Assembly: GCF_003412455.1 (NCBI RefSeq)
Contig: NZ_QTJU01000001.1
Location: 744,001-808,000 of the forward strand
DNA length: 64,000 nt
DNA from: Deminuibacter soli
GTDB lineage: Bacteria; Bacteroidota; Bacteroidia; Chitinophagales; Chitinophagaceae
Direction: 5' to 3'
Shown piece after piece: positions 1-64,000 of this stretch (its first letter is position 1; each line of letters begins with the position of its first letter). The position numbers and the translations under genes are program-made. The notes under the pieces are model-generated. The model made no database searches and was not told where the DNA came from. It saw only the letters and a list, made by a program, of their open reading frames with translations.

Positions 1-1308
1 CTGTCGCGTATCCTGCGACTGGAGGGCTACCAGGTTTTAGAAGCAGGCACTGCTGCCCAGGGACTGAAGTTGCTGGACAGGGAAGAGCCTGCGGTTGTGC
101 TGTGCGATGTAAAATTGCCGGATGCCAATGGCGTGGAGCTGATACCCTCGCTGCTTAACGGGCGCGCTTACCTGCAGGTGATTCTGTTAACCGCCTATGG
201 CAATATTGCCGATGGTGTACAAGCCATCAAAAACGGCGCCTTTGATTACATTACCAAGGGCAACGACAATGAAAAAATTATTCCCCTCGTTGCACGTGCT
301 TTTGAAAAAGTACAGCTGCAGCAACGCATACGCGACCTGGAAAAACAGGTATCCAAAAAGTACAGCTTTGCCGGTATCATCGGCAAATCGCCCGAAATAA
401 AACGCGCCATAGAACTGGGCAAAAGGGTAAGCGGCACCGATGCCACGGTATTGCTGATGGGTGAAACCGGCAGCGGCAAAGAAGTATTTGCACAGTCTGT
501 TCACTACAACAGCAAACGCGCGCAACAGCCTTTTGTAGCCATTAATTGCAGCGCTTTTAGCCGCGACCTGCTTGAAAGTGAAATTTTCGGCCACAAAGCC
601 GGCGCATTTACCGGGGCATTGAAAGATAAAAAAGGATTGATTGAAGAAGCCAGCACCGGCACGCTGTTCCTCGATGAAATAGGTGAAATGCCCGTTGAAC
701 TGCAGGCTAAACTGCTGCGTGTACTGGAAAGCAAAACATTTATAAAAGTAGGCGATACCAAAACAATAGAAGCAGATGTGCGCATTATTGCCGCCACCAA
801 CCGCCAGCTTGAAACAGAAGTAAGCGAAGGGCGCTTCAGGGAAGACCTGTTTTATCGCCTCAACGTATTTACCATTATCCTGCCTTCTTTAAATGAACGC
901 CGGGAAGACATTCCTTTGTTTGTTGATTTTTACATGCAGCAACTCGGCGCCAAACTGGGCAAAAATATTACGGGAATTGACAAACAGGCCCTGCAGCAGT
1001 TGCAGGCGCACAACTGGAAGGGCAATATCCGTGAATTGAAAAATGTGATAGAGCGTGCCTGCATACTGGCCGATACACCGGTACTTACGGTAGACAGCCT
1101 GCCGTTTGAGTTTCAGCACGTACCTGCGCCCGGCAATTCAGGCAATGGCAATTTTCTGTCGGCTTTTGATTTGGCCAGCGTTGAAAAACTGCACATTCAA
1201 CGCGTGCTGAACCATACCAGGGGCAATAAAACAGAAGCGGCCAAACTGCTGAATATTGGTCTTACCACTTTATACCGCAAAATAGAGGAATACCATATTA
1301 CACTTTAA
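1..1308 (+). CDS. Sigma-54-dependent response regulator (NtrC type), 5'-truncated by the window edge
   Basis: A phosphorylation-controlled activator of RpoN (sigma-54) promoters. The frame is open from base 1, so the start lies outside the window; the first in-window residues ([10 protein letters not shown]) already belong to the receiver domain. The acceptor Asp is seen in LCDVKLPD. The central AAA+ ATPase has Walker A GETGSGKE, the sigma-54-contacting GAFTGA loop and Walker [11 protein letters not shown] Fis-type helix-turn-helix closes the protein ([20 protein letters not shown]). The partner kinase is probably just upstream, outside the window. Its 3' end overlaps the convergent NarL-type regulator by 11 bp, leaving no room for a terminator between them. 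Confidence 0.95.
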
Positions 1309-1936
1309 CCATGCCGTTTTTAATGGTGTACAGTACCAGCCCTACGCGTGAAGTGGTGTTGAGTTTTTCAAACAGGTTGCAGCGCAGTGCCTCAACAGCC
1401 CTGGGAGTGATAGACATATCTGAAGCAATTTCCTTGTACGATTTTTCGGTACAGCAAAGTTTCAGGAACTCCGTTTCCCTGAAGCTCAGCTGCACATCGG
1501 CCATCTCCTGGTCGTTTTTATTGATAAGGTGAACCAGTTTGCCGGTTACCAGTTCATTTAAACAGAAGCCTTTGTTCACCACATCGTACAGGGCGGCGCG
1601 CAACACTTCGGGTTTGCTGTCTTTTAAAATATAGCCTTTGGCGCCATTGCGCAGCATGCGGATAATGGCGCTGTCATTGTCCATCATCGATAAAATAAGC
1701 ACCTTGGTATCGGGATAATGTTCTTTTATCCAGCCGGCGGTTTCAAAGCCGTCCATTTCGGGCATGGTAATATCGAGTAATACAATATCAGGCACCCCGT
1801 GTATTTTGAGCTGGGATATAAAATGCCGCCCGTTATCGGCTTCAAACAATACATTGTAATCGCCGAAACTGTTGATCACAGCCATCAGGCCACTGCGCAA
1901 CAGCGCATGATCATCCACTAAAGCCACCTGAATCAT
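1298..1936 (-). CDS. NarL/LuxR-type response regulator
   Basis: Two-component regulator of 212 residues. The receiver domain carries the acidic pair DD at residues 8-9 and the phospho-acceptor Asp55 in IVLLDITMP. A LuxR-type helix-turn-helix fills the C-terminus (about 150-205; FRETEFLKL then KEIASDMSITPRAVEALR). The start codon overlaps the stop of the upstream kinase gene by 4 nt, so the two are translated together and form a cognate pair. Target genes cannot be inferred from the sequence. Confidence 0.95.
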   Translation of the reverse strand: MIQVALVDDHALLRSGLMAVINSFGDYNVLFEADNGRHFISQLKIHGVPDIVLLDITMPEMDGFETAGWIKEHYPDTKVLILSMMDNDSAIIRMLRNGAKGYILKDSKPEVLRAALYDVVNKGFCLNELVTGKLVHLINKNDQEMADVQLSFRETEFLKLCCTEKSYKEIASDMSITPRAVEALRCNLFEKLNTTSRVGLVLYTIKNGMVKV

Positions 1937-2733
1937 AACGCAGTAGTATTAGAAGTTTGTTGTAAACAAATGTTTACCTGCGTTCCATTGCCCGGGGAGG
2001 AGTGAATTTGTAAGGTTGCATTGATCAGGTGGGCACGCTGCTGCATGCTTTTTAAACCAATGCCTGTTTTCTTTTCATCGAGACAATCCATATCAAACCC
2101 AACGCCGTTATCCGCAATGGAAATGCAGGTTTTTTCCTGCGTGGTGGTAATATTTACCGCCAGCAGGCTCGCTTTCGCATGTTTCAGGCAATTATTGAAA
2201 ATTTCCTGCACCATACGAAATACCACGATAGTCTGCTCGTCATTTACCAGTACCTCATTTTCATCATAAGATAGCCGGGTTTGGATTGAAAGGGTTTTTC
2301 CTAGTAGCTTTAATTCATTTTCTATGGCTGTTACCAGCCCCAGATCGGTGATTTTTTCACCCAGTAAACTTTTGCTCAGATCGCGCAGATCGGCGATGGC
2401 TTTTCCAAGCAGCTGTTCTGTTACATCGAGCTGCTCGTTACTGCCCACTGTTGTGTGCAGAATATTTAAATTGAGTTTGGCCAGGCTGAGCACCTGGCCA
2501 ATATTATCATGAATTTCCTGGCTGATGTTGCGAAAAGTCTGCTCCTGTATTTCCAGCTGCGCCTGCAAAATCACCTGCTCGTACTGCACCTTTAAATTAA
2601 ACATCTCTTTCTGGTGCAGAATACGCCTTCTGTGTAACTGCAGAATAAACAGGTAGAAAAACACCAAAAAGAATACCAATACAGCAGAAGCTACAATAAT
2701 GACCGTATCTGTGTATTGGGGCGCTTGTAACAT
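1933..2733 (-). CDS. Membrane-bound sensor histidine kinase (HisKA_3, NarX/DegS-like)
   Basis: Kinase of 266 residues with one N-terminal membrane segment (about 10-33) and no periplasmic sensor domain, followed by a coiled region and the dimerisation/phospho-acceptor helix. His75 lies in ISQEIHDNIGQVL, the signature of HisKA_3 kinases that pair with NarL-type regulators. The ATPase domain has an N box (EIFNNCLKHAKA) and G boxes (DNGVGFD, GIGLKSM). It overlaps the downstream regulator by 4 nt. Its own start lies 43 nt inside the 3' end of a membrane protein gene, which may supply the missing sensing function; that link is inference. Confidence 0.93.
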   Translation of the reverse strand: MLQAPQYTDTVIIVASAVLVFFLVFFYLFILQLHRRRILHQKEMFNLKVQYEQVILQAQLEIQEQTFRNISQEIHDNIGQVLSLAKLNLNILHTTVGSNEQLDVTEQLLGKAIADLRDLSKSLLGEKITDLGLVTAIENELKLLGKTLSIQTRLSYDENEVLVNDEQTIVVFRMVQEIFNNCLKHAKASLLAVNITTTQEKTCISIADNGVGFDMDCLDEKKTGIGLKSMQQRAHLINATLQIHSSPGNGTQVNICLQQTSNTTAL

Positions 2734-3353
2734 AAAAGTCCGATAGATATCATCGCGAATTTAATGAATATAGCAATAACGTTTACAGTCAAAACATTTA
2801 GAGATTGTTCCTGCAGCTTTTGTGTAAGGAAATAGCGGTAAGATGCCATTGCCAGCAAGCTGATGGTACAATAAACCAGGAAGGCACTTACAAACCAAAA
2901 GATGGGTAATTTCTGGAAGTAAAGGATTTTGTCTGATTTTGATAAGTCAAACAAAAAATACATACTATAAATAATTATTATAAGATATGCATATCCCGAT
3001 GCAATGCTGTTAAACGTATTCCATGGCTCCCAATATACGATATCAATTACGCAAAACAATGTACTGGGTATGTTGATTAACCAAAACTGCCTGGAGAAAT
3101 TTTGCCCGGTGATGGCCCTGGCTATGATAAATACCACGAACATCAATTCTATCCAGTTGGCAAAATGATACAGCACAAGATTGTTGATATAGAACTTTCC
3201 CAGCACATTGGTACAACCATACAACAATATATTATAGATGAAAAAGTAAAACCAAACCCTGTCTTTTTTATCAATATCCTTCCACAGTATAATGTACAGG
3301 ATGAGACAAAGCAAGGGCATATAGGTATCGTTGTATGATAATACTTTAAACAT
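2691..3353 (-). CDS. Polytopic membrane protein of unknown function, co-transcribed with the kinase
   Basis: 220 residues, very rich in Phe, Ile, Leu and Tyr, with about six or seven hydrophobic stretches and an overall look of a 7-TM sensory or carrier-like protein. No catalytic motif is recognisable. The end of the gene overlaps the histidine kinase by 43 nt, a strong sign of co-transcription, and the kinase has no extracellular domain. A role as membrane sensor or partner of the kinase is plausible but inferred only from that arrangement. The base composition is lower in GC than its neighbours. Confidence 0.75.
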   Translation of the reverse strand: MFKVLSYNDTYMPLLCLILYIILWKDIDKKDRVWFYFFIYNILLYGCTNVLGKFYINNLVLYHFANWIELMFVVFIIARAITGQNFSRQFWLINIPSTLFCVIDIVYWEPWNTFNSIASGYAYLIIIIYSMYFLFDLSKSDKILYFQKLPIFWFVSAFLVYCTISLLAMASYRYFLTQKLQEQSLNVLTVNVIAIFIKFAMISIGLLCYKRPNTQIRSLL

Positions 3354-3361
3354 ATTGCTGT

Positions 3362-3739
3362 TTAGTTAAGAAAATTCGATTTGCCACAGTTTGAAGGGCA
3401 GGGAGAACCACCCTGTGAACCTCCATCCTGTGCGCCGTTACCTGTGGCTGGACCTTTACCTTTGGGCATTTCTTCAGGAATACCGTAGTCGTCGAGCTGG
3501 TCAGTTGCTTTATTTTTCACACAACCTACCATGATAGGCCGGGGTACCATTACACCTTTTTTCATTTCAGCACCAAAGTAAATACGGATACCATCCATTT
3601 TTTTACCATCCTGTTTCAGCAAAGCTTCAATTTCTTCCCTGGTAAAAGTGTAGGCCCTTGGTGTACTTTTAGGGAGGTCTTTGATGTGTTCTTTGTAAGC
3701 AGCAATCAGCTTCGCTGCTTTTTTTAAGTCAATGCTCAT
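3362..3739 (-). CDS. Hypothetical protein with Gly/Ser/Cys-rich tail
   Basis: 125 residues, not recognised with certainty. An N-terminal charged helical part (SIDLKKAAKLIAAYKEH) is followed by a probably folded middle (IRIYFGAEMKKGVMVPRP) and a disordered C-terminal tail rich in Gly, Ser and Pro with two Cys (SPCPSNCGKS). It is cytoplasmic: there is no signal peptide or membrane segment. It lies 8 nt upstream of the membrane protein gene and may head the same transcript (hypothetical protein, membrane protein, kinase, regulator). ATG start at 3739. Confidence 0.7.
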   Translation of the reverse strand: MSIDLKKAAKLIAAYKEHIKDLPKSTPRAYTFTREEIEALLKQDGKKMDGIRIYFGAEMKKGVMVPRPIMVGCVKNKATDQLDDYGIPEEMPKGKGPATGNGAQDGGSQGGSPCPSNCGKSNFLN

Positions 3740-3937
3740 GATTGGTCAGTTTTTTAGTGTATTGATTATTTGATTTAGCAAGTGTCACAACGGGCAAATT
3801 AACCATTCGCATCATCACCAGCAACCGTTAATTGCACATTTCTTGTCCGTGAAAAAACACATTGGCTCTTTCGTGTAAATTTAGTATGGCATTCAGCAGG
3901 CACTCATACCTTTATACCGTATTAAAATTTATGAAGC

Positions 3938-5197
3938 ATGAGCAAATTAAGCCAGCTCGCTGAAACCCTTATCGGTTCTGAAATTGTGCGTCTTGGTAAT
4001 GAAATCAATGACCGTATCCGCAAAGGCGAAAAAATTTACAACTATACCATCGGGGATTTTGACCCTGCCGTATTTCCCATTCCCAAAGAACTGGAAACGC
4101 TGATTATAGATAGCTACCGGCAACACTATACCAATTATCCGCCTGCCGATGGCCTGCTCGAGTTACGTGAAGCAGTTGCCACCTTTATCAAACAGGGGGA
4201 AAACATTGATTATGCTCCCAACGAAATACTCATTGCAGCCGGTGGCCGCCCGCTTATTTACACCATTTTTAAAACCCTGGTGAATAAAGGCGATAAAGTA
4301 ATTTATGCAGTGCCCTCGTGGAACAACAATCACTACGTGCATTTAACCGATGCACAGCATTGCCTGGTTGATGCCACGCCCGAAAACAATTTTATGCCCA
4401 CCGCGGCAGACATTGCCCCGCATATACCGGGCGCTGCGCTTGTTTGCCTGTGCACGCCGCAAAACCCAACCGGCACTACTTTACCCAAAGCCGAGCTGGA
4501 AAAAATATGTGACCTGATACTCGCCGAGAATGCGCGCGGAAGTGCAGACGAAAAAAAACTGTACCTGCTGTACGACCAGATGTACTGGACCCTTACCTAT
4601 GGCGATACGCAACACTACAACCCCATTACCCTGCGCCCTGAAATGAAACAGTACACGGTATTTGTAGATGGCATGTCAAAAGCGTTTGCAGCTACCGGTG
4701 TACGTGTTGGCTGGTCGCTGGGCCCTGCTGCCGTTATTGCACGCATGAAGGCCCTGCTCAGCCACCTTGGCGCATGGAGCCCGATGGCCGAACAAAAAGC
4801 CGCCGCCAAATACCTGCTGCAGCATGAGCAGATTAAAACCTACATGCAGCATTTTAAACAGGAACTGGAAACCAGGCTCCGGCTTATTTACCAGGGATTT
4901 GTTCACCTGAAAGAGAAAGGTTACCGGGTAGATGCGGTAGCGCCGCAGGCCGCCATATACCTTACCATTCGCCTTGACCTTGCCGGTTTAACCGCACCGG
5001 GAGGGCAGCAACTCAATAACCAGGCTGATGTTACCGCATACATTTTAGACAAGGCTAAGCTGGCTGTAGTGCCTTTTTATGCTTTTGGCGCCGGTAAGCA
5101 ATCGCCCTGGTACCGCCTCAGCGTAGGCACCTGCAAAAAAGAAGAAATCAGTGAAATGCTCGGCAAGCTGGAAGAAGCACTGGCTATGTTGCAATAG
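3938..5197 (+). CDS. PLP-dependent aminotransferase, class I/II
   Basis: 419 residues, a full-length fold-type I aminotransferase acting on an amino acid not identifiable from sequence. Visible family features are the N-terminal substrate loop (YTIGDFDP), the PLP-contacting segment around AAGGRPLIYTIFK, the Asn of PQNPTGT, the Tyr in LYDQMYW, and the Schiff-base lysine in GMSKAFAATGVRVGW. The C-terminal arginine for the substrate carboxylate is in WYRLSVGT. The gene stands alone and ends in a strong perfect palindrome terminator. Confidence 0.93.
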   Translation: MSKLSQLAETLIGSEIVRLGNEINDRIRKGEKIYNYTIGDFDPAVFPIPKELETLIIDSYRQHYTNYPPADGLLELREAVATFIKQGENIDYAPNEILIAAGGRPLIYTIFKTLVNKGDKVIYAVPSWNNNHYVHLTDAQHCLVDATPENNFMPTAADIAPHIPGAALVCLCTPQNPTGTTLPKAELEKICDLILAENARGSADEKKLYLLYDQMYWTLTYGDTQHYNPITLRPEMKQYTVFVDGMSKAFAATGVRVGWSLGPAAVIARMKALLSHLGAWSPMAEQKAAAKYLLQHEQIKTYMQHFKQELETRLRLIYQGFVHLKEKGYRVDAVAPQAAIYLTIRLDLAGLTAPGGQQLNNQADVTAYILDKAKLAVVPFYAFGAGKQSPWYRLSVGTCKKEEISEMLGKLEEALAMLQ

Positions 5198-5213
5198 CGA
5201 CAACAGGCTGTTC

Positions 5214-5257
5214 TTATAACAACAAAGGCCACCCATGGGTGGCCTTTGTTGTTATAA
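5214..5257 (+). terminator. Perfect 22-bp palindrome, bidirectional terminator
   Basis: Two 22-nt arms are exact reverse complements with no spacer (core GGCCACCC/GGGTGGCC flanked by AACAACAAA and TTTGTTGTT). It sits between the aminotransferase stop and the stop of the convergent small gene at 5268. Its AT ends provide U-rich tails on both strands, so it can stop both transcripts. Confidence 0.85.
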
Positions 5258-5267
5258 ATTTATTTTA

Positions 5268-5516
5268 TCAGTTCTTATTATTCATAAAAACGAACGGTTT
5301 TAATACGCGCTGCCCTGCAACCCGCAAAATCTGGTAGGGCTTCGATAGTATCTTATGGCGGGAAATGTCAATCACTTCGTTTGCCACACAAAATACTTCC
5401 ATACTTTCTGCGTGATACAGCAGTTCATGCAGCAATTCAACTTCATGTTCCAGTTCCCTTGCGTTAAGGGTTCCGTTTTTAGTTAAAACAAGCAAATCTC
5501 TGTTTGGGGAGCGCAT
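5268..5516 (-). CDS. Small hypothetical protein (82 aa)
   Basis: 82 residues with no recognised domain. It is mixed alpha/beta in look, with a helical acidic middle (ARELEHEVELLHELLYHAESMEV) and a basic C-terminus. There is no signal peptide. It has an ATG start at 5516 and shares the palindromic terminator with the aminotransferase. A short lipoprotein gene lies 29 nt upstream on the same strand, so the two may be co-transcribed. Coding status rests on reading-frame quality and position only. Confidence 0.55.
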   Translation of the reverse strand: MRSPNRDLLVLTKNGTLNARELEHEVELLHELLYHAESMEVFCVANEVIDISRHKILSKPYQILRVAGQRVLKPFVFMNNKN

Positions 5517-5545
5517 ACAACACCGTTTACTTCTTTGTTAAAATC

Positions 5546-5668
5546 CTATCCTACTATGCCTCTTCGCGCCGGACACCCGCACCTGTTTTTGCTCGCAGAG
5601 CCGCAGGATGCAAATACCACAGTCAGGATCAACAATATAAGAATAGTTTGGTTTACCTTTCGCCTCAT
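5546..5668 (-). CDS. Very small lipoprotein (40 aa)
   Basis: A 40-residue reading frame, too short for usual gene calls, fills most of the gap between the 82-aa gene and the glycosyltransferase. It starts MRRKVNQTILILLILTVV and has a textbook lipoprotein signal: basic n-region, Leu/Ile-rich core and lipobox FASC. The mature peptide is about 19 residues with three more cysteines (Cys-Gly-Cys near the middle) and ends in PARRGIVG. The function is unknown. The signal peptide and clean spacing to the neighbouring gene argue that it is real. Confidence 0.6.
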   Translation of the reverse strand: MRRKVNQTILILLILTVVFASCGSASKNRCGCPARRGIVG

Positions 5669-5719
5669 ATAAGTTTTCTAAATTAAGAATTTATTACTGG
5701 ATTTTTTTTCTAAAAAAAG

Positions 5720-6832
5720 GTGCTGAACAAAAAAATTAACATACCAACCGTGCTGGTAGCACCGCTTGATTGGGGGCTTGGCCATACCACCCGTTGCGTT
5801 CCCATCATCCGCCAATTACAACATCATGGTTATAAGGTAATTGTAGCAGCAGAAGGCCCTGCCCTTTTCTTACTGCGGCAGGAGTTTCCCGGAATTGATT
5901 ACCTGGAACTGAAAGGTTACCGTATACAATATGCTAAGTATAAACGCCTTTTGCCCCTGAAAATTTTGCTGCAGTTACCCAAAATTTTCTTTGCTATCCG
6001 TTATGAGCACCGCTGGCTGCAACAGAAAATAAAGGAATTACCTGTTCAAATGGTGATTTCCGACAACCGTTACGGTTTGTGGAGCAAAGCAATACCCTCC
6101 ATTTTTGTAACGCACCAGCTGCAAATTCAAACACCTTTTACATGGTTAACGCGATTTGTCCAAATCCTTAACTACCGCTATATACGTCATTTTAACACTT
6201 GTTGGGTGCCCGATACGGCCGGGAGCTTTAATGTTGCCGGCAATCTTTCTCACCCGCAGGTGCTGCCACGCGTACCGGTAGTGTACACAGGGTTACTCTC
6301 CCGGCTGCAAACCCTACCCCTGCAGGGTGCTGCGATGCGTTACCGCTGGTTGTTCCTGCTCTCCGGACCAGAACCGCAACGCTCGCTGCTGCAACAAAAA
6401 CTGCTGCAGCTTGCCGCTGAAATGGATGAAAATGTGTTACTGGTATTAGGCAGGCCTGGAAGTACCGCAGTAACGCAGGGGCCGGCCAACTGCACGGTGA
6501 TTAATCATTTAAGCAGTGAAAACATGCAACAGGCTTTTGCCGGTTGTGATTTTGTGCTCAGCCGTTCTGGTTATACCACGGTAATGGAATTGCTGTTGCT
6601 GCAGAAAAAAGCATTACTGGTACCTACACCCGGCCAAACCGAGCAGGAATACCTTGCCGGTCATTTGCAACAGCAACAATGGTGTTACACCTGCACACAA
6701 AACGAACTTACTATTGAGCAGCTGCATGCCGCAACGCAGTTCCATTACCAGCTGCCTGCCTTTACCAGTACAGGGCTCGATGAGGCCATACAGGCTATGC
6801 CTTGGGATAATCAAAAAACCAGAACCGCTTAA
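5720..6832 (+). CDS. MurG-like glycosyltransferase
   Basis: 370 residues of GT-B type, with a Gly-rich N-terminal donor-side loop (APLDWGLGHTTRC) and a C-terminal nucleotide-sugar half containing CDFVLSRSGYTTVMELLLL and a PTPGQTEQEYLA segment. This layout resembles MurG and other UDP-GlcNAc-type transferases. The acceptor is unknown; cell-envelope glycan or glycolipid is the usual guess. The reading frame begins at a GTG, and no ATG is close by. The 3' end overlaps the convergent SixA-like gene by 38 bp. Confidence 0.82.
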   Translation: MLNKKINIPTVLVAPLDWGLGHTTRCVPIIRQLQHHGYKVIVAAEGPALFLLRQEFPGIDYLELKGYRIQYAKYKRLLPLKILLQLPKIFFAIRYEHRWLQQKIKELPVQMVISDNRYGLWSKAIPSIFVTHQLQIQTPFTWLTRFVQILNYRYIRHFNTCWVPDTAGSFNVAGNLSHPQVLPRVPVVYTGLLSRLQTLPLQGAAMRYRWLFLLSGPEPQRSLLQQKLLQLAAEMDENVLLVLGRPGSTAVTQGPANCTVINHLSSENMQQAFAGCDFVLSRSGYTTVMELLLLQKKALLVPTPGQTEQEYLAGHLQQQQWCYTCTQNELTIEQLHAATQFHYQLPAFTSTGLDEAIQAMPWDNQKTRTA

Positions 6833-7286
6833 CTGCCGTTTGAAAATCTTTCCAGTCAGTGATGTCTGTCTGCACGGCAAATATGGCGCAGGTGGGCATA
6901 TCGTCTATGCGGGTAGACGGCGTAAGTGTATTCACGAAATCGGTAATGCCAGGATTGTGCGAGAAAATGGCAATGGTATCGAAAGCATTATCTGCCCCTT
7001 TCACTACATCATAAAATACAGGCACGCCTGCATGGTACAGTGCCGGCACACGAATAATGGCGCTGTGGGCCACCTGGTAGGCATCTGCAAAATAACCCGC
7101 CGTGGAAAAAGCCCGGTTGGCAGTGCTGGCAATAAAAGCATCGATAACGATGTTTTTCTTCAGCAGGCGACTGGCCATTTCCGGCGCGTCCCTATGACCT
7201 CTTGCATTGAGCGGCCGGTCAAAATCCTTTTGTTCAGTATTGTCCCAGCTGCTTTTGGCATGCCGTATAACGAGCAGTGATTTCAT
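6795..7286 (-). CDS. SixA-like histidine phosphatase
   Basis: 163 residues of the histidine phosphatase (phosphoglycerate mutase-like) superfamily. The catalytic RHG-type motif is near the N-terminus (LLVIRHAKSSW), and a second conserved His lies in IFSHNPGITDFV. The size matches SixA, which removes phosphate from phospho-histidine of phosphorelay proteins. The start at 7286 (MKSLLVIRH) is preferred over an in-frame extension because it places the motif at the usual distance from the N-terminus. The true substrate is unproven. Confidence 0.88.
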   Translation of the reverse strand: MKSLLVIRHAKSSWDNTEQKDFDRPLNARGHRDAPEMASRLLKKNIVIDAFIASTANRAFSTAGYFADAYQVAHSAIIRVPALYHAGVPVFYDVVKGADNAFDTIAIFSHNPGITDFVNTLTPSTRIDDMPTCAIFAVQTDITDWKDFQTAVKRFWFFDYPKA

Positions 7287-7326
7287 ACAACAAATGTAAC
7301 AAAAGCTGGCAGCAGGCATTAACAAA

Positions 7327-7364
7327 AAACGGATTCAGCCGGTATAACCCGGCTGAATCCGTTT
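7327..7364 (-). terminator. Intrinsic terminator after purF
   Basis: A 16-bp perfect stem (AAACGGATTCAGCCGG and its complement) with a 6-nt loop is followed on the minus strand by six T residues. It lies just downstream of the purF stop and upstream of the SixA-like gene, so the two are separate transcripts. Confidence 0.85.
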
Positions 7365-7388
7365 GCGCTTTAAACTGTTGCGTAAAGC

Positions 7389-9236
7389 TTAATATCCTCT
7401 TACATTCTTGCCATCCATGTAGTTGATGAAGGCCTTGTTCACCACGCGGTTGCCACCCGGTGTGGGGTAGTTACCGGTGAAGTACCAGTCGCCCAGGTTG
7501 GTGGGGCAGCTGTCGTGCAAATCTTCAATGGTCTGGTAAATTACCTGAACAGGAATGTCGATTTCTTTTGGTGTAATGAGTTCCGCAATTTTCAGCGAAA
7601 TCTCTTCCGGCGTAAAAGGTTTGTACACGCCTTTTACAATGTTTTCGGTATGCAGCTGGTTGGTGCGTTGCAGCTCTTTGCACTGTTCGTACAATTTGTT
7701 CAGCTCAGCTTCCATACCTCTTTCCTTCAGCAGTTCAATGGCCGCGCGGAAGGCAATAAAATCACCCAGCTTGCTCATATCAATACCGTAACAATCGGGG
7801 TAGCGTATCTGCGGAGCAGAAGAAACCACGATAATTTTTTTCGGTTTCAAACGGGCCAGCATACGCACAATGCTTTCTTTTAAAGTAGTGCCGCGTACAA
7901 TGGAATCGTCTATCACCACCAGGGTGTCTTCGTTTTTCTGAACGGTACCATAAGTAATATCGTACACGTGTTGCACCATTTCGTTGCGGCTGGCATCTTC
8001 TGTAATAAAGGTGCGCAGTTTCACATCCTTGATGGCGATTTTCTCCTGGCGTATTTTGCGGGTTACCATCTCCTGCAGCTTTTCTTCGGTAACATCGTTA
8101 CCCCAGCTGAGTATGCGCTGAATTTTGATCTGGTTCAGGTAGTCTTCCATCCCTTTTACCAGGCCATAAAACGCTACTTCTGCGGTATTGGGAATATAGG
8201 AGAAAATGGTATTTTTTAAATCGTAGCTGATATCTTCCAGCACGCGTTTGCTGAGGTGGTAACCAAGTGCAATACGCTCGCGGTAAATTTTTTCATCACT
8301 GCCACGGCTGAAATAAATGCGTTCAAAGCTGCAGGCTCTTCTTTCTTTAGGCTCAAGTACCTGCTCAATAACATAGTCGCCGTTGCCTGAAACCACAAGT
8401 GCATTACCCGGCATTAATTCCAGCACTTCGTTTTCGCCCACATTAAAGCTGGTTCTGATAGCTGCTCTTTCACTGGCAGCCACAATTACTTCATCATCGA
8501 TATAGTAATAGGCCGGGCGTATGCCATGTGCATCGCGCATAACAAAGCTGTCGCCATTGCCAATTAAACCGCCAATGGTGTAACCGCCGTCGAACAGCGG
8601 GGTGGCTTTTTTCAGCACATTTACCACGTTGGCCGCATTGGGTTGTTTGTCATCTTCTTTAGAAAGAAAATGATGCACTACTTCCATCATGGCAGCGAGG
8701 TCGCTCTGTTTCTGAAATTCACCCGGGTCAATATTAATCAGGTCAAACAGCTCTTCTGTATTTACCAGGTTAAAGTTCCCTGCCAATGCAAGGTTTTTAC
8801 CCGGAAGCAGGTCGCGTTTAATAAACGGATGACAAAATTCAACATTGTTTTTGCCTTGTGTGCCGTACCGGAGATGGCCCAGCAGCAGTTCGCCCATAAA
8901 AGGCAGGTGGCCTTTCATTAAACCGGGGTGCTGTTTAATATCGGGCTGGTATTTCTCCAGCTCTTTCAATTCCTGGCCCAGTTTAAAAAAGATATCTGCA
9001 ATGGGTTGCTGTGCATTGCTGCGCGTGCGGTACAGGAACGGATAACCCGGCTCAGTATTCAGTTTTACAGCTGCAATACCTGCACCATCCTGGCCGCGGT
9101 TGTGCTGCTTTTCCATGAGCAGGTACAACTTGTTGAGACCGTACATCACTGTTCCATACTTCTGCAAATAGTACGAGAAAGGTTTCCTGAGACGAATGAA
9201 GGCGAGCCCGCATTCATGTTTTATTTCATCACTCAT
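7389..9236 (-). CDS. purF: Amidophosphoribosyltransferase, long form
   Basis: First committed step of purine synthesis: glutamine and PRPP give 5-phosphoribosylamine. The N-terminal Ntn glutaminase domain has Cys9 in HECGLAF, with RGQDGAG and HLRYGTQG further on. The C-terminal phosphoribosyltransferase domain has the PRPP loop VVIDDSIVRGTT at about residues 430-445. At 615 residues it is longer than the usual 470-510 form and belongs to the long variant seen in Bacteroidota. If Cys9 is the nucleophile, an eight-residue propeptide must be removed. It is monocistronic, with a terminator downstream. Confidence 0.92.
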   Translation of the reverse strand: MSDEIKHECGLAFIRLRKPFSYYLQKYGTVMYGLNKLYLLMEKQHNRGQDGAGIAAVKLNTEPGYPFLYRTRSNAQQPIADIFFKLGQELKELEKYQPDIKQHPGLMKGHLPFMGELLLGHLRYGTQGKNNVEFCHPFIKRDLLPGKNLALAGNFNLVNTEELFDLINIDPGEFQKQSDLAAMMEVVHHFLSKEDDKQPNAANVVNVLKKATPLFDGGYTIGGLIGNGDSFVMRDAHGIRPAYYYIDDEVIVAASERAAIRTSFNVGENEVLELMPGNALVVSGNGDYVIEQVLEPKERRACSFERIYFSRGSDEKIYRERIALGYHLSKRVLEDISYDLKNTIFSYIPNTAEVAFYGLVKGMEDYLNQIKIQRILSWGNDVTEEKLQEMVTRKIRQEKIAIKDVKLRTFITEDASRNEMVQHVYDITYGTVQKNEDTLVVIDDSIVRGTTLKESIVRMLARLKPKKIIVVSSAPQIRYPDCYGIDMSKLGDFIAFRAAIELLKERGMEAELNKLYEQCKELQRTNQLHTENIVKGVYKPFTPEEISLKIAELITPKEIDIPVQVIYQTIEDLHDSCPTNLGDWYFTGNYPTPGGNRVVNKAFINYMDGKNVRGY

Positions 9237-9328
9237 GGTAGTAGAAAAAGAAGCCGCAAGGTACGACTAGCATTTAAATAAATACGCACTTTAACTTAAG
9301 ATAAGTACAACACCAGCCGGTTCAGGAC

Positions 9329-9880
9329 TTAGTGTTTCGCAGCAAGGCGTTCGCTCAGCCATAAAAACTCCGCAGTAAATGTGTCGATGGAACCGGTAAA
9401 GCTCTCGTCAACCAGTTTGCCGTCGGCAGCGAATTTTTGTTCAACCTGCGGCACTATCAACATATAAGGACTGGCAATACCAAATAAAGCGTTGATCAGC
9501 AGTTGCAATTGCTGGCTGGCGCGCATACCGCCCATTGGGCCAACCGAAGCGGTAACAATACCAAAGGTTTTGTGTACCTGCTTAGGAAAATGGTCAAACA
9601 GGTTTTTCATGGCCGGTGTGTAGCTGCCATTGAATTCGGGGGTTACAATAATAAACGCATCAGCTGCAAACATGCGGTGCGCAAGGTCTTTCAGGTTATC
9701 GGGTGCTTTATCGGGCGATACAAACACATGCTGTAACGCGGCGGGAATTTCATGCTCGCGCACGTCGATTAAGCCGATGTTGTGCTGGGTTTTCTGTGAA
9801 AAGTGCTGCTGCAGAAACAACGCAACACGGTTGGTTACGCTGGCTGCACGTGGACTACCAGATATGATTTCAATGTTCAT
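9329..9880 (-). CDS. NADPH-dependent FMN reductase family protein
   Basis: 183 residues with a flavodoxin-like fold. The FMN phosphate loop SGSPRAASVTNR follows the first strand, and PEFNGSYTPAMKNLFDHFP is the signature of the NADPH-dependent FMN/azo/chromate reductase family. The third flavin-binding stretch is TASVGPMGGMRASQQL. It is a cytoplasmic enzyme probably reducing flavin, quinone or a xenobiotic; the physiological substrate is unknown. It follows the pirin gene on the same strand, but a terminator separates them. Confidence 0.88.
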   Translation of the reverse strand: MNIEIISGSPRAASVTNRVALFLQQHFSQKTQHNIGLIDVREHEIPAALQHVFVSPDKAPDNLKDLAHRMFAADAFIIVTPEFNGSYTPAMKNLFDHFPKQVHKTFGIVTASVGPMGGMRASQQLQLLINALFGIASPYMLIVPQVEQKFAADGKLVDESFTGSIDTFTAEFLWLSERLAAKH

Positions 9881-9951
9881 ATGTATATGTTATTTACTAA
9901 TGTAAAGTTAAGTCTATCACGGTGCCGGTTAAAAACCAGCACAAATAAAAA

Positions 9952-9973
9952 AGCCGTTTGCTGTAAAACGGCT
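9952..9973 (-). terminator. Intrinsic terminator after pirin gene
   Basis: An 8-bp stem (AGCCGTTT/AAACGGCT) with a 6-nt loop is followed on the minus strand by six T residues. It lies directly downstream of the pirin stop at 9979. Confidence 0.75.
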
Positions 9974-9978
9974 GTAAA

Positions 9979-10689
9979 TTAGTGATTGATAGGTACTTCT
10001 ATTAATAAAAGTTCTGTTCCTGCCGTCACCTCCAGGCTCACTTTGTCTGTGTCCCAGAAGCCCATTGCGTCTCTTGCCTGCAGGGTTTCACCGGCTGATT
10101 GTACGGACCCGCTGATCACGAAAACAAACACGCATTTATTTACGGGGTTAAAGCTGTAATCCAGCGTTTGAGCGGTTTCATAATAGCCAAGGCCCAGTTT
10201 GGCATTCTGGTTAATCCAGCAATGCGCCGCGCCCTCTTCATTGCTTACAACGGTTTGCAGGGTGTTTTTCCGTTTTTCGGGCGGGAAATGCCTGCGCTGG
10301 TAGCGCGGGTTGATATTTTGCAGTTTGGGTTCTATCCAGATCTGTAAAAAATTCACTTCCTCGTCGCCTACATTGTGTTCTTCGTGCCGCAGGCCCGAAC
10401 CTGCACTCATAATCTGCACCCAGTCTTTCTCTACTACTTCTTCATAACCCAATGTGTCTTTGTGGCTCATTTTACCTTGCAGCATAATACTGATGATCTC
10501 CATATTGCTATGCGGATGGATGCCAAAACCGCCGCCTTTCGCTACAAAATCATCATTAAACGTGTGCAGTAAACCAAAACTCTTTTTTACCGGGTTTTGG
10601 TAAGAAGAGAAACTAAAAGAGAAATTACTTTTCAACCAGCCTATATCCTTCAGGCCCCTTGTGGAGGCCCGGTATACCACTGTTTCCAT
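9979..10689 (-). CDS. Pirin family protein (paralogue A)
   Basis: 236 residues, bicupin fold. The metal-site region is visible in the first cupin (FGIHPHSNMEIISIML, followed by SAGSGLRHEEHN), giving the His/Glu set of pirins. Known pirins act as quercetin dioxygenases or redox-sensing cofactors, and which applies is unknown. The start at 10689 (METVVYRASTRG) is chosen because it aligns with the paralogue at 11480-12196 (MKTILHKASDRG); the longer frame from 10782 has an unrelated basic extension. It belongs to a pirin-YceI-pirin cluster. Confidence 0.88.
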   Translation of the reverse strand: METVVYRASTRGLKDIGWLKSNFSFSFSSYQNPVKKSFGLLHTFNDDFVAKGGGFGIHPHSNMEIISIMLQGKMSHKDTLGYEEVVEKDWVQIMSAGSGLRHEEHNVGDEEVNFLQIWIEPKLQNINPRYQRRHFPPEKRKNTLQTVVSNEEGAAHCWINQNAKLGLGYYETAQTLDYSFNPVNKCVFVFVISGSVQSAGETLQARDAMGFWDTDKVSLEVTAGTELLLIEVPINH

Positions 10690-10909
10690 AACCTTGCTGT
10701 TTAATGGTTGCCTGTTCTGCTTTATTGGAAAGCATTTATCAAAATGCTGCTGACCCGGTTTGCCGGTTTTCCTTCGCTGCATTGCCTTTCCTTTTCACAC
10801 TTGCACGTACCTCAACCCACTACCGGCAAACCGGGCAGCATACATTCTGAACATTTAAACAAAAACAACCTGTATGGCATTGCTGCCACACATTGGGGGT
10901 AATAATGCC

Positions 10910-11434
10910 TTAAGCCTGTTTAACAACCTGTATGTTCATGCTCAGTTTTACATCGTCAGACACCATTACGCTGCCTGTTTCAGTTACTGCATGCCAGGTA
11001 AGACCATATTCTTTCCTGCTGATTTTACCAGCGATTTCAAAGCCTGCTTTCACCTGACCATAAGGGTCGGTTACAGTACCATTGTAAGTAACGTCGAGGG
11101 TAACAGGTTTGGTTACATCGCGAATGGTTAAATCGCCGGTTAATGTAAATTCGTCACCGTCTTTTTCTACTTTGGTAGAAGTGAAAGTGAGTTTTGGGAA
11201 TTTGTCGGCCGAAAAGAAATCATCAGATTTCAGGTGACCATCACGCTGTTCGTTGTTGGTGCTGATGCTGTTTACATCTGCAGAGAAATTGATTTTTGCA
11301 TCAGAAAAATCTTCTTTGTCCGATTCCAGTGTGCCTTCGAATGAATTGAAACTACCGGTTACATTGCTGATCATCAGGTGTCTTACTTTAAAAGTAACTT
11401 CTGAGTGTGCTGCATCAATTTTAAACGTTGCCAT
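10910..11434 (-). CDS. YceI family protein, cytoplasmic form
   Basis: 174 residues with the lipocalin-like YceI fold, a beta-barrel that binds long isoprenoids or similar amphiphiles. It starts FKIDAAHSEVTFKVRHL, the family hallmark (D-x-H-S-x-x-x-F), and carries the KSDDFFSADKFPKLTFTS segment. It has no signal peptide, unlike the periplasmic E. coli YceI. It sits between two pirin paralogues and is probably controlled with them by the MarR protein next door. Confidence 0.92.
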   Translation of the reverse strand: MATFKIDAAHSEVTFKVRHLMISNVTGSFNSFEGTLESDKEDFSDAKINFSADVNSISTNNEQRDGHLKSDDFFSADKFPKLTFTSTKVEKDGDEFTLTGDLTIRDVTKPVTLDVTYNGTVTDPYGQVKAGFEIAGKISRKEYGLTWHAVTETGSVMVSDDVKLSMNIQVVKQA

Positions 11435-11479
11435 GATTTTTATTTTTTTATAGGTAAATTCGTTAATAATTAAGATTGC

Positions 11480-12196
11480 TTATGCGGGCAATTGCATGGG
11501 TACATCCATCAGTAATATTTCTGCTTTTGCGCCGGCAGTGATGGTGAATGAATCTGTATCCCAGATACCCAGCGCATCGCGTTTGTTCAGTTGCTGACCG
11601 TTAACCTGTACAGACCCGTCAATTACGAACAGGTAAACGCCGTTGCCTTCTTTTTTAACCTGGTAATGCTGGGTATACCCGCCATCGAAATTGCCCAATG
11701 AAAACCAGGCATCCTGGTTAATCCAAACAGCACTGCTGTCATCGGGGGCCACAACTGTCTGCAGCTTATTTACCCTTTGGCCGGGTAAGTAGGTTTTCTG
11801 CTCATAACGCGGTTCAATCCCCTCTTGTTTAGGAAAAACCCAGATTTGAAGAAAATTAACCGGCTTATCGGCATTAGCGTTCATTTCGCTGTGTTGTATG
11901 CCGCTGCCCGCGCTCATAATCTGCACGTCGTTCGAACGGATAATGGCATGGCGGCCGGTGCTGTCTTTATGCTCAAGGTCACCGGAAAGCGGTATGCTGA
12001 TGATCTCCATGTTTGCATGCGGGTGCGGTGGAAAACCGTAACCGCCCAGCACAATATCATCGTTAAGCACGCGCAACACGCCGAAGTGAATTTTATCGGG
12101 GTTGTGATAACCTGCAAAACTGAATGAGTGCCAGCTGTCGAGCCAGCCGTGGTTGGCATGGCCCCTGTCTGATGCTTTGTGAAGAATTGTTTTCAT
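11480..12196 (-). CDS. Pirin family protein (paralogue B)
   Basis: 238 residues, homologous along its full length to the pirin at 9979. The metal-site residues are in FPPHPHANMEIISIPL and SAGSGIQHSEMN. It is the first gene after the operator at 12217-12238 and has a clear Shine-Dalgarno-like AGGAG 10 nt before ATG (12196), which is unusual in this window and suggests strong translation. YceI and the second pirin follow on the same strand. The substrate is unknown. Confidence 0.9.
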   Translation of the reverse strand: MKTILHKASDRGHANHGWLDSWHSFSFAGYHNPDKIHFGVLRVLNDDIVLGGYGFPPHPHANMEIISIPLSGDLEHKDSTGRHAIIRSNDVQIMSAGSGIQHSEMNANADKPVNFLQIWVFPKQEGIEPRYEQKTYLPGQRVNKLQTVVAPDDSSAVWINQDAWFSLGNFDGGYTQHYQVKKEGNGVYLFVIDGSVQVNGQQLNKRDALGIWDTDSFTITAGAKAEILLMDVPMQLPA

Positions 12197-12216
12197 AATT
12201 TTTCTCCTTTTTTACA

Positions 12217-12238
12217 AATAGATGTATGTACATCTATT
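12217..12238 (-). promoter_or_regulatory. MarR-type operator upstream of the pirin/YceI cluster
   Basis: Inverted repeat AATAGATGTA, two bases, TACATCTATT. It lies between the marR stop and the pirin start, 21 nt before the ATG. The core ATGTATGTACAT is identical to that in the palindrome in front of marR itself, so the same repressor probably binds both. Confidence 0.65.
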
Positions 12239-12251
12239 ATTCTAAATTTTT

Positions 12252-12704
12252 TTAGTCCTTCCTGAACTGGTCCAATAAACTGTTTAACTGCTCCAGCTTT
12301 TCGTCGTCGAGACCACAAATTTCTTCGTGCAGTTTTTCGAGCAGGTTATTGGTTGTTTCCAGCATATTGATACCTGCCTGGGTAAGTATGATAACGGTTT
12401 CCCTTTTGTCTACAGCCGATGTGCTGCGCTTTACCAGTTTCTTTACCTCTAAACGGTCTATAATCCTTGGTATATTTGAGCTGCGCTCAATTGTACGGGA
12501 TGCAATATCGCGTACGCACATATGCTCGGGATGCTTGCCTTTTAATATGCGCAGCACATTGTACTGCTCAGCTGTTAAACCGTATGCCTTTAAGCCGTCA
12601 CTGATATGGCTTTTAACCAGGTAGGCAGTGTACATGATATTTACCACTGCTTTGTGTTTTTGATTTTTGAATCCCTGGGTTTGTATGGCATTTTCTATTT
12701 TCAC
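12252..12704 (-). CDS. MarR family transcriptional regulator
   Basis: 150 residues with a winged helix-turn-helix: GLTAEQYNVLRILKG, then VRDIASRTIERSSNIPRIIDRLEVKKLVKR as recognition helix, and the wing around DKRETVIILTQAG. It is likely a dimeric repressor released by a small phenolic or oxidant ligand. The start codon is GTG at 12704, only 5 nt from a good -10-like box, so the mRNA may be leaderless. A perfect 16-bp palindrome overlaps that box, which argues for autoregulation. It probably controls the adjacent pirin/YceI cluster. Confidence 0.92.
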   Translation of the reverse strand: MKIENAIQTQGFKNQKHKAVVNIMYTAYLVKSHISDGLKAYGLTAEQYNVLRILKGKHPEHMCVRDIASRTIERSSNIPRIIDRLEVKKLVKRSTSAVDKRETVIILTQAGINMLETTNNLLEKLHEEICGLDDEKLEQLNSLLDQFRKD

Positions 12705-12708
12705 AACA

Positions 12709-12740
12709 CAAATGTATGTACATACATCTAATTTACCAAA
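12709..12740 (-). promoter_or_regulatory. marR promoter overlapped by operator palindrome
   Basis: On the minus strand there is TTTG (12737-12740), 20 nt, then TACATTTG (12709-12716), an exact match to the Bacteroidota -33/-7 consensus. The perfect palindrome ATGTATGTACATACAT (12712-12727) covers the -7 box, the classic layout for self-repression. Confidence 0.7.
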
Positions 12741-12835
12741 TTATCTTTGCCCGTACATTTTTGTAACTGTATTACAAGGAGTTGGGAACTTGTATGTGGG
12801 AGAAACATGGGAGGAATTGCAGTTGTTTGGTAAGT

Positions 12836-12863
12836 AAAAACGTTCGCCGGGGCGAACGTTTTT
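12836..12863 (-). terminator. Intrinsic terminator after the SurA-like gene
   Basis: A 12-bp stem AAAAACGTTCGC/GCGAACGTTTTT with a 4-nt loop gives five T residues on the minus strand. It lies 16 nt beyond the stop of the SurA-like gene. Confidence 0.8.
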
Positions 12864-12878
12864 AAAATATCCTTTGTG

Positions 12879-14261
12879 TTATTTCTGTGTGGTTATGTTG
12901 TTGCTTTTTTCAGCAGCCTGCAGCCATTCGCCAAGATTGCTGCATTTGTTGTAATCCGGGTCTACGTTTACATAGTACGTAGAGATGTGTTCATCAAACC
13001 ATTTCTTCATGGCTGCATCTTTTTTCTCGGCCAGGGCGCGGTTAGAAATGCGGTCGTAATCGTCTTTCATATTCTCGCGGTGCGGTGCTGTTTTATCGCG
13101 CAGGAACAGGATGCGAACAGCTTTACGGCCACGCTCGTCGGTGAATGATTGCGGCGTAGATATATCACCCGCTTTCAGGTCTTTCACAGCAGCCACCATG
13201 GCAGGGTCAAGCTGGTCGTAGGTAAGGTAGGTTGAACCATCCTGGCCCATAATAGCACCACCGCTGAATTTGCTGCCTTCGTCTTCACTTATTTTATTTA
13301 CTGCTTCACCAAACTGCATACCGCCGCTTTTTATTTTGGTGCGGATGCTGTCGAGATATGCTACACCCAGTTTCACTTCGTCATCGGTGATTGGCGGAAT
13401 GCGCAGGATGTGACGCACAACAGCATCATCCCCTGAGCGGCTAACCAGCTGAATAATATGGAAACCGAATTTTGATTTGATTACAGAAGAAATCTGCCCT
13501 TCACGCAAACGGAATGCAGTGGCCATAAACGTAGGGTCCCACATACCCTTGTCGCCGCGGTTGAGGGTGTACTGCCCGCCATTGTCTTTTGAACCCGGGT
13601 CATCTGAGTAGGTTTTTGCCATCTGCTCAAATGATTTACCGCCTGCTTCAATCTGGCGTTTGATGTCGTAGAGTTGTTTGGTTACATACTCATCCACATC
13701 TTTATTGGCTTTCGGGTAAATTACAATCTGGCTCAGTTCGAGCTGTGTTTCGTAGAACTTCAGGCTGTCTTTGGGTATTTTATCGTAATAAGTCTGTGTT
13801 TCTACAGGTGATATTTTGATGTTGTCGAGAATTTTGCGGCGCATCTGGTCGGCCAGGTTGCGTTCGCGGAACACGACGCGGAAATCTTCTTTCAGCTGGA
13901 ATACGGTTTTGCCGGCAATTTCTTCGAGTGCTTCTTTGGTGCCGAAGCGCATGATAAAACCACGTACCTGGTTATCGAGCTGGGCTTCGATTTCATCATC
14001 GCTTACGGGAAGCGAATCTTTCTGTGCCTGTAATACCAGGGCTTTCTGGATCATCTGCGATTCGATCATTTCGCAGGAAGTAACTTCCATTTTAGCATCA
14101 CCGCGTTTAATGTCGGCAATGGCATTGTCGATATCAGATTTCAGGATGATTTTGTCGCCGACCTGCGCCACAATTTTGTCGGCTACAATTTTCTGTGTCT
14201 GGGCATGCACTCCCAGGGAAGCAGCTACCAGCACTATAAACAGTGAAGTTTTTACACGCAT
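12879..14261 (-). CDS. SurA-like periplasmic peptidyl-prolyl isomerase/chaperone
   Basis: 460 residues. A cleavable signal peptide (MRVKTSLFIVLVAASLGVHAQ) is followed by a SurA N-terminal chaperone domain (IVAQVGDKIILKSDIDNAI) and two parvulin/PpiC rotamase domains. The first lies around residues 180-280 (KTYSDDPGSKDNGGQYTLNRG, FHIIQLVSR) and the second around 280-390. It escorts outer-membrane proteins through the periplasm. The layout matches SurA, though the C-terminal helix differs and direct orthology is not shown. It is monocistronic, with its own promoter and terminator. Confidence 0.9.
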   Translation of the reverse strand: MRVKTSLFIVLVAASLGVHAQTQKIVADKIVAQVGDKIILKSDIDNAIADIKRGDAKMEVTSCEMIESQMIQKALVLQAQKDSLPVSDDEIEAQLDNQVRGFIMRFGTKEALEEIAGKTVFQLKEDFRVVFRERNLADQMRRKILDNIKISPVETQTYYDKIPKDSLKFYETQLELSQIVIYPKANKDVDEYVTKQLYDIKRQIEAGGKSFEQMAKTYSDDPGSKDNGGQYTLNRGDKGMWDPTFMATAFRLREGQISSVIKSKFGFHIIQLVSRSGDDAVVRHILRIPPITDDEVKLGVAYLDSIRTKIKSGGMQFGEAVNKISEDEGSKFSGGAIMGQDGSTYLTYDQLDPAMVAAVKDLKAGDISTPQSFTDERGRKAVRILFLRDKTAPHRENMKDDYDRISNRALAEKKDAAMKKWFDEHISTYYVNVDPDYNKCSNLGEWLQAAEKSNNITTQK

Positions 14262-14277
14262 AGAACGGAAATTGATT

Positions 14278-14285
14278 CAAAAATA
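14278..14285 (-). promoter_or_regulatory. Candidate -7 box for the SurA-like gene
   Basis: TATTTTTG on the minus strand matches the Bacteroidota TAnnTTTG box and lies 17 nt before the ATG, implying a leader of about 12 nt. No good TTTG -33 box is seen at the expected spacing. Confidence 0.4.
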
Positions 14286-14390
14286 ACTGATTGCCCGTTG
14301 TTTTAACAGCTTTAAAGGGTTTTTAACAAAGCATTGTTCTGAGTATGAAACCCTTGCGGCAGGTGATGTTGTTTGCGGGTTAGCGAAAGC

Positions 14391-14417
14391 AAAAAGGCCG
14401 CCCGCTGCGGGACGGCC
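14391..14417 (-). terminator. Intrinsic terminator after infB
   Basis: A GC-rich stem (GGCCG, one-base bulge, CCC/GGG, CGGCC) is followed on the minus strand by TTTTT. It lies 25 nt downstream of the infB stop and closes the rimP-nusA-infB transcript. Confidence 0.75.
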
Positions 14418-14441
14418 CTTGTGTATCTTACAGATGCTTAA

Positions 14442-17400
14442 TTACAATGTACGTTTCACTTCTTCTTCTTCGAAGGCTTCTACTACGTCGCCCACTTTGA
14501 GGTCGTTGAAGTTTTTGATGGTTAAACCACATTCGTAACCTGCAGCCACTTCTTTCATATCATCTTTGAAGCGTTTCAGGCTGCCCAGTTCAGCATGTTG
14601 TCCTTCACCTTTGGGGTATTCAACGATACCGTCGCGGATGATACGGATTTTATTGTTACGGGCAATTTTGCCGTCGAGCACATAACAACCTGCCACTGTA
14701 GCTTTGTCGAATTTGTACACTTCGCGTACTTCCACATTCGCCACAATTTTTTCCTGGATCTTCGGTTCGAGCATGCCTTCCATCGCGCTCTTCACTTCTT
14801 CGATAGCCTGGTAGATGATGGAGTACAGTTTAATCTGCACGCCTTCTGTTTCTGCGAGCCTGTTAGCCTGCATGCTTGGGCGAACGTTAAAGCCGATAAC
14901 GATGGCATCAGATGCGGTTGCGAGCAGCACATCACTTTCAGAGATCTGGCCAACCGCCTTGTGTACTACGCGTACGGCGATTTCTTCGGTACTGAGTTTC
15001 TGCAGTGAATCGCTCAGGGCTTCTACAGAACCGTCCACGTCACCTTTGATGATGATGTTGAGTTCTTTAAAGTTACCCAGGGCCAGGCGACGACCGATTT
15101 CATCGAGGGTGATGTGTTTGCGGGCGCGTAAGCCTTGTTCGCGTAATATCTGTGCGCGTTTGTTGGCGATTTCTTTGGCTTCAGATTCATCGGTGAACAC
15201 CTTGAATTTCTCACCTGCCTGCGGAGCGCCGTTCAAACCCAGGATTTGTACGGGTGTGCTTGGCGCAACCTCGTCAACACGCTGGTTACGTTCGTTGAAC
15301 ATGGCTTTGATGCGGCCAAAGTATTGACCGGAAACCATCAGATCGCCCTGTTTGAGTGTACCATTCTGAACCAGCACGGTGGCTACATAACCGCGGCCTT
15401 TATCGAGCGAGGCTTCGATGATGGTACCGGAAGCTTCCCTGTTGGGGTTGGCTTTCAGGTTAAGCAGTTCTGATTCCAGCGCAATTTTTTCGAGCAGCAG
15501 ATCTACATTCAAACCCTGTTTGGCAGAAAGCTGCTGGCTCTGGTATTTACCGCCCCATTCTTCTACCAGAATGTTCATCTGCGACAACTGTTCGTAAATT
15601 TTCTGTGCGTTGGCACCGTCTTTATCGATTTTGTTGATCGCGAAGATCATCGGCAGCTGGGCGGCCTGTGCGTGGCTGATGGCTTCTTTTGTCTGGGGCA
15701 TCACCGCATCGTCGGCAGCGACTACGATAACCGCAACGTCGGCTGCTTTGGCACCACGTGCACGCATCGCGGTAAACGCTTCGTGACCGGGTGTATCGAG
15801 GAAGGTGATTTTTTTCTCGTTGGCAGTGGTTACCTGGTAGGCGCCGATGTGCTGGGTGATACCACCTGCTTCACCCGCTACCACGTTGGCACTGCGGATA
15901 TAGTCGAGCAAAGATGTTTTACCGTGGTCAACGTGACCCATGATGGTAACAACCGGTGCGCGTGGCAGCTGGTTTTCTTCGCTGTCTTCTTCTTCTACGT
16001 CGTCTTCTTCAACATCGTCGAGGCCCATGAATTCAACTTCGTAACCGAACTCGCCGGCTACCAGTTCAATTACTTCGGCGTCGAGACGCTGGTTGATAGA
16101 CACCATGATACCGAGGCTCATACATTTGCTGATAACTTCTGCGAAGCTCACATCCATTAAGTTGGCGAGCTCACTTACGGTAACAAATTCTGTTACCTGC
16201 AGTTTGTTATCATCGTTGCCTTCGCCCATGGCTTCGGCAGCTTCTTCGCGTTTTGCACGGCGGTATTTGGCTTTCAGGCTTTTACCACGGCCGCTGGCGC
16301 CAGCCAGTTTGGCCTGTGTTTGCCTGATTTTTTCCTGGATCTCCTTCTGGTTGATTTCTTTTTCTTCGCGGCGTTCACCTGGTTTGGTAACGGTAGGACG
16401 GTTAGGCCTGTTGGCATTACCGGGACGGTTATTACCCTGTCCGCTGCGGTTGGTGCTGTTGTTGCCACCACGGTTGAAACCACCCTGGCCTCCCTGGCCC
16501 TGGTGACCACCATGCTGACCTGGGCCGCCATGACCGCCCTGGTGCTGGCCACCGCCCGGCCTGTTCTGGCCCGGGGCGCCGCCACCGCGGTTAAAGTTGC
16601 CACCACCCTGCTGACCACCGGGACGCTGCTGGTTTCCGCCACCGCCCTGGTGCTGCTGGGTATTGTCGCCTTTTTTATCGATCGGAATGCGTTTGCGTTT
16701 GCGTTTTTCATCACGGTCGCGCGGTGCAACCTTAGGACGCGTATCGTTGTCGACCGGCAATTCAATTTTGCCGAGTATTTTAGGACCTTCTATTTTCTCT
16801 GCTTTGATATTTTCAATGCGTACTTCATCGTGTTCAGCAGCATCGGCTGTTGGGGCCGTAGTGTTGGCAACGGGTGCATGTACTGTTGGTGCGGTAACAG
16901 GCGGTTGTTCGCGCTGTACCTGCGGCGTGGCAACGGGTTGTTGCGGCTGCTGTTTGGGGGCTTCCTGTTTTTCGGCAACAGGAGGTGTTTGCTGAACCTG
17001 CTGCGGTTGTTCCGCAACAACTGGTTTTTCAGCAACGGGTGCGGGTTTGGTTTCCTGCACAGGAGCGGCTGGCGCTTCTTCTTTTTTCACAACCGGTTTT
17101 TCTTCCTCTTCGGTACGTTTCTCTACTTTTTTAGGACGGGTAGAAGAATCGATGGCCGACAGGTCGATTTTATCGAGGATTTTAGGACCTGCGATTTCTG
17201 GAGCCTGCACTTTTACAATGGCAGGTTCTTTTTCTGCTTCAACCTGTACAGGCTTCGGTTCAGGCTGGGCAACTGGTTCCTGTGCAACAGGCGCAACGGG
17301 TGTTACGGGCTGCTGTGCCACAGGTTTGGGTTCTTCTGCCACAACGGGTGGCGGAGGCGGTGTTTCCTTTACAGGAGAAGGTGGAGCCTGCTCTTCTGCG

Positions 17401-17723
17401 GGCTGTTCAGCTTTTTCGGTCTTCTCTTCTTTCACCACCACTTTCTTTTCATCTTTCCTGAAGACCTGTTCTTCTTCTTCTTTTTTGCGTTTTTCGCCCT
17501 GCATTCCCTTGGGAATTTCGATAAGATCGGCCTTGTTCTTGGCCACCTTATCGCCCTGAAATTCCTGTTGCAAAGCGCGGTACATAGGTTCGCTGAGCTT
17601 TGCAGTAGACTTCAGATCGTCTCTGTTAAATCCTTTGCCAACAAGGAATTCAACCAGGGTATCCTGGCCAACATTGAACTCCTTGGCAGCAGCCAACACT
17701 CTAGGTAATTTCAATTCAGACAT
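14442..17723 (-). CDS. infB: Translation initiation factor IF-2 with a very long low-complexity N-terminus
   Basis: 1093 residues. IF2 delivers initiator tRNA to the 30S subunit and drives subunit joining with GTP. An IF2-N-like domain opens the protein ([18 protein letters not shown]). Residues about 60-310 are Pro/Glu/Ala/Val-rich and about 340-450 are Gly/Gln/Asn-rich and basic ([19 protein letters not shown]). The GTPase begins near 590 (GHVDHGKT), with DTPGHEAF near 640 and NKID near 694, then the beta-barrel and C-terminal domains. The disordered region makes it longer than E. coli IF2 (890 aa). It is last in the rimP-nusA-infB operon. Confidence 0.97.
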
Positions 17724-17742
17724 TCAGTACTTTTTATGATAG

Positions 17743-17761
17743 GGTTCCCGATGCGGGAACC
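17743..17761 (-). other. Stem-loop in the nusA-infB spacer
   Basis: An 8-bp stem GGTTCCCG/CGGGAACC with a 3-nt loop sits 20 nt upstream of the infB start. No T-run follows directly, so it is not a clear terminator. It may be an RNA processing or stability element. The rest of the 139-nt spacer shows no gene. Confidence 0.35.
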
Positions 17762-17862
17762 ACGGATTCTGATTCAGTCAACGGTCATGAGCCATTGCGC
17801 CATGAAGCCTGTGACAAGATACGGGTGACGTATTGCGGCTGTATGACTGATGACTGACCAGA

Positions 17863-19110
17863 CTATTCTTTTTCAAATTCTTCTTTCAAGATCCTTCTCA
17901 ACTCAGCGATGGTTTCTTTTTCAAGATCGGTACGCCTTTCGAGTTCTTCTGTTGTGAGTTCAAGCACGCTGCGGGCGGTATCGCAACCAACGCGTTTGAG
18001 CTCTTCGATAATCCAGGGTTCGATTTCGTCTGTAAATTCTTCCAGGTCGATATCGAACTCTTCTTCTTCTCCTTCGCTTTCGCGGAACACATCAATGTCT
18101 AAACCAGTCAACTCACATGCCAGTTTAATATTCACCCCGCGGCGGCCAATTGCCAGTGAAACCTGGTCGGCTTTAAGGTAAACGTCAGCATGTTTGCGCT
18201 CGGTATCGAGTTCCATGTAGCTGATTTTGGCAGGAGTAAGGGAGCGCTGAATCAATAACTGCACATTGGCGGTGTAGTTGATAACATCGATATTTTCGTT
18301 TTTCAGTTCACGAACAATACCATGGATACGGCTGCCTTTCATACCAACGCAGGCACCTACGGGATCGATGCGGTCATCAAAACTTTCCACGGCCACTTTG
18401 GCTCTTTCGCCGGGTTCGCGAACGATTTTGCGGATTGTAATGAGGCCATCAAAAATCTCAGGAACCTCAATTTCCAGCAATTTAGCCAGAAATTCGGGAC
18501 TTGTGCGACTAAGAATGATTACAGGCGTATTATTTTTCATATCAACCCTGCGAACCACCGCACGAACGTTCTCTCCTTTCTTGAAATAATCCTGCGGGAT
18601 CTGTTCACTTTTGGGGAGAATGAGTTCATTGTTTTCCTCGTCGAGCAGCAGCACTTCTTTTTTCCAAACCTGGTAAACTTCTGCGCTGATGATATCGCCG
18701 ATACGATCACTGTATTTTTTAACCAACACATTCTTTTTCAGGTCGCTGATACGGCTGGCCAGTGTTTGTTTGGCAGCCAGGATGGCGCGGCGTCCGAAGT
18801 CGAGAATGTCTACTTCCTGGTAAATTTCTTCGCCCACTTCAAAGTCGGGCTCAATTTTAACGGCATCACTATAGGCTATTTCGGCCAAAGGATCCATCAC
18901 TTCTCCATCTTCCACGATCATCCTGCGGCGGATGATTTCCAGGTCACCTTTTTCAGCATTTACAATTACATCGAAGTTATCGTCGCTACCGAATTTTTTA
19001 CGGAGCAAGGTTTTAAAAACATCTTCCACCACTTTCATCATGGTGGGGCGGTCTATATTTTCTGCATCTTTAAAATCCTGGAATGCTTCGATCAGGTTAA
19101 TACTTGCCAT
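17863..19110 (-). CDS. nusA: Transcription termination/antitermination factor NusA
   Basis: 415 residues. NusA binds RNA polymerase and nascent RNA to modulate pausing, termination and antitermination. Domains in order are the NusA N-terminal domain (about 1-120, with a VVEDVFKTLLRKKFG segment), S1 (around 130-195; GDIISAEVYQVWKK), KH1 (IRKIVREPGERAKVAVESFDDRIDPVGACVGMKGSRI) and KH2 (VSLAIGRRGVNIKLACELTG), then an acidic helical tail. It lacks the two long acidic repeats of E. coli NusA, as is usual outside Proteobacteria. It lies between rimP and infB. Confidence 0.96.
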   Translation of the reverse strand: MASINLIEAFQDFKDAENIDRPTMMKVVEDVFKTLLRKKFGSDDNFDVIVNAEKGDLEIIRRRMIVEDGEVMDPLAEIAYSDAVKIEPDFEVGEEIYQEVDILDFGRRAILAAKQTLASRISDLKKNVLVKKYSDRIGDIISAEVYQVWKKEVLLLDEENNELILPKSEQIPQDYFKKGENVRAVVRRVDMKNNTPVIILSRTSPEFLAKLLEIEVPEIFDGLITIRKIVREPGERAKVAVESFDDRIDPVGACVGMKGSRIHGIVRELKNENIDVINYTANVQLLIQRSLTPAKISYMELDTERKHADVYLKADQVSLAIGRRGVNIKLACELTGLDIDVFRESEGEEEEFDIDLEEFTDEIEPWIIEELKRVGCDTARSVLELTTEELERRTDLEKETIAELRRILKEEFEKE

Positions 19111-19175
19111 AGCATGAGTTTTAATACCTTGCGCGCCGGAAGCCGGGTGTGTAGCCGTTTCCCGGGCGCTGAGAG

Positions 19176-19646
19176 TTAAAATTGTATTTGAACAATTGTT
19201 GCTTTAATGTTATCAAATGGTATTACCAGCTGCTGGGTAACTGCTTTTTTACCCTTGCCGGTAGTGTGTTCCAAAATAATATCCGATTCGGCCACCTCGA
19301 GCAGTTTGCCTTCTTTTTTAGTGCCGTCGTTAAACTGCACTTCAACCGGGCGGCCTATGTTTTTGAAATACTGGCGGTGCATTTTCAGGGGCTCGTCTAC
19401 ACCGGGTGAAGACACTTCGAGCGAGAATTCTCCTTCGGGATACATGCCGCTTTCTTCGATTAATTTATACAGTTGCCTGTTAAAATAAACGCATTTTTCA
19501 ATGGGCATGCCTTTGTCACCGTCGATAAACACCTTCACGTTGTTGGTGGGCTTTATTTTCACAAACACCCTAAAATATTCAGGATCAGCCGCTAACAGCT
19601 GATCTACCAGTTGTTCTATTTGTTGTATTGCTGTTTCGTTCACCAT
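19176..19646 (-). CDS. rimP: Ribosome maturation factor RimP
   Basis: 156 residues. It is needed for maturation of the 30S subunit. The N-terminal alpha/beta domain (IEQLVDQLLAADPEYFRVFVKIK) is followed by CVYFNRQLYKLIEESGMYPEGEFSLEVSSPGVDEPL, with the family motif LEVSSPG, and an Sm-like C-terminal barrel. It is the first gene of the rimP-nusA-infB operon. A consensus promoter lies about 57 nt upstream, and a terminator-like hairpin with a T-run sits between promoter and start codon, so the operon may be controlled by attenuation. Confidence 0.94.
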   Translation of the reverse strand: MVNETAIQQIEQLVDQLLAADPEYFRVFVKIKPTNNVKVFIDGDKGMPIEKCVYFNRQLYKLIEESGMYPEGEFSLEVSSPGVDEPLKMHRQYFKNIGRPVEVQFNDGTKKEGKLLEVAESDIILEHTTGKGKKAVTQQLVIPFDNIKATIVQIQF

Positions 19647-19656
19647 ACCTAAAAAG

Positions 19657-19683
19657 AGAAGGGAACGTCTTTCGTTCCCTTCT
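19657..19683 (-). terminator. Terminator-like hairpin (candidate attenuator) in the rimP leader
   Basis: An 11-bp perfect stem AGAAGGGAACG/CGTTCCCTTCT with a 5-nt loop is followed on the minus strand by C and TTTTT, ending 5 nt before the rimP ATG. It lies inside the transcribed leader, after the promoter at 19703-19735. No gene upstream on the same strand needs terminating here. Confidence 0.7.
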
Positions 19684-19702
19684 GTTTATTCTTTTTCCTG
19701 TG

Positions 19703-19735
19703 CAAATGTAATATAATTCGGCACAGGTTTCCAAA
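19703..19735 (-). promoter_or_regulatory. Promoter of the rimP-nusA-infB operon
   Basis: The minus strand reads TTTG (19732-19735), 21 nt, TACATTTG (19703-19710), an exact fit to the Bacteroidota -33/-7 consensus. The predicted start of transcription is near 19697, giving a leader of about 50 nt that consists mostly of the hairpin at 19657-19683. Confidence 0.7.
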
Positions 19736-19739
19736 ATTT

Positions 19740-20056
19740 TGTTGAAACTGTGCGCTGGCGGGGATTACGGGAATCGTGAGTTGTGAGTAGTGAGTTGTCA
19801 GTCGGTGCGAAGGGATGGTCGAAGCGGCCTGGGTTCAAATGTTCTCCGAAGGAGTTCTATGGACAATTTTTAGCTAAGACGCTTCACGGATGGGATAACC
19901 GGAGGGTTGTGTGGGGGACGGATTTGCCTGTGGGCGGCCTGCCAGGGATTGCGGGAAAGAAGTTTAAGTGCCTGGCGGTGGACGGATAGAGGGCTGTGCC
20001 GGGAGCTGTTTTTTGCAAGTAACGGTTAATCAATTGCAAAAATCAAGCTTCAATCA
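19740..20056. other. Non-coding intergenic stretch with short GTGAGTTGT repeats
   Basis: About 315 nt between the rimP promoter and the next promoter. Near 19777-19803 the sequence is a degenerate run of GTGAGTTGT/GAGTAGTGAGTTGTC units. A 68-codon frame exists at 19783-19989, but it starts within the repeat, has no family likeness and no promoter. I see no gene here. Confidence 0.4.
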
Positions 20057-20087
20057 TTTGCGGACATGGCTGTACACTGTACCTTTA
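20057..20087 (+). promoter_or_regulatory. Promoter of the DUF4834-like gene
   Basis: TTTG (20057-20060), 19 nt, TACCTTTA (20080-20087), with one mismatch to the -7 consensus. The ATG at 20092 is 5 nt past the box, so transcription probably starts at or next to the start codon. Confidence 0.5.
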
Positions 20088-20091
20088 CAGG

Positions 20092-20358
20092 ATGTTACGT
20101 TTCTTATTTCTACTGTTTGTGTTTTACCTGGTGTACAAGCTGGTGTTTGACCTGATTGTACCGGTATCTCGTGCCACTTCACAAGTGCGCAGCAAAATGC
20201 AGGAAATGCAGGATCTGCAGAATGCCCAGGTGCGTCAGCAACAGCAGCAGCAGGCTCAGGCTGCACAGCAAAGACAACAAGCTGCGCAGGCGCAACAGAC
20301 GCACCAGCAACAGCCTTCCAAAGATGATTATCTTGATTTTGAAGAAATAAAGGACTAA
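20092..20358 (+). CDS. DUF4834-like small membrane-anchored protein
   Basis: 88 residues. One N-terminal membrane helix (LRFLFLLFVFYLVYKLVFDLIV) precedes a short basic linker, then a Gln/Ala-rich helical tract (about 50-76) and an acidic end (KDDYLDFEEIKD). This arrangement fits the DUF4834 family of Bacteroidota, whose function is unknown. The tail is cytoplasmic if the membrane segment acts as a signal anchor. The gene has its own promoter and may be translated from a leaderless mRNA. Confidence 0.75.
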   Translation: MLRFLFLLFVFYLVYKLVFDLIVPVSRATSQVRSKMQEMQDLQNAQVRQQQQQQAQAAQQRQQAAQAQQTHQQQPSKDDYLDFEEIKD

Positions 20359-20412
20359 ACGAAACGCGTTATGCGTTTAGTGACCTGTTTCTATCCCCAT
20401 ATTGCGCCTGGT

Positions 20413-21030
20413 TTATAAATCCAGGTTGAGTACGGTTTCCGGATGCACCAGGTGTATGGTTTGCAGGCCCGCCGCTTTTGCCCCTTCTATATTTTTCAGC
20501 GTGTCGTCTATAAACACTGTTTCATCGGCCTCGAGCCCATGCAACTGCAGCAGTGCAGTAAACGATGCAGGATACGGCTTACGCAGTCCCAGTTCGTGTG
20601 AGTAATGCGCCTTGATGAAATAATCATCGAATGACTGGTTACTACCCGCAGCTTTGCGGAATACATCTGAGAAAAAATCGTAGTGAATTTTATTGGTATT
20701 CGAGTACAGGTAAACATTGTACTTATTGCGAATGGCATCGAGCCATTGCAGGCGATCGGCCGGGAAGTCGAGCAGCATGGCATTCCATGCGTCGCGGATC
20801 TGCTCATCGCTTACCTGTAAACCGGTTGTTTCGCGGAAGGACTGGTAAAAAGCTTCGGGCTGAATTTTGCCTGTTTCGAGTTGTTCGAACAAATCGTTGG
20901 CGTGGCTTTGGGCAAACAACTCCTGGAAGTTGGTAACGCCCATTTCAATGAAAGCCTTTTCTGTGGCGGGATAATCGAGGTTAAGAAATATTCCGCCCAG
21001 ATCGAAGATGATGTTTTTGATTGTCTGCAT
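20413..21030 (-). CDS. HAD-superfamily hydrolase (phosphatase, subclass IA)
   Basis: 205 residues. HAD motif I is IIFDLGGIFLNLDYP: the nucleophile Asp is present, while the usual second Asp is replaced by Gly as in the YihX-like group. Motif II is in YLYSNTNKIH, the motif III lysine is in ELGLRKPYPASF and the motif IV acid pair is in ETVFIDDTLKNIEGAKAAG. The small helical cap fits subclass IA. It is probably a sugar or nucleotide phosphatase. The start at 21030 (MQTIKNIIFDLGG) is chosen over an in-frame TTG at 21093, which would add an unrelated stretch. Confidence 0.9.
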   Translation of the reverse strand: MQTIKNIIFDLGGIFLNLDYPATEKAFIEMGVTNFQELFAQSHANDLFEQLETGKIQPEAFYQSFRETTGLQVSDEQIRDAWNAMLLDFPADRLQWLDAIRNKYNVYLYSNTNKIHYDFFSDVFRKAAGSNQSFDDYFIKAHYSHELGLRKPYPASFTALLQLHGLEADETVFIDDTLKNIEGAKAAGLQTIHLVHPETVLNLDL

Positions 21031-21123
21031 AATTTCAAAAATAAGAAGGATGTGGATGCGCGTTGCAAATAAAAACCGCAATGGCACAAGCAAAGCCCTT
21101 AACCCAGGGGCATGCGTATCTCC

Positions 21124-21792
21124 CTACTGAATTTTATACTCAGTGAGTTCACTTACCTGTGCACCGGGCAGACCGGGCAAACTGCCGCTGCTTTTGATTT
21201 CTGTACGGATGATGCCGAGACCCGGCGCGCAGTAATAATCGGAAGTGATGGAGCCGTTTACAATAAGCACATTAAAAGAAGCGACCACACTGCTGTGTAT
21301 TATGTTGGTGTATTGTTTGCCGTTGACTGTTTTGGTAAGGTTCTTTTCGAGGATGGTGGTTTTTACCTGTACCGGAATGGCCGTGCCGCTGTAGTTGATG
21401 TTGGTAGTGGTTGTCCAGCTGGTGCCTGTTGCCACAGAATCGTCGAGGTAATTGAGCGTAAAAGGAACATTGGTGTCGTCGATACTGAAGCTGGTGTGCA
21501 GGTAATATTTTGAAGCCAGTTTTGCATAGAACAACCTGGTATCTCCGCCCGGACCGCTGGAAGCAATGGCTTTGTAGGTGATATTATCGAACACCGCAGT
21601 GCTGTCGAGTACGGTTTGTGTATACACATCACCGGTTGCACTGTCTTTGTATTTCCAGTACGATCCTTTTGTGCCGGGCTGGTAGTCTGGCCTTGTTACA
21701 ACAGGATCCGGAGCCGGTGAATCACTGTTTTTACTGCAGGAAACAAAAGCCACCATGCAAAGCAGTAATGCGGCACAATACTTCTTCCTCAT
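21124..21792 (-). CDS. Lipoprotein, paralogue of the next gene
   Basis: 222 residues. It has a lipoprotein signal (MRKKYCAALLLCMVAFVSCS; lipobox FVSC) and a short Ser/Pro/Asp linker. The rest is a beta-rich domain with GSYWKYKDSATGDVYTQ near the start and a conserved end (DYYCAPGLGIIRTEI). It aligns along its length with the lipoprotein at 21880-22734, so the pair arose by tandem duplication. Similar W-K-Y domains occur in Bacteroidota surface lipoproteins; the function is unknown. A hairpin terminator separates it from its paralogue. Confidence 0.85.
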   Translation of the reverse strand: MRKKYCAALLLCMVAFVSCSKNSDSPAPDPVVTRPDYQPGTKGSYWKYKDSATGDVYTQTVLDSTAVFDNITYKAIASSGPGGDTRLFYAKLASKYYLHTSFSIDDTNVPFTLNYLDDSVATGTSWTTTTNINYSGTAIPVQVKTTILEKNLTKTVNGKQYTNIIHSSVVASFNVLIVNGSITSDYYCAPGLGIIRTEIKSSGSLPGLPGAQVSELTEYKIQ

Positions 21793-21821
21793 TTTTGAAA
21801 GGTTAAACAGGTTATTAAAAG

Positions 21822-21857
21822 AACAGCAGCATTACAAAATGCGTGAATGCTGCTGTT
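21822..21857 (-). terminator. Terminator between the two paralogous lipoprotein genes
   Basis: A 12-bp stem AACAGCAGCATT/AATGCTGCTGTT with a 12-nt loop is followed on the minus strand by CTTTT. It lies between the stop at 21880 and the next start at 21792. Confidence 0.7.
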
Positions 21858-21879
21858 GGTTATAAAAAAATGCGTGTGG

Positions 21880-22734
21880 TTAAAGAACGGAGTAATCAAC
21901 CAGGTCTACATTGTTCTCGTAGCTCATATCAGGCAGTGCCGGCACACCGGGCAGGCTGGGCAGGTTGCTGAGCGATGCGCTTATCTGGCGCCTGATGATG
22001 CCGATGTTCTGGGCACTGTAATAATCTACCTGGCCAACTTTAATAGTGAAGCCGGCAAATGTTACGCTAATGGCAGAAGAAGTATGCACCACATTGTTAT
22101 AGGTTTTTCCGCCCACTGAAAGCGTTAGTCCCTGGCCAACAAGCGTGGTTTTCACTTTGGCGGCGATACCCATTACGGAGCCCGAGGAAGCCCAGGTAGC
22201 ACCGTTGGTGGCTGCAGCATTCAGGTATTTTACCGTGAGCTCAATGGAAACAGTGTCGAGTTTAAAGCTCAGGTGTTGGTAATAATCGTTGTTCCGGGTA
22301 GCCAGGTATTCCGGGAGCGTACCTGCATTACCTGCGTCGCTGAACACCTGGAACGCGATACCATCGAAACTGGCAGTTTGACCGGTTGCGGTGCTGATGT
22401 AAGTTTCACCGGAGGATTGCTCCTGGTATTTCCACCATGACTGGGCTGTATGTGGCAGGTAAATGCCGGGTGGCGGCGGGGTTACTGTGCTATCGGACGG
22501 ATGCGTAGAATCTGCCGGTGTTTGACCATTACCGGTTCCTGTAGAATCGTGCGGCTGGCCGGGTTTGGTGGTATCGGGGTGACCGTTGGCCGAAGAATCG
22601 TGGGAGCCGGGTGGGTTTACCCCTGTGGAATCTGTATCGGTGGGTGGTACCGGTTTGGGATCGTAGGTTTTCTCGCAGGCAGTCCACATACAAATGCAAA
22701 AGGCTGCCACCAGGAGTAAAGGTATTGCTCTCAT
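21880..22734 (-). CDS. Lipoprotein with long Thr/Pro/Asp/Ser linker, paralogue of 21124-21792
   Basis: 284 residues. The signal ends in lipobox WTAC. Residues about 25-88 form a low-complexity linker rich in Pro, Thr, Asp, Ser and His (repeats of the type DSTG, PHDSTG and HPSDST), which would lift the folded part from the membrane. The folded part begins QSWWKYQEQSSGETY and ends DYYSAQNIGIIRRQI, matching its paralogue. It is probably displayed at the outer membrane. No enzyme motif is seen. Confidence 0.85.
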   Translation of the reverse strand: MRAIPLLLVAAFCICMWTACEKTYDPKPVPPTDTDSTGVNPPGSHDSSANGHPDTTKPGQPHDSTGTGNGQTPADSTHPSDSTVTPPPPGIYLPHTAQSWWKYQEQSSGETYISTATGQTASFDGIAFQVFSDAGNAGTLPEYLATRNNDYYQHLSFKLDTVSIELTVKYLNAAATNGATWASSGSVMGIAAKVKTTLVGQGLTLSVGGKTYNNVVHTSSAISVTFAGFTIKVGQVDYYSAQNIGIIRRQISASLSNLPSLPGVPALPDMSYENNVDLVDYSVL

Positions 22735-22914
22735 AAGTATTAGATAGTTGTATTTGCTTTAATAAGTTTAGGGTATCGCAAAAGCAGTCGCAATATAAGC
22801 AACAGCGCTATTTCCCTGTTTAAAATTTATGCATTTGTAACCCCGTATTATCAAATTAGCTTATTTTTATGGCCTGGCTTTTTACCTAAGTTGCTAAACA
22901 CCACGCTATCACCT

Positions 22915-24759
22915 ATGTACGAAAAACTACATGTTGCCATTGATATTGAAGGCACTGTTATACCGCATTTCACCAGCTTTGTGCTGAAACAATCATTCAA
23001 TTCCCACCATTATTTTGAGCTGCATTTCAACAACGACACCCTTGGCATGCCGGGCATGGTAAGCCTTGACAAGTCGCGTGATTTCATTGGCAAAAACCTG
23101 GCCATTGAATTTGGCAGGGCTTCGGGCGCAGCGCAGCATTTTGTGGGGAAGATTACCCGTGTAGCTGTATCGCAGCGCCAGGGTTACCATGGCTCACTGG
23201 TCATCAGTGGCTACTCACCTACCATACTGCTCGACCGCGGAGCGGATGTGGGCTCGTACCTTGGCAAAGACCTTTCCGGCATCGTCAACAAACTTGCACA
23301 GGGGGTACCATCCAACGATTTAAACCTGCAGGTACAGCCGGCTTTCACAGATACCATTGATTACATTATACAATACCGCGAAAGCGATTTCAACTTTATC
23401 GTACGCCTTGCAGCAGAATACCATGAATGGTTTTTCTACGACGGCCTGAAACTGCATTTCGGCAAACCCGCGCAATTGCCGGAAGCTGCACTGGTATATG
23501 GGCGCGATGTAAAAGAGCTGCAATACGGTATTGGCATTACGCCGCTTAACAACCAGCAGTTTGCTTACCACTCCCCTGCCAATGAACTGTTACAGGCACA
23601 AAGCGGCAGGGGCAGCGCCAGCCAGCCTGACCAGGTGCATGCGCTGCAGGCATCGCGTGCAACATTTGGCACCCTGCACAGCGGCCCGGGCAGCATACGT
23701 TTAAGCACACCATCGGCTATTGCCACACATACCGATAATGAAGAGTTGTCGCGCATCAGCAGCCTGCTGAAAGTTACCGGCACCGGAGATAACCCGCAGG
23801 TACAGCTTGGCGGCATCGCAGCAATTTCAACCAGCCTGCGTACAGGCATCGGCGATTTTGCCACATCAGACATCGGTAAATTCCTGATCACTGCTGTTAC
23901 GCACGAGATAGACGGCGTAGGGCATTACCTCAACCACTTTGAAGGCATTAATGCCGATTCGGAAAAACTGCCTGCCCCGGCCTACACCAAACCGCTGGCA
24001 GATATGCAGCTGGCACAGGTAACCGACAACCAGGACCCGCAGCAGCAGGGCCGCATTAAAGTGCAGTTTAAATGGCAGTGTAACAACAATGACACAACAG
24101 AGTGGCTGCGTGTATTAACACCAGACGGCGGCAACAGCGACCTGGTTAGCAAAAACAGGGGCTTTGTATTTATACCAGAAAAAGGCGACCAGGTACTGGT
24201 TGGTTTTGAAGAAGGCAATGTTGCACGCCCTTTTGTAATGGGCAGCCTGTTTCACGGCAATAACGGCGCAGGCGGCGGCACAGACAATATTACCAAGAGC
24301 ATTACCACGCGCAGCGGCCACACCATTGAGCTGAACGATAACGGCAACACCGGCACACATATTATTATACGCGACCCGGGCGGCAACACCATACACCTGG
24401 ATACACAGGGCAAAAACATCACCATTACCGCACCGGAAACCATGACCTTTAATGCGCGGAATGTAATTATCAATGCAGGGCAAACAGCTACCATCAACGC
24501 CGGTGAACACATCAACAACGTGGCAGGTAAAAACGTAAGCACAGCTGCAGGTGCCAACATCATGCACAATGCAGCGAAAGACCTTACGATGACAGCCACC
24601 AACATTATAGGCACGGCCGATGAAGCATTAACCCACAACGCAGCAAACATTACCAAGCGGGCCAACGAAATATTTGCCAGCAGCACCGAAGAAAACTTCC
24701 AGCTCTTCAGCAGCAAGCAGGTAGTAAACACCAGCGGAGAAAAAGGTAAATTGTTTTAA
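22915..24759 (+). CDS. vgrG: VgrG-type spike protein
   Basis: 614 residues from ATG 22915 (MYEKLHVAIDIEG); an in-frame TTG at 22891 is less likely. VgrG trimers form the needle tip of type VI secretion and related contractile injection machines. A gp27-like base fills about residues 1-350, with typical segments such as IQYRESDFNFIVRLAAEYHEWFFYDG. A gp5-like OB fold follows (QDPQQQGRIKVQFKWQ; RGFVFIPEKGDQVLVGFEEG). The C-terminal beta-helix is repetitive, with TINAG and NITITA-type repeats. It heads a seven-gene same-strand cassette, with no sheath or baseplate genes nearby. Confidence 0.93.
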   Translation: MYEKLHVAIDIEGTVIPHFTSFVLKQSFNSHHYFELHFNNDTLGMPGMVSLDKSRDFIGKNLAIEFGRASGAAQHFVGKITRVAVSQRQGYHGSLVISGYSPTILLDRGADVGSYLGKDLSGIVNKLAQGVPSNDLNLQVQPAFTDTIDYIIQYRESDFNFIVRLAAEYHEWFFYDGLKLHFGKPAQLPEAALVYGRDVKELQYGIGITPLNNQQFAYHSPANELLQAQSGRGSASQPDQVHALQASRATFGTLHSGPGSIRLSTPSAIATHTDNEELSRISSLLKVTGTGDNPQVQLGGIAAISTSLRTGIGDFATSDIGKFLITAVTHEIDGVGHYLNHFEGINADSEKLPAPAYTKPLADMQLAQVTDNQDPQQQGRIKVQFKWQCNNNDTTEWLRVLTPDGGNSDLVSKNRGFVFIPEKGDQVLVGFEEGNVARPFVMGSLFHGNNGAGGGTDNITKSITTRSGHTIELNDNGNTGTHIIIRDPGGNTIHLDTQGKNITITAPETMTFNARNVIINAGQTATINAGEHINNVAGKNVSTAAGANIMHNAAKDLTMTATNIIGTADEALTHNAANITKRANEIFASSTEENFQLFSSKQVVNTSGEKGKLF

Positions 24760-24776
24760 CCTGCAAACCGTACCCT

Positions 24777-26051
24777 ATGGGCAGAATAATTTTCAGGGCA
24801 AAAAAGCTCACCGAAACATCCAAGGCAGCCAGCTGGATAGCAGACAACGGCAACCTGCACCTGCAGGCCGATAAAGCCAATGTTATGCAAAAAGGCAATG
24901 AAGGTGTTCACCTGAAAATTGGTGATCCTCCAAAAGCCGATACGGCAGTACCGGAAGTGGCAGCTATTAAAATATCCACTCCACTCGATCAGGGCATTAA
25001 CAACAGCGGCGCTGCTGTAAACGGCATGTTATTCGACCACCGTTATATATTCGAGGTAACCGCTTTTAAAAACGGCACTCCGCCTGCCAGCGAAAACCTG
25101 ATTAAATGGGCCTATGCATACACTACTCCTGAAGGCCAGGTAATAAAAAACTGGTTGCAGGGCGCTTTTGGTAAAAAGATTATGCTGCACATTGCAGCAC
25201 ACGAAGCCTGCGGCACCCAGCTTACCATAAGCGCCTTTATTAAGCAGCCAGATAAAGGGGCCAGTATTACCACCTGGGTACACAACCGCTTTCGCTGGTT
25301 TCCACGCAACCAGCTGCAAACACAGATAAGTCAAACCCAGCAGGCGCCTGAAAAAATTGATCAGAACAGCACACCGCTGTGCGGCATAGCAGCATTGGGT
25401 TACCTGCTGGTAAAAGATGATGCAGCCGGTTATGCCAACCTGCTGCTTAACCTGCACAGGAAAGGAGAATACCTATACAAAACCTTCCTGGTAAAACCGC
25501 TGGATGAGCAACTGTACGATATGGTACCCGATACCGGCAAAAATCCCGGTTACCCGCACAATGCTGCCGGCCCCATGCGCATGGCCGACTGGCTGCTGCT
25601 TGCATCTGTAAAAAACAGCGAGGTAAAAGCCTATGAAGGCAAACAAGGCGAGGAATGGGATGGTATTACCTGGCCCTGGGATGTGCTGCCGCTGCTCAAA
25701 AAGCTGCTCAATTACCAAACAATCAACAACCAGGCACATTACATTGCACGCATTACTCCCTTTAGCAGGTATACCAGCAAAAAGCAAGACCTGCTGGATA
25801 TGCAGGCTGCCCATGCTGCCGGCGAAAAAGTACTGATGCTGATTGATGCAGACATGCTCAGCAACAAGAATACTTACACCATTACCACTACCAGCTGGCA
25901 CTGGATTGTATTTGAAGGTGATGCAACCGTAGACGATGCGGCAGAGACCTATACCTTTTCCTATTATTCGTGGGGACAAAAAAACAACAAGGCAGTATTC
26001 AGACAATCAGTGTTCAATTCTAATTTTTATGGCTTTATTTCCGGCAAATAA
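24777..26051 (+). CDS. Candidate spike-delivered cysteine-protease-like effector
   Basis: 424 residues, not assigned to a named family. The N-terminus (GRIIFRAKKLTETSKAASWI, then a short beta-rich stretch with VHLKIGDPP) looks like a domain that rides on the spike. The C-terminal half has a papain-like arrangement: Cys202 in TPLCGIAALGYLL and His375 in SWHWIVFEGD, followed by a YYSWG strand, in the order Cys, His and polar third residue seen in C39/NlpC-type enzymes. It starts 17 nt after vgrG and is followed by a small lipoprotein, the usual effector-immunity order. The enzymatic role is inference. Confidence 0.6.
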   Translation: MGRIIFRAKKLTETSKAASWIADNGNLHLQADKANVMQKGNEGVHLKIGDPPKADTAVPEVAAIKISTPLDQGINNSGAAVNGMLFDHRYIFEVTAFKNGTPPASENLIKWAYAYTTPEGQVIKNWLQGAFGKKIMLHIAAHEACGTQLTISAFIKQPDKGASITTWVHNRFRWFPRNQLQTQISQTQQAPEKIDQNSTPLCGIAALGYLLVKDDAAGYANLLLNLHRKGEYLYKTFLVKPLDEQLYDMVPDTGKNPGYPHNAAGPMRMADWLLLASVKNSEVKAYEGKQGEEWDGITWPWDVLPLLKKLLNYQTINNQAHYIARITPFSRYTSKKQDLLDMQAAHAAGEKVLMLIDADMLSNKNTYTITTTSWHWIVFEGDATVDDAAETYTFSYYSWGQKNNKAVFRQSVFNSNFYGFISGK

Positions 26052-26547
26052 ACGGTTGTTGCATGTGGCATTGCTATACCTGCTTGTCAATAGTACAGGC
26101 TGCCATTTGAAATTGTCGCCCGAAGAACTGGCTGCCGCAGCAGCGCAATGCAAACAGCAAACGCATTACCGAGACGGGTTCTATATCCTGTTCACCGGCC
26201 TTTCGGCATCACAGCTGAAAGCGGCTGTGCATATCAGTATTACAGACACAGCAGGCCAAACCGGCAATGCGAAAGCAGATACTCTTCACCGCATTATTAT
26301 GGCAGATAGCAGTATGGCCGGCGAGCTGAAAGTAGATGCCGAATTTGATATGCACAGCGGCATGGTGATAACACTGGACAACCGGCCATTTACATTTACC
26401 CATTTTACAACAGCCCCTAAAATAGGCGTAACCGGCATGGGCAAAGAAACCATTGCAGGCTGTTACCTCGACAGCGCCAGCATTGACGGCCATTGGCAGA
26501 AATATAGCGGGTCATTCACCATTAACATAAAAGAGTATACGCCATGA
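26029..26547 (+). CDS. Small lipoprotein, candidate immunity protein of the effector
   Basis: 172 residues from ATG 26029, which overlaps the effector stop by 23 nt; an in-frame start at 25936 would lie deep in the effector gene and lose the signal peptide. The signal (LLHVALLYLLVNSTGC) ends in a lipobox-like STGC, slightly off consensus. The mature part is beta-rich (VHISITDTAGQTGNAKADTLHRI) with no known domain. Translational overlap with the effector and an envelope location fit an immunity protein against a periplasm-acting effector. That role is inferred from position only. Confidence 0.6.
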   Translation: MALFPANKRLLHVALLYLLVNSTGCHLKLSPEELAAAAAQCKQQTHYRDGFYILFTGLSASQLKAAVHISITDTAGQTGNAKADTLHRIIMADSSMAGELKVDAEFDMHSGMVITLDNRPFTFTHFTTAPKIGVTGMGKETIAGCYLDSASIDGHWQKYSGSFTINIKEYTP

Positions 26548-27473
26548 TGCCCCAACCCGTCCCGCTTCCACCTTTACCGGCAGCCGGTATGCCTGCTTGC
26601 ACCTATGGTGTTATTATACGCATCAGCAACAACGGCAACGAACAACAGGTGCATTATGAAACACAACTCAACCTGCTGAAACGGTTGCCAGACAGCAGCC
26701 TGCTGTACCAGCTGAACCGCGGCCAGGTATATGTTAACCAGCAGGCTCCTTCCACTTTAATGGATCAGCTTGCAGATACCTGCGGAAAAGTGTTGTATCC
26801 ATTGCAGGCAGTAACTACATTATCAGGCGATTTTTTTGCAGTTGCCAATACAGCAGCCATCGCTCAAAGATGGGAGGCCACGCAACAGCATATTCAGCAA
26901 TATTACAATGGCAGCATTGCCGAAGACACCCTGCAATACATGCAGCGTGCTACCCAAAGCAATGCACATCTGTATGAATCGCTGCGGCAGGATTGGCTGA
27001 TGGCCGTATATTTTGCCTGCTGGCGGCGCCAGCCCGGGCAAACAACACCTGTATACCTGCCGGTTATTCCCTACACTACCCCTGTTTGTTTTGCAGCAAC
27101 TACCAGTTATATTCCACCCGGTAGCGACACACCCTATTTTACCATTGAGCAAACCGGCGAATATGCCGATGCAAGAAGTGCAGAAGACCTGGAACAGGAA
27201 CGCCCTGCAGCATTCAGCCGGCTGCTGTATGGCAAACACACACCCGTTGCCGGCACCATGCATTACAACTGCCGCCTGTACGACGCTACCGGCATAGTGC
27301 AAAGCATTACCGGCGAAACAAGCATATCGCTGCCCGGCAGCGGCACTAAAACAATAAGCCTTGAAATGTACCATATGCCCGAACGTGACCAGCCTGCCCT
27401 GCAAACGGCAGCGCAGGAAGTACACAACGATAAGCCGTTAAAGCGGCGGTCCCTGTTTTCGCTTTTCAGGTAA
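26544..27473 (+). CDS. Unknown protein in the VgrG cassette (309 aa)
   Basis: 309 residues, no recognised family. There is no signal peptide. A Pro-rich start (QPVPLPPLPAAGMPA) leads to an alpha/beta region and a beta-rich C-terminus (TMHYNCRLYDATGIVQSITGETSISLPGSG), with a basic tail. The ATG overlaps the stop of the preceding lipoprotein gene (ATGATG), so it is translated with it. Lying between the effector module and the PAAR-like gene, it could be an adaptor or chaperone that loads an effector, but nothing in the sequence proves this. Confidence 0.6.
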   Translation: MMPQPVPLPPLPAAGMPACTYGVIIRISNNGNEQQVHYETQLNLLKRLPDSSLLYQLNRGQVYVNQQAPSTLMDQLADTCGKVLYPLQAVTTLSGDFFAVANTAAIAQRWEATQQHIQQYYNGSIAEDTLQYMQRATQSNAHLYESLRQDWLMAVYFACWRRQPGQTTPVYLPVIPYTTPVCFAATTSYIPPGSDTPYFTIEQTGEYADARSAEDLEQERPAAFSRLLYGKHTPVAGTMHYNCRLYDATGIVQSITGETSISLPGSGTKTISLEMYHMPERDQPALQTAAQEVHNDKPLKRRSLFSLFR

Positions 27474-27489
27474 CCTAAAACGAAATTGT

Positions 27490-27960
27490 ATGAGTGAAAA
27501 ACACCTGGTATGCCAGGGCGCAGTTTGCCAGTGCAAGTTTGGCACAACGCCCGATAAACTGAAAGTAAAAAGCCAGCAAGGCTATTATGTAAATGATAAA
27601 GATGGCGCACAAAAGCCCATTGCCAATACCAAAGACATTGGCCAGCCCTTTGAGGCCAATACATTTGGCAGCTGCAAAAAAATGAACAACAACAGCTGCA
27701 AGCCCAACATAACAGCATGGAAGGATTTTTATGACCAGGTAACACTTCCCAACAACGGCAAGATTTTGCTGGAAAACAGTAAAGCTGTTTGTGCGGTTGC
27801 CGGCAGCCCGTGTATAGACATTACTTTTCACGGGCAAACTGCGGCGATTACAGCAGCACATGCACAAAAAGCCAACAACGATGTGCAAAGCCAGCTAAAC
27901 CCGCTCATGAACGCCAAAGACGCCGGTGCCCAGCTGCTTGCTTTTAACCTTGCTGTGTAA
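27490..27960 (+). CDS. DUF4280 PAAR-like spike-tip protein
   Basis: 156 residues. The start HLVCQGAVCQCKFGTTPDKL and spaced Cys residues, with NTFGSCKKMNNNSC and VCAVAGSPCIDITFHGQTA further on, match the DUF4280 family. That family is PAAR-like and caps the VgrG trimer in Bacteroidota type VI and related systems. PAAR-type caps sharpen the spike and often carry cargo. The gene lies 16 nt after the 309-aa gene and 22 nt before a very large gene that may encode a protein it attaches to. Confidence 0.85.
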   Translation: MSEKHLVCQGAVCQCKFGTTPDKLKVKSQQGYYVNDKDGAQKPIANTKDIGQPFEANTFGSCKKMNNNSCKPNITAWKDFYDQVTLPNNGKILLENSKAVCAVAGSPCIDITFHGQTAAITAAHAQKANNDVQSQLNPLMNAKDAGAQLLAFNLAV

Positions 27961-27982
27961 TAAACCTGTAAAACACCTGTTC

Positions 27983-30733
27983 ATGGCTAACAACAACACC
28001 AACTCAAAAAAACTGATCATCGTTTACCCGCAGGAAAAGGTAAATGAAGCCGATCACGCCGTAGTGCTCGACCAGTCAGATACCATCAGCGCGCGCGTTG
28101 AAGCGCCTGCAGTAAAGGGGCCCGCACCACACAAGCCGGTCAATTACCAATGGATAGCGCGCATTTTTTCTACCCTAAAATTCACACATGGCGATAAGCA
28201 CGAAGGCCTGTCAGGCTCGCGCATTTCAGTTAATTTTCCCAAAGCATACGAGGGCGGCGGCCTGGCCTGGCTGGAGCCGTTTGCCCCCGGCAACGAACCT
28301 ACCGGAGTTGTACCGAACGGCTATTTTCTTTCTGCCAAAGGCAAACCAAAGATTGTTTCAGCCGAATGGCGCCAGTATGCAGACGACAATAACGGGCCTG
28401 TTATTACCAGCCAGACCAGACATTTCGGCCAGCGCGTACAGTTGCATATTTATACAGAAGCATTATACGGGCACCTGCTGCAGGTGTACCTGAAAGACCA
28501 TGACCATTACCTGTTTGATGCAGATGACGACTTACCAGAATACGAAACGCAGCAGCCGAAGCCGGTCATCAAATCGTCTTTCTTTTCTGCTAAAGTGAAT
28601 GTGTACAAGGCCATGCCCGACGAGCCGCAGGAAAAGGCCAACAATGATGATATTGTACCTGTTCAAAAAGCAATTCTGAATGTATATTTAGATGAAGCCT
28701 GGATTAGCAGCGCCGGCCACAACCTGGAGGTATACTGCCAGGTTACTGCAACAGAGGCCAATATTGCGCATACGCTTGACCAGAAGATATTGTACGTAAA
28801 CGACCACCAGCAAGGCACCGATAACCGCGAATTGTCTAACCAGCCCGTAGTAGTGGGCGATATTCCTACCAGCCCTGCAGATTATTATCCCTGCCGCTAC
28901 ACGGCTGTTACCCTTACTACGCAAATGACCAACAATACCACCGGCAAGGATGAAGACAAAAAAGTGGATCTTTACCGTGAAAAGAAAACAAGCTTCAGGA
29001 ATTTTGAAATAGTAGCCGGCCCGCAAAAGGGCGCCAAAACAGTCACCATTTCGCTGGAAGAACTTTCGGTAAACGATGCAGACTGCCGCGAAGCAAAAGG
29101 CAAAAAGCACAAGGGCCATACATTACAGCTAACCAGCTGGCCCGAAACGCAAACCAAAACAGTACCGCCTGCACAAAACAGGAAAGAAGAAAAAAGCAAG
29201 TGGTCTGTACAAACCACCCATGAAACCAGCCAAACAGGCGGCAAGCATTCCGAAACCACTGTAGCAGGCGCACCTGCTGCACTGGAAATACTTTCCTCCA
29301 CCGATCAGCAGCTGAGTTTTAAAGCACGTTATTTATACGACCTGTCTCCTTTCCAGATTGGCCCTGTAAACGTGCACCCTATTTTCCGCTATTTCTGGCT
29401 GGGCAAACTGGCAGAAGGCAAGCCTTATGTAATTGCTGCCAACACCTGCCGTCACAGGCACAATTTCAGCGTTATCACCTATCCCGATGTAAAATGGAAA
29501 CTCGCATTTGAATACGCTTTTCCCAAATCAAAGATCACGGCCATAAGCACAGCCACTTACCGCAACCCACCCGAAAAAAAATGGGAAAAGGTGGGCGACA
29601 GTGAAATGTCGCTGTCGCTGGAAGCAGAGTGGGATGGCCAGCAAAAACTCAATCTCACCAAAGACCTGAAAGATTCGTTACAGAAAAAACTGGAGCGGCT
29701 GGAGAAGCTGATTGTATTGCTGGAGCATACCTTTGAAGGCAAGGAAAACAATAGCACCAGCCAGCCTGTTGACCCGCGGCACCAGCAAATTTTAAACGAG
29801 GCCAGGCAAAAGTTCAACCACGCCAATACAGAAAGGGAGCGACAGGAAAAAGATGCCCAAAAACTACGCGATTATTTCAACAGCCGTTCAGCGCAACTGA
29901 AAAACGCAACACCCGGCAGCAGGGACTACAAAGAACAGGAACGGCAGCTTACATTGCTGCAGCGCAAAATGGACAAGGATTTTCCCAAGCTCAAGCGCGA
30001 TGTGTTAGGTATTGAAATCATCAAACCCAGCCTGTCTGCCTCATTCAGCTGGGGCCGGGCAGATACCAATATTGGTCAACGTGACGATTTACTCAACCGC
30101 ACCGGCATTTTGCTGGAAGGCAGCTTTGAAGCCAAACCCCTGATCGGCATTTCTGCCTTTCTCGATTTCCTGGGGTTGCTGCAGCGGGCGCATCCCATTG
30201 CATTGGCAGTAATTGCAGTGGCCGACTTATCGTTACGGCTGATTGGCGATGGCAGCAGCATTACCTGCGAACTGCGGGGTACCGGCCAGCTGGGCGGCAA
30301 GCTGCAGGGATTTCTGAACACACTTACAAAAAAAAATTCTTTCAATATAAAAGACCAGAAATCCAACGATAAAAAAGCAGTTGAACTAACAGGTGACCTC
30401 AGCTTTGGACTTAAAATCTCTATCCGCCTGCAGATGGAAAAACGTGTAATAGGCGCCCGCGTGGTTGGTGAAGCATCCGTTAGTACAGAAGCCAAAGCCA
30501 AATGGTCGGCCCGCGCATTCCTGGATGCAGAAGAGAAGGGCTACTTTATAAATGTACTCGGCAAATTTGATGGCCTGGAAATTGTTGCGGAGGGAACCAT
30601 TAAAGGTAGAATTGAGAGCGGCGACGGCGATATTTACGGCAGTGTAAGCGAATCGGCCCAGGTAAAATACCAGGCCATTGACAAGCAACCGGAAAAACAG
30701 CTGTTTACGATCCACATTAACAATCAATCGTAA
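27983..30733 (+). CDS. Large unknown protein of the spike cassette (916 aa)
   Basis: 916 residues from ATG 27983 (MANNNTNSKKL); the longer frame from 27926 overlaps the PAAR-like gene. Three regions can be seen. The first is a beta-rich N-terminal half with Ig-like strands (VLDQSDTISARVEAP, SSFFSAKVNVYKAMP). The second is a charged coiled coil around residues 555-690 (LQKKLERLEKLIVLLEHTFEGK, ERERQEKDAQKLRDYFN). The third is a C-terminal part with amphipathic beta strands and a hydrophobic segment (AHPIALAVIAVADLSLRLIG). No catalytic motif is recognised. It may be an effector or a structural extension of the PAAR-like tip. Confidence 0.75.
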   Translation: MANNNTNSKKLIIVYPQEKVNEADHAVVLDQSDTISARVEAPAVKGPAPHKPVNYQWIARIFSTLKFTHGDKHEGLSGSRISVNFPKAYEGGGLAWLEPFAPGNEPTGVVPNGYFLSAKGKPKIVSAEWRQYADDNNGPVITSQTRHFGQRVQLHIYTEALYGHLLQVYLKDHDHYLFDADDDLPEYETQQPKPVIKSSFFSAKVNVYKAMPDEPQEKANNDDIVPVQKAILNVYLDEAWISSAGHNLEVYCQVTATEANIAHTLDQKILYVNDHQQGTDNRELSNQPVVVGDIPTSPADYYPCRYTAVTLTTQMTNNTTGKDEDKKVDLYREKKTSFRNFEIVAGPQKGAKTVTISLEELSVNDADCREAKGKKHKGHTLQLTSWPETQTKTVPPAQNRKEEKSKWSVQTTHETSQTGGKHSETTVAGAPAALEILSSTDQQLSFKARYLYDLSPFQIGPVNVHPIFRYFWLGKLAEGKPYVIAANTCRHRHNFSVITYPDVKWKLAFEYAFPKSKITAISTATYRNPPEKKWEKVGDSEMSLSLEAEWDGQQKLNLTKDLKDSLQKKLERLEKLIVLLEHTFEGKENNSTSQPVDPRHQQILNEARQKFNHANTERERQEKDAQKLRDYFNSRSAQLKNATPGSRDYKEQERQLTLLQRKMDKDFPKLKRDVLGIEIIKPSLSASFSWGRADTNIGQRDDLLNRTGILLEGSFEAKPLIGISAFLDFLGLLQRAHPIALAVIAVADLSLRLIGDGSSITCELRGTGQLGGKLQGFLNTLTKKNSFNIKDQKSNDKKAVELTGDLSFGLKISIRLQMEKRVIGARVVGEASVSTEAKAKWSARAFLDAEEKGYFINVLGKFDGLEIVAEGTIKGRIESGDGDIYGSVSESAQVKYQAIDKQPEKQLFTIHINNQS

Positions 30734-30738
30734 GGAAT

Positions 30739-31704
30739 ATGAGACATCAGTTGCTTTTTTTCTTTATCCTGTGTTCATTGATTTCTTGTGCCCAAAAAAA
30801 CACCACTTACATGAAACAAACGGTAGACACCCTGCTTGGAAACCTCGATCAAAAAGTGCGCGCCTATGACCAGCGTGTAAACTATCATGCAGATATACAT
30901 GTTGGCGGCTGCAATTTTGAATTCCTGGTAAATGATATTCCCGTATTGCAGCATTTTGGCAATGCCAATGGTACCATACAAACCAGTGCCCCTATCAATA
31001 CCGCCATCCTGCAACCGGGTCCGCAACAATATAAATTGATCTTGTACCCGCCTGCAGGCCAGGAAGCCAGGGGCCTGTCTGAAAATATTGAAACCGAAAT
31101 TACCATAGAGGCCCTGCGTTTCAGGGAAGGCGGCACAGACCGTGTATACCCGGACACAGCTATTATAACGCCCATGAAAAAAATCAACGCAGCGGGCGAC
31201 AGCATATTTGCCGATGCCGGGAAACCTGTTGCTGTTTACCAGGGCAGCTTTACCGCCAGGGTGCCCTACCAGCTGCAAGGCTGGCACAACAGCCAGGACC
31301 TCCGGAAAACCGACAGCAGCAGGCTGGCTGCAGAAGTAGTGGCATTTTACCAGCAAACAGCGGAAGAAATTGGCCAGGGGCAGCTTGACAAACTGGCCGG
31401 CAGCCTTGAGAAAAGTGAAACAGAAATTGCCCAGGCCCTTTTTTACGGGAAGGCAGAAGCCGCTGATTTTCTCCATACCTTTTATGCCTCGTATGGCAGG
31501 CCCGACCTGCATGTTCAGCCTTTGGAGCATTATAAAATGTGCATCTACGGAGACGGCAAACTGGTAACCCTGCAACGCACCGATGTAAAAGGTAAAACAC
31601 CATTGTGGGCCAAATACAAAGAAGGCGATACACCCAAATACTTTGCCTATACGCTTTACCTGCACAAACCACAGGGCAGCAACCGGCTGGAAGTAATACG
31701 GTAA
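30739..31704 (+). CDS. Lipoprotein, last gene of the VgrG cassette
   Basis: 321 residues. The signal peptide (MRHQLLFFFILCSLISC) ends in a good lipobox, LISC. The mature protein is mixed alpha/beta with no recognised domain. One segment (AGSLEKSETEIAQALFYGKAEAADFLHTFY) is clearly helical. It begins 5 nt after the 916-aa gene, so the two are coupled. A second candidate immunity protein, protecting against the 916-aa protein, is a reasonable guess by analogy with the first effector-lipoprotein pair in the cassette. Confidence 0.75.
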   Translation: MRHQLLFFFILCSLISCAQKNTTYMKQTVDTLLGNLDQKVRAYDQRVNYHADIHVGGCNFEFLVNDIPVLQHFGNANGTIQTSAPINTAILQPGPQQYKLILYPPAGQEARGLSENIETEITIEALRFREGGTDRVYPDTAIITPMKKINAAGDSIFADAGKPVAVYQGSFTARVPYQLQGWHNSQDLRKTDSSRLAAEVVAFYQQTAEEIGQGQLDKLAGSLEKSETEIAQALFYGKAEAADFLHTFYASYGRPDLHVQPLEHYKMCIYGDGKLVTLQRTDVKGKTPLWAKYKEGDTPKYFAYTLYLHKPQGSNRLEVIR

Positions 31705-31810
31705 TAATTCGCTTATGAAACAAACCAACCTGTTTCGCGCTGCAGCATTAATACCGGGTAGTAGCAACAAGCAATTCACCTGAATATGGCTGCAAGAAAA
31801 AAAAGCACTG

Positions 31811-31844
31811 TTTGCGTGATTTAAGCGAGATTTTCTTATTTTTG
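31811..31844 (+). promoter_or_regulatory. Promoter of the tRNA gene
   Basis: TTTG (31811-31814), 22 nt, TATTTTTG (31837-31844), a match to the Bacteroidota consensus with a spacer one base long. Transcription would begin near 31850, about 60 nt before the mature tRNA, leaving a precursor leader with a small CTTCC/GGAAG hairpin. Confidence 0.55.
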
Positions 31845-31911
31845 CCTCCCTTCCACCGGAAGGCAGTCATAATAAACCAGTTATGATTGACAAACATCTT
31901 GTAAAAGATGC

Positions 31912-31985
31912 GGGCCTATAGCTCAGTTGGTTAGAGCACCTGACTCATAATCAGGGGGTCCCAGGATCATGCCCTGGTGGGCCCA
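31912..31985 (+). tRNA. tRNA with anticodon CAT (Ile2 or Met), at the prophage junction
   Basis: 74 nt with a 7-bp acceptor stem (GGGCCTA/TGGGCCC, one G-U), a D arm with AGCTCAGTTGGTTAGAGC, and an anticodon stem CCTGA/TCAGG with loop CTCATAA, giving anticodon CAT. The T stem pairs (CCAGG/CCTGG), but the T loop is ATCATGC instead of the near-universal TTCRANY: T54 and A58 are replaced by A and T. CCA is not encoded. In this lineage a CAT tRNA of this form is usually the lysidine-modified Ile2 type or elongator Met; the sequence alone does not decide. The phage integrase gene begins about 145 nt downstream. Confidence 0.85.
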
Positions 31986-31986
31986 C

Positions 31987-32023
31987 AAGGCTGAAATGCT
32001 TTACTGATAAAGGTTTCAGCCTT
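31987..32023 (+). terminator. Terminator downstream of the tRNA
   Basis: A 10-bp stem AAGGCTGAAA/TTTCAGCCTT with a 17-nt loop is followed by a T-rich run (TATTTTTTCTC). It begins 2 nt after the tRNA, inside what should be phage DNA. Confidence 0.65.
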
Positions 32024-32068
32024 ATTTTTTCTCTTTTTACTCTTTATTACCGAGCGGCATTTTGCTTA

Positions 32069-32100
32069 AACGTTAACAAAAACGCTAACAAAAATGCTAC
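32069..32100 (+). repeat. 12-nt tandem repeat before the integrase gene
   Basis: Two adjacent units, AACGTTAACAAA and AACGCTAACAAA, are followed by a partial third, AATGCTAC. They lie between the tRNA/attachment region and the integrase. Position and spacing suit integrase arm-type binding sites or an operator for the integrase gene; this is inference. Confidence 0.4.
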
Positions 32101-32129
32101 GCCTCCCCAACAATTGCCGAGCTGGCAAA

Positions 32130-33362
32130 ATGAGTGTTTTTCCAAAAAATTGGAAGACCCTAAAGGCTTCGACTAAATCTCACTGGTACATTTCCTATCG
32201 TTTTTACGATGATAACCTGAAGAAAAATAAGCAGGTTGTGATCAAAGGAATGAACGTGTATTCCGAATTGCCAGCTCGGCAACAAATAACTCAGGAGTTC
32301 CTGGATGATGAAATTAAAAGGCTACAGCAGGGCCTAAACCGGATAACAGACAAATACGTTGAACCGGTGCTTCCGGCAGATGAAATACCAGAGCTTGAAC
32401 CTCAGTTAGAGGAAGACCTAACTGAACACACTCCTTTTATCTCAGCTCTTTATTTTGCCTTGCCACAAGTAAAGTGTGTTCGTTCCACCCAGATTGATAT
32501 CGAAAGTGTGCTGAAGTATGTCCGTATTTCGGCCATGATTCTGGGGATCGCAGATATGCCGATTAGCCAGGTTAAGCGAAAGCACATTGTGAAGATTTTC
32601 GAAAAAACGAAAGAGATGAAACTGGCCATTCGAAGAAAACTGCAGGCGGAAAGCCCTGGCAATACCATAAAAGAGAACTGGACCGCAAATACATTCAATT
32701 ACTACCGGGCCCACCTTTCGATGGTATTTAAGCGCCTTTTTAAAATAGAGGTAATTGAAACTAATGTGGTTGAAGGGATAGATAAAGAAAAAGCGGTTGA
32801 GAAAATCAGGGAGACGCTTAGCAAGGAACAGCGACGAATTATTAACGGATATCTGCGAGAATGCCACCCGAGCTTTTGGCGCTTCCTTCAGGTTTTTTTC
32901 CATTCAGGTGCCAGGATAAAGGAGGTTTTGAACGTAAGGAGATGCGATGTAGATCTCGACAGGCAGCGCTTTAAAATAACGGTACTTAAGGGGCAAACCT
33001 ACCGGGAAGAATGGTGTGTGATAAAAGATATTATTCTTCCGCTGTGGGAAGAAGCCTATAACGAAACTGCTGATGAACAATATCTTTTCAGTGAGGGTCT
33101 TATTGCTGGCAACCATGCAATTCGCCGGGAGCAGATAACACGACGCTGGCGCCGGCACATAAAAAACCGTTTCAATATCACGGCAGACTTTTACTCCTTA
33201 AAGGCAAGCAACCTGGATGAGATCGCTGCTGAAATGGACGCCCGCGCAGCACAAGAAGCAGCTCGCCATGCAACACTTGCGGTTACTAAAAAGCATTATC
33301 TACCTGGTGAAGGGGAGCGAGAAAAGGAACGAATCAGAAGTGTAAACAATGCTTTTGCATAA
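32130..33362 (+). CDS. Tyrosine-type phage integrase
   Basis: 410 residues from ATG 32130 (MSVFPKNWKTL); ATG 32094 is in frame and would add 12 residues. An N-terminal arm-binding domain is followed by a SAM-like core-binding domain (ISALYFALPQVKCVRSTQIDIE) and the catalytic domain. Arg is in HSGARIKEVL and the strand Lys in VLKGQ. The usual His-x-x-Arg is replaced by YSLKASN, as in many Bacteroidota phage integrases with a YSLKH-type motif. The final His/Tyr are in RHATLAVTKKHYL. It is encoded next to the tRNA target and reads into the prophage. Confidence 0.92.
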   Translation: MSVFPKNWKTLKASTKSHWYISYRFYDDNLKKNKQVVIKGMNVYSELPARQQITQEFLDDEIKRLQQGLNRITDKYVEPVLPADEIPELEPQLEEDLTEHTPFISALYFALPQVKCVRSTQIDIESVLKYVRISAMILGIADMPISQVKRKHIVKIFEKTKEMKLAIRRKLQAESPGNTIKENWTANTFNYYRAHLSMVFKRLFKIEVIETNVVEGIDKEKAVEKIRETLSKEQRRIINGYLRECHPSFWRFLQVFFHSGARIKEVLNVRRCDVDLDRQRFKITVLKGQTYREEWCVIKDIILPLWEEAYNETADEQYLFSEGLIAGNHAIRREQITRRWRRHIKNRFNITADFYSLKASNLDEIAAEMDARAAQEAARHATLAVTKKHYLPGEGEREKERIRSVNNAFA

Positions 33363-33413
33363 CAGAGGAGCGATTAAAATAAGTGGCTTCTGTTCGGTTA
33401 AGCATAAGGCATT

Positions 33414-33605
33414 TTATAATTCATTTCTTTTAAAATAGTCATCAAAAGCAACTTCAGCTGCCTGGTTACGATTAGGTAATGCGTTAATCCGTTCAGCCAG
33501 TTCCACTGGTAATGATAGCCAAACTCGACCACGCTTTTTGGGTCTGCCCGCCCCTTTCCTGGCACCACCGTTATCAGCCCTACCGTCTTTATTGATTTTC
33601 TTCAT
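33414..33605 (-). CDS. Small basic DNA-binding-like protein (63 aa)
   Basis: 63 residues from ATG 33605 (MKKINKDGRADNGG). It has the motif GGARKGAGRPKKRGRVWLSLP, a Gly/Arg/Lys-rich lead followed by a strand and helix (ELAERINALPNRNQAAEVAF), in the style of phage ribbon-helix-helix or AT-hook-type DNA binders. It overlaps the XRE-family gene by 17 nt, so the two are translated together. A role in lysogeny control or DNA packaging is possible but not shown. Confidence 0.6.
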   Translation of the reverse strand: MKKINKDGRADNGGARKGAGRPKKRGRVWLSLPVELAERINALPNRNQAAEVAFDDYFKRNEL

Positions 33606-34140
33606 CTGAATATAATTTATCTTCCTCGCGCTCATGCAGGGCAAGGAAGTTCCAACAATCAATTAATATACTTTCGGCTTCTTCTTGGCTGCCTGGCTTA
33701 TCTGTCGGGTCTAACCATTGCAGGTCTGTGTGATTGGCTTTCCAGTCGTCAAAGTCAATAAAATGACTATCAGGGTAATTGAACCGTAAAAACAACCGAG
33801 GGGACGTTAGCTTCAGAATAGCCAGCTGATTAGGGTATAGCATCAGATTTTCGCTGATGTAATACCCGTGATACCTCTCGGCATCATCGTCGGGCCTGTT
33901 CCTATAATCTTCGCTGCCTGGCGGCTTTGTCGTACTGAAATAAGGCTTAATTTCCATGGCCTGGCACAACCGCAGGTGAATGTCTATATCCCAGGCAAAC
34001 CGGCCCGTTTCAATGCCATTGATGGTGTTTGCGGTTACGCCTAGGAAGTCGCCAAGTACTTCGATGGGAATCCCCATTTCTTCCCGGCGCTGCCGAAAAA
34101 AAGCTCCCAACTGCGCGCGTGCGGTCTTTATTTCATTCAT
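33589..34140 (-). CDS. XRE-family helix-turn-helix regulator
   Basis: 183 residues from ATG 34140 (MNEIKTARAQLG). The helix-turn-helix is at about residues 5-60 (FFRQRREEMGIPIEVLGDFLGVTANTINGIETGRF). The rest, about 120 residues with many aromatic and acidic positions (SPRLFLRFNYPDSHFIDFDDW), is not recognised and may be a ligand-binding or antirepressor-contact domain. It lies at the integrase end of the prophage and is a candidate lysogeny repressor. A terminator hairpin ends 8 nt before its ATG, so its own promoter, or readthrough, must drive it. Confidence 0.8.
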   Translation of the reverse strand: MNEIKTARAQLGAFFRQRREEMGIPIEVLGDFLGVTANTINGIETGRFAWDIDIHLRLCQAMEIKPYFSTTKPPGSEDYRNRPDDDAERYHGYYISENLMLYPNQLAILKLTSPRLFLRFNYPDSHFIDFDDWKANHTDLQWLDPTDKPGSQEEAESILIDCWNFLALHEREEDKLYSDEENQ

Positions 34141-34148
34141 AAAAAAAT

Positions 34149-34167
34149 GCCCGGATACGCTCCGGGC
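34149..34167 (-). terminator. Terminator abutting the XRE start codon
   Basis: A 7-bp stem GCCCGGA/TCCGGGC with a 5-nt loop is followed on the minus strand by A and TTTTTTT, and then by the XRE ATG. It closes the 88-aa gene upstream and would stop read-through into the regulator. Confidence 0.7.
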
Positions 34168-34177
34168 AGGCGAGATA

Positions 34178-34444
34178 TTATTCAATCTCTTTCTTTTCAA
34201 TGTACGCTGTACATGCATCTAATGTTAGGCAATCCTCACCAAGATGGCGGCGCTTTTGCTCCGGCTCGCCTTCATAATAATCGTCTGCTAAATCTTTCAA
34301 GTATTCGCGAGCTTCTTTAATCGTGTCGAACTCTTTTTTGGCTGAAAATGAACCGTTGATGTGTTTGGCTGAACCCATCTTAAAAGCGTGAAGTGAGCTG
34401 AGTTGGTAAACAGTAGGTACTGTTGCTTTGATTACTACTTTCAT
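34178..34444 (-). CDS. Hypothetical phage protein (88 aa)
   Basis: 88 residues from ATG 34444 (MKVVIKATVPTVYQL); the longer frame has an implausible N-terminal extension. A compact alpha/beta protein with a Lys-rich strand, then KEFDTIKEAREYLKDLADDYYEGEPEQKRRHLG, and a Cys pair (CLTLDAC). It is not recognised. It is a separate unit between the late-operon terminator and the XRE gene. Confidence 0.6.
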   Translation of the reverse strand: MKVVIKATVPTVYQLSSLHAFKMGSAKHINGSFSAKKEFDTIKEAREYLKDLADDYYEGEPEQKRRHLGEDCLTLDACTAYIEKKEIE

Positions 34445-34586
34445 TTTGTTTCGCGACTTTAGTTTTCTGTATGCTCCTGCGCCGGAGCCATTTGCTTTGT
34501 TTGATGAATCAAAGATATATCGAAAGATTGAATCATGCAACTAAATTCAATCTTTTTTTAAAAAATTCCCTTTTTGCTCACAAAAA

Positions 34587-34613
34587 AGCCACCGGCGTGA
34601 ATGACCGGTGGCT
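34587..34613 (-). terminator. Terminator of the phage late operon
   Basis: A 9-bp GC-rich stem AGCCACCGG/CCGGTGGCT with a 9-nt loop is followed on the minus strand by six T residues. It lies 56 nt after the endolysin stop and closes the lysis module. The remainder of the 34445-34668 gap shows no gene. Confidence 0.85.
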
Positions 34614-34668
34614 GTAGCAGGTTTGTCGCTAGAATCACGCCGTTACTGCTTTATTAAAGGTACTGTTT

Positions 34669-35289
34669 TTACGCAACCCATTCCCTGAATTGCATAACAT
34701 TGGCAGCATATGCCTCCGCCCGAGGGCCGCTGCCATTATACGCCTGCACAATCTTTTCAAGGGTACTTTGCTTTCTCGCTTTTCCGTTCAGCTCTTGAAC
34801 CAGGTGCGCAAGGCAGTCGGTCATGTTGTACCATTTCTTCTCCTGAAAGAAAGCACGATCTGTCACGATATTCTGTAGGTCGTTCTGAAAAATCCCGTAT
34901 CCTTTGTATAGGAAGCCAGCTGGTTTGTATCCGCCTGGTGCATCTACCTGCGGCATCGCGCGCTGTTTGTTTCCTTCGTTCACGAGCATGGCAGCCAGAT
35001 CTTTCCCATATTTGTCTTCAAAATCTGCCCGGTTCTTCGGGAAAGCCGAACGGCCGGTGCCGGGTAAGTCGCCGCTGGCATCAAACACACAACGCTGCAG
35101 CACCACATCTGCCGGATATTTGTCTATCCACAGCAACCACTTGTACGCGGTCTCCTGGCATGCTATGGCGCACACCAGATCAACAGTCCACGGCGTGCCG
35201 GCAATGCCAGCTTTAATTACTTCCTCGAAGTTATTTTTTAGCCAAGCGGCAGCCTTCTGCGCCTGCTGTTTAGAAAGTGTATATTCCAT
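34669..35289 (-). CDS. Endolysin, lysozyme/transglycosylase-like
   Basis: 206 residues without a signal peptide. The putative catalytic Glu46 lies in VCAIACQETAYKW. A GYGIFQNDLQ segment follows, with the Gly-x-Gly-x-x-Gln form of goose-type lysozymes and soluble lytic transglycosylases, and VQAYNGSGPRAEAYA near the end is a typical substrate-groove motif of that fold. It would cut the glycan strands of peptidoglycan at lysis. The gene is last in the late operon, after the spanin-like and holin-like genes. Confidence 0.82.
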   Translation of the reverse strand: MEYTLSKQQAQKAAAWLKNNFEEVIKAGIAGTPWTVDLVCAIACQETAYKWLLWIDKYPADVVLQRCVFDASGDLPGTGRSAFPKNRADFEDKYGKDLAAMLVNEGNKQRAMPQVDAPGGYKPAGFLYKGYGIFQNDLQNIVTDRAFFQEKKWYNMTDCLAHLVQELNGKARKQSTLEKIVQAYNGSGPRAEAYAANVMQFREWVA

Positions 35290-35290
35290 A

Positions 35291-35980
35291 TCAGAATCGA
35301 ATTAAAGAGTATTGAATTGAGAAGCCGCCGGTAGGTGCCCATTTATTGCCGCTGTACCCGTAACCTATGAAAGGGCCAATGGACCAGCGCCCGGGTTGCT
35401 TCACAGGCACGCGAAAGCCGGTCAGGCCAGTGACACGCATATTGGGGTTAAGGCTGAATGCGTCGATGTAAACCTCCTTCTTGCCCAGTCCGAAAAGACC
35501 GGTTTTCTTTGTATAGGTAGTAATTACCAGGGAATCCTGCAGAGTATAATTTAAGATCGGTTTGGCGCCGATGGTCCCCTTTAACGATAACCAACGGTCG
35601 TTGTAATTTAGTCCGTACTCTTGCCGGCCACTATCCAGATAAATGGTGTCTATACGCGGCCTAACTGTTCCACTGGTCGTGGTGGTGATGCCGGTATAAG
35701 ACTGCAGCTGATCGTCTTTGATCTTTAAGATTGCAGTGATGCTGTCGATCTGCTGAGTATACGCAGTCTTCAATAAAGCAATGTCGGCCTCTGCCATAAT
35801 CTTTTCTCCATGCTCGCGCCCTGCTTCGTCCTTTTTGTGCTGCAGGGTATCGTTTTTTGTTTCAACCAGCTTCGTGAGCACCTGGTTCTGCTGCGCCTTT
35901 TTAAAGCAGGTGGTCAACGACATATAGGCAATCACAAGTAAAAGGGCTACTATGATCAACCTTTCTTTTTGAAATATCAT
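35291..35980 (-). CDS. Spanin-like lysis protein with inner-membrane anchor and outer-membrane-like end
   Basis: 229 residues. A single N-terminal membrane anchor (LIIVALLLVIAYMSLTTCF) precedes a charged coiled coil (about 30-95), a beta-rich domain and a final amphipathic beta stretch ending SIQYSLIRF, with C-terminal Phe as in outer-membrane barrels. Such a protein could bridge inner and outer membranes as unimolecular spanins do. It overlaps the holin-like gene by 4 nt and lies 1 nt from the endolysin gene. The assignment rests on topology and position, with no sequence family recognised. Confidence 0.55.
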   Translation of the reverse strand: MIFQKERLIIVALLLVIAYMSLTTCFKKAQQNQVLTKLVETKNDTLQHKKDEAGREHGEKIMAEADIALLKTAYTQQIDSITAILKIKDDQLQSYTGITTTTSGTVRPRIDTIYLDSGRQEYGLNYNDRWLSLKGTIGAKPILNYTLQDSLVITTYTKKTGLFGLGKKEVYIDAFSLNPNMRVTGLTGFRVPVKQPGRWSIGPFIGYGYSGNKWAPTGGFSIQYSLIRF

Positions 35981-36276
35981 CTTTGCAATTTTTCAGTTAA
36001 TGAATCGACGGCCTCAGTCAACCGCTCTGTTGAATCACTCACACGGTTCAGTGCCTCGGTGCTTTTCTTTTCACACTCGACTACGCGATCGAACATTGCA
36101 TCGTGCTTTTGCTCGTACTCTTTGCGCATCGAATCCATTTGGTTGCGCACCTCCCTTAGCTCTTTCATGAAATAGTACAGGAAAAAGCCAAGGGTAGCAA
36201 CCATGGTTAGTTTTTCCCCCCAGTCCGGCAAGGCTAATTCACCGGCGGTAGCAAGCAACACGCATCTTTTAATCAT
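35977..36276 (-). CDS. Holin-like small membrane protein
   Basis: 99 residues from ATG 36276 (MIKRCVLLATAGE). One clear membrane segment (LTMVATLGFFLYYFM, about 25-40) is followed by a long charged coiled coil (KELREVRNQMDSMRKEYEQKHD, then heptads to the end). This resembles BhlA-type single-membrane-span holin-like proteins. Its place, directly before the spanin-like and endolysin genes, supports a holin role. The short N-terminal part is also slightly hydrophobic and could form a second span. Confidence 0.6.
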   Translation of the reverse strand: MIKRCVLLATAGELALPDWGEKLTMVATLGFFLYYFMKELREVRNQMDSMRKEYEQKHDAMFDRVVECEKKSTEALNRVSDSTERLTEAVDSLTEKLQR

Positions 36277-36307
36277 TACTCCTGTTTTTAGAGGTTCGGA
36301 ATTATCA

Positions 36308-39091
36308 CTATCGCAAACCGATATTATAAACCGCCATGTACATTGCATCTGCTATGTATTTTGCTCCGCTTTGGGTCGGGTGAATATCATAGTCGAGTGT
36401 TTCCGTGAACGACGGATTAAATTTATCTGTGTTGTAAGGCTGTGTAAGAATTGCGGATCTCACATCGAAATGTGCCGCAGTCGGCACAACGATAACACCA
36501 CGTGCCTTATATGCTGGCGTGTCAAATAGCGACAGTATGAAGCTATTCCAAACCTCCTGGTTATATTTCGCTCGTTCATAGCTTTCGAAATTGCCACCAT
36601 AGAGTGAAAGGAAATGGCTGCCGGCAAATGTGGGCGTTACGGTGTGCAAAAACACCTTGATAAAGGGATCAAAGGCCAGCACACTTTCTACCAGGTCTAT
36701 CATCTTTTGCCTGACTGAAGGTATATAAGTGTTGATCAAATCATCAGTATAGTTCCAAATTGCATCGTTCAGCCCAACGAAAGAAACAAAGCAGTCAATA
36801 TTCTGACTGCCCGCACCATGCGGCTTATATGATGGGAAATAGTGATTGATGTAATACGAGAAATCAAACTTACCGGTAGATGGGTTGTAAAACTGATTGC
36901 GCGCATAACCATGGCTACGTTGTAGGTCGGTCAGGTTCGCGTCGGTGTCGCCTGTATGCCAACCGTTGGGCTCATTCTCTCCCCAACCTGGGTCCCACTG
37001 CTGATCCGCGAGAGGACGATCCGCACGATAGTAGCCCACAGGCGCCTCTGTATACCATTTGTAAGTTTCGCCGCTCCAGGCATCATCCTTTAACGCCGGG
37101 TCATTTGTTGAGTGCAAGCCAATCATATTGATTGTGGCTGTTGTGTCCTGTTTCAGGAATTGCCCAAAATATGTGCTTACGCCGTACAAATCAGTGAAGC
37201 TGTCGCCAATGGTAACAATGTTGGCCTTCCTGTTTTTTGAAGTAGTCGCATCTTTGTCGATTACATGAAGGGTTATGCGTTTTGCCGCAGCCGTATAAAA
37301 TTGGTATATGTGAACGATCCTGATCTCAATGGTAACGGTACCGGCTTCGTCCGGCGTAACGTCCCATTTATAGGAATAACCATCACCGTACTGCGCATAT
37401 GACCCGTCTGAATTTAGTTTTTGACACCGAACGTAATAATTGCCGTGCAAAAAGGCGTGGCTGAATTTGATCACGTTTGCCCAGTATATGCTGAACAGTT
37501 CGCCCTTGATAAGGTAGATATCAGAAGGCAGCTGTATTTCAAAAGCCGGCTCTTCAATCTTGCTGGCCGGAACAATTGCCTGCTGATAGCTTTCAAAGCG
37601 AGAGTTAACGATGTTCTCCTCCAGTTGCTGACGCTCGATATCAGCCACAGGCATGCTGATTTTGATAAAGGCACAACCTGCAGGCGTAGTAAACGATTTC
37701 ATCGATGACAAGTTTGCAAACCCACTGATGTAGTTTTTGCTTGCATCATAAAACGGCACCTGCTGCGGAACAGTGAATGAGTAAATTGTATTTGGTTTAA
37801 CTGAAATAAAATCACTTACAGCGAAGCTACTGTTCACTTCCAAAGCTCCAGTAGCCTGGTCTGCATAGTAACCCAGTTTCACCGTGCTTTTATTGAAAAG
37901 GTTCTTGGTACTCTGATCGCCAACCGGGAAAAAATTATCAGCGCCAATGATGTTTCCCGCCAATACGCCGAGGTCTTCGCGGTAAACCTGGTAAGGTTCA
38001 TAGTTTTCTACCGCGGTACCCAACTGCAGCTGCTGGTCATCTACGTTACTAACCGGCGTGCTGATACGAACGTAAGCACAGCCGGCAGGTGTAGTAAATG
38101 TGGTGGACCCGCCTGAATTCGGGAACCCGCTGATGTAATTTTTATCGACATCATAAAAAGGAACCTGCTGTGGATATCTGAAAGCATACGTAGTGCCGGG
38201 GCTTACCTCAATGAAATCACTGGCAGTATAGCCGCTATTGGCCGTCAATGCACCCGTGGCGTGGTCGGCGTAATAACCATGTATAACAGCGCTTTTATTA
38301 AACAGGTTTTTGCCTGTTTTGATCCTGAAAGCCTTATCGTTCAAATAAACGACGAATGGCTCGTAACCGGTACCCACCACACCCTCCTGCAGAAGCTGGT
38401 CGTTAAGATTACTTACGCTTGTACTGATGCGAACATAAGCACAGCCGGCAGGTGTGGTGAACGTATTTAATGAGCTTTCGTTTGCAAACCCGCTGATGTA
38501 GGCTTTATTGGTGTCGAAAAATGGTACCTGCTGCGGGTGTACAAAATAGTATGTAGTGTTCGGCTTAACAGGGATATAGTTACTCACACTATAGCCTGCC
38601 AGAGGAACAAGGCCTCCGGTCGCATAATCAGCATAAAAGCCTTCAGTTATATCGCTTTTATCGAACATGTTTTTACCAGGTAACCCTTCGGCAAACGATC
38701 TGCGTACATTGGGGTCCAGGTACCGGTTTATGATTTGCGAATCACCCAGCTGCAAGCTGATTTTCAACTTTTGCCAGCTGCTGCCATTGCCGGAAAGAAC
38801 GAGCATACCCTGCAGATCTTCGTCCGTTACCACAATACTGTTGTTTCCTGGATCTTTGAAAAACGAGTAAGTACCAGGACCGTCGGCAAAATAAAATCCG
38901 TCTGGCACCGCAGGGTTGGTACCGGTGTCGGCTATGCCTTTGAAATTAGCACTCATGGCCGTTCCGAATAAAGACTGCAGTGCAAGCAAAGTTGTTCTGA
39001 ACATTTTGCCAGTAAGGGTATCGAAAACAGAAATACCCCTATCAACAGAAAGGGTCGAATCAAATGGCAATATATTATTGGTCTTACTCAT
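36308..39091 (-). CDS. Large tail protein with three repeated modules and SGNH-hydrolase domain
   Basis: 927 residues. Residues 1-130 look like a virion-attachment part. Three homologous modules follow, at about 140-250, 260-372 and 396-506, each beginning KNxFxKS, with a YYAD-ATG segment, PQQVPF, YISGF and FTTPAGCAYVRIS. A beta-sandwich linker (510-615) leads to an SGNH/GDSL hydrolase: Ser631 in TIGDSFTDL, Asn775 in FVGLNDAIW, and Asp902/His904 in DIHPTQSG. The enzyme probably removes acyl groups from host surface glycans. This is the likely receptor-binding or depolymerising tail fibre. Confidence 0.85.
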   Translation of the reverse strand: MSKTNNILPFDSTLSVDRGISVFDTLTGKMFRTTLLALQSLFGTAMSANFKGIADTGTNPAVPDGFYFADGPGTYSFFKDPGNNSIVVTDEDLQGMLVLSGNGSSWQKLKISLQLGDSQIINRYLDPNVRRSFAEGLPGKNMFDKSDITEGFYADYATGGLVPLAGYSVSNYIPVKPNTTYYFVHPQQVPFFDTNKAYISGFANESSLNTFTTPAGCAYVRISTSVSNLNDQLLQEGVVGTGYEPFVVYLNDKAFRIKTGKNLFNKSAVIHGYYADHATGALTANSGYTASDFIEVSPGTTYAFRYPQQVPFYDVDKNYISGFPNSGGSTTFTTPAGCAYVRISTPVSNVDDQQLQLGTAVENYEPYQVYREDLGVLAGNIIGADNFFPVGDQSTKNLFNKSTVKLGYYADQATGALEVNSSFAVSDFISVKPNTIYSFTVPQQVPFYDASKNYISGFANLSSMKSFTTPAGCAFIKISMPVADIERQQLEENIVNSRFESYQQAIVPASKIEEPAFEIQLPSDIYLIKGELFSIYWANVIKFSHAFLHGNYYVRCQKLNSDGSYAQYGDGYSYKWDVTPDEAGTVTIEIRIVHIYQFYTAAAKRITLHVIDKDATTSKNRKANIVTIGDSFTDLYGVSTYFGQFLKQDTTATINMIGLHSTNDPALKDDAWSGETYKWYTEAPVGYYRADRPLADQQWDPGWGENEPNGWHTGDTDANLTDLQRSHGYARNQFYNPSTGKFDFSYYINHYFPSYKPHGAGSQNIDCFVSFVGLNDAIWNYTDDLINTYIPSVRQKMIDLVESVLAFDPFIKVFLHTVTPTFAGSHFLSLYGGNFESYERAKYNQEVWNSFILSLFDTPAYKARGVIVVPTAAHFDVRSAILTQPYNTDKFNPSFTETLDYDIHPTQSGAKYIADAMYMAVYNIGLR

Positions 39092-39459
39092 TGAAATAGT
39101 ATTGTTGATTTGTCATTATCGTTGATAGCCTGCTGATCAACGTCGATAATATCATTAACAGGGTTAGCTGTTAATGCCTGCAAACTTGCCCCTATTTGGA
39201 GAGCCAGTGTAAAAGCAAACGGGCCGGCCGCTCCGTACAATCTGCCTATTTTTTGGTTAGAGCCGTCGCTGTTCCATAACCCAATGAAAGCAGCCTTATC
39301 ATCAGCAACTCCAATCGCCTGGCCAGTTGCATTATAAACGGTTACCGGAAATTGTGCAACCATATTACCATCTGTAGCCATCATACCTACAATTTTCGGC
39401 GCCTCGGGCACTATTCCCACCGCGATAGGGTTATCAATATATAGATCAAACCGCTCCAT
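39088..39459 (-). CDS. Small virion-associated protein (123 aa)
   Basis: 123 residues from ATG 39459, which overlaps the upstream stop as TAATG; an ATG three codons earlier is less likely. It is rich in Ala, Gly and Val with alternating beta patterns (VAQFPVTVYNATGQAIGVADDKAAFIGLW). It is unrecognised. Position between the portal-side genes and the tail fibre suggests a small structural or adaptor protein. Its stop overlaps the tail-fibre start by 4 nt. Confidence 0.65.
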   Translation of the reverse strand: MERFDLYIDNPIAVGIVPEAPKIVGMMATDGNMVAQFPVTVYNATGQAIGVADDKAAFIGLWNSDGSNQKIGRLYGAAGPFAFTLALQIGASLQALTANPVNDIIDVDQQAINDNDKSTILFQ

Positions 39460-40157
39460 TAATTCCAATCATTTTCATGTTCGCAATTCCTTTTCCTGTC
39501 ATACAGGCCAGGTATCCACGCAGACTTGCGCTGAATACTGATGCCATCGGTTTGCCTTGTGCAGCCTTTGCATGTATAAGTGGGAAAATTGCCTTTGTTT
39601 TCACACAGCCATAAATGCATTGCCTCGATAAGTGGATCGATACGTTCCATCATAAGCTTATCCATTTTCCACTTAATATCCTTCAACTCTACACTGGCCG
39701 CACCCTGGCCCTCGCCTGTGATGCTTTTTGGGTTATTCTGCATTTCACCTTGAGCGGTGAATCTGCTGAAATTGGTGGGGCTGGCGATGAACACTACAGC
39801 TTCAGCGCAAACCTTCCACAGGTATTCATTCCATAGCTCTGTATAGGCTGGCGTCTCCACCAATTCAATTGCGTTAACCATCTGCCCTACACTCAGCGTA
39901 ATTGGCTCTGAATAGTTACCGGCATTTACTTTGGCCGTTAAATCATCAATGTTCACATCGGTAACAATCACGTTTTTTTGCCTGCGGAAATCCTCATACA
40001 GGCCCGCGCAGATGGCAGGCCTTACAAAACGATCCTCTGCAATCTGTATCGACTGCAGCAGCTGCCGGGGATCTGCATCCTGGTTAATTGGCCCCAGGGC
40101 GATTACCTCATCAGTTGTTATCAGCACCCTTCTCGGGAGCGGGTTCAGTCGGTACAT
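39459..40157 (-). CDS. Phage structural protein downstream of portal (adaptor/neck candidate)
   Basis: 232 residues from ATG 40157 (MYRLNPLPRRVLITTDEVIAL), which overlaps the end of the portal gene by 47 nt; a frame extending to 40364 has an unrelated, basic start. It is mainly helical with a conserved-looking LLQSIQIAEDRFVRPAICAGLYEDF and a C-terminal Cys pair (CKGC). Genes directly after the portal usually encode head-tail connector or completion proteins, and this one fits that place. No family is recognised with confidence. Confidence 0.7.
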   Translation of the reverse strand: MYRLNPLPRRVLITTDEVIALGPINQDADPRQLLQSIQIAEDRFVRPAICAGLYEDFRRQKNVIVTDVNIDDLTAKVNAGNYSEPITLSVGQMVNAIELVETPAYTELWNEYLWKVCAEAVVFIASPTNFSRFTAQGEMQNNPKSITGEGQGAASVELKDIKWKMDKLMMERIDPLIEAMHLWLCENKGNFPTYTCKGCTRQTDGISIQRKSAWIPGLYDRKRNCEHENDWN

Positions 40158-41514
40158 CTTTATTGGTTTTGTTGGCTGCGGGTTTAACCTCAGCCAGGTA
40201 AACGCCATCTTTACTTTCATCGGGTGCCAGGCCGGCCAGCTCACGCGCTTCATTGACTTGCATAAACGAACCCGGGTCGATGTCACCCATGAACGAAAAG
40301 GGCATGGCAGACTGGAAAAAGAATTCGTATTCCAGCACGTCTTTTGCGCCAAACCATTCAGCATATATCTGCATAATGGGACGCACCACCTTCTCCAGAA
40401 GTTCGGTACGCAGCGGATTGAGCAGGGTTGCCTCTTTCACGTCATAAATAGACCGGATATATGCACTACCGGTACCGAGGCTGCCAGTCCTGGTGAAACC
40501 TGCTAGCAAGGCATCCCAGTTGTTGGCCGCAATAATCTTTTCCTGCACATGTTTGTCGAATTCAATAAACGAACCTTCCTGCTGTGTGTTATACGGCTTG
40601 AATTCAACATCATTCAACCCTTGCTCGGATGATATCACAGCGATGCGGCCTGTTTTGCCCTCGCCGATGTGGCTCATCATGATCTCCTTTGCATTTTTCT
40701 GCGCCTCTTCCTGCGTCATACTGCTTTTGAAGATCAGCATGCCGCCCAGGATCATGTTGTTGTCGAAATTGTCAATGTTGTACTGGGCAGATTTACCTTC
40801 CAGCACCTGGTGACGAAGGCCGGATACCGATGCCGGAAGGCCGTAGTGTTCCATGCCACTTACTTTGTTCTTAAAGTGCAACATGGTCCGTTTCTCCCCA
40901 TTTTCTTCGAGCCATGGCTTATCGAGTGGATTGTCTGACCAGAGAGGTATTTGCCGGGCATTTTCTGGTATCATCTGGTACCGCTGCTTTGCCAACTGTT
41001 TACTGATCACCACCGCTGTTGGCTCGCTGAAATCGTCAGGTTCATTCAACCTGCAGAAAAGCATGGAGTGCAGGTGCACCTTCATGTACTTTTTTCCATT
41101 CACCTGGCCCAGTACAATTTCAATGAACTGGTTGCCCTGCGTACGCTCACCATCAACAATGTTCTTCAAAACCTCATTGAATGATTCGCGCTTGTTATTA
41201 ACGCTTCTCATCCATTCAAGCAACCCGGGATTTGGGCTTTCTACATCACGTACCAACAACCCCTTACCCACCGTGCTGCGCGCGATGGATTCAATGCATG
41301 CGTTCTGTGTAACCGAAGTCATTCGCGCCTCTAACAGGAGGTTTGGCATGTTGTCTTTGCCTCCCATAAAAGGTATGTACTTGCGGCCCTGTACCACCTT
41401 GAACGAATCACCGCTGAAACGAATGGGTATAGGGTCCTTCGGATCAAGCCGAACCTCATTCCGCACGGTGAATTCCACACGCTGCTGCTTGTTCTGTTTT
41501 TTTTCCTCCAGCAT
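40111..41514 (-). CDS. Phage portal protein
   Basis: 467 residues, the size of HK97/SPP1-type portals. The protein forms the ring through which DNA enters and leaves the head. Features typical of portals are VTQNACIESIARSTVGKGLLV near the start, an Arg/Trp-rich wing (RYQMIPENARQIPLWSD), VSGMEHYGLPASVSGLRHQVLEG, and a C-terminal helical crown (LLEKVVRPIMQIYAEWFG). The tail is Lys/Pro/Ala-rich and disordered. It lies after capsid and protease in transcription order, the reverse of the lambda/HK97 arrangement. Confidence 0.82.
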   Translation of the reverse strand: MLEEKKQNKQQRVEFTVRNEVRLDPKDPIPIRFSGDSFKVVQGRKYIPFMGGKDNMPNLLLEARMTSVTQNACIESIARSTVGKGLLVRDVESPNPGLLEWMRSVNNKRESFNEVLKNIVDGERTQGNQFIEIVLGQVNGKKYMKVHLHSMLFCRLNEPDDFSEPTAVVISKQLAKQRYQMIPENARQIPLWSDNPLDKPWLEENGEKRTMLHFKNKVSGMEHYGLPASVSGLRHQVLEGKSAQYNIDNFDNNMILGGMLIFKSSMTQEEAQKNAKEIMMSHIGEGKTGRIAVISSEQGLNDVEFKPYNTQQEGSFIEFDKHVQEKIIAANNWDALLAGFTRTGSLGTGSAYIRSIYDVKEATLLNPLRTELLEKVVRPIMQIYAEWFGAKDVLEYEFFFQSAMPFSFMGDIDPGSFMQVNEARELAGLAPDESKDGVYLAEVKPAANKTNKDVPTEPAPEKGADNN

Positions 41515-41517
41515 TGA

Positions 41518-41772
41518 TTACTGCTTTTCTGTGTCTGCCGGCTCCTGCGCGGCAGCTTTTTTGCTTTGCTTATCCAGGAAGGCCTGTTCTTTCAGAACAA
41601 CGATTTCCTGATCATCCGGCACTTCCTCGAACATAACCAGGATTGATTGATCGTTGTGTGTTTTGCCCAGCTGCACCAACAGGTGCAGATCGTAGCGTTG
41701 CCCCAACGGAAGGGCGCTGTTATTGAATCCAACAACAGCGCCCTCGTAGGCCTTTTTCAGCTTTATAGCCAT
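41518..41772 (-). CDS. Small hypothetical head-module protein (84 aa)
   Basis: 84 residues, beta-rich N-terminal half (AYEGAVVGFNNSALPLGQRYDL) and a charged, Lys/Ala/Gln-rich tail. It is unrecognised. It is encoded 3 nt upstream of the portal gene and 10 nt after a virion protein, so it belongs to the head module and may be a decoration or completion protein. It has an ATG start at 41772. Confidence 0.6.
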   Translation of the reverse strand: MAIKLKKAYEGAVVGFNNSALPLGQRYDLHLLVQLGKTHNDQSILVMFEEVPDDQEIVVLKEQAFLDKQSKKAAAQEPADTEKQ

Positions 41773-41782
41773 GGTAAAAAAA

Positions 41783-42604
41783 TTAAGGTGCGATAAAAGG
41801 CTTCAGTGCGGCCATGCCACCGGTAAACTCGTAAGGACCGCGCAGGTAGTCGGCCTTCACCTGGAAGTCGTTGCCGTTGAAGTCGGTGAATTTTTTGCCG
41901 GTTTGGAACTTGCTACCGTCCTGACGGAAGCGGAAGCGCGGTATTTCCAGGCTATTCACATAGCGCTCACCGGCTACGAAAATGCTGCCGTCATTTGTTC
42001 TCCATACGAAAACAAGCTGGCAGCAAATACTGGCCAGGTCCAGTTTCTTGGCAAAATTGGTCATCTGCTGGCTTACGCGTGCCTGCCTGGCAGTGATTAC
42101 GTAAGAGTAAGCAGAACTGCTACCGTCTGCGTTTGCCTGGGTGATTTCTACGCCGATCGTATCAACAATGGAATCGATGGGAAACAGGTAGGCGCCTGCT
42201 GCAGGCGATGCAGCACCGCTAAATGTTATTGTAGGTGCAGAGGTGTAGCCTGTACCGCCAGCGGATACCGTGATCGCTGTTACTACGCCGCCGGATACAG
42301 TTGCTGTCGCAGTAGCTCCAGTACCACCACCGCCCGTAATAACAACCGTAGGGGCAGTTGTGTAGCCAGAGCCACCTGCAGTAACACTGATGGCAGTTAC
42401 TGCGCCGGTGGCTACAGTGGCCGTTGCTGTTGCGCCGCTACCACCACGGTAAGCAATGGAAGCGTAACCGGTAGCATTACCATCGGTATCAGCCTCGCCT
42501 TCTGTAAAATTGAAATCGTTGGCATCGCCAACCAGGAGTAAATCTGCACCGCCGACAACCGGGGTACAGGTCTGTTTAAATCCTGATACTGAACAACCTA
42601 ACAT
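41783..42604 (-). CDS. Virion protein with Gly/Thr-rich beta repeats (273 aa)
   Basis: 273 residues from ATG 42604 ([13 protein letters not shown]); a longer frame reaches into the capsid gene. About residues 50-130 hold two copies of a beta repeat ([45 protein letters not shown]), a pattern frequent in phage tail and decoration proteins. The C-terminal part has an aromatic-rich fold ([19 protein letters not shown]). The same repeat occurs in the gene at 43709-44299, where 33 nt are identical. It may be a capsid-decorating or head-stabilising protein. Confidence 0.65.
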
Positions 42605-42648
42605 AGGTAAAAATTTGAGGTTTGAATTTTGTTTACTTGTTGAGCGGG

Positions 42649-43674
42649 TTAGAAAGAAAGGCCGACTACTGAATGTTGTGGCGCCGCTATTTCGGTACCG
42701 GCTTTCAGGTGAATCTGGCGCTTCCATACGTTGTCATCATCCGACCACCATACGCGAATCGCTTCGTTTCTTCGTGGGCCACCGCCGTACTTGCTGTCAG
42801 CAGCATAGAGCCAGTTACCACGCAGTGTGAGAATAACAGCATGCTCAACTGTGCCGCCATTCATGGCCGCGAGAACGCCGTTCCATTTCTTCCACTTGAT
42901 CTCAATGCCTTTGAAGTACATCTTCGCAGGAAGGCCGGTTTGCTTTTCCACAACGCCCACAAAACCGGTTGCCAGCAGCCATTCGTAGTATTTATCAGCG
43001 AGCTTTTTGTCTACGTAAAAGGCTTTCAGGTCGTCGTCGAAGTTGTAGAGCAGAGAATCCTGCGCATCATACGCAGTCATCAGCTGATCGTGCGCCTGCT
43101 GTGCGGTGAGCTCGCCGGATGGAATAGTGAAAGTCTGTGACGCCGGGATGGTGCCATCGGCAATATACTTGGCATACTTGGTGAAAATGCCGTCGAACTT
43201 GTTCCAGGACCACATGCCGTTAACATCCGACTGGCGGGTAATATCGCCAAAATACTTGTTCGTGTAGATGTCAGAGGCAACGCCTTTCTCCAGCATTGGC
43301 AGTACCTTCTCGCCAAAGATGTCGAAGTTTTCCTGCTCGTAGTCTTCGAACGCGCCCTGGTAGAACTCTTCCTGGCAGTCTTCGGTAGCTGCATACAACT
43401 TTTCAGTTGTGATATAGCGGGCACCGAGACGACCTACAGGTGAGTAAATCAGCTTACACGTGGCATCACGACGTTTCAGAATGTTTTGGCCGCCGAAGAG
43501 GTCCATAATAGGACGGCTATGAACCACGTCGTCCATAATTTGCCAGTCACCTTCTTCAGGGCTGGGGATCACCACGCTGCCGGTTTCTCCGTCGATAACA
43601 TCAGCGAACTGCGGCATTACGATCAGTTCGTGCATCGCTTTGGGTTCAACGCGGTAAGGAGTTAATTGAGGCAT
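42649..43674 (-). CDS. Major capsid protein
   Basis: 341 residues. Assigned as the major capsid protein by size, position after the protease/scaffold gene, and composition ([19 protein letters not shown] start; [20 protein letters not shown]; long helix [18 protein letters not shown]). It would have the HK97 fold. The C-terminal region contains a strand pattern with [21 protein letters not shown]. Of the head proteins it is the best candidate for the main shell component, but direct family recognition is limited. Confidence 0.68.
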
Positions 43675-43708
43675 ATCAGAATTTTAAAATAGGTTTGAGA
43701 ATGTGTTT

Positions 43709-44299
43709 TTATTTTTCCATCACGAATGCGCCAGAGCTCAGGCTGTTCATGATTTTACGAATGCTGCCATCTTTGGCCAGGCCTTTTGTGCTCACCACTT
43801 TCACAGTCATGGCCAAGCCGCGGTCGGTGTTCAGTGTGCTTGTATCGATGGCAACAGTGGTGGCCGCATTGAGGATGTAGCCCTCCACTTTATGACCATG
43901 GTAGTCGTACACTTCTACATCTACAATCTTCCTGCTATCGCCAGACGGGTAGGAAGTATTGTCGGTGATTGTCATTGTACCCTTTCCTCCGCCTGATGTC
44001 ACAGTAATAGCCGTTACAGCACCACCTGATACTGTAGCAGTTGCCGTAGCTCCACCAGGAAGGCTTACTGTGGGAGCAGTTGTGTAGCCAGAGCCACCTG
44101 CAGTAACATTAATCGCAGTCACACGGCCACCGCTGATTACAGCTGTTGCGGTGGCACCGGTACCACCGCCACCGGAAATAGTTACTGCAGGAGCAGATGT
44201 ATAGCCTACTGTATCCAGGGAGAATGCCACTGCAGCATTCAAGTTGTTTTGTGGTGCGGGATAGTAATTGAGAACCCCGCTGTTATCTATCGATTGCAT
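43709..44299 (-). CDS. Virion protein carrying the shared Gly/Thr-rich repeat (196 aa)
   Basis: 196 residues. The central region (about 33-100) consists of the same repeat as the protein at 41783-42604 ([34 protein letters not shown]). It is followed by a Ser/Thr-rich strand region and a short C-terminal fold ([28 protein letters not shown]). It lies between the protease and major capsid genes. It is probably a head decoration or stabilising protein. A 33-nt exact DNA match (44076-44108 with 42354-42386) shows recent exchange between the two genes. Confidence 0.65.
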
Positions 44300-44344
44300 A
44301 TTGCGCTTTTAACGATTAAAATTTGGTTTCAGTCAATGTTTCAG

Positions 44345-45469
44345 CTACGCTTCGTCGCTCCAAACTTTGGCGCCGGAAAAGCGGTTGCGTGGATTGATTT
44401 TGCGCGCCTGGTTACCGGTCTCGTCAACCTTGGTTTTGTTGCCAAGCTTGCCAGCTAAAGCAGCCGTGAGCGTATTTGACAGGTCGGTAATGGATTTCGT
44501 GAGGTCTTCCTTAGTCACTGCGTTTTTGGTCGCTTCGGTAATCGCGTTTTTGAAGGATTCAGGAACTTCTTTCAACGCATTACCTACAGCCTGATTAACC
44601 AGCTCCTGTATTTTTTCGTCAGTTGGCACCTGGTCTTTCAGCGTGTTCACAAGGCTGTCGGTAAAGCCTTTGAAAGCGTCCGTTACTGCAGCATCATCCT
44701 TTTTATTGGAGAGGCCCAGTTTTTCCAGCACGTTCTGCAGGCCCGCAGACACGGCTTCCTCTATTTTTTTGAGGTCCATATTGGAATTGTTTGATTGAAT
44801 GAATGAATTGTATGCTGTGAGCACTGATTTATTTGCATATTGCCAGTGCTCAGGCTTTATTGAATTTTTGAAAGTGGCCTGACCGGTTACGTTTTTTACA
44901 AACCCTTTTTCTTTGGCTTCTTTGCCGGTCATCCAGGTTTCTTTGTTCATCTGGGCAGAAATCTGTTCAGGCTCCTGGCCAGTTGCATTTGCGTAGAAGT
45001 CACGGATTTGGTTGTTGAACTTGCGCATTGTCTTGGCATAGTTCTCAATGATGTTGACATCGCCCCATATACCGCCGCTTACATTATGAATCATGAACCA
45101 GCTGTTTTCAGACATACTGCTGTTTTTGCTGGCCATAACGATGTACGTTGCAGCAGAAGCTACAATACCAATGCCCTTGGTATTAACCTTAACGCCCTTA
45201 CTCTGGAGTTCAACCAGGTAGTCATGCATTGCCATGGCATCGCCTACGTGGCCGCCGCCGGAGTTAACGTTAACGTTCAGCTCTTTCGGCTTTGCTGCAT
45301 CAATCTGATTCCTGAATGAACGAAATGATACTGAAGTTTCATCGCCCCAAAATTCGCGGAGAAGTTCCTGGGTAGGTGCGTCAACGATATCGCCATCGAT
45401 GTTGATATCGAGCACATCGTTGCTTTGATTTGCGAGGGAAAAAGTAAAACAGTGCAGTTGAGGCGTCAT
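44345..45469 (-). CDS. ClpP-like (S14) phage prohead protease with C-terminal scaffold region
   Basis: 374 residues. The N-terminal domain (about 15-185) is a ClpP-fold serine protease: NVNVNSGGGHVGDAMAM forms the strand and oxyanion region, Ser105 lies in GIGIVASAATYIVMA and His128 in ENSWFMIHNVSGG. The C-terminal ~170 residues are helical and charged (LKKIEEAVSAGLQNVLEKLGL, VTKEDLTKSITDLSNTLTAAL), fitting a fused scaffold that is cut during maturation. It is encoded before the capsid gene, as expected. An AT-rich palindrome and a -7-like box lie directly upstream. Confidence 0.88.
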   Translation of the reverse strand: MTPQLHCFTFSLANQSNDVLDINIDGDIVDAPTQELLREFWGDETSVSFRSFRNQIDAAKPKELNVNVNSGGGHVGDAMAMHDYLVELQSKGVKVNTKGIGIVASAATYIVMASKNSSMSENSWFMIHNVSGGIWGDVNIIENYAKTMRKFNNQIRDFYANATGQEPEQISAQMNKETWMTGKEAKEKGFVKNVTGQATFKNSIKPEHWQYANKSVLTAYNSFIQSNNSNMDLKKIEEAVSAGLQNVLEKLGLSNKKDDAAVTDAFKGFTDSLVNTLKDQVPTDEKIQELVNQAVGNALKEVPESFKNAITEATKNAVTKEDLTKSITDLSNTLTAALAGKLGNKTKVDETGNQARKINPRNRFSGAKVWSDEA

Positions 45470-45485
45470 GCCTCAAAATTGATAT

Positions 45486-45512
45486 TAAAATAATAATTGT
45501 ATAATTATTTTA
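45486..45512 (-). promoter_or_regulatory. AT-rich inverted repeat upstream of the protease gene
   Basis: Arms TAAAATAAT/ATTATTTTA (9 bp) enclose 9 nt. A related motif occurs upstream of terS (61403-61441) and of the 258-aa gene (59059-59096). A CAATTTTG box (minus, 45474-45481) lies between it and the ATG at 45469, making a short-leader or leaderless start possible. Confidence 0.45.
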
Positions 45513-45749
45513 CTCTTTTGTTTCTGAATAAGTCAGACACTTTTTGCAGCGGTATTCAGCCTGGTTTTTGGTCACATTGAGGCGAGTAGCAATTTGATTG
45601 AGTGATTTGCCGCGAGTTTTGAGCAGGCAAATCTTTGCAGAAGTGATTGTTTCCTCACCAACCAGCTGCACAAAGGCAGCCCAATCGACCAGCGCCAGCT
45701 GCTGCAGGTCACGGTCTAAATCAGTATAGTATTTATCATCTGTCCTCAT
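45510..45749 (-). CDS. Small helix-turn-helix protein within the late operon (79 aa)
   Basis: 79 residues. The core ITSAKICLLKTRGKSLNQIATRLNVTKNQAEYRCKK is a clear sigma-70 region-4-like or HTH_23-type helix-turn-helix. The end, CKKCLTYSETKE, has a Cys-x-x-Cys pair that might bind zinc. A DNA-binding protein is unusual between two virion genes, and an AT-rich inverted repeat begins at its stop codon. It may be a late-gene regulator acting on those repeats, which is speculation. It overlaps the upstream gene by 4 nt. Confidence 0.7.
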   Translation of the reverse strand: MRTDDKYYTDLDRDLQQLALVDWAAFVQLVGEETITSAKICLLKTRGKSLNQIATRLNVTKNQAEYRCKKCLTYSETKE

Positions 45750-46435
45750 GTCGTTGGTATGCTGAAGTTTGCGCCTTGGTAGGCAGTTTGAATAATAGTG
45801 GGCGTGCCGGTAGTGTTAATTGCCATGGCGGCATTTTGAAAGCCGGTAACTTTCGCAAAGCTGGTTCCATTGGCATTCAACGTTAGCCCGGTGTAGTTGC
45901 GGACCTCTACTGTTGAATTGCTGGTATCATTAATGGTAATAATTGTGGTGGTGTGGTCTTTCGCAGTAAAACACAGCGTGCCGGTATCATTCACTGTAAT
46001 CGAAATCGATGAATTGTCGAACGTTTTTATCTCAGCGAAGGCCGTATCGTTAACCTCCAGCACCAGAGAAGCGTTCCGGCCAACCCAAATATTAACTGCA
46101 TTTACACCGGTTAAAGTCACAGTAACCGCTGCGGTACCAATGATGGTAATGTCACCTGCAGGATTAAGCAGCGATACCGAACCTGTCGCATATATGCCAG
46201 CTGCATTCAATGCCGTTTGATCAACATCAGAAATTAACGCATCGGTGACGCCGCCACTTTTTAAAAGCCACAGCAGCGGGTTTATATCGACCGTGCTAAC
46301 GGCCATGGCGGCGGCAATCAAAGCCGGATAATCGCCCGCGTTAACTGCCTGGTGAAAAGCCGCACAGGTGCCAAGCGGCCGAGACAACAGCAGCACCTGC
46401 GCTTTTACTTCAGCGAATGTTAATGGTAACGCCAT
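45746..46435 (-). CDS. Beta-helix-like structural phage protein (229 aa)
   Basis: 229 residues. A helical start (LPLTFAEVKAQVLLLSRPLGTCAAFHQAVNAGDYPALIAA) leads to a long Thr/Val/Asn-rich beta repeat (TVTLTGVNAVNIWVGRNASLVLEVNDTAFAEIKTFDNSSISITVNDTG), a right-handed beta-helix pattern. No enzyme motif is seen. It may be a tail-tip or host-contact protein. It is encoded after the tape measure (stop/start overlap TAATG). Confidence 0.7.
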   Translation of the reverse strand: MALPLTFAEVKAQVLLLSRPLGTCAAFHQAVNAGDYPALIAAAMAVSTVDINPLLWLLKSGGVTDALISDVDQTALNAAGIYATGSVSLLNPAGDITIIGTAAVTVTLTGVNAVNIWVGRNASLVLEVNDTAFAEIKTFDNSSISITVNDTGTLCFTAKDHTTTIITINDTSNSTVEVRNYTGLTLNANGTSFAKVTGFQNAAMAINTTGTPTIIQTAYQGANFSIPTT

Positions 46436-49400
46436 TATAACCTCCCTATTTGTGATTGAATAGAATCCTTCCTTTGCTGCGCTGTCATTTCCCGGCTCAC
46501 CACCTGCACTTTGATGTTACGCACTTGCTGGGCAGTATCGGCGACCTGCTGGCTCGTGCTTGCCACCATGCTCTTTAATTCAGCCATTTCCCGAGCGTTA
46601 TATGCGCTGGGCTGATTGGCGGCAGTGCCGAGGAATGCACCGGGATTAAAGGGCGCTTGCAGGCGCTCGCCCAGCGGGAAATCACCCAGCGGCCGGTAGG
46701 CGATACCACCGCCGGCAAAACCAGGCACTCCGGCAGCAGCGAACGCCGCCGGGCCTCCCATTGCCCGCTGCTGCGATTCGTTCAGTATAACCTCACCCTT
46801 TTTTACCGTGGCAAAAATGTTGTCGCCGTTGGATGTGGCAGGCATGTTGGGATCTGTAGTTATCAGTCCATTGCCCACATCAGCAACGCGACCACCACGG
46901 GCAAACTGCGCGGCATTAATTCGGGTAACGTTCAGGCCAAAGTTTACCAAGGCCAGTGCAGCCTGCACGCCGTACATAATGGCGCCGGCAGCACCCAGGG
47001 TAGCGATGTTTAACGGGTTCGGAGCAAATGCAATCACCGCCAGGTTTGACAGCTGGGTGGCCAGGTTGATTTCCGCCTGGGCAATTTGCATTTTCTTATT
47101 TTTCTCGAATGCTTCTTTTTCAGCGGCCAGCTTTTTGGCAGCAAACTGTCGTTCGATTGTGTCCTGTTCTGCAGCGCTTTGAGCTTTGCCCAGCGTAACG
47201 CGTTTTTCGGCATCCAGCTGCCGTTCCTTCAGCTTCAGGCTATTCTCAATGCTTTGTCGCTCAACATCGAAATAGGATTGCATTGCGTTCTGAGCGGTAG
47301 CATATGTTTGCTGAAGTGTGTCGCCTAATACTTTCCTCAACTCCGCTTTTTTCTTGATATCATCATCAGAATCATTAGCATTTGGAACAAAGGCAGTTTT
47401 AAAGACGGAAGTTACACCGGCCCGAATCAGCCCAGGTACATCATTGATATTTTTAAAAAGGTCATCCTTGGTGGCATTAATAATGTTTTGCCTAAGCAGG
47501 TTTTGCAATTCAGCTATTTTCGACACGTACTTCTCGTAAAAGTCTGCATACTCTTTATCGCTGATCTGTTTTTTTGCCAGTAAAGATTGATATATAGGCA
47601 ATTGTTTTTCCATTGTAGCAGTTTCAATACTTAGTGTTGAAGCCTGCTGTTGTGTATCAATTTCGCTTAGGGCACTTTCCTTTTTATTGTTAGATTTCTT
47701 GCTATTTATTATACTTAGCCGCGCCGCGTCGAAAATTTGATTCGCTCTTCCTATTGCATCGTCTCCAAATTTCTGTTTATCTTTTATTTCCGCATTCAAT
47801 TCTCCTAAACGCTCTTCCTTTATCTGCTTTGTAATGGCCCTTATAGCCTGTGCCCTCTCCAGCTCATTATCCTTCGACTGCTGAACATATTTTCTTTCAA
47901 GCTCATTCATTTGGGTGTTGAAACCATGCTGAGCAGCCAGTAACTGAAAATTGGCTTCCTGCCGGGCAGCTGATCTCGCGCTTTCAGTCGAGTTGGGATT
48001 ATCAACAACAAGGTCCCGCTGCGCTTCAGCTGAACGCTTGGCCTGGTTAAGATCATCCTGAGCACGCTTGGCCAATATATCAAACAGCTTTTTGTTCGTC
48101 TCCTGTTCCTGGGTAATACGATCCAGTTGCAGTTCTGCGTACACTTTCTTTTCTTCTGGCTTTTGCTTGCCTTTGAGCAACGACAGTTTCTGGTCAATAT
48201 ACTTTTGATTAATGGTAAGCATGTTGCCCAGGTAAGTAGCCTCATCCACTTCGTTTTTAGTTCTCCTCAGCTTTTCTTCTGCGAGGGCTAAATCGCGCGC
48301 TGCGTCTATTTCTTTAAACTGGTCTTTCTGTTCTGCAGTTAGCTTGGAGGCGCCACCGGATGTTGGATTTTTAGGCTTTATTAAGTCCTGCACCTTTTTT
48401 TGGAGATCGAGCAGGTCCTTGTATTCCTTACTGGCCACTGCAGTAGATTTTTTCTGTGTTTCAATCTGCTGCAGCAACGTCTTGAAATCGGCCTCAGTAC
48501 CGTTGTTATCTACCAGCTCTTTAAACCGATCAAAAACACTCTGTTTAGGTGAGCTGCCCGCAGGCGCTGGTGTATTCTGTTGCTTATATAGACTTGCGTA
48601 TATTTTGGTAGCCTCATCTACCACCCTTCCCTGCTGCTTAATTTCCTCATTCAAGTTTCTTATGGCTGCGGTAAAATCTTTATCAGAGATTTTTGTTTTT
48701 CCGAATATGGCAATGGTTGCCTTATCCAGCCCATTAAGACTAAATGCTTCTTTTTCATCGTCGGTAAGCGACTGGTAAGTGCCGCCGCCGGTGCTCTTTT
48801 TTATTTCCAGCGATGTGCGAACATTCTGCAGCTGCACAAGCCTATTATACTGACTGCTTTGCGTTGCCTGTGCCGCCTCCAGGGTCGCTTTCTTTTCCAG
48901 GTTGCTATTATATTCCAGCAGCGCCTGGTTCAGGTTGCCAATATTTATTTTACCATCAACAAGTGTTTTCTGAAAAACCGGGTCAATGGTAATAAGGTCC
49001 TGCAGCGCCTTTCGCCTTGTTTGCTCCGAAATTGTCAGGTCTTTCACGACGTTGGCCAGTGTCTTCGCCTTCAGCTCCTGATCAGCTACTGCTTTGGCCA
49101 CCTGGGCCTGAATGTCTTTATTAAGCTGAAGTGCAATATTGTGGCGTTTAACTGCTTCAGAGGCATCATCCAGGCTTTTGCTGAATGCTTTAAAAGCCAC
49201 AGCACTTAACCCCAGCAGTCCCAGTATTATTTTGAGAGGCAACCCGCCAATGGTCACCCCAAACAACCGAAGTGTAGCGTTTGCTGCGGTAACAGCGGCA
49301 TTGAGCAACCACACCGCAGCTGTAAAAAGCGTTTGGGTAATGGTGATAGCCGCCAAAGCTATCCTGCCGGCCAGGAGTTGGACATTTACCAGGATGAGCT

Positions 49401-51426
49401 GTCCACGTTGAATAATTAACGCCTGATTAGCCACAGCCCAGCCTGCTGCGTAAAAGGCCAGCACGGTTATGATAGGGCCCAAATTGGTAAGGATAAGGGC
49501 CAACAAGCTTGCAATTGACCCCAGCAACACCTGAAAAGTCCTGTTTGCGCCAATGAGCTCAAATTGTTTGGCAATACGGTCCAACGTGGCGGCAAAAGTG
49601 TGCTGTTTAATTTCGTTGGCGGCAAGAATTGATGCCTGATCGCCGAATGCGGCATTTGCATCACGTACACGCTTACGCATATACTCTGCATTACCGGCGA
49701 TATCACCCAGCACGCCCACCACCCTTGCGCCATGGATACCGGCAGCAGTGAAAGCACTGGCAATTTCTTCCAGGCTGGCCTTATCCTTTTTGAGGCCTTC
49801 AGCTACCTGAATAAGCGCCTCAACCGGGCTTTCATTCAACGTTTTTGTGAACTCAGCCACGCTTTTGCCCGCAACAGCAGCATACTTCGGAACGTCTGCA
49901 AAAATCTTTATGATTAATTGTGAAGAAGCTGTTGATGCCGTTTCAGAGCGCTGCCCCAGTTCCTGGATGGCGGCGCCAAGCCCCAGCACGTTCTGGATAG
50001 ACACACCGGTGATGCCGCGCACACCCGCAAGACGTTCGGAAAAGTCGATCAGGAACCTACCGGTAGCAACGCCCGATGACGTCAGCTTTTGGATTGCAGC
50101 GCCGATATTCCCGATGTTATCTGCAGTTACGTGCTTATCCTCGCTGTACACGTTAACGAGTTTCACCAGGGAAGAAACAGCTTCATGCGGGTCACCGGCT
50201 TCCTTACCCAGTACCACAAACAGCTGATCCAGTGCCTTCGTCACGCCAGTGATTTGATCTGCAGCAACACCCTTCTTTGCCACAATGGTTGCGATGTCCA
50301 CAAGGCTGGCCAGCGATGTGCGGGTATCCAGCTTCTTAAGGCTTTCCACCAGGTTTTCCGCAGCATCTTTGGACCCATGCAGGTAAATCTGCAGCTGCCC
50401 GATACTATCCGACAGCTCGGCGTTTTGGTGTATTAAATTGCGCACGCCAGACACTGCTGCTTGAAAACCAACATACCCGAGCAATACCTGTGCAATGTCA
50501 TTTTTTAAATTCTTAAACCCCTGGCTAATGCCGGCGACAACCTGCGAACCGATGCTATTGGTGTCATTCAACGTTGAATTGATTGCATGCAGGTTCGCTT
50601 CCAGTTTCTGCTGGTGCTCAATGTTGTGTTTGAGCTCGGTGTCAATTTTTGAAAAGGCATCGCCGCCGGCGGCCTGTGCCTGTTTATAGGCTACAACGAG
50701 GTCCCTGTTCTTTTGTATTATTTGCCCAAGCTGATTATTGATGTCATCCCTTTGCCGCTTCAACACGTCACTCAGGCCAAGATTTTTGAGCGCATTGAGA
50801 ATACCGGTCTTATACTCTCCCACCAGCGTGCCATCCGGTGACAATGTTCGGCTAAACTCATCCAGCTTTTTCTTCGCGTCAACCGCTTCCCTTTTTACTT
50901 TTTCAAAGCCAGCTGAATCGCCGGTGCTTTTATCAAACAACCGGTAAGCCTCCTGTGCCTCACGAAAAGCCTTCAATAAGGCGTAATAGTTTTCTCCTAC
51001 CGCTTTCGCCGAATCAGCCTGCTGCTTATTGCGCCGTTGCTGGTTAGCAATCTGCCGGTCCAGCTCTTTATCCTGATCCGACAGGGATTTTGCTCGCACC
51101 GCAGCAGCCTTGGCCGCCTGGAGCTCCGCGTCTGCACTGAGCTTTTCCGCGCGGGCCAGAATCTCCGCCTCCTTGGCCGATTGCTGCCGCTGCTTATCCA
51201 GGTTCTTCATTGCCGTTTCCAGCTCCGCAATGCGTGCTGTCAGTTTGGAAACGGCTTCAGCGTTACCGGCAGCAACAGCCTTTTGCAGCTGCTCATCCGT
51301 TTTGCGCTTGGTCTGGTCCAGCTTATTAAACGCCGCGGTGAGTGCCTGTACGTTCTTCAACGAAGATTCAGTGCCTTGCACCTTTATATCATACACACGA
51401 TTCACTAATGACTGGTTCTGTGCCAT
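46435..51426 (-). CDS. Phage tail tape measure protein
   Basis: 1663 residues, the longest gene in the window. Long coiled coils fill the first 300 residues (LTARIAELETAMKNLDKQRQQS) and the last third (KLKERQLDAEKRVTLGKAQSAAEQDTIERQF). A TP901-type segment lies in between (GVAADQITGVTKALDQLFVVLGKEAGDPHEAVSSLVKL). A run of hydrophobic segments follows around residues 625-745. The C-terminus contains a Gly/Ala-rich tail with RGGRVADVGNGLITTDPNMP. Length scaling predicts a long flexible tail. With no sheath gene visible, a siphovirus is likely. Confidence 0.93.
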   Translation of the reverse strand: MAQNQSLVNRVYDIKVQGTESSLKNVQALTAAFNKLDQTKRKTDEQLQKAVAAGNAEAVSKLTARIAELETAMKNLDKQRQQSAKEAEILARAEKLSADAELQAAKAAAVRAKSLSDQDKELDRQIANQQRRNKQQADSAKAVGENYYALLKAFREAQEAYRLFDKSTGDSAGFEKVKREAVDAKKKLDEFSRTLSPDGTLVGEYKTGILNALKNLGLSDVLKRQRDDINNQLGQIIQKNRDLVVAYKQAQAAGGDAFSKIDTELKHNIEHQQKLEANLHAINSTLNDTNSIGSQVVAGISQGFKNLKNDIAQVLLGYVGFQAAVSGVRNLIHQNAELSDSIGQLQIYLHGSKDAAENLVESLKKLDTRTSLASLVDIATIVAKKGVAADQITGVTKALDQLFVVLGKEAGDPHEAVSSLVKLVNVYSEDKHVTADNIGNIGAAIQKLTSSGVATGRFLIDFSERLAGVRGITGVSIQNVLGLGAAIQELGQRSETASTASSQLIIKIFADVPKYAAVAGKSVAEFTKTLNESPVEALIQVAEGLKKDKASLEEIASAFTAAGIHGARVVGVLGDIAGNAEYMRKRVRDANAAFGDQASILAANEIKQHTFAATLDRIAKQFELIGANRTFQVLLGSIASLLALILTNLGPIITVLAFYAAGWAVANQALIIQRGQLILVNVQLLAGRIALAAITITQTLFTAAVWLLNAAVTAANATLRLFGVTIGGLPLKIILGLLGLSAVAFKAFSKSLDDASEAVKRHNIALQLNKDIQAQVAKAVADQELKAKTLANVVKDLTISEQTRRKALQDLITIDPVFQKTLVDGKINIGNLNQALLEYNSNLEKKATLEAAQATQSSQYNRLVQLQNVRTSLEIKKSTGGGTYQSLTDDEKEAFSLNGLDKATIAIFGKTKISDKDFTAAIRNLNEEIKQQGRVVDEATKIYASLYKQQNTPAPAGSSPKQSVFDRFKELVDNNGTEADFKTLLQQIETQKKSTAVASKEYKDLLDLQKKVQDLIKPKNPTSGGASKLTAEQKDQFKEIDAARDLALAEEKLRRTKNEVDEATYLGNMLTINQKYIDQKLSLLKGKQKPEEKKVYAELQLDRITQEQETNKKLFDILAKRAQDDLNQAKRSAEAQRDLVVDNPNSTESARSAARQEANFQLLAAQHGFNTQMNELERKYVQQSKDNELERAQAIRAITKQIKEERLGELNAEIKDKQKFGDDAIGRANQIFDAARLSIINSKKSNNKKESALSEIDTQQQASTLSIETATMEKQLPIYQSLLAKKQISDKEYADFYEKYVSKIAELQNLLRQNIINATKDDLFKNINDVPGLIRAGVTSVFKTAFVPNANDSDDDIKKKAELRKVLGDTLQQTYATAQNAMQSYFDVERQSIENSLKLKERQLDAEKRVTLGKAQSAAEQDTIERQFAAKKLAAEKEAFEKNKKMQIAQAEINLATQLSNLAVIAFAPNPLNIATLGAAGAIMYGVQAALALVNFGLNVTRINAAQFARGGRVADVGNGLITTDPNMPATSNGDNIFATVKKGEVILNESQQRAMGGPAAFAAAGVPGFAGGGIAYRPLGDFPLGERLQAPFNPGAFLGTAANQPSAYNAREMAELKSMVASTSQQVADTAQQVRNIKVQVVSREMTAQQRKDSIQSQIGRL

Positions 51427-51429
51427 GGT

Positions 51430-53883
51430 CTACTGTTGAGGTATATCAGACGCCAAACACATCAGCGGCTGGTATTTGGTTTCGAAAATGTCGGTTGTGT
51501 TGGGGGTTCCGCTTACACTGTTTGCGGATGGGTATACAGCATTGAAGTCATCTGCAGTAATAGGTGACCACTTACGCAAGCTGCACTGCGTGCTTTGGTC
51601 GTTACTGGGCCGATAATTCTGTATTTCAACCAGCTCCCAACGCTGGCCAGTGGCTATGATGTGCTCCCGGTGCAGAATATTGCCCACATCCTCATTGTTC
51701 AACCGGAAGCTAGTAGTATAGTATTGGCCATTGCGCATGATAGCCATGCGCTGCAGGAAGAAGCGGCGTGTGAGGCCAACTGCATGCGCGCTACCAATCA
51801 GCTCGTCACAATAAGAAAGGATTGGATCATTTTCCCCGCCGGCGTTATAATTAACAGAAAATAGGAATGGAATGGTTGTGCGGTTTGTGCCGTTAAAGCG
51901 CCAGCCACCAACGCCGCTCACTTCACCTTTGTACCAGGCTATTTTCGGCTGAAATGTATTCGCCGCTTCGCTGGCAGAGGTGTTACTGATGTTTTCCGGA
52001 ATTATACAAATCAACTGCGGTGCCTTACCGGTAATTCCTTTCCAGTTTGTTTCAACGTAATGCATGCAAGGTGAAAAGAAACTGTTCTCCATTTCCGTCA
52101 CATCCTTGTTGAACCGGTCGGGTAATACATATTTGCCAGCTCCCAGCATGCTCTTCGTAATAGCCCAAGCGTTCAATGAATTGGTAATGGTATCCTGTTT
52201 ATACTGGTAGTTGGTTTGAATTCGGTCTGCCACCACTTTCAGGCAGCCGTCTGAAGCATCGTCACGGAAACGGAATACAAATTCCCGGTTGGCATCGCTG
52301 TACAGCTGCAGCTTTGAGGCCTGGCTAAGATCCTGTTTAAAGTTCCAATCCAGGTAGTTGCCATTCATGTAACCTCCTGTTTTGTTTGCTTGGCTGTGCA
52401 CCAGGCTGTATGCATGCATGGGCTCAATGTAAAGCACTTTGTTTACCGGATCTGCCTGCGGCTGAAGATTGAACAGATCAATCAGGCCTTTAAAGAAGTC
52501 TGTGAATTTGTATTGCTTAAAGAATGTGTAATCAGAGAAATTTATCAGGGCGGAATTATCCAGAGGCGTTTTAAAATACTCGAATTTAAACGATACAACA
52601 CGATACTTCAATTCAACGCTACCCAGCTTTGAATCGAACATATGGGCCAGCAGCCGGGCACTTATATAGTCGCCTTTCGAAACCGTGGTGGAAAAAAAAG
52701 CAGTGTTATCACCTGCGAACGCCCCGCCGCCAATCGTGATGTAGGCAGCATCAACCTGGACCAGATAATCGAATGAGCTTCCCGTGATCTCATTTACAAC
52801 AGGCACACCATTCTTATACCAGTAAACAGCAACATTGCCATCGCTGTTACCCGTTGCATGGCCTGAATAATTTAGTTCTAATGATAGCCCGACCCGCTGT
52901 TTTCCAAAATCAGCGTTGTTTTGATACGTCCAGCGCATTTCCTGATTGTTCTCTATGTAGCTGTAATCAGCGAACGCCGGTCCGTTGGCTATTGCATTGT
53001 TGTCAAACGTACCGACCAGTGAAGGGTCAACCAGCACATTTGCCGGTAGCCATTTATCTTGGCTGCCACTTTCATAAAGGTAATTGCCGGCATCGTTGAC
53101 GTTTTTGGTCATTGCAACAAACTTGTGAATATCTTGCTTCGTGCCGTTACTGGACGGGAAGGCACCAAAAGTCCAGGGCATTACCATGCGCCTGAAATAA
53201 TCAGTATCCATAAAGTCAGATTGTATCCGGTACCCGATGCTTTTAAAAGCATTAAACAGTATCCAGTAAACCGAAAGCGAAGGGCATAGGTACGATGGGT
53301 CTGTGTTGTAATGCGCGTTACGCTGGTCTGTGTTGTCCAGCGGATCGAAGGCAATATTATCAAAGGGCAGCATGTACCGCACCGGGGCGAACACGTAGGG
53401 CAACTCTGCACTACGGCCGTCGAATGACCAGCTGGCCATGATGTTAGCCGTGGAGTAGCCGAAACTGATACCTTTCAAAAAGTCGTACAGGGTGGTGTCT
53501 TTCAGCGCAATGATCCAGTCTGCATTATTCCCATAGATATTCATTTCGTATTGCTCAGGCCTGTCCGTATGCGTTGCACTGGTAAGTAATGCCCTGCCTA
53601 CCAGTACCTCCACGCCACCTTCCTCAACAACACACTTCCTGAAGGTTTTAAAGGCCTCTCCGGAAGTGAGGTCCTCAATACCAGCGTTATGAAAGGTGTT
53701 GAGCAGCCGGTCATTGGTAAGCGTGGCCGGCAGCTGCACGCTCAATGCCTCCGCTGACGTTTTTACCTGGAAATTGTCAGGATCTTCCAGCTTATACGAT
53801 ATTGTTACTGGAAAATCATCAACACTGTTAATGTCTGCCTGCTGGTCGTCGATAAGCAGCCGTATGTTACTGGTCTGTGGCAT
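51430..53883 (-). CDS. Large tail-associated protein (817 aa)
   Basis: 817 residues, encoded directly before the tape measure. It opens NIRLLIDDQQADINSVDDFPVTISYKLED, a strand-rich domain typical of distal-tail or tail-hub proteins, followed by several beta-sandwich regions with many aromatic residues. A C-terminal segment reads GGENDPILSYCDELIGSAHAV. No peptidase or glycosidase motif is recognised. It would be a baseplate, hub or tail-tip protein, in the place where tail-associated lysozyme or fibre-base proteins occur in other phages. Its start overlaps the preceding stop by 1 nt. Confidence 0.72.
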   Translation of the reverse strand: MPQTSNIRLLIDDQQADINSVDDFPVTISYKLEDPDNFQVKTSAEALSVQLPATLTNDRLLNTFHNAGIEDLTSGEAFKTFRKCVVEEGGVEVLVGRALLTSATHTDRPEQYEMNIYGNNADWIIALKDTTLYDFLKGISFGYSTANIMASWSFDGRSAELPYVFAPVRYMLPFDNIAFDPLDNTDQRNAHYNTDPSYLCPSLSVYWILFNAFKSIGYRIQSDFMDTDYFRRMVMPWTFGAFPSSNGTKQDIHKFVAMTKNVNDAGNYLYESGSQDKWLPANVLVDPSLVGTFDNNAIANGPAFADYSYIENNQEMRWTYQNNADFGKQRVGLSLELNYSGHATGNSDGNVAVYWYKNGVPVVNEITGSSFDYLVQVDAAYITIGGGAFAGDNTAFFSTTVSKGDYISARLLAHMFDSKLGSVELKYRVVSFKFEYFKTPLDNSALINFSDYTFFKQYKFTDFFKGLIDLFNLQPQADPVNKVLYIEPMHAYSLVHSQANKTGGYMNGNYLDWNFKQDLSQASKLQLYSDANREFVFRFRDDASDGCLKVVADRIQTNYQYKQDTITNSLNAWAITKSMLGAGKYVLPDRFNKDVTEMENSFFSPCMHYVETNWKGITGKAPQLICIIPENISNTSASEAANTFQPKIAWYKGEVSGVGGWRFNGTNRTTIPFLFSVNYNAGGENDPILSYCDELIGSAHAVGLTRRFFLQRMAIMRNGQYYTTSFRLNNEDVGNILHREHIIATGQRWELVEIQNYRPSNDQSTQCSLRKWSPITADDFNAVYPSANSVSGTPNTTDIFETKYQPLMCLASDIPQQ

Positions 53884-55166
53884 TAAGTACGGATTGAATA
53901 GTTCTGGTTACCTAATTTGAATTGCATAACGAACGTGTATACATAGTCGCCCGAGGCCTGGTTTTTCTGTTTGTCAATCTTGGACGAGTTGACAACAATT
54001 GGCAAGTACGAATCTGGCTGCCCCTCGGTACCGGTCCATTCTACAAAGGCCATTGGCGAATCTTTGAGCTCCTGAAGCCATGACAGTGCATCTTCGGGGT
54101 ACTGCCTGCTACGTACCTCATACGTATCATTGCTGCGGACGTTGAAGCGCTGCACTGAAGTAGCCGTTTTAGTCAGCGGGTAAGGCAATGGCCGCACATA
54201 CTCGTCGTTTTTGTCTTCATGAGTGATCTGTGCTTTTGGAAAGGTAACTGCGTCAATGGTACCCAGGTAATTGAGGAAGTGCACCCGGCAAATATCATTA
54301 TCAGCATCTATCACTTTGTTTACACAGGTGGTTAGAATTAGCGTTGAATCTGCGTTCCAAAGCTCCAAAAAGTATTCTTCAATAATAGACCAGTCCAGGG
54401 AATCGAACAGCGGCCGCAGGTTCTTAGGACCATTGGGTAATGAATATACACCAGCCTGCAAAGTGTCACCTACCAGTGTTTCTCGTTCGTTATAAACGCC
54501 TGTTCCTTTTATCTTGTATTTTATTCGCAGGAGCTTTAATACCTGGGCCTGCGTGCTTACAAATGGATAACTGTCTGAATCATTCAGGCCAACATTGTAC
54601 CGGTATGGCCGGTGCGTTAACGGTAATGCATGCGTGGCAGCACCAGGTGTGAACGTGTTGGCAAACTGGTAACGCAGGTGCGTGGCCAAGTCCTGATTGT
54701 CTGTATGCTGCAGCTGGCAGTTTAATACAAAAAAACTGTTCGATTGTGTGCCCGTACCTGGTACAGGCGATGTCCCACCGGTACCCTGAACAGGTACCGT
54801 GCCTTCCGGTACAATAAACCCGTTTGGATCATATCCGCTACTTCTGAACCGGCAAAAGGTGGTTGCCATTGCATGCTGATACCAGTATATACCGGGATAG
54901 CCGTTATCCGCTATTGACGACTGCAAAAACTCCTGCGCGGCATCCTCGATATCGAAAAACCAGTCGCTGTCTGTGCTATTAAGCTGAGCATACTGAGTTT
55001 TAGCTACGGTTTTATAATACGTGCCGCCAAAATAAATATCGCAGTATACAACGGGTGGCACGGCCTGGCCGTCGGTCCTTTGCGCCCGCACAGTGAGCGC
55101 TACGGGCCGGTATGCTGCAGTCAAAGCGTTTGCCGCCGGCTGTGTTATGATGGATACGATTGCCAT
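53883..55166 (-). CDS. Tail/tail-tip structural protein (427 aa)
   Basis: 427 residues, unrecognised by family name. The start IITQPAANALTAAYRPVALTVRAQRTDG is an Ig-like strand pattern. The middle has a Pro/Thr/Gly-rich hinge (EGTVPVQGTGGTSPVPGTGTQ), and the C-terminal part (FAVEWTGTEG-like segment; VNSSKIDKQKNQASGDYVYTFVMQF) looks like a beta-sandwich. Location between small neck genes and the 817-aa protein fits a distal tail or upper-baseplate component. The start overlaps the upstream stop by 1 nt. Confidence 0.65.
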   Translation of the reverse strand: MAIVSIITQPAANALTAAYRPVALTVRAQRTDGQAVPPVVYCDIYFGGTYYKTVAKTQYAQLNSTDSDWFFDIEDAAQEFLQSSIADNGYPGIYWYQHAMATTFCRFRSSGYDPNGFIVPEGTVPVQGTGGTSPVPGTGTQSNSFFVLNCQLQHTDNQDLATHLRYQFANTFTPGAATHALPLTHRPYRYNVGLNDSDSYPFVSTQAQVLKLLRIKYKIKGTGVYNERETLVGDTLQAGVYSLPNGPKNLRPLFDSLDWSIIEEYFLELWNADSTLILTTCVNKVIDADNDICRVHFLNYLGTIDAVTFPKAQITHEDKNDEYVRPLPYPLTKTATSVQRFNVRSNDTYEVRSRQYPEDALSWLQELKDSPMAFVEWTGTEGQPDSYLPIVVNSSKIDKQKNQASGDYVYTFVMQFKLGNQNYSIRT

Positions 55167-55657
55167 TACACTATCCCGCTTTTTGTTTTATTGAATTCAG
55201 CATCCAGCTCACCAATAACCACGTTATCGATCATGCCGGTATACCTGTTATCGTTTTTGTAAAAGGTGTCAGCGACTGATTCCAGCCTGTTCCCGGTCTT
55301 GGAGAATTGGTAGCTGTTGCGTGTGGGCATCCCTTCCTTTTGCTGCTTTTTCAGTATCGCAATAGCCACCTTTGTGGCCTGCTTTCCTTTGTATCCCATG
55401 CGCAGCTGTACATACCTGGTCATGGCTGCAATGGAAGTGGCATCAATAGCGATATGGTTACTAGGAACGCCCTTCTCCAGATCTTCGATATAACCCAGTG
55501 CAGTCGCCTGCAGGTCTACACCGTCCGGCAATTGCGCAATAGCGTCATGCAGTGACTGCTCCAGAGCGCCAGTAAGAAAGTGGCCCTGCAGGCGCAGCTC
55601 CTGCTTAATGTTGCTGATAATTTCCAGGTTTAACTGGCTGAGTTTACCGGTATTCAT
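55166..55657 (-). CDS. Tail-completion-like protein (163 aa)
   Basis: 163 residues, mainly helical with a basic middle (YVQLRMGYKGKQATKVAIAILKKQQKEGMPTRNSYQFSKT). Size, charge and neighbourhood resemble HK97 gp10-type tail-completion proteins, but no clear signature is seen. It overlaps the 427-aa gene start by 1 nt and the upstream small gene by 4 nt, showing tight coupling. Confidence 0.6.
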   Translation of the reverse strand: MNTGKLSQLNLEIISNIKQELRLQGHFLTGALEQSLHDAIAQLPDGVDLQATALGYIEDLEKGVPSNHIAIDATSIAAMTRYVQLRMGYKGKQATKVAIAILKKQQKEGMPTRNSYQFSKTGNRLESVADTFYKNDNRYTGMIDNVVIGELDAEFNKTKSGIV

Positions 55658-55917
55658 CGTTCTTGCAATTGAAGGTTTTCAAGATGCGGTTTAAGCCTGC
55701 GCCATTGCTCCAGTATGTGCCCGCGGCATTTGTGACAACCAAAGTCGTCGAACTCGCCGGCCGGGTCCAGGAACTCTTCGTACACATCGAAGAGGTATTC
55801 CATGGGGCTGTTTTGCTCCTGCAGATTCACGGCCTTATCGATAAACCTTTCCTGCAGTATTATTTTCCTGATTCGCGCCGGCACCCGCCTGGCCGCTATG
55901 GTCAAAAAGTCTGGCAT
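55654..55917 (-). CDS. Small Cys-containing protein in the tail module (87 aa)
   Basis: 87 residues with a CxxC pair (FGCHKCRGH) and a nearby His, possibly a zinc knuckle. The first half is a basic helix (LTIAARRVPARIRKIILQERFIDKAV), the second acidic. Unrecognised. The ATG at 55917 overlaps the stop of the upstream gene by 1 nt, and the gene overlaps the next by 4 nt. Confidence 0.6.
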   Translation of the reverse strand: MPDFLTIAARRVPARIRKIILQERFIDKAVNLQEQNSPMEYLFDVYEEFLDPAGEFDDFGCHKCRGHILEQWRRLKPHLENLQLQER

Positions 55918-56588
55918 CAGTGTTTGTGTATTGGGTGAATTTCTAATGGGGGTACGGTGATCTTGTTCAGTACATCATCAGGATAATCATTCAGCTGGCA
56001 ACCGTCCGCATACATGTTGATGAGAAACTGTAGTGATACACCGGTAATATCGTCGCTGCCGAATCTGCTGATGCGGGCAATCTCCGCTGGTCGGTCGAAA
56101 TCAACGTTCAGCACACTGCGCATGCTGACAGGCACTCCTTTCAACAGGGCGGCACTTTTCAGGATTACCTGCTGCAGCAACACCCAGAAATTGCCGGCAC
56201 ACTCCTTCATGTCCTTCCAATCTTCCCACACCTGGTGCTTGCTGGTGTTGGTCGCAGCATCGGGCGCCTTCAGCTGGTTGGTGCCGGATACAAACGACTT
56301 GCAAAGGAAAAACAGGGTGAAGCTGAACTGCTCCCAATCAGCGCCATTTACCTTTACCAGCCTACTGCGGGGTGTGATGCACACACACAATGGGTATTTC
56401 TGCAAAGGCGTTTTGCTGCCACTTGCCGGATCGCTTATGTAGGCGCCCAGGTTATTTGTATTGAGGTCATACCCATAATCAGGCGAAACATGGTACCGCC
56501 CCTGCATTACAGATGACTGCAAAAGCAACTGCTTAAACAGCCCTTTATCCCGGTCGTATAAAAAAAGTTCATCCATTGTTGTCTTCAT
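55917..56588 (-). CDS. Hypothetical tail-module protein (223 aa)
   Basis: 223 residues. ATG 56588 overlaps the membrane-protein gene by 20 nt; ATG 56576 is an alternative. It is mixed alpha/beta (PLCVCITPRSRLVKVNGADWEQFSFTLFFLCKSF; EDWKDMKECAGNFWVLLQQVILKSA). The C-terminus has a strand/turn pattern (DDITGVSLQFLINMYADGC). Not recognised; possibly a neck or tail-tube component. Confidence 0.6.
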   Translation of the reverse strand: MKTTMDELFLYDRDKGLFKQLLLQSSVMQGRYHVSPDYGYDLNTNNLGAYISDPASGSKTPLQKYPLCVCITPRSRLVKVNGADWEQFSFTLFFLCKSFVSGTNQLKAPDAATNTSKHQVWEDWKDMKECAGNFWVLLQQVILKSAALLKGVPVSMRSVLNVDFDRPAEIARISRFGSDDITGVSLQFLINMYADGCQLNDYPDDVLNKITVPPLEIHPIHKH

Positions 56589-56931
56589 TTAAGATGCCTA
56601 AACGAGCTTTGCGATCGCAATTACATTTTCTCTTCTGCCCGTCCCGCAGGAAAATCAGCAGCGTGCTAAGCACCACGTTAATACCGGCAGCGATGGCCAG
56701 AACAAACGGCACTGATGTTAGGTGCACTTCCCAAAAGCCGACCCTGTTGCCCAGATACAGCACCAGGTAGCCCCACCAGGGTGTCATACATGCAGGGCAG
56801 TCATAAATAGGCTTACGCAGCCATACAGGTGCATTTTCCAGCAGGTAATGCACCCAGGACAGAATCATTCCATCCCAAGTACAGGCGTGCAGGAAAAGCA
56901 CAATGAGGGCAATTGATAATATTACACTCAT
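56569..56931 (-). CDS. Small phage membrane protein with CPxC motif (120 aa)
   Basis: 120 residues with an N-terminal membrane segment (VILSIALIVLFLHAC), a second around residues 53-66, and a third around 73-94 (VPFVLAIAAGINVVLSTLLIF). Between the first two lies IYDCPACMTPWWGYLVLYLG, a CPxC motif like that of DUF1360-type small membrane proteins. A second cluster, KCNCDRK, follows the last helix. It is odd in a tail gene cluster. A redox or host-envelope function is possible; the role is unknown. Confidence 0.65.
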   Translation of the reverse strand: MSVILSIALIVLFLHACTWDGMILSWVHYLLENAPVWLRKPIYDCPACMTPWWGYLVLYLGNRVGFWEVHLTSVPFVLAIAAGINVVLSTLLIFLRDGQKRKCNCDRKARLGILNEDNNG

Positions 56932-57356
56932 GCTTCACCCTGGATTAAGTGAATACCTGGTTTGTTCTGCATAATCTTGAACCGCTTGATCAGCTGGTCG
57001 CGCACCGGCGCAACCTGGGCTTCCCATTGAGCACCTATGGCCGCGTTGAGCTTTACTAAATGGGCGAACTGCTGAGGGCTTATATGGAAGTCAGCCGGAG
57101 TGCGCGCATCAAGATTGTTTGCCAGCACCATCACCACGTTGAGGTTTATTCCCTGCGGTATGGTTTCAAACAACTGCTCGTATTTATCCGCTGGTACCTG
57201 CAGCTGCTGGATACTGGCCTTGCACAATGCCTCTTTGGCAAACCCATACCATTCACTTAGTTCGGGTGTCCAGGACATAAAGTGTTTTTCCAGTTCGTCG
57301 TTAAGCTGCTGGCCAAATTCGATTTGTTGCTGTCTGTTCAATTGTAGTTGTTGCAT
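56928..57356 (-). CDS. Hypothetical protein after the tail chaperone (142 aa)
   Basis: 142 residues from ATG 57356 (MQQLQLNRQQQIEFGQQL), which follows the preceding stop after 1 nt; an in-frame ATG at 57380 would overlap that gene. Strongly helical and Gln-rich. No domain is recognised. The position after the two-frame tail-chaperone gene is where small chaperone-associated or neck proteins are encoded. It overlaps the membrane-protein gene by 4 nt. Confidence 0.65.
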   Translation of the reverse strand: MQQLQLNRQQQIEFGQQLNDELEKHFMSWTPELSEWYGFAKEALCKASIQQLQVPADKYEQLFETIPQGINLNVVMVLANNLDARTPADFHISPQQFAHLVKLNAAIGAQWEAQVAPVRDQLIKRFKIMQNKPGIHLIQGEA

Positions 57357-57357
57357 G

Positions 57358-58262
57358 TTATGTTGTGGTTTTGTAGGCATTTTTTACCGCGACATCGAAG
57401 TCGCGTTTCTCGCTGGCAAAAGTCAATACCTTAAAAGCCTTTGCCTGTTTTGCACACTCAATACTGTCAAGGCCGCTGCCCGGTATGTCAAAAACCTTTG
57501 TCTCTGCGATGGAAGAAAGGAAGTTTATCCATCCCCATTTCTGATAGTGTTCCGTTAATTCAGGTTTGGCATCTCCTGCACTTCCTCCTGCGAATACGCT
57601 AAAGTGGTCATCCAGGTATGCACACAGATGGTCAAAAAAAAAGCTACCTGGCACACGTAAGGCATAGGTAGCTGCTGCATCAACGTTAAGCGCTCACCGC
57701 CTTCAATTACCATGTCATCCGTAAACGCCTCGTCCTTTTTCCTGAAGTAAACCGCGCACAGATATGGCATTGCCTCCCAGCGGCCTTTCCCCAGCGTGTG
57801 CAGTTGCCGCATTACTTCTTTCGCCGTGATTACCTCGTTGAATGACATCGAGCTCGCCGGGTTGATCTTAAAGTCCTGGATAGTCCATTCATCTCCATTC
57901 CACAGGACTGACGCCGGCAGCTGCTGCGCCTCGGTGAATGCCTGCTGCAGGATTGAACGAAATAGCCGGTACCGGTCAAGCAAAGGCTGTATGAGTGGCG
58001 CCTGCCGCACGTCGAAAAGGTCATGCTTGGTCCAGAAGGAAAACCAGGCCAGCGCCTCATTGTCGATATGGGCATCGATATCCATTTGCCGCAACAGGTC
58101 GGTATCATCCTGATCCCCATCATATTCCTTTTTGGCAATTACTTGCATGGCCTCATCCAGCTCACGGCCATATTGCTGGTGATATTCCAAGTATTGGCCC
58201 AGCGATATATCAGCAAGGTCGAAAGGCACGTCGTGCAGCTTATCGTTGATGGTTACCTGCAT
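57358..58262 (-). CDS. Tail assembly chaperone, long frameshift product (gpGT-like)
   Basis: If ribosomes slip -1 at the T-rich heptamer (57636-57642 on the minus strand), the 235-codon frame (58262-57555) continues in the frame ending at 57358 and gives a fusion of about 301 residues (209 from frame 0, then 92). The overlap has no stop in either frame across the slip site, and the downstream frame has no convincing start of its own. This is how many long-tailed phages make G and GT chaperones that load the tape measure. The mechanism is inferred; no product has been seen. Confidence 0.6.
57555..58262 (-). CDS. Tail assembly chaperone, short product (gpG-like)
   Basis: 235 residues. The start VTINDKLHDVPFDLADISLGQYLEYHQQYGRELDEAM fits tail-chaperone N-termini, with several helices rich in Gln, Leu and Asp following. 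Residues 208-209 (Phe-Phe) are encoded at the slippery run; the last 26 residues come after it. The gene stands between a coiled-coil protein and small neck genes. It is some distance upstream of the tape measure, farther than usual for a G/GT pair. Family assignment is therefore only moderate. Confidence 0.65.
   Translation of the reverse strand: MQVTINDKLHDVPFDLADISLGQYLEYHQQYGRELDEAMQVIAKKEYDGDQDDTDLLRQMDIDAHIDNEALAWFSFWTKHDLFDVRQAPLIQPLLDRYRLFRSILQQAFTEAQQLPASVLWNGDEWTIQDFKINPASSMSFNEVITAKEVMRQLHTLGKGRWEAMPYLCAVYFRKKDEAFTDDMVIEGGERLTLMQQLPMPYVCQVAFFLTICVHTWMTTLAYSQEEVQEMPNLN
57633..57644 (-). promoter_or_regulatory. -1 frameshift slippery site (T_TTT_TTT)
   Basis: Minus strand reads GCT TTT TTT TTG in frame 0. 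This contains the canonical heptamer X_XXY_YYZ with all bases T, positioned so that -1 slippage enters the frame ending at 57358. Nine T residues occur in a row. A clear downstream pseudoknot was not found by eye. Confidence 0.6.
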
Positions 58263-58264
58263 GG

Positions 58265-59041
58265 TTAACCCTCCATGCTTTTCAGTTCTTCGGTAAGGCT
58301 TATTTCATCGGCATGCAGTGCGTCCATCTTGGCGGCCAGCTCGTCAACCTTTTGTTTTGCTGCTTTTTTCTGCGCAGCAGTGAGACCGTCCGCATTGGCT
58401 TCAGATTGTGCTTTGTTGAACGCTGGGTATGTTACATTCTTTTGTGCTGCGATGTCTTCCAGTAAGCCTTTTATTTCCGCAATCCTGGCTGCCTGTTCAG
58501 CGGCCAGGACATTGGGATTATCTGCTGCTGCAGCAATCCTGGCCGTTTCAGCGATGGCTTCGCGCACTGTGTTTAAAAAGTTACCATCAATCTTCGCCGG
58601 TTCGGTGTCTGTAACCGGTAGTCCGGCTTTTTTACCCACAGCACGCAGCTCGATTTCCGAATATGTATCCAGCAATGCATCATTTTCCATGCTCGGCAGC
58701 AGCTGGTACAATTCTTCAGCTTTTGCTCTAAGCTCTGACACAGCTGCCTGTTCAGCGGTCTTAACAGCTTCTGCAGGCGTAAGAGAGGCCCCTACAGCGT
58801 GCGTACTGGCAACAGGCCTGCCCAGTACATGTGTTAACGGTTTACGGCCGCCAGGCTCGGCGGTAGCCAGGTCTGCACCGACCAATGCAGAAAGCATGTT
58901 GATTTCTTTGTCCAGGCTGCTTGTGGCGCGCAGGCAGAATGTGCGGGTGGTGGAGTGTGCCAGGTATTGCTCGATATCTGCCTTAGCAGTTTTCAACGAA
59001 ACAATAGCAGCTTCGATGTTTGTTTTCTGTGGATGGCTCAT
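58265..59041 (-). CDS. Ala-rich helical late protein (258 aa)
   Basis: 258 residues, strongly helical and Ala/Glu/Lys-rich (EAVKTAEQAAVSELRAKAEELYQLL; AAKQKVDELAAKMDALHADEISLTEELKSMEG). No domain is recognised. It is the first gene of the second late transcription unit, after a terminator and a promoter at 59074. It could be a tail or scaffolding component. A short Gly/Pro segment (AEPGGRKPLTHVLGRPV) breaks the helices. Confidence 0.65.
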   Translation of the reverse strand: MSHPQKTNIEAAIVSLKTAKADIEQYLAHSTTRTFCLRATSSLDKEINMLSALVGADLATAEPGGRKPLTHVLGRPVASTHAVGASLTPAEAVKTAEQAAVSELRAKAEELYQLLPSMENDALLDTYSEIELRAVGKKAGLPVTDTEPAKIDGNFLNTVREAIAETARIAAAADNPNVLAAEQAARIAEIKGLLEDIAAQKNVTYPAFNKAQSEANADGLTAAQKKAAKQKVDELAAKMDALHADEISLTEELKSMEG

Positions 59042-59058
59042 TACTGAAGTTTTCGTGA

Positions 59059-59096
59059 ATAATTATTTCAATACAAATGTAATTAAAATAATTATT
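59059..59096 (-). promoter_or_regulatory. Late-unit promoter region with AT-rich repeats
   Basis: Minus strand: TACATTTG (59074-59081) is an exact -7 box, 32 nt before the ATG at 59041. It is flanked on both sides by AATAATTATT elements (59059-59069 and 59084-59096) of the same kind as in front of terS and the protease. No -33 TTTG at normal spacing was seen. Confidence 0.5.
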
Positions 59097-59174
59097 ACTT
59101 ATCTTCACGTTTCAAACACAATAATGCATTTGGTGATGTAGTGTTGATGTGTTAACCGGCCATGCAGTTTTTGG

Positions 59175-59200
59175 AAAAGCCACTGAAATCAGTGGCTTTT
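59175..59200 (-). terminator. Terminator of the terS-terL unit
   Basis: A perfect 12-bp stem AAAAGCCACTGA/TCAGTGGCTTTT with a 2-nt spacer begins right at the terL stop. On the minus strand it ends in TTTT; the opposite strand also has a T-run. Confidence 0.75.
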
Positions 59201-60790
59201 TTATATTTGGTCCAGTATGGACTTTGGCCCCGGTGTGGCTGTGCGGATATTGCCAGTGTTGAAGTCGAAGTGTACGCGCAGCATGGAGCCGTCGGAAAAG
59301 TCTGGCGACCGGCCGCGCAGCAGGGTCTTCTGTTCTGACTTGGGATTGATTTGCTTTTTGCCGTATTCATCCTGTTTCGTACTACGAATGGCACGGTGGT
59401 CTTGTTTGATAAGGTCCCGTACATCGTACATCCTACCCTTCAGCTTTATCTTCAATCCAGGGTAGCCATCGATATAAACGTTGTCGGTGGACAGGGCCAT
59501 GCTTACCTCATCGTTGTTTACCTTCTCGGCATACCGGTAGTAGAATTGGGTTTTCCTGTTTTTGTAGTTCTCCTTTACCATTTCGCCTCGGTCATTTCTG
59601 GTGCCGGCATCTTCCAGCGGCGGGGCGTCACCGGAAAAGCCGATATAGCCGCCCAGCTTAACCACACCGCCACCCACGCCGTCCTGGTCAACGATTACCT
59701 TTCCTTTCGGTATAGCGTAGCGCTCACGCTCCTTTTCGATTACATCCACTGTTTCCTGGGCGTCGGACTTTGAGAGTATAATCAGCTTAACTACCTTCCA
59801 TCCGTACCATATCCATATCGTTTCCAGGTCTTGACCAAACCGGGCGGCATCGCAGGTGATGTAGCGCTGATTGGTATTGGATGGGTAGACGTTCGAAAAC
59901 ATATCAGTCAGGGCTTTGGCATTGAATAGACAGTTCGGGTCTATCTTTATTTTCCAGTTTCCACCTAGCAGGCGTATCTTTTCCACCTCATCCAGCGCCA
60001 TCAGGTTGCCCAGGTATTCCGGATTTTTCTCGATGAGCTTTTTATTCTCATAGATGCTGCCGGGAATGAATGTGAGGGATTTAACAAAGTGCTCGGCATC
60101 GATCACCTGGTTTGCCGGGTTCTCAAATATGTGCGGGCATTTTGATATCACCTCCTCCTTGGTATCTCCCCAGACAAACTCGTCGTTATCAACCAGGAAG
60201 TAGCGTATTACTCCAATACGCTCAGGAATCGGATAACCGTAACGCGGGTTGAGCTCACCATTCTCCAGGCGCTCGTCCTGGTCGATCCACCATTCTATCA
60301 TATCAGCAACAAAGCTATCAGGGTCCGGGTTGCATGATGACCGTACGTAAGGCTTAACGCCGCAAACGGACCGGTTGCGGGAAAGCATGTAGATAAATTG
60401 CTTTTTGGTAAAGTGGGTAAGCTCGTCGAAGATGATGAGGCAGTACTGTGCACCCTGGTGCTCATATATGGTAAACTCATGCTCCAGGTGGCTGAACTTG
60501 AATAGCGCACCGGATGGGAAGGTCCACCGAAGCTTCTGCTGGTTCGGTATGCCTGCGAACAGCGGGTACAGCTCGCTGGCTTCATCCCACAGGCCACCCG
60601 GGTTGGTAATCTGTACGGTGGTCCTGCGGAAAAAGATAGCGTTGAAGCGTGCCACATCTTTATGCCTGAGCGGCTCCAGCAGCTCCGCAAAGGTTTTGCC
60701 CACGCCGGCACCTGAGCCACCCACCACAATGTCCGCGGATGATGACAAGAACTTTTCCTGAAAACCAGGTTGAGGCCTAATTTCCCGCAT
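59201..60790 (-). CDS. Terminase large subunit
   Basis: 529 residues: the ATPase and nuclease that packages DNA into the head. Walker A is GGSGAGVGKT (residues 24-33), an unusual variant with extra glycines. Walker B is CLIIFDELTHF (Asp121/Glu122). The RNase-H-like nuclease domain follows, with YITCDAARFGQD (near 318) and VIVDQDGVGGG (near 375) supplying metal-binding Asp residues. It overlaps the end of terS by 14 nt and has its own terminator just downstream. Packaging mode (cos or pac) cannot be told. Confidence 0.93.
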   Translation of the reverse strand: MREIRPQPGFQEKFLSSSADIVVGGSGAGVGKTFAELLEPLRHKDVARFNAIFFRRTTVQITNPGGLWDEASELYPLFAGIPNQQKLRWTFPSGALFKFSHLEHEFTIYEHQGAQYCLIIFDELTHFTKKQFIYMLSRNRSVCGVKPYVRSSCNPDPDSFVADMIEWWIDQDERLENGELNPRYGYPIPERIGVIRYFLVDNDEFVWGDTKEEVISKCPHIFENPANQVIDAEHFVKSLTFIPGSIYENKKLIEKNPEYLGNLMALDEVEKIRLLGGNWKIKIDPNCLFNAKALTDMFSNVYPSNTNQRYITCDAARFGQDLETIWIWYGWKVVKLIILSKSDAQETVDVIEKERERYAIPKGKVIVDQDGVGGGVVKLGGYIGFSGDAPPLEDAGTRNDRGEMVKENYKNRKTQFYYRYAEKVNNDEVSMALSTDNVYIDGYPGLKIKLKGRMYDVRDLIKQDHRAIRSTKQDEYGKKQINPKSEQKTLLRGRSPDFSDGSMLRVHFDFNTGNIRTATPGPKSILDQI

Positions 60791-61394
60791 TCTTCACCTC
60801 CCTTCCGTTGGATGGCATAATTAAAACGGTGGCATTGGTTTCTGTTTGAATAGGTCCGCCGTCCCTGCCGGTGTGGCGTGCTTCCACCGGTGCATTATAA
60901 CCCATGATTTTACAGATCGCCTCCAGCGCGGTAAGCTTGTTGAGCAGCTTTACTTTCTGCGTTGTGCCCAGCACCATACCGCTTTCCGGCTCTTTTACGT
61001 CGTAGGATTCGATGCCAGCCATTACTGCTGCAACATCCTCGTCCAGTTCATGTATGCTTTTCAGGCCACTGTCAACGTTATAGGCTTTGCGGATATCGAA
61101 GAAGGCAATTTTGGCGAGCTCTTCCAGCACGCGCTCCTTGGTGATGTGAAGTTTTTTTGCGGATTCGGCAATAACGGCTTCCTGTTCACGCCTGCGTATG
61201 GCTTCAGCTTCGGCCAGTCTTTTATCTACTGTTGGCCTGGCGGCTGTCATCCACTTTTCGACAGTGGATTTACTGACACCGTAAGTTTCAGTAAGGTTCC
61301 GTACTATTTCCTTGGTTTGCGTGCCCAAAAAAAGAGCATCAGCCACCAGTTCCACACCTTTTTCCCTCGATATTTTACGGTTTCCTTTCTGCAC
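60777..61394 (-). CDS. Terminase small subunit
   Basis: 205 residues from GTG 61394 (MQKGNRKISREKGVELVADALFLG). The N-terminal helix-turn-helix (LGTQTKEIVRNLTETYGVSKSTVEKWMTAARP) would bind phage DNA. A middle coiled region (AEAEAIRRREQEAVIAESAKKLHI) follows, then a helical oligomerisation part (KLLNKLTALEAICKIMGYNAP). It is the first gene of the late region in transcription order. A -7-like box lies 4 nt before the GTG and an AT-rich palindrome just upstream, so this transcript may be leaderless. Confidence 0.9.
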   Translation of the reverse strand: MQKGNRKISREKGVELVADALFLGTQTKEIVRNLTETYGVSKSTVEKWMTAARPTVDKRLAEAEAIRRREQEAVIAESAKKLHITKERVLEELAKIAFFDIRKAYNVDSGLKSIHELDEDVAAVMAGIESYDVKEPESGMVLGTTQKVKLLNKLTALEAICKIMGYNAPVEARHTGRDGGPIQTETNATVLIMPSNGREVKNAGN

Positions 61395-61402
61395 ACGTAA
61401 AT

Positions 61403-61441
61403 TTAGCTATAAAATAATTATTTTAATTACTTTATAGCTAA
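61403..61441. promoter_or_regulatory. Divergent control region with nested palindromes
   Basis: Outer arms TTAGCTATAAA/TTTATAGCTAA (11 bp, 17-nt loop) enclose a perfect 16-bp palindrome TAAAATAATTATTTTA (61410-61425). It lies between terS (minus) and the opposite-strand gene at 61502. A weak -7 box TAAATTTA (minus, 61398-61405) overlaps the left arm. It is a candidate phage regulator site. Confidence 0.5.
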
Positions 61442-61449
61442 TGTTTTGT

Positions 61450-61481
61450 CTTGCAAGTATGAGCAGATATTTATATGTTTA
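61450..61481 (+). promoter_or_regulatory. Candidate promoter of the cargo gene
   Basis: CTTG near 61450, 20 nt, then TATGTTTA (61474-61481), one mismatch from the -7 consensus. The ATG follows at 61502. It is on the strand opposite to the phage late genes. Confidence 0.4.
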
Positions 61482-61501
61482 CGCGGCAACACTCATAAAT
61501 T

Positions 61502-62329
61502 ATGGAATTTTGGTTTTATGCAGGCGTCATTTGTGCAGCTCTAACCTTGATATTAGTTGGTTACTTAAACTTTTTGAAAGAGAATTCCCAGTTCCAGAAG
61601 CTAACCCGTCATGGGCTGTTAATCGCTGCAATCGTAGGCGCGCTTATAGCATTGGCGACTAGTGTAAGTGGCCATATTGCAGCTAACGAAGCCGATGCCA
61701 AGCTAAAAAATGCCAGAGATACAATAAATTTATTGCTCCATACAAATCTGGATTCATCTAAAAGGCTTTTACAAAAAAGCGACACGGCCCTGGCTACTTC
61801 TTTAACTATAATAGACAGTTTGAAAAAACTTTCCCTTTTACAAAGTAAACTACTGGATAAAGAGAACGAAATCTCGGTCCAGGCGAAAGAGTATGCTTTT
61901 CAATCAATGGGCGATAAATCTGCCCCCAAAATAATAATACGGCCGGTAATTCAAAACCTACCTGCGTACACGAAAACACTTATGGAAACTAGTTTCCAAT
62001 CATTTATGTATTTAAAGAACACTGGTAAATATCCTATCGTTTCAATTAATTACCGAATTGAAGATATAATGGGTCATCCTTATGAAGGTTTAATGCCGCT
62101 AGGAACTATCGCTTACTTAGGGCCGGGAGATTCGGTAAAAATGTATTCATCTACCCAGAAGGTTAAAGAAAGTTCATTTGCTGGATACATTGCCTCTATT
62201 TCCTGGCGTGGAGGAAACTATGTCTATTATCCAATTTACCTAATTAATGAAAATAACTATACAAAATCAAAGGAAAGCTTTACTATAAACGGGAAGCCAC
62301 GACCGTACAGAGATTTTTTGAAAGAATAA
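61502..62329 (+). CDS. Membrane-anchored cargo protein on the opposite strand (275 aa)
   Basis: 275 residues. Two membrane segments lie near the N-terminus (GVICAALTLILVGYLNFL and HGLLIAAIVGALIALATSVSG), followed by a helical coiled region (about 70-130) and a beta-rich C-terminal domain (IIIRPVIQNLPAYTKTLMETSFQSFMYLKNTGKYPIVSINYRIED). No catalytic motif is recognised. It is lower in GC than the surrounding phage genes and stands alone between the early and late regions. This is the usual picture of a lysogenic-conversion or superinfection-exclusion gene. Function unknown. Confidence 0.75.
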   Translation: MEFWFYAGVICAALTLILVGYLNFLKENSQFQKLTRHGLLIAAIVGALIALATSVSGHIAANEADAKLKNARDTINLLLHTNLDSSKRLLQKSDTALATSLTIIDSLKKLSLLQSKLLDKENEISVQAKEYAFQSMGDKSAPKIIIRPVIQNLPAYTKTLMETSFQSFMYLKNTGKYPIVSINYRIEDIMGHPYEGLMPLGTIAYLGPGDSVKMYSSTQKVKESSFAGYIASISWRGGNYVYYPIYLINENNYTKSKESFTINGKPRPYRDFLKE

Positions 62330-62340
62330 CGAAAAAAAAT

Positions 62341-62538
62341 TCAGCAAGATTTGCCTTGGTTATTTGTCCTGCAGTTTCCATGCTTACTACAGCTAATCTT
62401 CTGCTTACTTATATCTGCAATTAGGTTGCTCATTATTCCAATAAAGTAAATGGGATGTTGTTTAATATCCCAAAGCCGAACATAACGTTTACAGCCAGGA
62501 TAGCTACACATCCACTTAACCAGTCTTGATTTTGGCAT
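62341..62538 (-). CDS. Small Cys-rich zinc-finger-like protein (65 aa)
   Basis: 65 residues. Cys pairs are placed as CSYPGC (11-16) and a later CSKHGNC, with His near by (DIKQHPIYF), a plausible zinc-binding set. The two last Cys are near the C-terminus. Unrecognised. It is convergent with the cargo gene, with 11 nt between them. It lies 3 nt after the next small gene and is probably co-transcribed with it. Confidence 0.5.
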   Translation of the reverse strand: MPKSRLVKWMCSYPGCKRYVRLWDIKQHPIYFIGIMSNLIADISKQKISCSKHGNCRTNNQGKSC

Positions 62539-62541
62539 AGC

Positions 62542-62712
62542 TCAATAATCTTTTGCATAACGAAATATAGCCCCACCTTTCACGAAGCCATTGTGAGTAA
62601 TCTGTTTTATCGCACCGTCTGCCGCATCTATATCATGCACTGGCAAAGCGGACTTTTTGGTATGCACTGGAAAAAGAACTGCGAATATAAATATCGTCGT
62701 TATCCTCATCAT
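62542..62712 (-). CDS. Small secreted or membrane protein (56 aa)
   Basis: 56 residues from ATG 62712 (or 62709). A signal-peptide-like start (MMRITTIFIFAVLFPVHT) is followed by about 35 residues, KKSALPVHDIDAADGAIKQ onward, with no Cys. A TTG at 62736 would add eight residues but break the signal. No family is known. It is placed in the early region and separated by 3 nt from the Cys-rich gene. Confidence 0.5.
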   Translation of the reverse strand: MMRITTIFIFAVLFPVHTKKSALPVHDIDAADGAIKQITHNGFVKGGAIFRYAKDY

Positions 62713-62768
62713 TGTTTTGAGTGCAGTATACTGCAAGGTTATGGAAGGTATTTACGGTTTCCCGTTAT

Positions 62769-63140
62769 CTACCAACGCCGTCCGAGATAAAAGGTGTATA
62801 GACCATGCACTACGCCCGGTCGAATTAATTCAGGCATTTTCAGCTCATACCCCAGTTCGTACATTTTTTCGTAGCTCGAAGATGCCACATTTACCCATGC
62901 CCGTTGCCGGCGATGGCCGCAGCAGCAACCTGTTGTTTCAATCCCGTTTTCCCACAGCTCCTTGATACACTCAACTATGCATGGGTCAATTGAAACGGTC
63001 GGCGGCAGGCCATCTTTCAACCGGCGAACTCTTTCAGCACTATGCTCTGGCAGCTGTAGCGTCACTTGCTGGGCATTTCTTTCGACAATAAAGTCGGCGG
63101 TACCCATATCAATATGGCAGGTGCAGGTATATTGTTTCAT
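62769..63140 (-). CDS. Phage protein with VSIDxCI...CCCGH motif (123 aa)
   Basis: 123 residues from ATG 63140 (MKQYTCTCHIDMGT). The central segment SIDPCIVECIKELWENGIETTGCCCGHRRQ is typical of a small phage protein type with a buried Cys cluster and a following VNVASSSYEKMYELGYE. This type is found in phage early regions; the function is unknown, and metal or nucleic-acid binding is possible. An extension to 63206 adds a basic lead that is less likely. Confidence 0.7.
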   Translation of the reverse strand: MKQYTCTCHIDMGTADFIVERNAQQVTLQLPEHSAERVRRLKDGLPPTVSIDPCIVECIKELWENGIETTGCCCGHRRQRAWVNVASSSYEKMYELGYELKMPELIRPGVVHGLYTFYLGRRW

Positions 63141-63150
63141 TGTTTTGATA

Positions 63151-63438
63151 TTACGACAACAGCAATAACGTTTTAAATTCCTCCCTGATTTCAGAGATGT
63201 TAACACAGGGCCCTTCTGTACCTGCAGCCAAATGTATCAGCTGGTGAACAATACCCAGGTCACCAACTGTGTTGGTGATTGATAACTCTTTAAGGTAGCT
63301 GATAATACAGGCGAGGTGAGCAGCCGACAGTATGTTTTTCATAAACTCGTCATCTGTCATGACTAAAAAGCGAGCATAATGATCTTTCAGCTCGCTGTAG
63401 CTCAAGGAAAATTTTCTGCCGTCAATTAAATAGTCCAT
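63151..63438 (-). CDS. Hypothetical phage protein (95 aa)
   Basis: 95 residues, mostly helical (SYSELKDHYARFLVMTDDEFMKNILSAAHLACIISYLKELS) with a Leu-rich C-terminus. No domain recognised. It lies 10 nt upstream of the 123-aa gene on the same strand and is likely in the same early transcript. Confidence 0.6.
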   Translation of the reverse strand: MDYLIDGRKFSLSYSELKDHYARFLVMTDDEFMKNILSAAHLACIISYLKELSITNTVGDLGIVHQLIHLAAGTEGPCVNISEIREEFKTLLLLS

Positions 63439-63477
63439 GTTTGACTTCTATTTGTTTTTTGTTGCGAGAAAAGAGGT

Positions 63478-64000
63478 TTACCGATCAAATTCGATTACCC
63501 ATACCCATGGATTGGCTGCCCAGCTGTCTACGCCGTTAATACTCTCCCAAAGCGATTGGAATGATTGTTTTGCAGTACGAAGAGGCATGATGTTTCGATA
63601 ATTCTTCCATTCTTCCCCAGATCGACCAAAGCCACCGGCTGATATTCTTAGCACACCCTCAGCCTTGGCATCCGCTTCAGATATATCCTGGAGCCGCTCA
63701 ACACTATAACCTGTCACCCTGAGAAATACACGTGCATGCTTTCGGAACATGAACCGGGCCAAGCGTTTGTGCCAGTATGGTTTTGTAGGATTGCTTTTAG
63801 AGCGCGCTGTGAATATCGGGAACGCCATTCCCGCAGTGTCGAATCTAACTTCCTCGGTATCGCCAACAAACTCCCATTTCTGTTTACCGGTATTAGTCAG
63901 CACGTCTTTAACCGGCTCCCAATGGCCATACCTGAAATGTTCTTCTCTTACCCATAACACTGAACCGATTCTGCCAAAAGGGAATGGAACTACTGTGCCA
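63478..64000 (-). CDS. Phage protein of the LWVRE...NPWVWVIEF type, 5'-truncated by the window edge
   Basis: At least 174 residues in the window. The reading frame stays open to base 64000 (VVPFPFGRIGSVLWVREEHF), so the true start is outside; the GTG at 63960 is an internal Val. The pattern of LWVREE near the start, HARVFLRVTGYSVERLQDISEADAKAEGV in the middle and FQSLWESINGVDSWAANPWVWVIEF at the end is a common phage ASCH-like protein. Such proteins occur beside recombination or modification genes; the exact role is unknown. The rest of the early region lies beyond the edge. Confidence 0.75.
   Translation of the reverse strand, partial: GTVVPFPFGRIGSVLWVREEHFRYGHWEPVKDVLTNTGKQKWEFVGDTEEVRFDTAGMAFPIFTARSKSNPTKPYWHKRLARFMFRKHARVFLRVTGYSVERLQDISEADAKAEGVLRISAGGFGRSGEEWKNYRNIMPLRTAKQSFQSLWESINGVDSWAANPWVWVIEFDR

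Follow-up and report, generated by a model that had tools for sequence, protein, structure and literature searches.

The nine-T run and the two frames

A gene on the minus strand of the window (the whole 64,000-nucleotide stretch of DNA analysed here) raises the question of how one phage gene comes to have two products, and whether the ribosome or RNA polymerase makes the longer one. The sequence-only reading had placed a -1 frameshift site of the known tail-chaperone class there. The gene probably encodes a gpG/gpGT-like pair of a tailed-phage prophage that is made mainly by transcriptional slippage, as judged from sequence comparison, in a bacterium of the family holding Chitinophaga and Taibaiella.

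The 0 frame of this gene (58262-57555, 235 codons), which specifies the short, gpG-like product (AlphaFold2 model with a mean pLDDT of 89.9), reads GCT TTT TTT TTG at the joint with the second frame. On the minus strand, positions 57633-57644 read GCTTTTTTTTTG, in which the nine Ts (57642..57634) lie in phase 2 of the frame that begins at 58262, so that the heptamer T_TTT_TTT (57642..57636), on which a ribosomal alternative would depend, is in phase; the run also holds T_TTT_TTG, which overlaps it. A -1 shift at the run leads into a frame that ends with the stop at 57358 (57358..57636, 92 residues and the stop) and contains a conserved WGWxxFLxxIA-like stretch, giving a fusion of 209 + 92 = 301 amino acids. 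The in-phase heptamer, the -1 joining of the 235-codon frame to the frame ending at 57358 and the 301-residue product are thus all borne out by the sequence, as is the tail of 27 codons claimed beyond the slip site, which consists of 26 residues and a stop after TTT TTT (57555..57635). This 0-frame tail is 19-55 residues long in relatives and poorly conserved. Runs of nine Ts are not rare in the window by themselves (2 observed against 4.4 expected from shuffled sequences), and the case for the site therefore rests on its conservation. The other run of nine in the window is an A9 on the plus strand (30328-30336), inside a 935-codon frame (27926-30733).

In the proposed mechanism, normal reading would yield the short product of 235 amino acids, composed of an N domain and the poorly conserved tail, whereas an mRNA that gained one U on the nine-T template would take standard translation into the -1 frame and yield the long product of 301 amino acids, in which the shared N domain would be followed by the conserved 92-residue C domain. 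If the analogy with gpG and gpGT of phage lambda holds, the N domain would act as a coat on the tape-measure protein, the C domain would bring in the tail-tube protein, and slippage would set the ratio of short to long product.

Gene neighbourhood

The genes from the terminase to the tape measure are on the minus strand. The next gene (56928..57380, 150 amino acids), a homologue of which is found in part of the relatives, starts within the end of the -1 frame, with an overlap of 23 nucleotides, so the gene spacing fits the long product. The upstream neighbour (58265..59041, 258 amino acids), which is found just upstream of the chaperone-like gene in many relatives, is preceded by the genes for the terminase large subunit (59201..60790) and small subunit (60777..61394). 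A block of five genes (51430..56588; 223, 87, 163, 427 and 817 amino acids), the order of which is kept in most relatives with enough flanking sequence, lies between the chaperone-like gene and the gene for a tape-measure protein of 1663 amino acids (46435..51426, PhageMin_Tail). The chaperone-like gene is therefore not adjacent to the tape measure, from which it is separated by about 5.9 kb and seven genes, in agreement with the earlier remark that it is several genes away; gpG/gpGT-type chaperones typically sit between the tail-tube gene and the tape-measure gene, beside the latter. In relatives with enough flanking sequence the gene is upstream of the same tail-side block, and in several it comes right after the terminase and the 258-residue gene. 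The head genes of the window are 3' of the tape measure, with a portal-like gene at 40111-41514 and a ClpP-type head protease gene at 44345-45469, an order unlike that of lambda.

Conservation of the run among homologues

Of 394 genomes searched at family level, 7 gave a match, among them the window's own genome and one doubtful case; at class level the own genome alone matched (1 of 395). Scans of genomes and viral contigs yielded a first set of 36 loci, 30 of them split, with the second frame at -1 to the first, and six with one frame; the split locus L028 matches the window gene exactly and represents the window's own phage. Exactly nine Ts in the same phase are present in 30/30 split loci, and the alignment of homologous prophages that had been suggested as a check finds both frames and the heptamer conserved throughout these 30, with six fused lineages as the exceptions. 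Two further scans added nine contigs, of which eight are split, all with nine Ts, and one is fused. After six near-copies were dropped, 32 of the 38 split loci of the enlarged set were used, falling into 31 lineages less than 80% identical to each other and 12 groups less than 50% identical. All 31 of these lineages have exactly nine Ts in phase; no run of T7, T8 or T10 occurs at the joint among the split loci of both sets, and the median pairwise identity among the first 26 split loci is 39%. The base after the run is G in 31 of the 32 loci and A in the remaining one, which belongs to a split lineage (L092/L107) with TTA in place of TTG.

The constraint on the run is apparent also in codon usage. 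Phenylalanine codons elsewhere in the split genes are TTT in 47% of cases (307 codons upstream and 190 downstream), and at two conserved phenylalanine positions in the same -1 frame the codon varies (15 TTT, 10 TTC and 1 ATA at one; 8 TTT and 18 TTC at the other; 26 loci), but the run ends in a TTT codon in all 26 of those loci and in 32/32 overall. The difference of this last codon from the two control positions is significant (Fisher test, 3e-4 and 7e-8), with P values that treat as independent a set of lineages whose independence is partial (12 groups at <50% identity). The observation of a frameshift site in the window gene is confirmed at the level of sequence, and the recoding looks programmed rather than the product of mutation or assembly error.

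Fused relatives and the direction of change

Six lineages (L023, L034, L035, L036, L037 and L074), at most 49% identical to one another, consist of a single frame and lack the run at the joint; L024 and L036, which do not differ in the chaperone-like gene, are counted once. The position of the first phenylalanine is occupied by A, S, A, Q, L and A in the fused proteins, and that of the third by Y in four of the six. In a maximum-likelihood tree with 26 split and 5 fused proteins (31 in all, L074 having been found later), T9 genes occur on either side of the midpoint root, and the supported branches need at least three changes between the split and fused states. Fused genes are inside split groups on this midpoint-rooted tree, so fusion looks derived, and three fusions of an ancestrally split gene are apparently the simplest reading; the three changes could instead be one gain and two losses, and the midpoint root leaves the direction from split to fused unproven. 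Fused homologues had been named in advance as a finding that would count against the site: they do exist, in six lineages, yet those on the tree are nested within split groups.

A separate short paralogue of the N domain accompanies the main gene in three of the six fused lineages (L036, L037 and L074) and in one of the 31 T9 lineages (L038; Fisher test, 0.01), a count limited by flank length, in that the sequences of L035 and L044 stop no more than about 0.8 kb from the gene. The paralogue is about 1.2-1.6 kb downstream of the main gene (at 8206 in L036/L024, 8449 in L037, 8482 in L038 and 7518 in L074) and in L036, L037 and L038 it lies between the homologues of the 87- and 163-residue genes. 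The second gene may supply the short form once the slip is lost.

The fused lineage L023 (G122 contig C4, about 223.7-236.6 kb) has primase-like and ATPase-like genes and a terminase-small-like gene, all recognised by eye, and its own tape-measure gene of 1174 amino acids, and no homologues of the window's tail block were detected within 6 kb of it; the element is perhaps a satellite or a degraded phage.

Ribosome or RNA polymerase

Chaperone frameshifting of the lambda type is textbook ribosomal recoding that sets tail assembly. Like lambda gpG/gpGT, the window gene has one start, a short and a predicted -1 extended product, a shared N domain and a conserved C domain; it differs in that no sequence similarity to lambda gpG/gpGT was found, in that it is not adjacent to the tape measure, and in the joint. 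The longest homopolymers at the joints of four control chaperones are four bases in lambda and N15 and six in LfeSau and EH-TP1, and the slip site of N15 is annotated as 7 nucleotides, compared with nine Ts in the window gene. T_TTT_TTT needs seven Ts and T_TTT_TTG needs the last six Ts and the G, so neither needs all nine, and the constraint covers the whole run rather than the codon-phased heptamer alone. With nine Ts conserved rather than seven, no stimulator found and a run of the length known for RNA-polymerase slippage, a simple fit to the known class of ribosomal heptamers is not supported. Of the fit to that class which the sequence-only reading had seen, the -1 joining, the programmed recoding and the gpG/gpGT-like architecture stand; the plain ribosomal heptamer lacks such support, given nine invariant Ts.

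Stimulators of ribosomal frameshifting, which are usual in bacteria though not indispensable, were looked for on both sides of the run. Downstream windows of 26 loci, folded without pseudoknots, have mean z values of -0.03, -0.41 and 0.03 compared with -0.15, -0.24 and -0.21 in controls, and no Shine-Dalgarno-like element is visible by eye in 26 upstream stretches. A study of Bacteroidia translation states that ribosomes of this class do not recognise Shine-Dalgarno sequences (PMC9976891). Away from the site, in 371 kb of the loci, runs of 7, 8 and 9 number 90, 44 and 6 for A and 41, 19 and 2 for T (Fisher test, 5e-4), and in the whole host genome, coding and non-coding together, they number 2328, 482 and 48. 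The fall-off at nine could reflect replication errors. According to PMC5009743, nine As or Ts are enough for RNA polymerase to slip efficiently in vivo, and PMC1088944 reports that selection against runs becomes visible at nine in the coding regions of a large share of bacterial genomes. Cases of transcriptional slippage named in these two papers (PMC5009743, PMC1088944) include Thermus dnaX, Shigella mxiE/spa13 and IS elements with 9A or 9T. Such systems share with the window gene about nine As or Ts at the joint and a constraint on run length, but the known ones are cellular, plasmid or IS genes, whereas the window gene is from a phage; a literature search, covering the accessible portions of open-licence papers, found no phage tail chaperone with transcriptional slippage. 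Taken as a comparison of sequences, these observations suggest a slip mainly by RNA polymerase, perhaps with a contribution from -1 slipping of the ribosome on the heptamer within the run.

Classical -1 ribosomal frameshifting at T_TTT_TTT, T_TTT_TTG or both, the extra Ts then forming two tandem slip positions, is rather unlikely. It has in its favour that every T9 includes a T_TTT_TTT, which is in phase in 30/30 split loci, and that the direction is the same as in lambda; phage P2, moreover, uses T_TTT_TTG. With both heptamers in the run, ribosomes slipping at one of them, or at the two together, could keep all nine Ts fixed, and tandem ribosomal sites could in this way mimic a constraint on the whole run. 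In E. coli, U_UU.Y ranks second among tetramers (PMC4066793). Against these points, neither heptamer alone accounts for nine Ts that are invariant in 31/31 lineages, the downstream sequence has no structure above control in pseudoknot-free folding, no Shine-Dalgarno-like element precedes the run by eye in a class whose ribosomes are described in PMC9976891 as blind to such sequences, and the base 3' of the run varies. Far less probable, to the point of being barely credible, is a frameshift mutation, a phase-variable homopolymer or an assembly error in a gene whose true form is one frame: homopolymers are error-prone and one-frame homologues exist in six lineages, but the run has the same length in 31/31 split lineages, with neither T8 nor T10, and the fused genes lack the run and are nested in split groups on the tree. 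Assembly error, phase variation and decay were accordingly rejected on the conservation of T9 and the tree.

Identity and fold of the protein pair

No credible match to the window protein was found in Pfam, in PHROG or among PDB sequences. The match to phrog_9021 (E 0.00065 on the C part, 0.005 on the fusion) is to a family without function and was set aside. INPHARED contains no detectable relative of the window protein and none of the N part of L051; an INPHARED match to the C part of L051 is at chance level, and a match in G125 from the family-level genome search (E 7e-4, 97 residues of a 473-residue frame) is likely due to chance as well. Fold searches of the PDB gave no match, the second of them without any Z >= 5.

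The N domain, common to the short and long forms, is well folded in the models, and the fused protein of L023 is predicted with a mean pLDDT of 92.3 by AlphaFold2. Compared with predicted viral proteins, the L023 model has 19 matches at E <= 1e-3, all uncharacterised or unnamed, including a protein of Nonlabens phage P12024S; the first match with a named function is N15 GT, at rank 30 and with a non-significant E of 0.067 (probability 0.94, TM 0.34/0.38). The model of the short form finds the P12024S protein again (E 0.0019), and neither a named chaperone nor N15 GT is among the 50 matches listed for it. Sequence families being silent, the gene is said to work like gpG/gpGT rather than to belong to their family; that it acts like them is proposed by analogy and does not imply membership.

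The chaperone identity is inferred from the architecture, from the weak fold match to N15 GT and from L023, in which the tape-measure gene begins about 0.8 kb after the fused chaperone-like gene; the short paralogue, seen in three of six fused but one of 31 T9 lineages, also speaks for this role. It is unlikely, if conceivable, that the recoding is programmed but the pair is another virion-assembly or structural protein in two forms. Such an identity would suit a protein with no credible match in Pfam, PHROG or PDB and none at Z >= 5 in the PDB fold search, encoded at a distance from the tape measure; it is opposed by the architecture, by the N15 GT match, by the place of the gene between terminase and tail block in relatives, by the nearby tape measure of L023, and by the terminase that adjoins the gene in the structural relative P12024L.

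Parallels in other Bacteroidota phages

Seven Bacteroidota phages were inspected, of which P12024L and Flavobacterium phage 6H were picked through the fold search, and B40-8, Flavobacterium phage 11b, Riemerella phage RAP44, P12002L and Cellulophaga phage phi18:1 by hand and non-systematically, two of these five having a run. In P12024L (NC_018272), a gene right after the terminase has nine Ts, an open -1 frame and a KWGWxxTF stretch. This gp40 region of P12024L and P12024S is a structural relative whose KWGWxxTF resembles the WGWxxFL of the window protein, but the run is in another codon phase, sequence searches with the window protein did not find the region, and it is annotated as hypothetical proteins. 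In Inhavirus, T9 and the open -1 frame are present in 12/12 loci; the first and ninth T of this run are also forced by coding. At the joint of phi18:1 an A9 precedes the tape measure, and at that of 11b one precedes the next long gene. No A or T run of eight or more was found at the expected joint in P12002L, RAP44 or B40-8 (the last without its final 929 bases near the tail genes), nor was such a run found at the expected joint in 6H, where the -1 frame of gp10, a weak fold match, contains a C-like stretch but the run is no longer than T6 and a stop intervenes, and an A8 occurs at the far end of the C-like stretch, before the next gene. In RAP44 (L131, 15391-15113), gp17 and gp16, encoded upstream of the tape measure in frames that differ and overlap, have no long run and are possibly an ordinary frameshift chaperone.

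The tail chaperones of 11b and of the Cellulophaga phages phi18:1, phi12:1, phi17:1 and phi10:1 have a run of 8-10 bases where two frames join, immediately ahead of the tape-measure gene or, in 11b and phi10:1, of the next long gene, and are likened to the window gene by this layout; their runs are of A, not T, and phi18:1, phi12:1 and phi10:1 need a change of -1 or +2 nucleotides rather than +1. The C domains of 11b and phi18:1 match each other, and that of 11b has weak matches (E 0.004-0.005) to named tail chaperones of Lactobacillus and Enterococcus phages. Joints of the 11b type have A9 (48 loci) or A10 (32 loci) in the best 80 of 189 relatives. The second frame is -1 in the 78 loci with a full upstream frame, a number that leaves out L199 and L203, in which the contig ends within that frame; the efficient ribosomal motif A_AAA_AAG occurs in phase in 3/78. 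The second frame of phi18:1 and phi12:1 (A9) is +1 and that of phi17:1 (A10) is -1, the C domains being 99% identical; phi10:1 has A8 at the joint, before the next long gene. A -1 ribosomal slip does not readily account for the direction of the shift and the difference between A9 and A10 in the phi18:1 group. mRNAs with A8 or A11 would serve both frame relations. The A10 of phi17:1 (L136), set against A9 in the near-identical phi18:1 and phi12:1 (L133, L135), is possibly a sequencing error.

Three families have a run of about nine bases at the joint, namely the family of the window gene (T9), Inhavirus (T9) and the 11b/phi18:1 type (A8-A10). It is evenly poised whether the recoding that sets the chaperone ratio has, in Bacteroidota tailed phages, passed from the ribosome to RNA polymerase on several occasions, in at least three chaperone or chaperone-like families. 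If it has, what is conserved is the pair of proteins rather than the way they are made, and a connection of the translation style of the hosts, which make no use of Shine-Dalgarno sequences, with the mechanism of recoding could be tested in the cultured phages P12024L, phi18:1 and 11b. Annotators should in that case look for A or T runs of about nine at chaperone joints; in the phage records examined, the parts of the joint are annotated as separate, mostly hypothetical proteins, or are partly missed.
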